IMG/VR virus record: IMGVR_UViG_3300046689_000588
Location: 1-26,876 of that record
Strand: one strand, 5' to 3'
Origin: a virus
Length of the DNA stretch: 26,876 nucleotides
This document shows positions 1-26,876 of the stretch, in pieces (the stretch's first letter is position 1; each line of letters begins with the position of its first letter). The translations under genes and the position numbers were made by a program. The notes beneath the pieces are model-generated. The model did not search any database, was not told where the DNA came from, and saw only the letters and a program-made list of their open reading frames with translations.

Positions 1-2
1 CT

Positions 3-653
3 CCGGCCCGCTTCGATCAGGTGGCGACGTCGTGGGACATGAAGCTGAAGGACAACGAGCAGGGGGACTACGTCGTCGGGCTCACGGTCGGCCGGGTAGG
101 CGGCGACTACTGGGTCCTGTCGATGCTCCGCGGCCAGTGGGATCAGGCCACGACCCGGGCCGCGATGGCGCTCGCCGCCGTCCGGGACCCGCGGATCACG
201 GCCCACTACTACGAGAACACCGGCTACGGCCCGGAGGTCGCCGCTCAACTTCGCAAGGCCGTGCCGGAGTACGTCGTCTCAGATGAGGTCGCCGGGGCGA
301 TCGGCGCTACCCGGGAGGAGCGCCGCGCGATCGAGTCGATCATCCACCGGGGCATCTCCGCGCTGATCAAGGTGACCCCGAAGGGACCGAAACCGGTCCG
401 CGCCCGGGCGGTCGCCCCTATCGCGGAAGCGGGGAACGTCCACCTGGACCCCCGGATGGTCGGCGTCGACACGTTCCTGACGGAGGTCTCCTCGTTCCCG
501 AACGGCGCCCACGACGACATCGTGGACGCCTGGTCCCAGGCGCTCTCCCGCATGTCTAGGGGGATGGCGTCCGCCGAATCGGCCGTCGATATCCCGCTCC
601 GGATAGAGCGCCCAGCCGCCGGAGCGATCGTCGCCGCGCTCCGCCGACGGTAA
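3..653 (+). CDS. Terminase large subunit, C-terminal nuclease part (5' truncated by window edge)
   Basis: The frame is open from the first complete codon, so this is the end of a longer gene whose ATPase half lies upstream. The visible part looks like the RNase H-like nuclease domain of a phage large terminase, which cuts concatemeric DNA during packaging into the prohead. An early TSWDMK segment puts an acidic residue at the first strand, followed by the DYVVGLTVG strand, and a late HDDIVDAWSQAL segment supplies the acidic pair typical of the C-terminal end of this fold. The GTG at 21 is an internal codon, not a start. The gene precedes the portal gene but is separated from it by about 4 kb of accessory genes, where terminase and portal are usually close together. 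Family assignment is by motif and context. Confidence 0.88.
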   Translation, partial: PARFDQVATSWDMKLKDNEQGDYVVGLTVGRVGGDYWVLSMLRGQWDQATTRAAMALAAVRDPRITAHYYENTGYGPEVAAQLRKAVPEYVVSDEVAGAIGATREERRAIESIIHRGISALIKVTPKGPKPVRARAVAPIAEAGNVHLDPRMVGVDTFLTEVSSFPNGAHDDIVDAWSQALSRMSRGMASAESAVDIPLRIERPAAGAIVAALRRR

Positions 654-671
654 AGACGCTGGTCAGACGTA

Positions 672-707
672 TAGACAGGTTAACCTAGGTTAGGTTATAC
701 TGGCGCT
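672..707 (+). promoter_or_regulatory. Dyad-class leaderless promoter 1
   Basis: A -35 box TAGACA (672-677) is followed by an 18-base spacer and a -10 box TATACT (696-701), with exactly 6 bases to the ATG at 708, so transcription should begin at or next to the start codon. The spacer holds the dyad TAACC-N7-GGTTA (681-697), whose right arm runs into the -10 box, plus a perfect 12-base palindrome TAACCTAGGTTA (681-692). There is no Shine-Dalgarno sequence. Near-identical elements lie at 7899, 12227, 22212 and 25850. Confidence 0.8.
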
Positions 708-1001
708 ATGACACGACCCACCGACCACGGCGGCATCTGGATCGCCGCCCACCGTCACACCCCTGAACTAGGCGCCCGCCACGATCACTATTCCCCGGCC
801 TGCCACTCGATCCAGTTGACCGGCTTCGATGCCCAGACCGACATCTACGTGACCGGCACGCCGGGTGAGCTTCACGCCTGGGCGCTCACCGTCCTCGCGG
901 TAGCGGATCAGGCCGCCGCGGTAGAGGCGAAGATGGACGGGCCGCTCCTCAACGGGAAGCCGGTCACTCCGGCCACGGACGAAGAGTTCGAGGTCTTCTG
1001 A
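708..1001 (+). CDS. Hypothetical protein, first gene of accessory module A
   Basis: This 97-residue protein is not recognised. It has no membrane segment and is rich in histidine near the N-terminus (residues 8-26), with one cysteine. The start is fixed by the leaderless promoter, since the ATG lies 6 bases after the -10 box and no ribosome binding site is present. The stop overlaps the next ATG by one base (TGATG), so the two genes are probably translated together. The gene opens an accessory run between terminase and portal and is presumably controlled by the dyad promoter. Confidence 0.72.
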   Translation: MTRPTDHGGIWIAAHRHTPELGARHDHYSPACHSIQLTGFDAQTDIYVTGTPGELHAWALTVLAVADQAAAVEAKMDGPLLNGKPVTPATDEEFEVF

Positions 1002-1426
1002 TGGCCCGCCAACGGATCTGGATGTGGGAACAGAAACGTGCGCTCGCCCGCTACCTCTGGGAGCGCGGCCCGATGACCGCCCAGTACTCCGGGGAGATGT
1101 CCGCGAACGTCGCGAAGATCCTCGGGAAGGCGCTCGACTACGTGACGCCGCCGAACAAGTTCATGGGCGCCCGGGTCGTGTCTGAGATGGTCGGGGATGG
1201 CTCCCTCGTGATGGAAGGCCACCGGCAGAAGCCGACGAAGCTCACGTACGTGGGGCTCGACCCGGAGCTGATCGAGTGGGCTCCCGCTCCCGTCACGGCG
1301 GGCGCGATCCGCCGGGTGAACGTAGAGGAGCGCCTCACCGCCGTGGAGGGAAAGCTCGCCGCGTTGGACGCCGCCCTGGTAAAGCTCGGGTTGTGGGAAG
1401 CCGTCCGGGAGGAGGTTGATCCGTGA
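1001..1426 (+). CDS. Hypothetical protein, possible winged-helix domain plus coiled coil
   Basis: The product has 141 residues. Residues 8-90 show a helix-helix pattern ending in a short beta-like segment (KLTYVGL, about 80-86), which could be a winged helix, but no family signature is certain. Residues 107-138 form a heptad-like helix (EERLTAVEGKLAALDAALVKL) that could mediate oligomerisation. A DNA-binding or regulatory role is only a suggestion. The gene overlaps its upstream neighbour by 1 base and its downstream neighbour by 4 bases (GTGA). Confidence 0.7.
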   Translation: MARQRIWMWEQKRALARYLWERGPMTAQYSGEMSANVAKILGKALDYVTPPNKFMGARVVSEMVGDGSLVMEGHRQKPTKLTYVGLDPELIEWAPAPVTAGAIRRVNVEERLTAVEGKLAALDAALVKLGLWEAVREEVDP

Positions 1427-1698
1427 GCCGTCACCCCAACCGTCCGTGTTCCACGACGGTCTCCTCGTACCAATCGCACTTCTTCCGGGACCAGCCACCC
1501 CAGTACCAGTGGCTCTGTGAAGGCTGTGGGGACCTCACGTCCGGGTTCCTGACGGAAGCCGCCGCGGAGATGGCCGGGCTGAACCACGCCGGTCTCGGGG
1601 AGATCACGGAGACGGAGACGGAGGAGATCGACCGCATCACTCTTCTCCGCGCCCAGCAGGCCGCCCAGGCGGACTCTCTCCCGGACTTCGTCCTGTGA
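1423..1698 (+). CDS. Small CxxC (zinc-ribbon-like) protein
   Basis: The product has 91 residues and is not recognised. The sequence LCEGCGDL (about 31-38) is a CxxC knuckle, and an earlier cysteine (C9) and a histidine (H19) could complete a metal site, but the full ligand set is not obvious. The C-terminal half is acidic and helical. It starts with GTG in a 4-base overlap with the previous gene and shares a 4-base GTGA overlap with the next, which supports a real gene in a tightly coupled operon. Confidence 0.7.
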   Translation: MSRHPNRPCSTTVSSYQSHFFRDQPPQYQWLCEGCGDLTSGFLTEAAAEMAGLNHAGLGEITETETEEIDRITLLRAQQAAQADSLPDFVL

Positions 1699-1886
1699 AC
1701 GTCGGCCAGCTCCGGGCGATCCTCGCGCCGCTCGACTCGGAGCTACCCGTCCACGTCCTCTACCTCCCCATCGGAAGCGCGTTGATCAGGTCCGCCCTCC
1801 CCGCCGCGTCCGCGTGGGTCAACGCGAACGGAGACGGCGAAGTGCTCGGTGCTGCGAAAGGCGTCACGATCGTTGGGCGCTCATGA
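1695..1886 (+). CDS. Small phage protein, MTVGELR-type
   Basis: This 63-residue protein opens with MNVGQLRAILAPLDSELPV, which resembles a common N-terminal pattern of small phage proteins of unknown function (a 'tVgeLr..L..lpddtPV' segment). The rest is a short beta-rich stretch. No enzyme motif is visible. It starts with GTG in a 4-base overlap and ends in an ATGA overlap with the next gene. Confidence 0.65.
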   Translation: MNVGQLRAILAPLDSELPVHVLYLPIGSALIRSALPAASAWVNANGDGEVLGAAKGVTIVGRS

Positions 1887-2161
1887 CGGGCGAAGCGGTC
1901 GGGGAGATCACCGGCCTGCCGCTCGCCAAGTTCGCCACGGCGGAGCTGATCGCCCGCGCCCAGCGCGCCGGATATTCGACGCTCTGGGAGTACGTCGCCG
2001 CGCTCGAAGCGATCCGGGACCGGCCCTGGGAACAGGACTTCCCGTCCTGTGTCGATCCGTCCCACGAGAATCTCCGGGACTACGCCCGCCACGTCGATGA
2101 CTGCATGAAACCGATCACCGGGCTCTGTTCCTGCGGACTCGATCAGGTACTCCGGTGGTGA
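1883..2161 (+). CDS. Hypothetical protein with C-terminal cysteines
   Basis: The product has 92 residues. The ATG at 1883 is chosen because it forms an ATGA overlap with the previous stop; an in-frame ATG at 1814 would lie deep inside that gene. The N-terminal half is helical. The C-terminal third holds four cysteines and several histidines (CVDPSHENLRDYARHVDDC, then LCSCG), which could bind a metal. No known family is recognised. Confidence 0.65.
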   Translation: MTGEAVGEITGLPLAKFATAELIARAQRAGYSTLWEYVAALEAIRDRPWEQDFPSCVDPSHENLRDYARHVDDCMKPITGLCSCGLDQVLRW

Positions 2162-2727
2162 CCTCCCGGCAGGGCTGGGTTCAGGTCTTCGTCGCCCTCG
2201 CCTTCGCCCTGGGAGCGGTCGCGCTGTGGGGACCGAGCGGAGAACCGCCGGAGAAGGCGCTAGAAGCCTCCACGACGGCCGAACCGGCGGCGCCGCTCTC
2301 CCTAGGACCCGCGACCGGTCCCGGCCCGTACACGGCCGCACAGCAGGCCGCCCGGGTCTCTCTCCCACCCCCGACGACGGCGCCTGATCCGCTCGACGGC
2401 TACCAGGGCCGCTACGCCTGCCGCTTCGCCACGGCCGGGAGGACGACTCCGTGCTGCCCGGACGCCGTCCCCGTCCTCGCGGAGCACTGGTCCGGCGCGG
2501 ACCTCGCGGTGGCCGACTACATCATCGGCCGGGAATCCGGCTGCAACCCGGCGATCGTGAACACCTACGGCTGCGTCGGCTGGTTCCAGCTCTGCGGAAA
2601 GACGTGCCCGGGCTCCTGCCGGGAAGCTGAGCCCAACGCGGAGGAAGCGTTCCGACTGTGGACGGAGCGCGGCTGGTGTGACTGGCAGCTCTCCGGGGAC
2701 CCGGTTACCGGGAGATCCTGTGCCTAG
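2158..2727 (+). CDS. Membrane-anchored or secreted SLT-type transglycosylase-like protein
   Basis: The product has 189 residues. A weakly hydrophobic, Ala-rich segment (about 7-24) acts as signal or anchor and is followed by a Pro/Ala/Thr-rich linker to about 80. Residues 112-180 look like a lysozyme-like transglycosylase domain: IIGRESGCNP puts the likely catalytic Glu at 126, followed by GCVGWFQLCG, NAEEAFRLW and RGWCDWQLSGD. Such domains cleave peptidoglycan. Ten cysteines, all in the exported part, suggest disulfides. It may be a moron-type wall hydrolase or an endolysin; the Ala-rich N-terminus would also suit a signal-arrest-release lysin. GTG at 2158 is preferred for its GTGA overlap, with 2155 possible. 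It overlaps the next gene by 8 bases. Confidence 0.75.
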   Translation: MTSRQGWVQVFVALAFALGAVALWGPSGEPPEKALEASTTAEPAAPLSLGPATGPGPYTAAQQAARVSLPPPTTAPDPLDGYQGRYACRFATAGRTTPCCPDAVPVLAEHWSGADLAVADYIIGRESGCNPAIVNTYGCVGWFQLCGKTCPGSCREAEPNAEEAFRLWTERGWCDWQLSGDPVTGRSCA

Positions 2728-2971
2728 ACCCCGCGCCGCTGAACCTGTCTCCTCCCGCCACCTGATCGCGCTCCTCGGCGTGGTCGACGGCGCCCGCTCC
2801 GTCCGGGAAGTCCAGCTCGTCGGCGGGTGGCGCTCGAAGCAGACGGCCCACGAGGCAATGCGCGCCCTACAGGACGTCCACCTGATCGACTGGGAAGCCG
2901 GGAAAGCCGGGACGCTCCGGGCTCTCGTCTACCGCGTCCCCGTCGACCTAACCCCCCTTAGCGTAGAGTAG
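2720..2971 (+). CDS. Winged-helix DNA-binding protein, LexA-N-terminus-like
   Basis: The product has 83 residues from the GTG at 2720, which has GGGAG just upstream; an in-frame ATG at 2678 lies further inside the previous gene. Residues 13-57 read as a helix-turn-helix: helix LIALLGVVDG, SVREVQLVGGW, recognition-like helix SKQTAHEAMRALQDVHLI, then a short wing (LRALVYRVPV). The pattern resembles LexA-type and replication-associated winged helices. No effector or protease domain is present, so it is a bare DNA-binding module. It is a candidate regulator of the dyad promoters, but nothing in the sequence proves that. Confidence 0.72.
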   Translation: MPRPRAAEPVSSRHLIALLGVVDGARSVREVQLVGGWRSKQTAHEAMRALQDVHLIDWEAGKAGTLRALVYRVPVDLTPLSVE

Positions 2972-2976
2972 GAGCT
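2947..2976 (+). promoter_or_regulatory. Degenerate dyad-class promoter
   Basis: TAACC (2949-2953), seven bases ending CTTA, then GCGTA matches the dyad element with a broken right half. A -10 box TAGAGT (2964-2969) is 7 bases before the ATG at 2977. No TGGACA-type -35 box is present. GGAG (2971-2974) is too close to the ATG for a normal ribosome binding site. It would restart transcription inside module A. Confidence 0.45.
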
Positions 2977-3228
2977 ATGGCTGTTCACCTTCCCCTCGTC
3001 CTCGCCCGGGCCGATATCAAGGGCTCCGACGGGATCACGTACACGTCGGTCGCCATCCGGGTCCTCGACGGAGAAGCCCACCTAGCTGACGCGTCCGGAG
3101 GTGACCTCGGAATCCGGCAGGGCGTCACAGCGGTCGTCCCGGCTCCTCCCGGCTGGAACGTCACGTTCGACAACGCCGATGTCTGGGCGGTGGAGCGCGG
3201 CGGCTGCGGCTGCGGAGGGAGCGTATGA
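2977..3228 (+). CDS. Hypothetical protein with Gly/Cys-rich tail
   Basis: The product has 83 residues of mainly beta character (alternating hydrophobics through residue 75) and ends in GGCGCGGSV. It is not recognised. The two cysteines in the tail could bind metal or form a disulfide. It follows a possible weak promoter and overlaps the next gene by 4 bases (ATGA). Confidence 0.65.
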   Translation: MAVHLPLVLARADIKGSDGITYTSVAIRVLDGEAHLADASGGDLGIRQGVTAVVPAPPGWNVTFDNADVWAVERGGCGCGGSV

Positions 3229-3545
3229 CCCCCGACGAAACGGCCGCCGCTGAACGGGTTCGACAAGCCAGTATGAGCCGTCTCCGGGTGGACTTCTGGT
3301 GGCGGCAGGTCGGGACGGACATCGAGGTCCGGGTCACACCGGACTTCATGGCGCCCGGTCCGCCGTGGCAGCACCAGGAGGCGCCGACCGGGCTCCTCAC
3401 GATCCATCTCGCCGGAGACCCCGAATCCGTGCGGCCCGATCCGGCGCTCGATCCTCTAGAGACGCCCGGCCCGACGATCATCCGCCAAGCCGACTGGGAT
3501 GAAGAGACCCAGACCTGGAAGATGCCGACGCTTCCCCAACCCTGA
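3225..3545 (+). CDS. Hypothetical protein
   Basis: The product has 106 residues, no cysteine, and several Trp and Pro. A beta-rich middle (RVDFWWRQVGTDIEVRVTP, about 22-40) is followed by a proline-rich second half. No motif is recognised. The start ATG forms an ATGA overlap and has GGAGG upstream at 3214-3218. Confidence 0.65.
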   Translation: MTPDETAAAERVRQASMSRLRVDFWWRQVGTDIEVRVTPDFMAPGPPWQHQEAPTGLLTIHLAGDPESVRPDPALDPLETPGPTIIRQADWDEETQTWKMPTLPQP

Positions 3546-3557
3546 AAGGCACCGCAC

Positions 3558-3923
3558 ATGCCCGACCTCCTCGTGGACGCGCTCGCCGTTCACCGCCTCA
3601 CCCGCCTCGTGACCGAGGACGTAATCACCCGCCCGCTCCGCGCCCGGATCATCCGCTGGGCGTACGACCGCCGCCCGTACGGCATCCTCGTCTCAGAGGT
3701 AGACCGCAGCCACGCCTACTGGGACGCCCGTCCTCGCGGTGATGACGAGGCGCCGAAACTCGCCGCTCTCCTCACCTGTCCGTGGTGCGTGTCCGTCTAC
3801 GTCGCCGCCGGAGCCCTCGCGGTCCGCCAGCTCGCGCCCGGCCTGTGGCGCGCGGCGTCGTACGGGCTGGCGCTCTCCTCCTCCGCCGCTCTCATCGCGA
3901 ACCACGAGCAGCCGAAGCGATGA
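3558..3923 (+). CDS. DUF1360-like membrane protein
   Basis: The product has 121 residues. The N-terminal AVHRLTRLVTEDVITRPLRAR (about 10-30) and the central LLTCPWCVSVYVAAGALAV (about 71-89) match the layout of the DUF1360 family of phage and bacterial small membrane proteins, in which a CxxC sits at the start of a membrane helix. A second hydrophobic segment covers about 98-114. The function of the family is unknown. The start has a GAAAGG ribosome binding site upstream. The stop overlaps the ribbon-helix-helix gene (ATGA). Confidence 0.75.
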   Translation: MPDLLVDALAVHRLTRLVTEDVITRPLRARIIRWAYDRRPYGILVSEVDRSHAYWDARPRGDDEAPKLAALLTCPWCVSVYVAAGALAVRQLAPGLWRAASYGLALSSSAALIANHEQPKR

Positions 3924-4063
3924 CCAAACGCATCCAGGTCTCCATGCCAGATGAGATGGTCGACGCTCTACGCCGCCGGGCCGAGGAAACCGACCGCGAC
4001 CTATCGAGCCAGATCCGCCGAGCCATCCGGGTCTACTTCGCCAAGTACCCGGATAAGCCGTGA
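3920..4063 (+). CDS. Ribbon-helix-helix (CopG/Arc-like) DNA-binding protein
   Basis: The product has only 47 residues, the size of a minimal ribbon-helix-helix repressor. KRIQVSMPDEMVDALRRRAE gives the beta-strand with alternating exposed residues and helix A, and a second helix follows (about 29-42, SSQIRRAIRVYF). These proteins dimerise and insert a two-stranded ribbon into the major groove, usually at inverted or direct repeats in their own or nearby promoters. The start lies in an ATGA overlap and the stop overlaps the methyltransferase gene by 4 bases, so the pair is likely translated together. It is the neatest candidate in the window for a protein that binds the repeated dyad, but this is inference. 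Confidence 0.83.
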   Translation: MTKRIQVSMPDEMVDALRRRAEETDRDLSSQIRRAIRVYFAKYPDKP

Positions 4064-4728
4064 TCGGCCCGGTCCCCGCCTCCTACTCGTGGAAGACGAA
4101 CGCCGATCTCATCGCGGACGTCGCCCGGCTCGGCTACTTCCGCGGTCCGGTCCTCGACGCCACGTACGGCGCCGGAGGCTTCTGGAAGAAATACCGGCCG
4201 GAGCATCTCTGCGGGACGGATCTCCGGGCCGGAGGAATCGCCCACGCCGACTTCCGTGAGCTGCCGTTCCGCGACGGAGCGTTCGAGACCGTCGTGCTCG
4301 ACCCGCCCTACAAGCTGAACGGCCGCCCCGACCCCTCAGTCGACCGCCGGTACGGAGTCCACGAGCGGTCCTCCTGGCGTGACCGGCACGCCCTCATCTA
4401 CGACGGGCTGGACGAAGCGGCCCGGGTCGCGGACCGCTGGATCATGTTGAAGTGCATGGATCAGGTGGTCGAAGGAGCGATCCGGTGGCAGACCCGACTG
4501 TTCGCTGACTACGCCGAGAAGCTCGGGCTCACCCTCACGGACCGCTTCGACCTGACCGGCTCCTACCGGCAGCAGCCGCTCTTCGGGAGGCGCCCGGCCG
4601 GTCTGATCGGACCCCCGAAGCCACGGAAACAGGCTCACGCCCACGGCCGCCCCTCTACGCTGCTCGTCTTCTCCTGGTGGGGCGAGGACGACGTTCCCTC
4701 TGTCCGCCGCGGACGGCGAGTACCGTGA
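4060..4728 (+). CDS. DPPY-type DNA methyltransferase (N6-adenine or N4-cytosine)
   Basis: The product has 222 residues. Residues 31-43 (VLDATYGAGGFWK) are SAM-binding motif I, D54 (CGTDLR) fits motif II, and VVLDPPYK (78-85) is catalytic motif IV with DPPY, which points to an exocyclic amino methylase. The C-terminal segment 196-206 (GRPSTLLVFSW) resembles the closing strand of the fold. No separate target-recognition domain or restriction gene is nearby, so it looks like a solitary phage methyltransferase, which commonly protects phage DNA from host restriction. Its short length leaves little room for specificity. GTG starts in a 4-base overlap with the ribbon-helix-helix gene. Confidence 0.82.
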   Translation: MIGPVPASYSWKTNADLIADVARLGYFRGPVLDATYGAGGFWKKYRPEHLCGTDLRAGGIAHADFRELPFRDGAFETVVLDPPYKLNGRPDPSVDRRYGVHERSSWRDRHALIYDGLDEAARVADRWIMLKCMDQVVEGAIRWQTRLFADYAEKLGLTLTDRFDLTGSYRQQPLFGRRPAGLIGPPKPRKQAHAHGRPSTLLVFSWWGEDDVPSVRRGRRVP

Positions 4729-4734
4729 CGCCTT
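4721..4734 (+). promoter_or_regulatory. TAC-type -10 box before portal gene
   Basis: TACCGT (4721-4726) fits the actinobacterial TANNNT pattern and stands 8 bases before the GTG at 4735, which lacks a Shine-Dalgarno sequence. It overlaps the stop of the methyltransferase gene. No -35 box is recognised. Similar boxes precede other virion genes (10377, 14491, 20474, 21313). Confidence 0.45.
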
Positions 4735-7290
4735 GTGGCAACCCGACTCGGCCGACGTCCACCGCCGACTGAGAAGCTGCCTCAGCGGACGGCGCTGACC
4801 GCCGCCGCCCAGCGGATCGACCTCACCCGCATCCCGAAAGGCTTCGGGAGGCGCCGCTCCCAGATAGGCCAGACCTGGCAACAGGACGCCTGGGACTACT
4901 ACGACACGGTCCCGGAAGTCCAGTTCGCCGTCGGGTACGTCGGGAACACGATGAGCAAGCTGCGCCTCTACGCCGCCTGCTACCCGCCCGATGCGGAAGC
5001 GGACGCCGATCCGGTCTCCGTCACGGACCCGGACTCCGGTATCCCGCCGGACATCGCGGCCGCGGCCCAAGCCTCAATCTCAGGCGTCAAGTCGCTCTCC
5101 GGCGGACAGGGCGAGATCATCTCCAAGTTCTTCGAGAACACAGAGGTCGTAGGCGAGTGTTATCTCGTCTACTGGGCGGAACGGCCGCTAGTCGGGGACG
5201 ACCGGACCAAGGTGCCGTTCTCCCCCTCCCAGTGGGAGGTGCATTCCGCCGACGAGATCCGAGCGTTCAGCGACGCGACGGCGCCCGTCAACCCGGAGAC
5301 CGGCGAAGCCATCTCGCTCTACGTCCGTTCCGACCCGTCAGAAACGAAGGCGGAGCAGATGCGGAAGCTCGTCCCGGGCTCCGACGTAGCGATCCGCCTC
5401 TGGGTGAAGCACCCGCGCTGGTCCGGCTGGGCGACCTCCTCGATGAAGTCCTGCCTCGGGGAGCTAGCCATCCTGAACGTCCTCTCCGGCCAAGTCCTGG
5501 CTGAGTCGATGTCCCGTCACAACGCGGGGATCATCACCGTCCCCACCGAAGCGGACTTCGACACGCCGGTAGGTCCCCCGAACGAACCGCAGCCCGACGG
5601 GACCGAAGCGCGCCCTCTCTCCCTCGCGACGAAGCTCGCCTTCGCCATCCTCGAACCGATCTCCGATCCGTCGTCCCCGGCCGCGGTCGTTCCCACGATC
5701 CTGAAGGCCGACGCCGAAAGCCTGAAAGCCGTCCAGTTCATCGACCTGTCCCGCACCTCGGACGTCGAGGCGAAGATCACCGCCCGGCTCGTCCGCTTCG
5801 CCCACGGAGTCAACCTCCCCCCGGAGGTCATCGAAGGGCACATGCAGACCACGTTCGCCAACGCGGGCCAGATAGACGAGGACACGTTCGATGACTACCT
5901 CGACCCGCGCGCCCGCTTCCTAGCCCAGTCGTGGACGTACTCGATCCTCACCCCCGACCTGATTCAGCTCTTCCCCGGGCAGGAGGACGTCGTCAACCGG
6001 ATCTTCGTCTGGTACGACGCCTCAGACATCATCGAGACGACCGACCCGGCCGCCGGAGCGTTCAACGCCTGGGACCGCGGGCTCCTCTCCGATATCGCGG
6101 CCCGGAAGCATCTTGGCTACGACGAGTCCGACGCCCCGTCCGACCTGGAACGCCTCACCCGTCTGGCGTTCAACGGAGTCGCCCGGCCCACCCCGGAGGT
6201 TCTCGACGCCATCTACGATCTCGTCGGCATCCACGTCACGCCGACGGTCCCCGCCGGAAACGTCGAGAAACCACCCCCGGTAGAGGATCCGAACACGGTC
6301 CCCGACCAGCCGCCACCTCCGCCGCCGACGCCCGGCGCGACCGCGGCCGCGCTCGCCTACCTGCGCCGCCACCCGGAGACGCTCACCCGCCTAGTCGACG
6401 CCGCCGCGGTGATCTCCCCGCCGATCGAAGCGACCCACCGTCCCGTCCCCGTCAAGGCGCTCACCGCCGGGCGGACCCGACCGCTGGGCCAGCGCCTCCT
6501 CGCGATCGACCGGGATCTCCGCACCCGTCTCCTCACCGCGGCGTCGATCGCGATGGACCGGGCGCTGGAACGGGCCACGAACAAGAGCCGGGGCGCGACG
6601 GCGCGCCGGAAGGCTGTCGCCGCTGACGCGCTCCCGCCGGAGGATCTCCTCGACGGCGCCTGGGACAAGCTCCACGATCAGTTCATGAGCTGGGGAGCCG
6701 GAGCGCAGGCTGACGCTCTGGACATAGCGTCTCGGGCCGCCTCGGGGCTGTCCACTGCCCAACGGGACCTGTTCAAGGTCCGCCAGGCCGGATCATTGGA
6801 GGAGGCGTGGGGCTGGTTCGAGCGGACCCTCACGACGCTCGCCACCGCGACGCTGCTCGACCCGGCCGCGATCATCGAACCCGCGCAGGGTGAGTTCGAT
6901 CTCGGGCTGCGCGTCCCGCCCGGGATCGTCCGGACCGCGATGGCGTACGCGGGCGGAGCGACCGGGCTACAGGTCACCGGGAAGGGCGGAGTCTTCCTCG
7001 CGCTCTCCCAGGGCGGGACCCGTCCGCCGGGAGGTATCGCGACCGGGGAGGACATCTCCTCCGCTCTGTCCGAAGCCGGGACGTCCCAGGAGGGATACGC
7101 CTGGGTGTACGGCCCGGCCCGCCGCAAGACGTTCGAGCCGCACCTAGAGCTGGACGGGTTGGAGTTCGAGAACTTCGATGACGACTCCCTCGCGAACCGC
7201 GACAGCTTCCCGGAGACCGACTATTACATGCCAGGCGACCACGACGGCTGCCTCTGCGACTTCGAGCCGATCATCCTGTCTCCCACCTGA
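4735..7290 (+). CDS. Portal protein fused to a MuF-like head morphogenesis domain
   Basis: The product has 851 residues. About 45-500 is a phage portal protein, the dodecameric ring through which DNA is packaged: an N-terminal DAWDYYDTVPEVQFAVGYVGN segment, a central stem-like region, and a long helix with RLVRFAHGVNLPPEVIEGH. A proline-rich linker at about 510-533, with a run of prolines, leads to a second part (about 535-851) that is helical and ends in YYMPGDHDGCLCDFEPI (about 829-845), the Cys-containing end typical of MuF-like minor head proteins. Portal and MuF are often separate adjacent genes; here they are one frame. It starts with GTG, without a ribosome binding site, behind a TACCGT box. 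Confidence 0.88.
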   Translation: MATRLGRRPPPTEKLPQRTALTAAAQRIDLTRIPKGFGRRRSQIGQTWQQDAWDYYDTVPEVQFAVGYVGNTMSKLRLYAACYPPDAEADADPVSVTDPDSGIPPDIAAAAQASISGVKSLSGGQGEIISKFFENTEVVGECYLVYWAERPLVGDDRTKVPFSPSQWEVHSADEIRAFSDATAPVNPETGEAISLYVRSDPSETKAEQMRKLVPGSDVAIRLWVKHPRWSGWATSSMKSCLGELAILNVLSGQVLAESMSRHNAGIITVPTEADFDTPVGPPNEPQPDGTEARPLSLATKLAFAILEPISDPSSPAAVVPTILKADAESLKAVQFIDLSRTSDVEAKITARLVRFAHGVNLPPEVIEGHMQTTFANAGQIDEDTFDDYLDPRARFLAQSWTYSILTPDLIQLFPGQEDVVNRIFVWYDASDIIETTDPAAGAFNAWDRGLLSDIAARKHLGYDESDAPSDLERLTRLAFNGVARPTPEVLDAIYDLVGIHVTPTVPAGNVEKPPPVEDPNTVPDQPPPPPPTPGATAAALAYLRRHPETLTRLVDAAAVISPPIEATHRPVPVKALTAGRTRPLGQRLLAIDRDLRTRLLTAASIAMDRALERATNKSRGATARRKAVAADALPPEDLLDGAWDKLHDQFMSWGAGAQADALDIASRAASGLSTAQRDLFKVRQAGSLEEAWGWFERTLTTLATATLLDPAAIIEPAQGEFDLGLRVPPGIVRTAMAYAGGATGLQVTGKGGVFLALSQGGTRPPGGIATGEDISSALSEAGTSQEGYAWVYGPARRKTFEPHLELDGLEFENFDDDSLANRDSFPETDYYMPGDHDGCLCDFEPIILSPT

Positions 7291-7300
7291 CCGGGCCGGG

Positions 7301-7312
7301 TACGGTGCCGCC
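7301..7312 (+). promoter_or_regulatory. Leaderless TAC-type -10 box
   Basis: TACGGT (7301-7306) followed by exactly 6 bases to the GTG at 7313, with no Shine-Dalgarno sequence. This is the geometry of a leaderless transcript. No -35 box is recognised. Confidence 0.5.
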
Positions 7313-7498
7313 GTGATCACCACCATTGCGCTCATCGTCGCCCTCGTCGCCTCCGTCGTCCTCATGGTGACCGGCTTCGGCTGGTTCGGCTCCTCCACGG
7401 ACAACGCCCTCGGCTGGCTCGGGCTCGCCCTGACCGGGATCGTCGTCGCGATGGCCGGGCTCGACGGAAGGATCGCAGCGCGCCGCGGCTCCGCCTAA
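7313..7498 (+). CDS. Small membrane protein, two transmembrane segments
   Basis: The product has 61 residues. Residues 4-22 and about 32-49 are hydrophobic helices joined by a short FGSSTDNALG loop, and the C-terminus (RIAARRGSA) is positive, suggesting both ends face the cytoplasm. The GTG at 7313 is chosen because it lies exactly 6 bases after a TACGGT box; the frame extends back to 7178 but that part overlaps the portal-MuF gene. The size and topology would suit a holin or a superinfection-exclusion protein, but nothing shows which. Confidence 0.68.
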   Translation: MITTIALIVALVASVVLMVTGFGWFGSSTDNALGWLGLALTGIVVAMAGLDGRIAARRGSA

Positions 7499-7517
7499 CC
7501 GCGCTAAGGTTAGGGCT
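7496..7517 (+). promoter_or_regulatory. Dyad CTAACC-N7-GGTTAG copy without clear -35
   Basis: The dyad CTAACC-N7-GGTTAG is perfect at 7495-7513, giving six-base arms and the same spacing as the strong promoters. TAAGGT (7505-7510) could be a -10 box 7 bases before the ATG at 7518, but here the right arm lies closer to the ATG and the TGGACA box is missing. The stop codon of the previous gene (7496-7498) is part of the left arm. It may be an operator rather than a full promoter. Confidence 0.5.
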
Positions 7518-7751
7518 ATGGCCCGCACCCAGATAGAAGTCCGCCACTTCGACCTCTCCGGCATCCCCGGCCGGGGAGTCGCCTGCCACGTCGACGCAGG
7601 GGACCGGGGGACGGAGAGGATCGTCCCGCCCGCCGGGGAGACGTACGCGTTCACCCGGAAGCGCTGGGCGCGCCGCGTCGAGGTCTACGTGTCCCCGACC
7701 GGCCGATCCGTCCGGGTCTACGTGGACGGTCGCGAGGTCAAGAAGCCGTGA
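7518..7751 (+). CDS. Small basic hypothetical protein
   Basis: The product has 77 residues, positively charged, with an alternating beta pattern (RRVEVYVSPTGRSVRVYVDG, about 52-71). No cysteine pair and no membrane segment. It is not recognised. The ATG lies just after a dyad element. The stop overlaps the next GTG by 4 bases. Confidence 0.65.
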   Translation: MARTQIEVRHFDLSGIPGRGVACHVDAGDRGTERIVPPAGETYAFTRKRWARRVEVYVSPTGRSVRVYVDGREVKKP

Positions 7752-7909
7752 ACCTGCCGGAGTACTGCTCTATCTGCGGCACCCGGGTCGAGTGGCGCCA
7801 GGATCTCAGCCGCTGGCTCCACACCACCGGCTACCGGGGAGCCCCCGGAACGCTGCCCCACCAGCCCGAAGTTCGGGAGAAGCCCTGGCTAAGAGGGATG
7901 GACAGCTAA
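7748..7909 (+). CDS. Small CxxC protein
   Basis: The product has 53 residues. CSICG near the N-terminus (C7, C10) and two later histidines (H25, H41) could form a zinc site. It starts with GTG in a GTGA overlap. Its last residues MDS and the TAA stop are encoded by the -35 box and left dyad arm of the next promoter (GGACAGCTAA), the same arrangement as at 25850. The C-terminus therefore seems to have been set by the arrival of the element. Confidence 0.6.
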   Translation: MNLPEYCSICGTRVEWRQDLSRWLHTTGYRGAPGTLPHQPEVREKPWLRGMDS

Positions 7910-7933
7910 CCTAGGTTAGGTTATGCTGGGTAC
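7899..7933 (+). promoter_or_regulatory. Dyad-class leaderless promoter 2
   Basis: TGGACA (7899-7904), a 17-base spacer and TATGCT (7922-7927), then 6 bases to the ATG at 7934. The dyad CTAACC-N7-GGTTA is at 7906-7923 and contains the palindrome TAACCTAGGTTA. Spacing and both boxes are close to ideal for a sigma-70-type promoter. There is no Shine-Dalgarno sequence. Confidence 0.85.
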
Positions 7934-8047
7934 ATGACCACCGCCATTCTCTACTTCACCTCTCTCACTGGGCTCGGTGGGTTCTTCTCCGCTGCCCTTC
8001 TCGCGGTCTCCCGCCTCTGCCCGATCGTGGAAGAGGAGGAGTCGTGA
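7934..8047 (+). CDS. Very small single-pass membrane protein
   Basis: The product has 37 residues. Residues 4-27 form one hydrophobic helix (ILYFTSLTGLGGFF...), followed by an acidic tail EEEES. The start is supported by the leaderless promoter (ATG 6 bases after TATGCT) and the stop is in a GTGA overlap with the next gene. No family is recognised. The size and the leaderless start make automated gene callers likely to miss it. Confidence 0.65.
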   Translation: MTTAILYFTSLTGLGGFFSAALLAVSRLCPIVEEEES

Positions 8048-8217
8048 GCGGCCGGAACTGGGCCAGCTTCCGCTTGGGCGGTGGCTTCCGCCTGATCTTC
8101 TCGAAGACGGGTCCCCGGGTGGCGTTCCGGGGGAAGCACGTTCAGGTCTCCCCGCGGTCGACGTACGTGAAGGTCGGCCCGTTCCACCACTTCGCCGCCC
8201 GGAAACCGCGTCACTGA
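8044..8217 (+). CDS. Small basic hypothetical protein
   Basis: The product has 57 residues, strongly basic, with a beta-rich pattern (FRLGGGFRLIFSKTGPRVAF, about 9-28) and a His/Arg-rich end. It starts with GTG in a GTGA overlap, with AGGAGG a few bases upstream, and its TGA overlaps the next ATG by one base. No function is recognised. Confidence 0.62.
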   Translation: MSGRNWASFRLGGGFRLIFSKTGPRVAFRGKHVQVSPRSTYVKVGPFHHFAARKPRH

Positions 8218-8411
8218 TGCCCGGTCCGACGTCCCGGGGGACGTACATCGGGAAGAACAAGTTCGCCGGGCTGATGGCCGCGGCGGAGAAACGCGCCGCC
8301 GTCGGGTTCGATCACTTCCCGCGCTGCCGGGTCTGCTCAGCGCCGATGGTCTGCGGTCAGGAGACCTCCAACCGGGGCGCCCACTTCGTGTGCGCTCCCC
8401 CAACCACATAG
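8217..8411 (+). CDS. Small zinc-ribbon-like protein
   Basis: The product has 64 residues from the ATG at 8217, which overlaps the previous stop by one base. A longer in-frame opening from 7977 would run through two other small genes and is less likely. The C-terminal half holds C-x2-C-x5-C-x12-C (CRVC at 36-39, then C45 and C58), a possible four-cysteine metal site. The N-terminus is basic and could bind nucleic acid. No family is recognised. Confidence 0.6.
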   Translation: MPGPTSRGTYIGKNKFAGLMAAAEKRAAVGFDHFPRCRVCSAPMVCGQETSNRGAHFVCAPPTT

Positions 8412-8418
8412 GAGCCAC

Positions 8419-8790
8419 ATGAAGAAGCTGATAGCGGTCCTCGTCCTCGCGCTCGGTATCGGCGTCGCGCCTCTCGCGACGTCCGCCCAGGCGAAAGGGT
8501 CGGTGGACTGCACCGTGTTCATCTACCAGCCGCAGAACTTCTTCCTGAGAGGTCCGTGGCGACCGAAGACGATGCCTCACGGCTGGACGACGGAGGACTG
8601 GTTCTACTACTGCTCCGGCCGGTTCCGCCCGGAGAAGAAGAGCCCGAACCGGTCGCCCGGCCACTGGGGCGTGAACATCACCCTGAACATCAAGAACTGC
8701 ACCTACACGGCCGACGAGGCGTGGCTCCGGGAGCGGTCCGGCTGGAAGAACGCCCGCATCTACATCTCCCCGTACCCGGTCGGAGGCTGA
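8419..8790 (+). CDS. Secreted protein with Sec signal peptide
   Basis: The product has 123 residues. A textbook signal peptide (MKK, hydrophobic core to about 20, TSAQA with probable cleavage after A25) leads to a mature part of about 98 residues rich in Trp and Tyr, with three cysteines (C31, C65, C94). It is not recognised. AGGAG-like bases lie 5' of the ATG. A secreted protein encoded between virion genes is typical of a phage moron that acts on the host envelope, for example in exclusion, but that is inference. Confidence 0.75.
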   Translation: MKKLIAVLVLALGIGVAPLATSAQAKGSVDCTVFIYQPQNFFLRGPWRPKTMPHGWTTEDWFYYCSGRFRPEKKSPNRSPGHWGVNITLNIKNCTYTADEAWLRERSGWKNARIYISPYPVGG

Positions 8791-8791
8791 C

Positions 8792-9133
8792 GTGTACCAG
8801 TACCGCGCGACCGTCACGGACGTCCACGACGGGGACACCTACACGCTCGACCTCGACCTCGGGTTCGACGTCCACCTCCTAGGCCAGAAGCTCCGCCTCG
8901 CCCACGTCAACGCTCCGGAGCTGGCCACGCCGGAAGGGAAGACGGCCCGGGACTGGGTCCTCTCCACGATGCCGATCGGAACCCGGGTGACGGTCGACAC
9001 GGTCAAAGCGGAAGGGGAACGCGAGAAGTTCGGCCGCTGGCTCGCCCAAGTCACGCTCCCCGACGGCTCTGACCTCGGGGCCGCCCTGATCGCCGCCGGT
9101 CAGGCGGTCCCCTACGAAGGCGGACCGCGGTGA
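8792..9133 (+). CDS. Staphylococcal-nuclease-like (thermonuclease) protein
   Basis: The product has 113 residues, covering the OB-fold core of the SNase family: VTDVHDGDTYTLDLDLGF (8-25), RLAHVNAPEL (35-44), a long helix, and EREKFGRWLAQVTL (76-89). The family cleaves DNA and RNA with Ca2+. By alignment with the usual motif, D14 to D15, R35, E43 and R82 are kept, but the Ca2+-binding Asp and following Thr of the classical VDTPE motif are Asn40 and Ala41. Some family members differ here, so activity is uncertain. No signal peptide is present, so it acts in the cytoplasm unless released at lysis. GTG start with GGAGG 5 bases upstream. Confidence 0.82.
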   Translation: MYQYRATVTDVHDGDTYTLDLDLGFDVHLLGQKLRLAHVNAPELATPEGKTARDWVLSTMPIGTRVTVDTVKAEGEREKFGRWLAQVTLPDGSDLGAALIAAGQAVPYEGGPR

Positions 9134-9438
9134 CTCCGGAGGAGGCGATGCTCGTCCGCTACCTGCGGAAACCCGACCACTTCCCGGGGATCAAGGAGGA
9201 TGCCGCCGACGCCATCGAGTCGCTCTCCGCCCGTCTCACCGCCGCTGAAGCGAACGCCGAGCGGCTGGAAGCACAAACCCGCCGGTTAGAGGATGCGCTG
9301 TTGCTCCTATGGCACGAAGCCGACCACGCCGCGCTGCGCGACGAGTTGCCTGAACTCATGGACTTCTGCGCCCACGTCCACCATTCGATCGAACATGAAC
9401 AGGCGATGGTGCGTCGCAATAGCTGGCTCGAACCATGA
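9130..9438 (+). CDS. Hypothetical coiled-coil protein
   Basis: The product has 102 residues. Residues 27-65 form a long Ala/Glu/Leu helix (heptad-like, SARLTAAEANAERLEAQTRR) and the C-terminal part has a cluster of His (H72-H82 region). The N-terminal EEAMLVRYLRKPDHFPGIKEDAAD resembles small phage proteins that pair a short basic segment with a coiled coil. It overlaps its neighbours by 4 bases on each side. Confidence 0.65.
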   Translation: MTPEEAMLVRYLRKPDHFPGIKEDAADAIESLSARLTAAEANAERLEAQTRRLEDALLLLWHEADHAALRDELPELMDFCAHVHHSIEHEQAMVRRNSWLEP

Positions 9439-9734
9439 CCACCTGCGGCAACTGCGGCCATCCATCGCCCGGCCATCAGGGTAACTGCTGGTATGAGATA
9501 GACGGACCTGGACCCGGACCGAAGCCGACGAACCCTCACGACGTTCCCTGCCCACACGGCGATGACGTGGGCTGCTGCCTGGTTTGCACCCCTCCCCTCG
9601 GCCGTCTCGCCGCCGCCGAAGCGGACCGGGACTACCAGCAGGCCAGGGCGGAGGAAGCGGAGGAGCTGCTCGGGGAGACCACGGCCGCTCTTACCCGGGC
9701 GAACAACCTTCTGACCGGCCAGAATCCCACTTAG
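9435..9734 (+). CDS. Zinc-knuckle-like protein with C-terminal coiled coil
   Basis: The product has 99 residues. The N-terminus MTTCGNCGHPSPGHQGNC gives C4-x2-C7-x6-H14-x3-C18, a compact CCHC metal site. Further cysteines follow (C39, C47, C48, C51). Residues 57-92 are a coiled coil. The first 18 residues share the exact ligand spacing and MTTCGxCG opening with the protein at 12262, so the two are paralogues at least at the N-terminus. ATGA overlap with the previous gene. Confidence 0.68.
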   Translation: MTTCGNCGHPSPGHQGNCWYEIDGPGPGPKPTNPHDVPCPHGDDVGCCLVCTPPLGRLAAAEADRDYQQARAEEAEELLGETTAALTRANNLLTGQNPT

Positions 9735-9742
9735 AGCGCGAA

Positions 9743-9779
9743 TCTCGGCCCGGAGGTCTCCGCGATCCCCGGGCTGAGA
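9743..9779 (+). terminator. Hairpin between accessory genes, possible terminator
   Basis: TCTCGGCCCGG (9743-9753) pairs with CCGGGCTGAGA (9769-9779) with one G-U pair, giving an 11-pair stem and a 15-base loop. No T-run follows, as is common in high-GC actinobacterial terminators. It sits in the 86-base gap between the genes ending at 9734 and starting at 9821, but no promoter is seen after it, so it may attenuate rather than stop transcription. Confidence 0.4.
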
Positions 9780-9820
9780 CCGCCTCCCGCCCACTCCTAG
9801 CGAGAAAGGCCAGGAAACCC

Positions 9821-10207
9821 ATGCTCACCAAGACGTTCACGATCACCGTCCACCACGACGAGTCCCTCTTCCCCGACGAGGGAGCCCTCCACCACGCCAT
9901 CGATCACGCCCTCCGCTCCCGCCGCCACTGGTTCGGCCCGGACATCCCCGACGTGATGACGCTCACCCTCACAGAGGACGCCGAGGAGCTAACCGCCGCG
10001 AAGCAGACCGCTGACGACCTCTCCGGGATGGTCATCCGCCTCCACGACGAGAACGGCACGCTCCGCCACCTCCTCGCCGCCGCTGAAGCGGAAGTAGACC
10101 AACTGCACGGTCTACTGGAACAGGCCGACGAGTGGATCGACACCGCCACCTGCGGCGCCTGCGGCAAACCCGTCTTCCGGCCGGACACCGACAGCGCCCG
10201 CTCGTGA
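9821..10207 (+). CDS. Hypothetical protein with coiled coil and C-terminal CxxC
   Basis: The product has 128 residues from the ATG at 9821; the longer in-frame opening from 9584 overlaps the previous gene. GAGAAAGG lies upstream as a possible ribosome binding site, though spaced widely. The first 50 residues are mixed alpha/beta (TFTITVHHDESLF), followed by a coiled coil (about 55-108) and TCGACGK (about 111-117). It overlaps the next gene by 4 bases. It is not recognised. Confidence 0.62.
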   Translation: MLTKTFTITVHHDESLFPDEGALHHAIDHALRSRRHWFGPDIPDVMTLTLTEDAEELTAAKQTADDLSGMVIRLHDENGTLRHLLAAAEAEVDQLHGLLEQADEWIDTATCGACGKPVFRPDTDSARS

Positions 10208-10350
10208 AACGCCCCGTCCGCCTGACATGCCCCTGCTGCTACACCACGGAAGTCGTGGAACGCGACCGGGTAGGCGAATGGATCGAAACCCACGACTGCC
10301 CACCCGACAGCCCCCCGAAGACCTCGCGCGCCGCTCCCGATAGTGCGTAG
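10204..10350 (+). CDS. Small CPCC zinc-binding-like protein
   Basis: The product has 48 residues. CPCC (9-12) plus HDC (30-32) could bind one zinc ion (C-x2-C ... H-x-C). The tail is Pro/Ser/Ala-rich. It starts with GTG in a GTGA overlap. The size and pattern fit small actinophage zinc-finger proteins of unknown role. Confidence 0.58.
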   Translation: MKRPVRLTCPCCYTTEVVERDRVGEWIETHDCPPDSPPKTSRAAPDSA

Positions 10351-10376
10351 TCCTCTGGTCGCGCGCTCGGAGGTCG

Positions 10377-10388
10377 TACCCTTCCGGC
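10377..10388 (+). promoter_or_regulatory. Leaderless TAC-type -10 box before protease gene
   Basis: TACCCT (10377-10382) followed by exactly 6 bases to the ATG at 10389. GGAGG (10369-10373) is too far upstream (15 bases) to serve as a ribosome binding site. The same TACCCT box and spacing precede the head-tail adaptor gene at 21325. Confidence 0.5.
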
Positions 10389-12140
10389 ATGTTCAAGCTC
10401 CGGCAGACGGCCGACGGTTGGGAAGTTCTCGGGGACGCCGACGTTGTCCTGGCTTCGTTCGAGGGTGCGGCGGAGGAGGACGGCGCTCAGCGTCGGGCGT
10501 ACGCCCTCGCGGTTCAGTGGCTGGCGGACAACGCTCCGGTTCCGGCTCCGGTCGTGGAACCCGTCGAGGGTGGCCCGACTCCGGGGGAACCTCCGGCTGG
10601 GGCGCTGTCTGATCGGTGGACCGCGGCGGAGCAGGGGATCGTCGCGGCCGGACCGACCGGGGACGGGCGGGACTTCACCGGTTGCGTGTTCACGTGGCGG
10701 GCGACGGTGGCGCCGCTCCCCCTGATGCTCCTCTGTGAAACGGAGATGGGCCACTACGGCGCGGAGGTCTGCGGCTGGATCGACTCACAGGGCGATCCGA
10801 CGGTCGCGGGTGGGGTGAGCGGCTGGTTCCACGACTCCGACTGCGGGCGGCAGGCCCGGGACATCCTCGCGGCGCAGGGCGCCTACGCCGTCTCCGTCGA
10901 CCCGGGAATGGTCGAGGCGACGTTTACCTGCACGGAGGAAGACGGGGATGAGTGGGGGTCCTGGTGCGTTGATGGGGTCCTGACGTTCCAGGCGTATGAG
11001 ATCGCCGGGTTGACGATGGTGCCGTTCCCCGCGTTCGGGACAGCCGCGATCACGCTCGAAGCTCCGGTGGCGGCACCGACGATGGAACCGATGCCGGTCG
11101 AGGTCCCGCCGGGCTCCCCGGACGGTCAGGTCACGGCGGCGCTCACCGTCGCTGAGGCGCTCGCGGAAGGGCAGGGCGCCACGATGGCCGCGGATCTCCG
11201 GCCGAACGTCGTGGAGCTTCGCCCGGTCGCCGCGTCGGTAGCGGTCCGTCCTCCGGCCGCCTGGTTCGACTGGGGAGAGCCGGATGACGGCGCTGACGTG
11301 TACGTCCAGCAGAACGCTGGCGGCTCGGTAGGCGTCCCTCTCACGATCACGGATGACGGGCAGGTCTACGGGCACCTGGCGTTGTGGGAGGCGTGCCACA
11401 TCGGTATGGCCGGGGAGTGCGTCGCTCCTCCCGCGTCCGGCGCCGCGTACGCCCACTTCCATCTCGGGGTCACCCGCACCGCGGACGGCTCTGACGTCGC
11501 GACCGGGGCGCTGACCGCCGGATGTGACCACGCCGCGCTCCGCCTCCGCGCTCCCGAAGCGACCGACTGGTACGCCCACAACGGTGTCGCGTGGGCTGAC
11601 GTGCGCGCCTCGAACGGACGGCACGGCATCTGGCTTTCCGGCGCTCTCCGCCCTGACGTTACGGACGAGCAGGTTCGGGTCCTCCGGGCCGGAGCCCTCT
11701 CCGGGGACTGGCGCGACCGGGGTGGCAAGCTCGAACTCGTCGCCGCCCTCGCGGTCTCCGTGCCCGGGTTCCCGATCCTCCGGGAAGCGGTCGCCGCGTC
11801 CGCCTTGGATCTCGGGGAAGCGGTCCTCGGCTGGCAGATCGACGGCCGCCAGACGGCGCTGGTCGCGTCGGGGGTCGTACGACCGGCGGAGACCGCCCTA
11901 GAAGCCCTCGTAGCGGCCGGAACCGTGGAGGCGTGCGCCTCATGCGGCAAGCGGCTCCGGACCCGTCACACAGCCACACAGCAGCTGGACCGGGGAGACG
12001 GGCGTCGGCTCTCCGCGATCGATGGGCGCCTGGAACGGATCGAGGCGATCCTCTCGGCGCTCGACTACCGGACGCGCCCGGCCCGTCGGGAAGCAGCGCA
12101 GCAGGCGAAGGCGCGGCTCACGAAGGTCGTCGGCCGCTAA
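10389..12140 (+). CDS. Capsid maturation protease with two protease-like domains
   Basis: The product has 583 residues. Residues 94-222 resemble an HK97-type prohead protease: FTGCVFTW, HYGAEVCGWID (122-132), GVSGWFHDSD (142-151), YAVSVDPG (166-173, with S169 as possible nucleophile) and EIAGLTMVPFPAFGTAAI (204-221). A linker leads to residues 315-465 (VPLTITDDGQVYGHLALWE, YAHFHLGVTR, RHGIWLSGAL, LSGDWRDRGG, SVPGFPI), a block familiar from actinophage head maturation proteases. The C-terminus (from about 510) carries CASC and a basic helix. The enzyme would trim capsid and scaffold during prohead maturation. HK97's protease is much shorter (about 225 residues). It precedes the capsid gene, with a two-gene accessory insert between. 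Confidence 0.8.
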   Translation: MFKLRQTADGWEVLGDADVVLASFEGAAEEDGAQRRAYALAVQWLADNAPVPAPVVEPVEGGPTPGEPPAGALSDRWTAAEQGIVAAGPTGDGRDFTGCVFTWRATVAPLPLMLLCETEMGHYGAEVCGWIDSQGDPTVAGGVSGWFHDSDCGRQARDILAAQGAYAVSVDPGMVEATFTCTEEDGDEWGSWCVDGVLTFQAYEIAGLTMVPFPAFGTAAITLEAPVAAPTMEPMPVEVPPGSPDGQVTAALTVAEALAEGQGATMAADLRPNVVELRPVAASVAVRPPAAWFDWGEPDDGADVYVQQNAGGSVGVPLTITDDGQVYGHLALWEACHIGMAGECVAPPASGAAYAHFHLGVTRTADGSDVATGALTAGCDHAALRLRAPEATDWYAHNGVAWADVRASNGRHGIWLSGALRPDVTDEQVRVLRAGALSGDWRDRGGKLELVAALAVSVPGFPILREAVAASALDLGEAVLGWQIDGRQTALVASGVVRPAETALEALVAAGTVEACASCGKRLRTRHTATQQLDRGDGRRLSAIDGRLERIEAILSALDYRTRPARREAAQQAKARLTKVVGR

Positions 12141-12144
12141 GTCT

Positions 12145-12202
12145 CAGGGCCGGTCCGGCGCTTCCGTTGGTTGCCCGCCACCCATGTGTCGGGCCGGTCC
12201 TG
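12145..12202 (+). terminator. Inverted repeat after protease gene, possible terminator
   Basis: CAGGGCCGG (12145-12153) can pair with CCGGTCCTG (12194-12202) with one G-U pair, enclosing 40 bases. It starts 5 bases after the protease stop and ends 24 bases before the next promoter, a sensible place for a terminator, but the loop is long and there is no T-run. Confidence 0.3.
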
Positions 12203-12226
12203 GGAAACAAGCCTGCTCACGCCACC

Positions 12227-12261
12227 TGGACAGCTAACCGCCCTTAGGTTACGATGGGCAC
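12227..12261 (+). promoter_or_regulatory. Dyad-class leaderless promoter 3
   Basis: TGGACA (12227-12232), a 17-base spacer and TACGAT (12250-12255), then 6 bases to the ATG at 12262. The dyad is CTAACC-N7-GGTTA (12234-12251) with the GCCCTTA centre that is shared with the copy at 22212. It drives a two-gene insert between protease and capsid. Confidence 0.83.
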
Positions 12262-12465
12262 ATGACGACGTGCGGAGAATGCGGATACAACCTCCCGCAC
12301 CACGACAGCGCCTGTTCGTCGGCGCCGAAGTACGTCGCCCTCTGCCCGGCTCACGCTCCCCGTCCGGTAGCTGACCGGGGCAGCGATGACGCCCGCCTGA
12401 CCTGTAAGGCATGCCGGGCGACCGGCCAGCACGTCGGCTTGTTCTCCCTCACGGTCGTCCAGTGA
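12262..12465 (+). CDS. Zinc-knuckle-like small protein (paralogue of the protein at 9435)
   Basis: The product has 67 residues. MTTCGECGYNLPHHDSAC gives C4-x2-C7-x6-H14-x3-C18, identical in spacing to the protein at 9435. A second possible site is formed by C28, H31 and C48, C51 (LTCKACRATGQH). The ATG is fixed by the leaderless promoter. The stop overlaps the next ATG by one base. It could bind nucleic acid or act as a small adaptor; no function is known. Confidence 0.7.
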   Translation: MTTCGECGYNLPHHDSACSSAPKYVALCPAHAPRPVADRGSDDARLTCKACRATGQHVGLFSLTVVQ

Positions 12466-12650
12466 TGGCGCCGGAGCCGGACGACCGCTGGCCGTTCTGG
12501 CTTGGCGCGATCCTCGCGGCGGCCGGGTTCATCCTGACCGTCGTCCACTTCGAGGCTGGGCTCTGGTGGATCCTCCTCGCTCCGGCCGTCCTCGCGCCGC
12601 TCGTCCAGATCTTCTGGGCGGCCGGAGTCCGGCACGGCCGTTCCCGGTAG
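12465..12650 (+). CDS. Small membrane protein, two transmembrane segments
   Basis: The product has 61 residues. Two hydrophobic helices (about 10-27 and 33-53) are joined by a short loop, and the C-terminus is positive (GVRHGRSR). The ATG at 12465 overlaps the previous stop; the frame runs back to 12411 inside that gene. Together with the zinc-knuckle protein it forms a self-contained promoter-plus-two-gene insert between protease and capsid. A role at the host membrane is likely, but the exact role is unknown. Confidence 0.68.
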   Translation: MAPEPDDRWPFWLGAILAAAGFILTVVHFEAGLWWILLAPAVLAPLVQIFWAAGVRHGRSR

Positions 12651-12798
12651 GTATCCCTGCGCTCCCGTTCATCGCGCCGCTACTCTCTCGGCCCAACAGG
12701 CATCGAGTCGCCCTGACCTAGTCGGGCGGCCTGACGGCAGCCCTAGGCGTCGGCTCGGCATCCGATCGTTCCGTGATCCGCCAGGGAGGCGCACGAGC
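12651..12798 (+). promoter_or_regulatory. Leader region of capsid gene
   Basis: This 148-base gap precedes the major capsid gene. TACTCT (12681-12686) could be a -10 box, giving a leader of about 105 bases. A stem GTCGCCC (12709-12715)/GGGCGGC (12724-12730 region) with a 10-base loop lies in it. GGGAGG (about 12785-12790) is a ribosome binding site for the ATG at 12799. No dyad element and no gene are visible. Confidence 0.35.
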
Positions 12799-14484
12799 AT
12801 GTTGACGCTTGAAGAGATCCGCGAGTGGCTCGCCCGCCTGGCTGAGCTGACCGACGAGGAGCTGACCCAGCTAGACGAGTCGATCGAGGCTGTCGCCGCT
12901 GAGCTGCTCGACCAGGACGATGACGCCGCTGATACGGATGAGGCGATCCAGCTCCTCACCGAGGTCGCGGACGCCAAGGATGCCGTAGCCACGGAGAAGA
13001 CGGGCCGGGAGGAGAAGGCCGCGGAGCGTAAGGCTGCCGCTGACGCTCTCCGCCAGCGCATCCGGGGAGACGCTGAAGGCGACGAGGGTGATGAGGGTGA
13101 AGGCGACGAGGAGACTCCTCCTCCCGCTGACCCGGCCGCTCCCGCGGAGGAGAAGGCGAAGGAGCCGGTCGCCGCTACGGCGAAGCCGAGCCCGGCCACG
13201 GCCCGCCGTCCGGTCACGACCCGTCCCCGTCAGGCGGACGCTCAGCACGCCGCTTTGACCCTCGTGGCTTCGGCCAACCTGCCCGGGGTGAACATGGGCA
13301 CCCCCCTGACCGACCGGGACGTCCTCGCGAAGGCGATCATGGACACCTGGCGGGCCGGGATCGGCTACCAGGGCGGCCGCCACAACGTTCCGATCGCCTC
13401 CCTGAGCTACGACTTCCCGGAGGACCGGACGCTGGACGACAACCCGGACTCGAACGCCCGGAAGATCGACGCCGTCACGAGCCCTCAGGCGATCACGGCG
13501 GCCGGTGGTATCTGCGCTCCGGCGCCGATCCAGTACGACCTCCCCGTCATCGGGAGCACGGCCCGCCCGATCCGCGACGGTCTCCCCTCCTTCGGAGTGG
13601 CCCGCGGCGCGGTCCGGACGATCACGCCGCCCACGATCGACAACGTGGCGGGGAACACGCAGGCCGGTACCAACGTCGCAATCTGGACCGAGGCGAACGA
13701 CCAGTCCCCGTCCGCTCCCGCTACGAAGCCGTGCCTCACGATCACCTGCGGCGCCGACACGACCACCGCCGTCGACGCGATTACCCAGTGCATCCAGACG
13801 GGCAACTTCCGGGATCGCTATTTCCAGGAGTCCGTCCAGGCGTGGCTCACCCTGAACGACGTCTGGGCTGCCCGGGTCAAGGAGCAGAACCTCCTCGCGA
13901 AGATCGCCGCCGGGTCCGTGACGTACACGGCCGGTACGGTCCTCGGGACCGCCCGCGACATGATCGCCGCGATCCAGCGGCACATCGCGACGATCCAGTA
14001 CTGGTGGCGGCTGGACGACTCGATCCGCTTCCGGCTCCTCCTCCCCCGGTGGTTGCAGGAGAACATCGCGGTCGATCTCGCCCGGGAGCAGCCCGGCGCG
14101 ACCGCTGAGCGTCTCCTCACCGACGACTCGTTCGTGAACCAGATCTTCTCGAACATGGGCTGCAACGTGACGTGGCTCATGGAAGGCGAATCGTCCCAGC
14201 GGTTCGTCCGCCCGAACGCTGGTCAGATCGAGCCGTGGCCGTCGCACGTCTTCGCCTACATCTTCCTCGAAGGCGCCTGGCTCTACCTGAACGGCGGGAC
14301 GCTCAACCTGGGCGTCGTCCGGGACTCGACCCTGAACGCTACGAACAACTTCCAGATGTTCCAGGAGGAGTTCGAGCAGGCGCACTTCCACGGCACGTTC
14401 TCCCACAAGCTCGACATCGACATCTGCCCGTCGGGCGCGACGTCCCTGCCGATCGCCGTGTCGGTCTGCACATCCGGCTCCTGA
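12799..14484 (+). CDS. HK97-fold major capsid protein with N-terminal scaffold-like domain
   Basis: The product has 561 residues. Residues 1-105 are acidic, helical and coiled-coil-like, with a very acidic run at about 91-105; 106-145 is a Pro/Ala-rich linker. This layout is that of a scaffold or delta domain that the protease removes. From about 150 to the end is the shell-forming capsid part, with the N-arm (ASANLPGVNMG), a long middle domain, the spine-helix region (TARDMIAAIQRHIATIQ) and C-terminal beta segments (ATNNFQMFQEEFEQAHF). Position after the protease and before other head genes supports the call. The start has GGGAGG upstream. Identification is by architecture and context. Confidence 0.83.
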   Translation: MLTLEEIREWLARLAELTDEELTQLDESIEAVAAELLDQDDDAADTDEAIQLLTEVADAKDAVATEKTGREEKAAERKAAADALRQRIRGDAEGDEGDEGEGDEETPPPADPAAPAEEKAKEPVAATAKPSPATARRPVTTRPRQADAQHAALTLVASANLPGVNMGTPLTDRDVLAKAIMDTWRAGIGYQGGRHNVPIASLSYDFPEDRTLDDNPDSNARKIDAVTSPQAITAAGGICAPAPIQYDLPVIGSTARPIRDGLPSFGVARGAVRTITPPTIDNVAGNTQAGTNVAIWTEANDQSPSAPATKPCLTITCGADTTTAVDAITQCIQTGNFRDRYFQESVQAWLTLNDVWAARVKEQNLLAKIAAGSVTYTAGTVLGTARDMIAAIQRHIATIQYWWRLDDSIRFRLLLPRWLQENIAVDLAREQPGATAERLLTDDSFVNQIFSNMGCNVTWLMEGESSQRFVRPNAGQIEPWPSHVFAYIFLEGAWLYLNGGTLNLGVVRDSTLNATNNFQMFQEEFEQAHFHGTFSHKLDIDICPSGATSLPIAVSVCTSGS

Positions 14485-14490
14485 TCCGTC

Positions 14491-14502
14491 TACCGTCCAC
14501 TT
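14491..14502 (+). promoter_or_regulatory. TAC-type -10 box after capsid gene
   Basis: TACCGT (14491-14496) followed by exactly 6 bases to a GTG at 14503 that opens a 26-codon frame. No -35 box is recognised. It is the same geometry as the boxes at 7301, 10377 and 21313. Confidence 0.42.
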
Positions 14503-14583
14503 GTGGGCGGCCGGGCCGTTCTCCATGTGCGGTGCCCGGTCCGGTCGTCCACGCAGATCGAAGCTGAGGAGGAGCCAGGGTGA
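14503..14583 (+). CDS. Possible 26-residue leaderless peptide coupled to the next gene
   Basis: GTG at 14503 opens a frame of 26 codons whose TGA (14581-14583) overlaps the GTG of the next gene in the usual GTGA manner. The GTG is exactly 6 bases after TACCGT. The peptide (MGGRAVLHVRC..., ending EAEEEPG) has no recognised feature, and its last codons overlap the GAGGAGGAG ribosome binding site of the next gene. It may be a leader peptide that couples translation, or a chance opening. Confidence 0.3.
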   Translation: MGGRAVLHVRCPVRSSTQIEAEEEPG

Positions 14584-15434
14584 CCGTTGCCGAAACCATT
14601 GACGCATTCGCCCCGCCGCTCTCCCGGTTCTCCGCCCTGAACGCCCTCCCCGTCACCGACGACGATGACGCCCGCTGGCTTCTCGGGTTCCGGTTCCGGC
14701 CGGAGTCGTGCGCCTCGAACAACGGTGGCATCCTCGCGGCGGACTGCTTCGGGAAGACCTCCGCGATGTCGACCCACGCCGTTCAGACCCAGCAGGACGG
14801 GACCGGGTTCATCATCTACTGGCGGGACGACTGTTCCGTCTTCGGGTACGAGGCGTCCGACTACGAAGGCCGGGCGCGCCGCGGTCTCGCGTCGGTGGCG
14901 TCGTACCAGTTCGCGTTGGAGCTTCAGGCCGGAGCGATCACCGGTCCCGCCGGGAGCGCGTCCGTGGCTGAGCCGAACACGCCCCTGGCTGACGCCTCCG
15001 CCACGATCGTGACCGCTGCGCCATCTACACCCCTGAACGGTCTCGCCTGCCTAGAGAACGCCCTAGCGAAGAACACGAAGAACCGCCGCGGGTTCATCTT
15101 CATGCGCCCCCAGATCCTCGTGCTCCTCGCGTCGGCGTACGCGATCCAGTTGCAGGGCAACACGTGGTTGACGCCGATGGGCAACATCGTCGTTCCCGAC
15201 GGCGCGTTCACCGGAGCGAACCCGTCCGGCGCGGCGCTCTCCTCGAACCAGTTCATGTACGCGACGTCGTGGATGGAGGTCCGCCGGGGAAGCGTCCTCG
15301 TGACCGGAGGTCTCGGCACCCAGATCGACCGCTCCGTGAACACGGTCACGACGTACGCGATGCAGCCCTACATGTGGCAGTGGGATGGCTGTTTCCTCGG
15401 GGCCGCCGAACTCAACGTCGCAGTCTGCGGATAG
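14580..15434 (+). CDS. Probable second head (capsid-type) structural protein
   Basis: The product has 284 residues. It begins with a segment LLGFRFRPESCASNNGG and continues with CFGKTSAMSTHAVQTQ and DDCSVFGYEASDYEGRARRGLASVASYQFALELQAG (about 80-117), then KNTKNRRGFIFMRPQILVLL, and ends with FMYATSWMEVRRGSVLVTGG. These blocks resemble a family of actinophage head proteins encoded next to the major capsid gene, some named minor or pentamer capsid proteins. The exact role is not certain. GTG start with a strong GAGGAGGAG ribosome binding site, so it is probably made in quantity. Confidence 0.6.
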   Translation: MTVAETIDAFAPPLSRFSALNALPVTDDDDARWLLGFRFRPESCASNNGGILAADCFGKTSAMSTHAVQTQQDGTGFIIYWRDDCSVFGYEASDYEGRARRGLASVASYQFALELQAGAITGPAGSASVAEPNTPLADASATIVTAAPSTPLNGLACLENALAKNTKNRRGFIFMRPQILVLLASAYAIQLQGNTWLTPMGNIVVPDGAFTGANPSGAALSSNQFMYATSWMEVRRGSVLVTGGLGTQIDRSVNTVTTYAMQPYMWQWDGCFLGAAELNVAVCG

Positions 15435-15441
15435 GAGCACG

Positions 15442-15795
15442 ATGACGACCGCACGCCTAGGGAACACCGCACCGCATCAAGGGCGGAAGGACGAGAACGG
15501 CGAGCCCGTCCTCGATGACAACGGGCAGAGAGCTTTCTTCCCGATCGAGCTGGACGCCCCCACCGAGGTTCTCGTGTCGCTCTCCCCGCAGGACACGCTG
15601 ATGGAGCAGTTCCGGGCGATCGAGGATCTCTGGCGCTACCACTCCTCCGCTCCTCCGTCGTGGGTCTGGTCTGACAGCGCGGCGCTTCAAGGGCTCCTCG
15701 CGGAGCAGTTCCACGCTCCGGCCGGGCTCCCCGACGACGTAGAGGCGACCCACTACACGCACTCCGGTCCTCCCGGGTCCGGCGGGGAAGGCTGA
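15442..15795 (+). CDS. Hypothetical protein in head gene block
   Basis: The product has 117 residues from the ATG at 15442, with AGGAG upstream; the longer in-frame opening from 15385 overlaps the previous gene. It is acidic, with a central PPSWVWSDSAALQGLLAEQF segment (about 71-90) that recurs in hypothetical proteins of actinophage head regions. No enzyme motif is present. It may be a small virion or assembly protein. Confidence 0.65.
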   Translation: MTTARLGNTAPHQGRKDENGEPVLDDNGQRAFFPIELDAPTEVLVSLSPQDTLMEQFRAIEDLWRYHSSAPPSWVWSDSAALQGLLAEQFHAPAGLPDDVEATHYTHSGPPGSGGEG

Positions 15796-15798
15796 GCG

Positions 15799-16431
15799 AT
15801 GACGAAGGTCAACTCGGGCAACGACATGCAGTCCCGCCAGATGGCCGGGCAGCAGGCCGGGTTCGCCGGTACGTCCACCGGCACATCCGCGACGACGCTC
15901 ACGGACTCCGGGCAGGCGTGGGGCACCACCCAGTTCGTCGGCGCGTGGGTCGTGGCCGGAGGCGCAACAGGCGTCTACGGGGTCATCATCTCCCACACCG
16001 CTACCGTTCTCACCGTAGACCGGTGGACCGCCGTAGCGACCCCGGGAGGCGCCGCAGGATCGACTCCCGGCGCGACCGCGGCGTACTGCATCCTTCCCGG
16101 CGCCGCACCAGCCTGGTACATGGCGCTCACCGCCAACGCGGCGGCCGTCAACGCGACGGACACGACCCTGACCGCGGAGATCACGACCGTCGGTGGCGGC
16201 CTGATCCGGAAGCTCGCCACGTACGCCCACACCGCGGCCGCCGCGTCCTACACGCTGACGGGCGCGTTCACGTCGAACGGCACGGACTCTCTCCCGGTCA
16301 CCGTCGCGAAGATCGGCATCTTCAACGGGCTCCTCTCCGGCCAGATGATCTTCGAGACGCTCCTCGGTTCCACCGCGACGCTCACGACCTCCGGCGACAA
16401 CGTCACCGTGACGGACACGGTCAGTCTGTAA
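15799..16431 (+). CDS. Putative virion structural protein, appendage/fibre-like
   Basis: The product has 210 residues, rich in Thr, Ala, Gly and Val with alternating beta pattern throughout. The second half (LTAEITTVGGGLIRKLATYAHT..., KIGIFNGLLSGQMIFETLL, then VTVTDTVSL) resembles a beta-sandwich repeated in phage tail or appendage proteins. Start with GAAGG upstream, stop followed by the next ATG after 3 bases. It probably forms part of a tail-side or surface structure; no more can be said. Confidence 0.62.
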   Translation: MTKVNSGNDMQSRQMAGQQAGFAGTSTGTSATTLTDSGQAWGTTQFVGAWVVAGGATGVYGVIISHTATVLTVDRWTAVATPGGAAGSTPGATAAYCILPGAAPAWYMALTANAAAVNATDTTLTAEITTVGGGLIRKLATYAHTAAAASYTLTGAFTSNGTDSLPVTVAKIGIFNGLLSGQMIFETLLGSTATLTTSGDNVTVTDTVSL

Positions 16432-16434
16432 CCG

Positions 16435-17109
16435 ATGCCTGACGCCAAGATCACCGCGCTGACGGCGCTGACCGGAGCGAACCTCGCGGACGGGGACATG
16501 TTCGTCGTCGTGGACGTCTCTGACACGACGATGGCGGCGAGCGGCACCGACAAGAACATCACTCCGGCGGACCTGTTCACCTACCTGAACGGCCGGGTCC
16601 AAGTCGCGGGTGGTTCGGTCTCTACTCCCGGCGCGGGGTTCGCGTCGGACACCTACCTGGCCGGGTCCGGGCTCCTCATCCCGAACGGCCGCCTGAAGGC
16701 GCAGACCATCTACCGGTGCGCGTTCGACGTCTCGAAGACCGGAGCGGGGACCGCGACGCCGATCATCAATGTGCGGTTCGGGACCGCGGGGACGACCGCG
16801 GACACGTCCCGGGGGACGCTCACGTTCGCGGCTCAGACCGCGGTGGTCGACGCGGGCATGTTCGAGATCGCGTGCATCTTCCGTACCGTCGGGTCCGGCA
16901 CCGCGGCGGTCCTCCAATCGCGGGGCATTCTCTCCCACGGTCTCTCGATCACCGGTCTCGGGACGGACGTCTCCGGCGTGAAGGTCGCGACGTCGTCCGG
17001 GTTTGACTCGACCCCGAACGCGAGCATCATCGGTCTCTCGGTGAACGGTGGCGCCTCGGCCGCCTGGACGATCACTCTGGTCGAGGCTGAACTTCTCAAC
17101 CTGGGTTAG
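16435..17109 (+). CDS. Tail fibre-like structural protein
   Basis: The product has 224 residues. The N-terminal KITALTALTGANLADGDMF (about 5-23), followed by VVVDVSDTTMAASGTDKNIT and ADLFTYL, is a pattern common to phage tail fibre or appendage proteins. The rest is beta-rich (RGTLTFAAQTAVVDAGMFEI, GLSITGLGTDVSGVKV, WTITLVEAELL) and would form a sandwich. It starts 3 bases after the previous stop without its own strong ribosome binding site, so it is likely coupled. Confidence 0.7.
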   Translation: MPDAKITALTALTGANLADGDMFVVVDVSDTTMAASGTDKNITPADLFTYLNGRVQVAGGSVSTPGAGFASDTYLAGSGLLIPNGRLKAQTIYRCAFDVSKTGAGTATPIINVRFGTAGTTADTSRGTLTFAAQTAVVDAGMFEIACIFRTVGSGTAAVLQSRGILSHGLSITGLGTDVSGVKVATSSGFDSTPNASIIGLSVNGGASAAWTITLVEAELLNLG

Positions 17110-17121
17110 CGGGGAGCCGAG

Positions 17122-17361
17122 ATGGCCTCCCTGCCGTTCACCGCCGTGGCCGACGGCACCGTCACCGTCCTGCGGGCCAACTTGGCTGATACCGGATGGG
17201 TCCGCATCTTCCACGCTGACAACTCGGTGGGCGCCTGGACACCGATCACGGCTCCGACGACTGTCGTGCCGGTCCTCGCCGGTGACCTCGTCGTCCAGCG
17301 GCTCAACCGCAACGGCACCGCCTTGCTCGTGTTCATGATCATCAGCGCGGTCACTCCGTGA
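17122..17361 (+). CDS. Small beta-rich structural-region protein
   Basis: The product has 79 residues of mainly beta pattern (FTAVADGTVTVLRANLADTG, WTPITAPTTVVPVLAGDLVV). It is not recognised. GGGGAG lies 7 bases before the ATG. The stop overlaps the next GTG by 4 bases. Its size and place suggest a small virion component attached to the fibre-like proteins. Confidence 0.65.
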   Translation: MASLPFTAVADGTVTVLRANLADTGWVRIFHADNSVGAWTPITAPTTVVPVLAGDLVVQRLNRNGTALLVFMIISAVTP

Positions 17362-20111
17362 CGATCACCGGCACCGCGTTCGGTGGCAACGAGGTCAACG
17401 CCGGGAACGTCGACCTCAACCCGGGCTCTCTCACGTCGGCGGCCGGGGACCGCATCGTCGTCGCCTACACCTGGTACGACCTCACCGGGTCGGTCACGCA
17501 GACGGCCGGACGGATCACGTCGACCCCGGCGAAGACGTTCACGAAGGATACTGAGTTCCTCCAGACCGTCTCCGGCGCCCATCTGGGTGTCGCCATCTTC
17601 TCGTGGGTGTCGGACGGCACGACGCTGACTCAGATCAACGTCAACCCGGACGCCTCCGGGGGTGGTATCGGGTCGGTCGGCGGGAGCGTCGTGCGGATCG
17701 TGTCGACGGTCGGGACCGTCACGTACGACTCGACCACGGTCGGGACCGGGACCGACTCGACTTCGACGCTGGACTGGTCAGCCGGAGGAGCGGTCAACGG
17801 GGCCCAGATCGGGGTTTACGCCATCGGGCTTGACAACGGTGCGTCGGGAACGTGGACGGCGTCATCGGGCTACACCGCCATGCACAGCTTCGGGAACGGC
17901 GCCGGAAGTCTCTGCAACCACGAAGCGTTCAAGGTCAACGAGACCGGCACGCCCGCCCTGTCCGTTGCCTACAACACGACGATCACCTCAGCGATCGAGC
18001 TGTTCGTCTCCTACCAGGAGCCCGCACCGGCCGGGTACACCGGCCCTGGCGTCGTGCGGTTGGAGGACAACTCCGAGATCCTCGAAGAGGTCGGGAATCC
18101 ACCGACGTTCGTCGCGGTCGGGACGGATCACCCGGGCACGACGACCCCGATCAACGTCGTGGTTCCCTCCGGTCTCGCGGGCGACTTCCTCCTCCTCTTC
18201 TGGGAGTCGGACACACCCGGGGACGTCGCCGCGGCGTCCGGGTACACCGCCGGGCTGAACGGCACCTACAACGGGTTCGCCGGTAACACCCGCGCGTTCG
18301 GGTTCCTCTACAAGTTCGACAACACGACCGGCGGAGGCACCCAGCTCGTTACCGGCCTAACGGGTGGCGGTGCGTTCGCTGAAGAGTTCATCCAGCGGTA
18401 CCGGGGCGTCGATCCGAACAACCCGATCAACGTCTCCAACCTGGATTCAACGACGAACACGTCGAGCAACATCACGACCTCCCGGCCGGACACCGTCGAG
18501 GTCGGCGCGATCACCGACGATCAGGGACTACCTAACACTCCTCCGGCGGGTGGATGGACCGGGCGCCTGACGTCGGCCGCTGCGAACTTCTGGTCCGGTG
18601 ACCGGGTCCAGACCCCGACGGGGCAGACCGGGGTAACGACCGGGTGGCCGTCCACGTCCGGAGGTATCGACAGCGGCATCATCCACCTCTCCCTGAACGG
18701 GGTGCCGTCCACCGTCCTCTCTCCGCTCCATCTCGTTCTCGAAGCCGGAGTGGAGGGAAGCTGGACCGGGTCCGGGACAGCTCTGACGGAGGCTGGCTTC
18801 CAGGTTCAGCTCGAAGACGGCTCCTCGAAGATCGTGTTCGAGGCGACGGACCTCACCGCGCTCGTTCAGGAGCAGGGCCGCTACTGGCTTTCCGAAGCCG
18901 GTGACCATGTCCTCCTCGAATCCGCCGGAGGAGGCGGCAGCAACACCCGGAACGTCACGGACACCGCGGCGGGGACGGACGCGGTCTCGCGGGTCGTTTC
19001 CCTCTCCCGGTCCGTCTCTGACGCGGCCAATGGGTCTGATGCGGTCTCGCGGACCTCCGCCCGGGCTCGGCCGATCACGGACACCGCGGCGGGGACGGAC
19101 ACCGCGACCCGGGCCGCGCTCACGTTCAACCGGGCCATCGCGGACGCCGCGAACGGCTCTGATGCGGTCGCGCGGGTCGTTTCTGATACCCGGGCGGTCT
19201 CCGACGCCGCGAACGGGACGGACGTGGCGGTCGGGATGCGGGTGTACGGCCGGAGCGTCACCGACGCGGCGAACGGGACGGACGCGGTCTCCCGGGGAGC
19301 GCTCTCCTTCGCCCGCCCGATCACGGACCTCGCGAACGGCTCCGACGTCGTCTCGCGGACCTCCGCCCGCTCCCGCGCTATCGCGGACGCCGCGAACGGC
19401 TCCGATGCGGTCTCTAGAAGCCTGTCTCTGCCCCGTACAGCCTCGGACGTAGGTTCCGGGACGGACACCGCTTCCCGGGGCGCACAGACCTTCCTACGGG
19501 GCGGAGCGGACGCCGCGAACGGTACCGACGCGGCTACGACCGGAGGAGGAGGAGGACCGCGCTCCGTCACGGACGCCGCGAACGGCTCCGACAGCGTCAC
19601 CCGCATCGCGTCCCATCCCCGCTCGATAGCGGACACGGCCGCCGGGACGGACGCCGTCACCCGGACCGCCGGGCATCCCCGCTCGATCACGGAGACGGCG
19701 AACGGGACTGATGTCGCCTCGCGCGCCGCTCAGAGCTTCGGGCGGCCCACGTCTGACGCCGCGAACGGGACGGACACGGTCACCCGGATCGACACGACGA
19801 CCCGGGCGGTCTCCGATACCGGCGGAGGGACCGACACGACGACCCGGACCGTGGGCCGCTTCCGCACGATCATCGACATCGGAGGAGGCACCGACGTAGC
19901 GACCCGGGCCGCGCAGACGTTCCTCCGTCCGGTCTTCGACATCGCGTCGGGGATCGACGTCGCCACCGCGACCGGCACCGGAGTCCTAACCGCCCATTTC
20001 AGCGGCCCGCGTCGTAGCATCCGGAGAGACCCGGAGCGGATCTCCGTCCGGCTCGACGCTCTACGCCTGTCCCTCCGCGCTGATGACCGGCGCCTCTCGA
20101 AGAAGGTCTGA
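17358..20111 (+). CDS. Large fibre-like protein with 17 tandem C-terminal repeats
   Basis: The product has 917 residues. Residues 1-220 and about 240-450 look like two related beta-sandwich domains, each with a surface-protein pattern (ending in, for example, IELFVSYQEPAP and IIHLSLNG). A region of short LEDNSEILEE-type segments appears at about 235 and again, altered, at 485-520 (VQLEDGSSKIVFE). Residues 532-874 hold 17 repeats of 20-21 residues with core D-A-A-N-G-T/S-D-A-V-S-R. A basic tail ends the protein. Such architecture suits an adhesin or minor tail protein that spans a distance or binds the host. GTG start in a GTGA overlap. Confidence 0.72.
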   Translation: MTITGTAFGGNEVNAGNVDLNPGSLTSAAGDRIVVAYTWYDLTGSVTQTAGRITSTPAKTFTKDTEFLQTVSGAHLGVAIFSWVSDGTTLTQINVNPDASGGGIGSVGGSVVRIVSTVGTVTYDSTTVGTGTDSTSTLDWSAGGAVNGAQIGVYAIGLDNGASGTWTASSGYTAMHSFGNGAGSLCNHEAFKVNETGTPALSVAYNTTITSAIELFVSYQEPAPAGYTGPGVVRLEDNSEILEEVGNPPTFVAVGTDHPGTTTPINVVVPSGLAGDFLLLFWESDTPGDVAAASGYTAGLNGTYNGFAGNTRAFGFLYKFDNTTGGGTQLVTGLTGGGAFAEEFIQRYRGVDPNNPINVSNLDSTTNTSSNITTSRPDTVEVGAITDDQGLPNTPPAGGWTGRLTSAAANFWSGDRVQTPTGQTGVTTGWPSTSGGIDSGIIHLSLNGVPSTVLSPLHLVLEAGVEGSWTGSGTALTEAGFQVQLEDGSSKIVFEATDLTALVQEQGRYWLSEAGDHVLLESAGGGGSNTRNVTDTAAGTDAVSRVVSLSRSVSDAANGSDAVSRTSARARPITDTAAGTDTATRAALTFNRAIADAANGSDAVARVVSDTRAVSDAANGTDVAVGMRVYGRSVTDAANGTDAVSRGALSFARPITDLANGSDVVSRTSARSRAIADAANGSDAVSRSLSLPRTASDVGSGTDTASRGAQTFLRGGADAANGTDAATTGGGGGPRSVTDAANGSDSVTRIASHPRSIADTAAGTDAVTRTAGHPRSITETANGTDVASRAAQSFGRPTSDAANGTDTVTRIDTTTRAVSDTGGGTDTTTRTVGRFRTIIDIGGGTDVATRAAQTFLRPVFDIASGIDVATATGTGVLTAHFSGPRRSIRRDPERISVRLDALRLSLRADDRRLSKKV
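18951..19980 (+). repeat. 17 tandem in-frame coding repeats of 60-63 bases
   Basis: The units encode a repeat of the form [ST]-[VI]-[STA]-D-x-A-x-G-[TS]-D-x-x-x-R-x(4-6)-R. Best conserved are the D-x3-G-x-D core and the R that ends each unit. Units differ in synonymous and variable positions, so the array is old or has diverged under selection. The 60/63-base length keeps the frame. Copy-number change by recombination would alter protein length without breaking it. Confidence 0.88.
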
Positions 20112-20467
20112 TGAACCGCTGGGAACGCCACAGGGGCAACGTGAACGACGTCGTCGTGGTTCAGCTTCTCGGCGTCGGCTCCGCCGCAGGCGTCAACGAC
20201 CTCTCGACCGTTACGGCGGTCTCCGCGACCGTTCAGTACTCCACGGACGCTCCCGTAGCGATCACCGCGGCGGTGACCGACGCGCCCAACTCGATCGTGA
20301 CCGTCCACCTCGGCTCCTGGCTCTCCGGCACCCCGAAGTACGGCTGTTGGAAGCTCCGGTACCTCCTCACGTTCGCCGGACCCGTCGGGCCGCTCTACTG
20401 GCCGGAAGATCCCGCCGGGAGCCCGGGATGGGACGAGATAACCGTGATCCCCTCCGTCGATGCCTGA
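20111..20467 (+). CDS. Ig-like/BppU-N-like small structural protein
   Basis: The product has 118 residues. The pattern VVVQLLGVGSAAGVNDLSTV, then VSATVQYSTDAPVAITAAV, SIVTVHLGSWLSG and CWKLRYLLTFAGPVGPLYWP, then a VIP end, matches the layout of a beta-sandwich used by phage baseplate and adhesion proteins (a strand, 'ltga.tv.f.v', 'G.v.v.lg', 'pG.y.l.y..t....g....P'). It starts by one-base overlap with the repeat protein, suggesting a partner of that protein. Confidence 0.6.
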   Translation: MNRWERHRGNVNDVVVVQLLGVGSAAGVNDLSTVTAVSATVQYSTDAPVAITAAVTDAPNSIVTVHLGSWLSGTPKYGCWKLRYLLTFAGPVGPLYWPEDPAGSPGWDEITVIPSVDA

Positions 20468-20473
20468 CCGCAG

Positions 20474-20509
20474 TACGATCCCGGGCGTGACCTTTCGAGG
20501 AGGTAACTG
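20474..20509 (+). promoter_or_regulatory. Promoter-like box and strong ribosome binding site of the major tail gene
   Basis: TACGAT (20474-20479) is a possible -10 box. GAGGAGG (20497-20503) is an excellent ribosome binding site 6 bases before the ATG at 20510. Transcription from the box would give a leader of about 24 bases. A GTG at 20487, 7 bases after the box, opens a 7-codon frame that stops across the ATG (TGATG). The promoter would suit high expression of the tail tube protein; no -35 box is seen. Confidence 0.45.
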
Positions 20510-21181
20510 ATGGTGGCCGCGAACCCGACCTGTCTCCCGCAGCTCTTCGCCTGCGCCATGCGCGTGTCGCAGCTCGACGCGAACGGACTGCTACTCGTCG
20601 GCGCCTCCTCGTCGTACGTCTCCGGGTCGTTCACCCAGGTTCAGGTGTCCCCCCAGTACGAAGACGGGGACGAGTTCAAGCAGAAGAACGCCTGCGGGAC
20701 CATCGCCTACGACGTGAAGGCTCCTCCGTCGTACGTCCGTTCGGACCTTCAGATCACGCTCACGACCCCGGACCCACAGCTGATGCAGCTCCTCGGCGCC
20801 GGACCGGTCGTGAACATCGTCGCTGACGGCCGGGTAGGCGGCTCGTCCCCGTCGATCGGCGTCGTCGGCCAGGCCAACCAGAACGGAGTCTCGATCGAGG
20901 TCTGGGCGAAGAACTACCGGAACAACTCGCTCGCCAGCCCCTACCCGTACGCCTGGTGGGTATTCCCGAAGGTCACGAACCTGAAGGTCGGCCAGTTCAA
21001 CCAGGAGAACGGCCCGAACCTCCCGGTCATCACCGGCGAGGCGTACGAGAACGTCAACTGGTACAACGGCCCCGCGAACGACTGGCCCACCGCGAACGCC
21101 CCCACCCAGTCGTGGCAGTGGATCCCGTCGAACACGATCCCGACGATCACCTGCGGCTACGTCAACGTCGCCACGACCTAG
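20510..21181 (+). CDS. Major tail (tube) protein
   Basis: The product has 223 residues. The segments FTQVQVSPQYEDGDEFKQKN (about 41-60), GTIAYDVKAPPSYVRSDLQI and TLTTPDPQLMQLLGAG match the core of actinophage major tail proteins, which stack as rings to form the tail tube. The C-terminal part, with NWYNGPANDWP and IPTITCGYV, looks like a further strand set. A very strong ribosome binding site and an own promoter-like box fit an abundant protein. The gene is followed by a stable structured region and then the head-tail adaptor, not by tail chaperones. Confidence 0.8.
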   Translation: MVAANPTCLPQLFACAMRVSQLDANGLLLVGASSSYVSGSFTQVQVSPQYEDGDEFKQKNACGTIAYDVKAPPSYVRSDLQITLTTPDPQLMQLLGAGPVVNIVADGRVGGSSPSIGVVGQANQNGVSIEVWAKNYRNNSLASPYPYAWWVFPKVTNLKVGQFNQENGPNLPVITGEAYENVNWYNGPANDWPTANAPTQSWQWIPSNTIPTITCGYVNVATT

Positions 21182-21300
21182 CCCTAGCCCGTCTCCGTCA
21201 CTGGTTCCACGCCGACGGAGATCCCTCCGGAGGCGAGTCCGGGAGGGAGGAGCACCGCCACCCGTTCGAGCATGACGGGTGGCGGCTCCGCGTCTAGGGC
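21181..21300 (+). terminator. Multi-stem structured region after major tail gene
   Basis: A perfect 11-base inverted repeat CCGCCACCCGT (21255-21265)/ACGGGTGGCGG (21275-21285) has a 9-base loop and is extended by GGAG/CTCC beyond a two-base bulge. Upstream are CTCCGTC (21193-21199)/GACGGAG (21214-21220) and the palindrome CCTCCGGAGG (21224-21233). The outer ends GCCCTAG (21181-21187) and CTAGGGC (21294-21300) also pair, closing the whole into a branched fold. It may act as terminator and 3' stabiliser of the tail message, or as a structured RNA. Confidence 0.6.
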
Positions 21301-21312
21301 CGGTCGGCGTCC

Positions 21313-21324
21313 TACCCTCGACGC
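21313..21324 (+). promoter_or_regulatory. Leaderless TAC-type -10 box before adaptor gene
   Basis: TACCCT (21313-21318) followed by exactly 6 bases to the ATG at 21325; no Shine-Dalgarno sequence. It lies just after the structured region, so transcription could restart here after termination. Same box and spacing as at 10377. Confidence 0.5.
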
Positions 21325-22194
21325 ATGACAGCCGTCTCGTACGACCTCTGTTCCCCCTGGGCGACTCCCTCCGATGTCGGCGGGGACTGCTGCGCCGGAA
21401 CGGTCGACCCGGCGCTGATGGACGACGCTCTCGCCGGAGCGTCCCTGATCCTCTACAACCTGACCGGGAAGCAGTGGCCCGGGCTCTGCACCGACGTGAT
21501 CCGCCCCACCGCGGAACACGCGCCGGATCTCCTCCGCCCGGGCTGGGTTCCGTATGGCGGCTACTCCGGGCCGTGGGCCGGAGGGAGCGGCTCCTACGCC
21601 TACGGCTACAACTTCTGGGCCGGGATGTGGGGCGCCTGCACCTGTAACCGGACGACGGTCTGCGGACTCCACGCCGTCTCCGAGATCGTCCTTCCCGGCT
21701 ACCCGGTCGCCGCGATCACGACGGTGAAGATCGACGGGGTCACGCGCGCTCCGGCCGGGTACAAGATCCAGGACCGCCAGCGTCTCGTCTACGTCCCGCA
21801 GGCTTCGGACACCGCGGCCGGATGGCCGTGCTGCCAATCCGTCGAGCTTCCCTCCACCGCCGTCGGGACGTGGGAGGTCACCTACACGTGGGGTGCGGCT
21901 CCTCCCGCGATCGGCGCCCGGTTCGCCGCCACGCTCGCCTGCCAGCTCTATAAGACGATCGCGCCGGACGACGCCTCCCGCGAAGGGTGCCGTCTCCCGC
22001 AGCGGATCACGTCCATCACCCGCCAGGGGGTCACCCTCGCGGTCCTCGATTCGTTCCAGGTGTTCAAGGACGGCCTGACCGGACTCCCGGAGATCGACCT
22101 GTGGATCTCCTCCGACCGGCGCGCCCGTACCGGAGCCCACGCCGACGTCATCACCCCCGGCATGGTCGCGTCCCTCCGCAGAGATCAGCCCTAA
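21325..22194 (+). CDS. Head-to-tail adaptor (connector) protein
   Basis: The product has 289 residues. The first third is helical with a Gly/Tyr-rich loop and clustered cysteines (GACTCNRTTVCG, about 106-117). The core VSEIVLPGYPVAAITTVKIDG (about 121-141), YKIQDRQRLVYVP, WPCCQS, GTWEVTYTWGAAPP, and CRLPQRITSITRQGVTLAVLD match the actinophage head-tail adaptor pattern that fits beneath the portal ring. It usually lies between capsid and major tail genes; here it comes after the major tail gene. The start is set by the leaderless box. Confidence 0.75.
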   Translation: MTAVSYDLCSPWATPSDVGGDCCAGTVDPALMDDALAGASLILYNLTGKQWPGLCTDVIRPTAEHAPDLLRPGWVPYGGYSGPWAGGSGSYAYGYNFWAGMWGACTCNRTTVCGLHAVSEIVLPGYPVAAITTVKIDGVTRAPAGYKIQDRQRLVYVPQASDTAAGWPCCQSVELPSTAVGTWEVTYTWGAAPPAIGARFAATLACQLYKTIAPDDASREGCRLPQRITSITRQGVTLAVLDSFQVFKDGLTGLPEIDLWISSDRRARTGAHADVITPGMVASLRRDQP

Positions 22195-22211
22195 CCCCTG
22201 GTCATCGGGGA

Positions 22212-22246
22212 TGGACAGCTAACCGCCCTTAGGTTAGTCTGAGTGT
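22212..22246 (+). promoter_or_regulatory. Dyad-class leaderless promoter 4
   Basis: TGGACA (22212-22217), a 17-base spacer and TAGTCT (22235-22240), then 6 bases to the ATG at 22247. The dyad CTAACC-N7-GGTTAG (22219-22237) is perfect, with the same GCCCTTA centre as the copy at 12227. A short CCCC/GGGG hairpin (22196-22210) lies just upstream. Confidence 0.85.
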
Positions 22247-23128
22247 ATGACGACACGGACCGACGCCCACTCCCCGACGAACCTCACCACCGAGGACTAC
22301 AGCTACCTCTACGCCGCCGACCTCGACTCCCCCTGGGCTCTCCGGCTGAACGAGACCGAAGACGGCCAGGCGTTCCTCCGGGTCCTCTCCAACCTCGATC
22401 CCGCCACCGCCGACCGCGGCTACGGCCAATGCCACCACTGCGGCGCCTGGATCCGCTACGCCGCCTGGCTCCGCCACGACCCGACCGGCTACACGATCGT
22501 GGTCGGGGAAACCTGCCTCGACAACCGGTTCGGCCGGGCGACCGCCGACTTCCAGCAGCTCCGGAAGGCCGCCCAGCTCGACCGGCTGGCCCAGCGCCTC
22601 CTCGCCGCCTACAACGAGTTCCTCTCCGGTCTAGACCCGGTCGGGCGTGCGCTCCTCTGCTCGGACGCCGAGTTCGAGACCATCGACGCCGACGAGTACG
22701 TCACGGCCGCCCGCACTAACAGCTTCGTCTCGGACGTCCGCCGCCGGGTCCGGCAGTACGGGAACGGCTCTGAGCGCCAAGTCGCCGCCGTCATCGGGGT
22801 CGTGGCGAAGGCTCGGGAGCGGGCAGCCAAGGACGCCGCCGAGGCGGAGGAGATCACCATCCCCGTCCCCGAAGGCCGCTACCAGATCACCGGAGAAGTC
22901 CTCTCCACCAAGTGGGTCGACTCGGACTACGGCTCCACGCTGAAGATGCTGGTCAAGGTCGACACCCTCAACGGGGTCTACCGGATCTTCGGTTCCGTCC
23001 CGTCCGCTCTCACCGTCGAGCGCGGCGACAACGTCACGTTCACAGCGACCGTCGAGCGGTCCGCTAAGGACGAGTCCTTCGGCTTCTTCAAGCGGCCCAC
23101 CAAGGCCACGCTCCTAGAGACCGTCTGA
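22247..23128 (+). CDS. Zinc-finger and OB-fold-like protein
   Basis: The product has 293 residues. Residues 60-95 hold CHHCGAWIRY (C62, C65) with later H77 and C90 (VVGETCLDNRF), a likely zinc site. A helical middle (100-200) leads to a beta-rich end (205-293: GRYQITGEVLSTKWVDSDYG, STLKMLVKVDTLNGVYRIFG, and a GDNVTFTATVERS strand) that looks like an OB-fold. The combination points to nucleic-acid binding, perhaps a single-strand-binding or replication-associated protein; similar proteins occur in actinophages without proven function. It is the only gene between this dyad promoter and the glycosylation pair. Confidence 0.65.
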   Translation: MTTRTDAHSPTNLTTEDYSYLYAADLDSPWALRLNETEDGQAFLRVLSNLDPATADRGYGQCHHCGAWIRYAAWLRHDPTGYTIVVGETCLDNRFGRATADFQQLRKAAQLDRLAQRLLAAYNEFLSGLDPVGRALLCSDAEFETIDADEYVTAARTNSFVSDVRRRVRQYGNGSERQVAAVIGVVAKARERAAKDAAEAEEITIPVPEGRYQITGEVLSTKWVDSDYGSTLKMLVKVDTLNGVYRIFGSVPSALTVERGDNVTFTATVERSAKDESFGFFKRPTKATLLETV

Positions 23129-23142
23129 TCCCAGTCCGCCCG

Positions 23143-23167
23143 CCCTAACGCCGTTTAGGGTGGGCGG
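23143..23167 (+). promoter_or_regulatory. Leaderless -10 box with inverted repeat before glycosylation genes
   Basis: CCCTAA (23143-23148) and TTAGGG (23155-23160) form an inverted repeat with a 6-base spacer; its CTAA-N6-TTAG core also occurs in the main dyad promoters. The box TAGGGT (23156-23161) is exactly 6 bases before the ATG at 23168. There is no TGGACA -35 box. It could be a divergent member of the dyad class. Confidence 0.45.
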
Positions 23168-24814
23168 ATGGCCCGCACCGTCCCGTACGTCGGCAACTTC
23201 CGCGCTCCCCACTCGACGGAGAACCACGTCCGGGAGGCGCTCATCACTCTCGGGATGAACGTCATCCCGATCCAGGAGGACGACACCGCGGCGTGGGACG
23301 CCAAGGGTGCCGTCGACGCGCTGGCGGAGTACGACCCGGAGTTCGCTCTCTGGACGCACACGTACGGGCTGGCGCCGGAGCGCGGAACGAACTGGGTGAA
23401 GCATTGGCGTGAGCGTGACGTCACGACGGTCGGCTACCACCTAGACCGGTGGATCGGCCTGGAACGGGAATCGTCCCTCGGGCACGAGCCGTTCTTCGGT
23501 CAGGATCTCCTCGTCACCGCCGACGGTGGGCACGCCCAGGCGTGGCAGGACCGGGGAATGACTCACGTCTGGATGCCGCCCGGAGTCGCCCGCTCCGAAG
23601 CGGAACGCGAAGGCGTGTTCCGGGAGGAGTTCGACTACGACGTCGTGTTCGTCGGCTCCTGGCAGAACTACCACCCGGATGACTGGCCCTACCGGCGGCA
23701 GCTCATCGAGCGGCTCCTCGATCGCTACCCGGGTCGGTTCCGTCCGTTCTGTTGCAACTTCCGGGGTCAGGATCTAGCGGACCTCTACGCCACGGCCCGG
23801 GTTGTGGTCGGGGATTCCTGCCTCGCTGGGAGCCCGGCGAACTACTGGTCGGATCGCATCCCGGAGACGCTCGGCCGGGGAGGTTTCCTCATCCACCCGG
23901 ACGTGGACGGGCTCCGCGACTGGTACTCCCCGGAGGAGCTGACCACCTATCCGCTCTGGGACTTCGACGCGCTGTTCGTGGAGATCGAGAAGGCGCTCGC
24001 CAACGAGATCGACCGCCGGAAGGTAGCGGCCGCCGGACGGGCGCGCGTCCTCTCCCGGGACCTGTACGAGCACCGAATGGAATCCGTCCGCAAGCTTGTA
24101 GCGGCGCGCGGGGATCTCTCCGACTGGGTCGGGCCGCTGACCCTCGGGAACCAAGGCGTCGTCGGCAACTTCGAGGTCCGCCGGGCCGGGGACGGCATCG
24201 TGTTCGAGGAGACGTGGCGGCAGAACCAGTACGGCTTCCTCCGGGAGGAGATGATCGGCCGGACCGTGCTCGATATCGGCGCGAACGTCGGGGACTTCTC
24301 CATCTGGGCCGCGCTCGCGGGAGCGAAGCAGGTTTGGGCGTATGAGCCGGACCCCCGGAACTTGGAGGAGCTGCGCGCCAACCTCGCGATGAACCCGCGC
24401 GCCGGAGCGGTCGTAGTCGTCGCGGAAGCGGTCTGGGCTCAGAGCGGAGAGGTCTGGATCACGAACGAGCAGGGCTCCGTGAAGGTTGTCGAACCTCCGG
24501 AGGATCTAACAGGGCCGGAGAGGTCCGTCACGGCCCGCCACGTAGACGAAGCGCTCGCCCGGGCTGGGGTAGGGCTCTTCGTCAAGATCGACTGTGAGGG
24601 ATGCGAATACGACCTGTTCGAGGCGGTCTCCTCCGGGCAGCTCCGCCGGGCCGATCGGATCGTGATGGAGTGGCACTCCGGAGCCGGGTTCGGCGGAGAC
24701 CGGACGGAGGACTGGGGACGGATGCTCGCCGTCCTCGCGGCCGACGGGAAAGTGGAGGCGCTCGGACAACCGAAGATGGGCGGCCTGATCCACTGGCGCC
24801 GGTACGGAGCATGA
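23168..24814 (+). CDS. Glycosyltransferase (CgeB-like) fused to FkbM-type methyltransferase
   Basis: The product has 548 residues. Residues 1-315 are a GT-B glycosyltransferase of the CgeB-like/group 1 kind: NFRAPHSTENHVREAL (N-terminal loop), DYDVVFVGSWQNYHP (156-170), ANYWSDRIPETLGRGGFLIHP (224-244) and a C-terminal helix. Residues 345-548 are an FkbM-type SAM methyltransferase: TVLDIGANVGDFS (366-378), WAYEPDPRNLEELRANL (390-406) and FVKIDCEGCEYDLFEA (471-486). FkbM enzymes commonly O-methylate sugars. The fusion could add and then methylate a sugar on DNA, virion protein or host glycan. The start has a leaderless box; ATGA overlap with the next glycosyltransferase. Confidence 0.85.
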   Translation: MARTVPYVGNFRAPHSTENHVREALITLGMNVIPIQEDDTAAWDAKGAVDALAEYDPEFALWTHTYGLAPERGTNWVKHWRERDVTTVGYHLDRWIGLERESSLGHEPFFGQDLLVTADGGHAQAWQDRGMTHVWMPPGVARSEAEREGVFREEFDYDVVFVGSWQNYHPDDWPYRRQLIERLLDRYPGRFRPFCCNFRGQDLADLYATARVVVGDSCLAGSPANYWSDRIPETLGRGGFLIHPDVDGLRDWYSPEELTTYPLWDFDALFVEIEKALANEIDRRKVAAAGRARVLSRDLYEHRMESVRKLVAARGDLSDWVGPLTLGNQGVVGNFEVRRAGDGIVFEETWRQNQYGFLREEMIGRTVLDIGANVGDFSIWAALAGAKQVWAYEPDPRNLEELRANLAMNPRAGAVVVVAEAVWAQSGEVWITNEQGSVKVVEPPEDLTGPERSVTARHVDEALARAGVGLFVKIDCEGCEYDLFEAVSSGQLRRADRIVMEWHSGAGFGGDRTEDWGRMLAVLAADGKVEALGQPKMGGLIHWRRYGA

Positions 24815-25860
24815 GAATCGGGATCATCGCCCGGGGAGAGGACCGGGGCATCGGCATCCAGACGTGGGAAGCAGCCCGGCATCTCGACCCGGCCGCGCTC
24901 CTCTGCGTCGGGATGGGCGTCTACGGGCAGGGCTTCCCGAACCACTGGGAACGCTTCGACGGGTTCCACCAGTTCCACGTCGAATGGGGCCGCGACTACA
25001 CGTTCGACCTCCCCACCGTCCACGCGTTCCTCGACTTCGTTGACGTCATCTACCTAGTCGAGACCGCCTACTACCCGGAGGTCTACACGCTCGCCGCCGA
25101 GCACAACGTCGCGACGGTCGTTCACACGAACCCGGAGCTGCACCGGACGGAGGAGGCGACGTCCGCGACGCAGGTCTGGCTCCCGACGCCCTGGCGCGCT
25201 GAGGAGGTCGCCTGGTTCACCGGAGGACCCCCACCCGTCCTCGTGCCCTACCCGGTCGCGATCGAACGGTGGCCGTACCCGAACGGGCTCTATGAGTCGC
25301 CGCCGCTCCGCGTCGTTCACGTCGCCGGGCATCAGGCTTACGCCGACCGGAACGGCACCAAGCTCGTCGCCGCCACGATGGCCCACCTCGACCCGGGGCT
25401 CGTGGAGGTCACCGTCATCTCGCAGGACCCGAACCCGGCTCTAGGACCGGGCGCGCTCCGGATGGACGCCACAGCGAACTACTGGGATCTCTACGACAGC
25501 TTCCACGCTCTCGTGATGCCCCGCCGCTTCGGAGGTCTCTGCCTCCCCATCCAGGAAGCGAAAGCGGCCGGACTCGCCGTCGTCGCGCTCGACGTCTCCC
25601 CCGGGGACTACTACGAAGTCCTCGGCGTCCAATCCTCCCCGGGCTCCCACTTCGATACCGGCTCCGGCCGGGTCCCGATCGCGAACGCTGACCCGGTCCA
25701 GATCGCCGCCGCGCTCTCCTACCTGGCTCTTCACCCTGACGTCGTCCGCCAGCAGCAGCGCCGCTCGCGCCGCTGGGCGGAGATCCACTCCTGGGACGCT
25801 CTAGTCGGCGGCTGGCGGAAAGAACTAGAGAACGCCTGGTCACGACGGGTGGACAGCTAA
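24811..25860 (+). CDS. Group 1 (GT4-like) glycosyltransferase
   Basis: The product has 349 residues from the ATG at 24811, which overlaps the previous stop (ATGA); the frame extends further upstream within that gene. The N-terminal domain has a Gly-rich loop (ARGEDRGIGIQTWEA, 7-21), and the C-terminal domain has VVHVAGHQAYADRNGTKLV (168-186), VTVISQDPN, and ANYWDLYDSFHALVMPRRFG with GLCLPIQEAKAAGLAVVAL (242-260), the nucleotide-sugar binding signature of GT-B group 1 enzymes. It works beside the glycosyltransferase-methyltransferase fusion, likely on the same glycan. Its last codons and stop (VDS, TAA) are encoded by the next promoter element. Confidence 0.85.
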   Translation: MRIGIIARGEDRGIGIQTWEAARHLDPAALLCVGMGVYGQGFPNHWERFDGFHQFHVEWGRDYTFDLPTVHAFLDFVDVIYLVETAYYPEVYTLAAEHNVATVVHTNPELHRTEEATSATQVWLPTPWRAEEVAWFTGGPPPVLVPYPVAIERWPYPNGLYESPPLRVVHVAGHQAYADRNGTKLVAATMAHLDPGLVEVTVISQDPNPALGPGALRMDATANYWDLYDSFHALVMPRRFGGLCLPIQEAKAAGLAVVALDVSPGDYYEVLGVQSSPGSHFDTGSGRVPIANADPVQIAAALSYLALHPDVVRQQQRRSRRWAEIHSWDALVGGWRKELENAWSRRVDS

Positions 25861-25884
25861 CCTAGGTTAGGTTAGAGTGGAGGC
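25850..25884 (+). promoter_or_regulatory. Dyad-class leaderless promoter 5
   Basis: TGGACA (25850-25855), a 17-base spacer and TAGAGT (25873-25878), then 6 bases to the ATG at 25885. The dyad CTAACC-N7-GGTTAG (25857-25875) is perfect and contains the palindrome TAACCTAGGTTA. The TAA of the left arm is the stop codon of the glycosyltransferase gene. GGAGG (25879-25883) is too close to the ATG to act as a ribosome binding site. Confidence 0.86.
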
Positions 25885-26037
25885 ATGGCCCCGCACCCCT
25901 TCCAGAACTTCACGGAGGAAGACACGACGGAGCTGGCCTACCACCTCCACTACGAGCACGGCTTCACGATCGCCGCTGCTTGGGACGAGGTTTACGCCGG
26001 GACCGCCATCCGGACCCACCGGGGCATCCACGCATGA
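25885..26037 (+). CDS. Small hypothetical protein
   Basis: The product has 50 residues, with a central helix rich in His and Tyr (ELAYHLHYEHGFTIAAAWDE, about 16-35). No cysteine. The start is fixed by the leaderless promoter and the stop lies in an ATGA overlap with a possible next start. It is not recognised. Confidence 0.6.
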   Translation: MAPHPFQNFTEEDTTELAYHLHYEHGFTIAAAWDEVYAGTAIRTHRGIHA

Positions 26038-26069
26038 CCTCCTCCAACTCCACTCCGAAAGGGGACCCC

Positions 26070-26279
26070 ATGTCCTCCATCATCCGCACCTACGAATCCT
26101 TCGAGATCGTCTGGGAGCGCGGCTCCCGCTGGACGAACTACTCGACCGCCGCCGAGGCGCAGGCCATCATCGACGGCTGCGGCTCCGCCGGGACCGTCCG
26201 CCGTCACACCTTCGAGCGGACCATCCGCCCGGAAGACCTGCGGATGTACCTGCCCGGGATCGCGGATCGGCCCGCCTGA
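26070..26279 (+). CDS. Small hypothetical protein
   Basis: The product has 69 residues from the ATG at 26070, which has GAAAGGGG upstream, like the GAAAGG sites before 3558. An alternative ATG at 26034 overlaps the previous stop and would add 12 Ser/Thr/Asn-rich residues. The sequence (SFEIVWERGSRWTNYSTAAE, about 9-28, then RRHTFERTIRP) reads as a small alpha/beta unit. It is not recognised. Its TGA overlaps the next ATG by one base. Confidence 0.6.
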   Translation: MSSIIRTYESFEIVWERGSRWTNYSTAAEAQAIIDGCGSAGTVRRHTFERTIRPEDLRMYLPGIADRPA

Positions 26280-26458
26280 TGGACGCCGCCGGATACGCCG
26301 AGATGACTACGGCGGAACTGACCGCCGAACTACGGCGCTTTCGGGCGCTGCGCTGCTGGCGCCCGGTGACGCTGATTGAGCGGGTGCTCCACGACCGGCA
26401 GCCGGTCGAGCTGGCCCAGGACGCCTACTACTACGGCACCGCGGCGGACCTCCGGTGA
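26279..26458 (+). CDS. Small hypothetical helical protein
   Basis: The product has 59 residues, mostly helical, starting MDAAGYAEMTTAELTAELRR. The ATG overlaps the previous stop by one base, and the stop lies in a GTGA overlap with the next gene. A long in-frame opening from 25877 would run through two other genes. No family is recognised. Confidence 0.6.
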   Translation: MDAAGYAEMTTAELTAELRRFRALRCWRPVTLIERVLHDRQPVELAQDAYYYGTAADLR

Positions 26459-26700
26459 CCGCCCGCTGGTGCGTCCGCTGCGAGGACTTCTCCACGCCGC
26501 CGGTCAAGACCCGGGCGGAAGCGGAGCGCGTCCTCGCCGCCATCGAGAAGTTCGGCGCCTGCCGCTACACCCACGAGGTCGTGGAATACGCCCCGACCGG
26601 CCGGGCCGCTCCCGCCTACGGCCGCTCCTCCCCGGAAGCCGACGCTCAGGGCTACGAGCTGACCGGGATCAGGCTCCGCTACCCGGAGGAGGCGACGTGA
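26455..26700 (+). CDS. Small CxxC hypothetical protein
   Basis: The product has 81 residues. WCVRCEDFS (about 5-13) holds a CxxC, with a third cysteine (C36) and H40 near the middle (GACRYTHEVVEY). It may bind a metal ion. GTG start in a GTGA overlap; ends in another GTGA overlap. It is not recognised. Confidence 0.6.
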   Translation: MTARWCVRCEDFSTPPVKTRAEAERVLAAIEKFGACRYTHEVVEYAPTGRAAPAYGRSSPEADAQGYELTGIRLRYPEEAT

Positions 26701-26876
26701 CCTGGCTAGCCCTGCTCGGCGCCTGGGAGGTCATCGGGCCGTTCCCCACGTACGACGAGGCGGCCAACTGGCTCGTCTCCGGGGACTGGGCGTACTCCTG
26801 GGAAGACATCTGGGACGGGAGCGAACCGACGCTCTCCGCTGACTCCTACCCGCGCGTCGTGATCCTGACCGACCCG
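26697..26876 (+). CDS. Small acidic hypothetical protein (3' truncated by window edge)
   Basis: GTG at 26697 opens a frame that stays open for all 60 codons to the end of the window. It lies in a GTGA overlap with the previous stop and has GGAGG at about 26686-26690. The visible part is acidic and Trp-rich (WLALLGAWEVIGPFPTYDEA, WAYSWEDIWDGSE). It is not recognised. The acidic, Trp-rich character would suit a small host- or DNA-mimic-type protein, but that is speculation. Confidence 0.55.
   Translation, partial: MTWLALLGAWEVIGPFPTYDEAANWLVSGDWAYSWEDIWDGSEPTLSADSYPRVVILTDP

Follow-up and report, generated by a model that had tools for sequence, protein, structure and literature searches.

In the window, by which we mean the whole 26,876-base stretch of virus record IMGVR_UViG_3300046689_000588, genes for terminase C-terminus, DNA methyltransferase, portal, protease, major capsid protein (MCP), phrog_779 protein (p779), major tail protein and head-tail adaptor follow one another in that order, and 3' of them lie an open reading frame that joins a predicted glycosyltransferase to an FkbM methyltransferase and a second predicted glycosyltransferase gene (Table 1). 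The first-pass annotation had placed this pair after the tail tube and adaptor genes, which is right, with one 293-aa gene in between; no match to the 293-aa protein was found in the relative G003, where the cassette formed by the pair and its neighbours does not include it. The best isolate relative of the MCP is that of Arthrobacter phage Atuin (35% identity), more distant relatives occur in Streptomyces, Gordonia, Microbacterium and Mycobacterium phages, and the uncultivated phages that bear the cassette probably infect soil actinobacteria, their host not being established as a mycobacterium. Elsewhere in the window, a predicted DNA methyltransferase (4060-4728; phrog_24333, 4.5e-11), which is without a Pfam match, lies 5' of the portal gene, and a 917-aa Thr/Ser-rich repeat protein (17358-20111) lies between the capsid and tail genes. 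The latter contains about 14 cores ([AGNS][NGS]G[ST]D) of an imperfect repeat of 20-21 residues and is a possible fibre or acceptor protein.

Table 1. Features of the window that bear on the predicted glycosylation cassette
Feature	Position	Strand	Basis
Major capsid protein, possible glycan acceptor	12799..14484	+	phrog_777, 1.6e-64
Major tail protein	20510..21181	+	phrog_792, 1.3e-16
Head-tail adaptor, structural gene 5' of the cassette	21325..22194	+	phrog_783, 8.5e-49
293-aa protein between adaptor and fusion	22247..23128	+	phrog_4265 and phrog_4750, unknown function
Predicted glycosyltransferase-FkbM fusion, 548 aa	23168..24814	+	PF13524 and PF05050/TIGR01444 in one frame
Predicted GT-B glycosyltransferase half, residues 1-317	23168..24118	+	PF13524 at 23759-24085; model; PDB fold matches
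Predicted FkbM methyltransferase domain, residues 369-523	24272..24736	+	PF05050, TIGR01444; motifs DIGANVGDFS and KIDCEGCEY
Predicted second glycosyltransferase, 349 aa, GT4-type GT-B fold	24811..25860	+	Fold matches; begins in ATGA overlap with fusion

The domain composition of the fusion, proposed earlier as a glycosyltransferase with a full FkbM domain, was borne out by profile matches that all exceed the curated cut-offs: PF13524 (residues 198-306; 48.1 bits against a cut-off of 25), PF05050 (residues 369-523; 50.2 bits against 22.7) and TIGR01444 (91.7 bits against 37.7, 5.5e-26). The label "CgeB-like" is a loose name for the PF13524 family. The predicted model of the glycosyltransferase half has a GT-B fold with PDB matches to 2.8e-11, and an alignment of 12 homologues revealed the invariant motifs HSTENH, HLDRW, TADG, GDSC and SDR. 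The model of the methyltransferase half is of low confidence; the FkbM domain is predicted to act as an O-methyltransferase on a sugar or similar hydroxyl.

The neighbouring gene begins within the fusion's last codons in an ATGA start/stop overlap, which confirms the 4-base overlap reported before. Its product falls below the cut-off of PF13692 (22.6 bits against 27), while its homologue in locus L088 passes it (35.1 bits), and the predicted model (pLDDT 85.7) matches GT4-type GT-B enzymes such as PimA and MshA (E 1e-10 to 1e-12). The homologue and the GT4-like fold together support the assignment as a second glycosyltransferase. The GC3 of both genes (0.86-0.87) is like that of other window genes. 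No homologue of the second glycosyltransferase was found in isolate phages, and neither this protein alone nor the adaptor gave matches when used as a query against viral contigs.

The distribution of the cassette was examined by two alignment-based scans of viral contigs with the cassette glycosyltransferase, which yielded 13 and then 36 loci; together with the window, the 36 loci formed 33 non-redundant groups at 90% identity. Flanks of 8 kb were fetched and were truncated where contigs are small, which makes absences weak evidence, and the 33 loci are related sequences whose counts are not independent events. At 30 of these 33 loci, structural genes of the virion lie upstream of the glycosyltransferase, on its strand and no more than 8 kb away, in keeping with the arrangement looked for in a virion glycosylation cassette (glycosyltransferase and methyltransferase genes inside the structural module); four loci (L101, L118, L127 and L128) have structural genes downstream as well. 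The flanks of L115 and L132 yielded no structural gene, and the upstream side of L122 is cut off. The major head protein next to the cassette is of the window's phrog_777 type in some loci and of the phrog_10 type in others, and the insertion points differ likewise (after the MCP, between MCP and p779, after p779, or after the adaptor): the adaptor is the usual upstream neighbour in relatives, and in several the cassette lies directly 3' of the MCP.

An FkbM gene and a homologue of the second glycosyltransferase are each present in 26/33 non-redundant loci, a GT47/RXYLT1-like gene in 18/33, and a PF04464-like gene, of a family known from teichoic acid synthesis, in 16/33. Fusion of glycosyltransferase and FkbM domain occurs in 6/33, including the window; the fused homologues are L081/L102, L082/L124, L083/L120 (G003), L101 and L135. 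Since most relatives have this larger cassette (GT47-like, second glycosyltransferase, PF04464-like) and the window ends 1.0 kb 3' of the second glycosyltransferase, the proposal of a short glycan made by two enzymes may be an understatement. Individual loci show further content: in L091 a phosphoadenosine phosphosulfate reductase gene (5317-6045; phrog_424) lies inside the cassette between glycosyltransferase and FkbM, and in L089, a lower-GC contig, three consecutive GT2-type glycosyltransferase genes (3867-5995) precede the cassette on its 5' side. We found no account of this cassette in the literature searched.

Conservation of the pair was assessed in the relative G003, which spans about 54.8 kb and is probably a complete genome because it carries a 127-bp terminal repeat. 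Here the adaptor is followed directly by the fusion and the second glycosyltransferase and then by a PF04464-like gene. Both enzymes are about 40% identical to those of the window over their full length, and the MCPs of the two phages are only 42% identical, which indicates that the pair has been retained over a long time, beyond what chance would explain. In the same region (L083 3860-3900), no ATG, GTG or TTG is present at the expected start of the second glycosyltransferase; a rare start or a frameshift is possible.

Taken as a whole, these observations make it probable that the pair is the core of a virion glycosylation cassette, predicted to make an O-methylated glycan on what is probably a head or neck protein. 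Soluble GT-B enzymes would draw on nucleotide sugars of the host and assemble a short glycan on such a protein in the cytoplasm, with sugar transfer to the structural protein taking place during assembly, and the FkbM domain would O-methylate a hydroxyl of a glycan sugar, probably of the sugar handled by its fused glycosyltransferase; the cassette enzymes examined are without membrane segments. In this scheme we infer the catalysis, the acceptor protein, the identity of the sugar, the methyl position and the order of steps, and the benefit may be, for example, shielding of the virion or an altered virion surface. That the cassette sits among structural genes favours an acceptor in the head or neck. 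The reading is well supported by predicted domains and folds, by location, by the pairing of glycosyltransferase with FkbM, and by precedent in Corndog and Che8. Thus the earlier suggestion of virion decoration by a methyl-bearing glycan is strengthened by neighbourhood, pairing and precedent.

The precedents are instructive for both their likeness and their difference. In Corndog, an O-methyltransferase and glycosyltransferases lie between portal and protease, and modification of the capsid with methyl groups and glycan has been proposed (PMC4351075); glycosylated virion proteins are reported for Che8, Corndog and Myrna (PMC12363180). Like the cassette, gp35-38 of Corndog and gp33-36 of Firecracker (cluster O mycobacteriophages) combine a methyltransferase and glycosyltransferases within the head gene module; unlike it, they use a TylF-type methyltransferase and GT-A/GT25-type transferases encoded by separate genes. 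In the cluster F mycobacteriophage Che8, whose capsid is reported to be glycosylated, gp108 of the gp108-110 group is itself a glycosyltransferase-methyltransferase fusion, and a fusion of this kind is therefore not new as an idea; however, gp108 joins GT2 and TylF domains rather than PF13524 and FkbM, and gp108-110 lie at the right genome end rather than among head genes. Profiles of the three cassette parts gave no significant match to the Che8 and Corndog enzymes, and the Pfam families differ, so membership in those enzyme families was rejected. The cassette probably works like Corndog gp35-38 and Che8 gp108-110 with unrelated enzymes. If this is true, capsid glycosylation with methylated sugars has a second form, built from unrelated enzymes and spread over many uncultivated phages whose capsids are of at least two types; until now, reports of glycosylated virion proteins have been limited to a few mycobacteriophages. 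A bolder version, which we consider improbable, is that an undescribed and widespread pathway of GT-B enzymes, FkbM and often a PF04464 teichoic-acid-type transferase coats the capsid with a methylated phosphoglycan resembling the host cell wall.

Modification of phage DNA was weighed against evidence from beyond the window's edge. Contig G001 (locus L079) is 99.98% identical to window positions 1-18698, reaches 18.4 kb further upstream, and at 10662-12340 encodes a TET-associated glycosyltransferase (TAGT; PF20691, 3.5e-43) beside a class I methyltransferase. The end of the TAGT gene and window position 1 are 6.9 kb apart in the same phage, with the gene on the upstream side, and in T-even phages the TAGT family acts on DNA bases (PMC13390438); because of this upstream gene, the window phage may be able to glycosylate its own DNA as well. 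The TAGT and the cassette both involve phage sugar transferases, but the TAGT is of a different family and target and is unlinked to the cassette. It was absent from G003, from ten other cassette-bearing virus records and from Dryad, being found only in G001, the window's phage; the cassette is thus independent of the TAGT, as G003, with its terminal repeat, has the one without the other, and DNA as the main target was lowered for that reason.

The statement that no base-hypermodification genes are seen in the window is literally true, the one DNA methyltransferase being the phrog match described above, yet a TAGT lies upstream in the same phage. Likewise, the view that DNA is the less likely target agrees with G003, and has to be set against this predicted DNA-base glycosyltransferase. 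A search for PF00303 found none; a Tet_JBP search also gave no matches, but its controls were equally silent. FkbM and GT4-type families usually act on glycan sugars rather than DNA. Hence, despite the TAGT and its adjoining methyltransferase, it is very unlikely that the cassette enzymes themselves modify phage DNA by base glycosylation and methylation.

The relationship between fused and split forms was examined in two trees. In the tree of FkbM domains, the fused domains from four phages group together, apart from a clade of stand-alone cassette methyltransferases, so a fusion arising as a simple join with the neighbouring stand-alone methyltransferase is not supported; this is tentative, given the long branches and a sampling biased by use of the window's own motif to retrieve the outside sequences. 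In the glycosyltransferase tree the six fusions are not monophyletic but interspersed with split forms, at least two changes being forced by well-supported branches. Locus L103 has an FkbM of the fused type as an independent, adjacent gene. The repeated pairing of glycosyltransferase and FkbM, to which Streptomyces phages and a Streptomyces plasmid add further cases, suggests that the methyltransferase acts on the product of the glycosyltransferase.

This pairing extends to isolated phages. Homologues of the cassette glycosyltransferase occur in nine Streptomyces phages, and in all four examined an FkbM gene follows at a distance of two genes. Dryad, Lizz, Yara and Wentworth have, as in the window, a PF13524 glycosyltransferase (about 30% identity to the window's) together with FkbM; unlike in the window, the two are separate genes (in Lizz with a gene annotated as nucleotidyl transferase between them), the second glycosyltransferase was not found there, and the genes lie 3' of an endolysin and a fibre-like gene instead of capsid genes. 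Because these isolates carry the split form, the reading of virion glycosylation is testable at the bench. Their arrangement also counts against a head or neck target: the split pair follows a gene of 1200-1440 aa 3' of the endolysin, with BppL_N repeats in Dryad, and the window has its own Thr/Ser-rich 917-aa protein, as if the glycan decorated a tail fibre or other adsorption protein. We regard this as quite unlikely, as in most relatives the cassette follows the MCP, p779 or the adaptor, and neither G003 nor isolate phages yielded a homologue of the 917-aa protein. The absence from G003 also led us to drop this protein as an obligatory acceptor.

A plasmid form speaks for a functional link between the enzymes but against the virion reading. 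In Streptomyces sp. WZ-12 (NZ_CP118575.1), homologues of the second glycosyltransferase, the glycosyltransferase and the fusion-type FkbM are three adjacent genes which, in contrast to the window, are separate, in another order and in a mobile-element-rich region with no virion genes nearby. This trio, together with the PF04464-like enzymes of 16/33 cassettes, would fit enzymes that alter host cell-surface glycans during infection, for superinfection exclusion or envelope change. Such a role is unlikely, given that the cassette sits inside the structural gene module, that the enzymes examined have no membrane segment, and that no membrane partner was noticed in passing. It is extremely unlikely that the genes are horizontally acquired metabolic genes without a virion role, kept by chance or for a small-molecule product: morons do occur in phage genomes and one Streptomyces plasmid copy sits among transposases, but the full-length genes have long been conserved at about 40% identity, and their location has been conserved too. 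A further plasmid homologue of the cassette glycosyltransferase (43% identity to that of L092) is present at L100 11989-17117 on Streptomyces violaceusniger plasmid pSTRVI02, with a methyltransferase and two other glycosyltransferases nearby.
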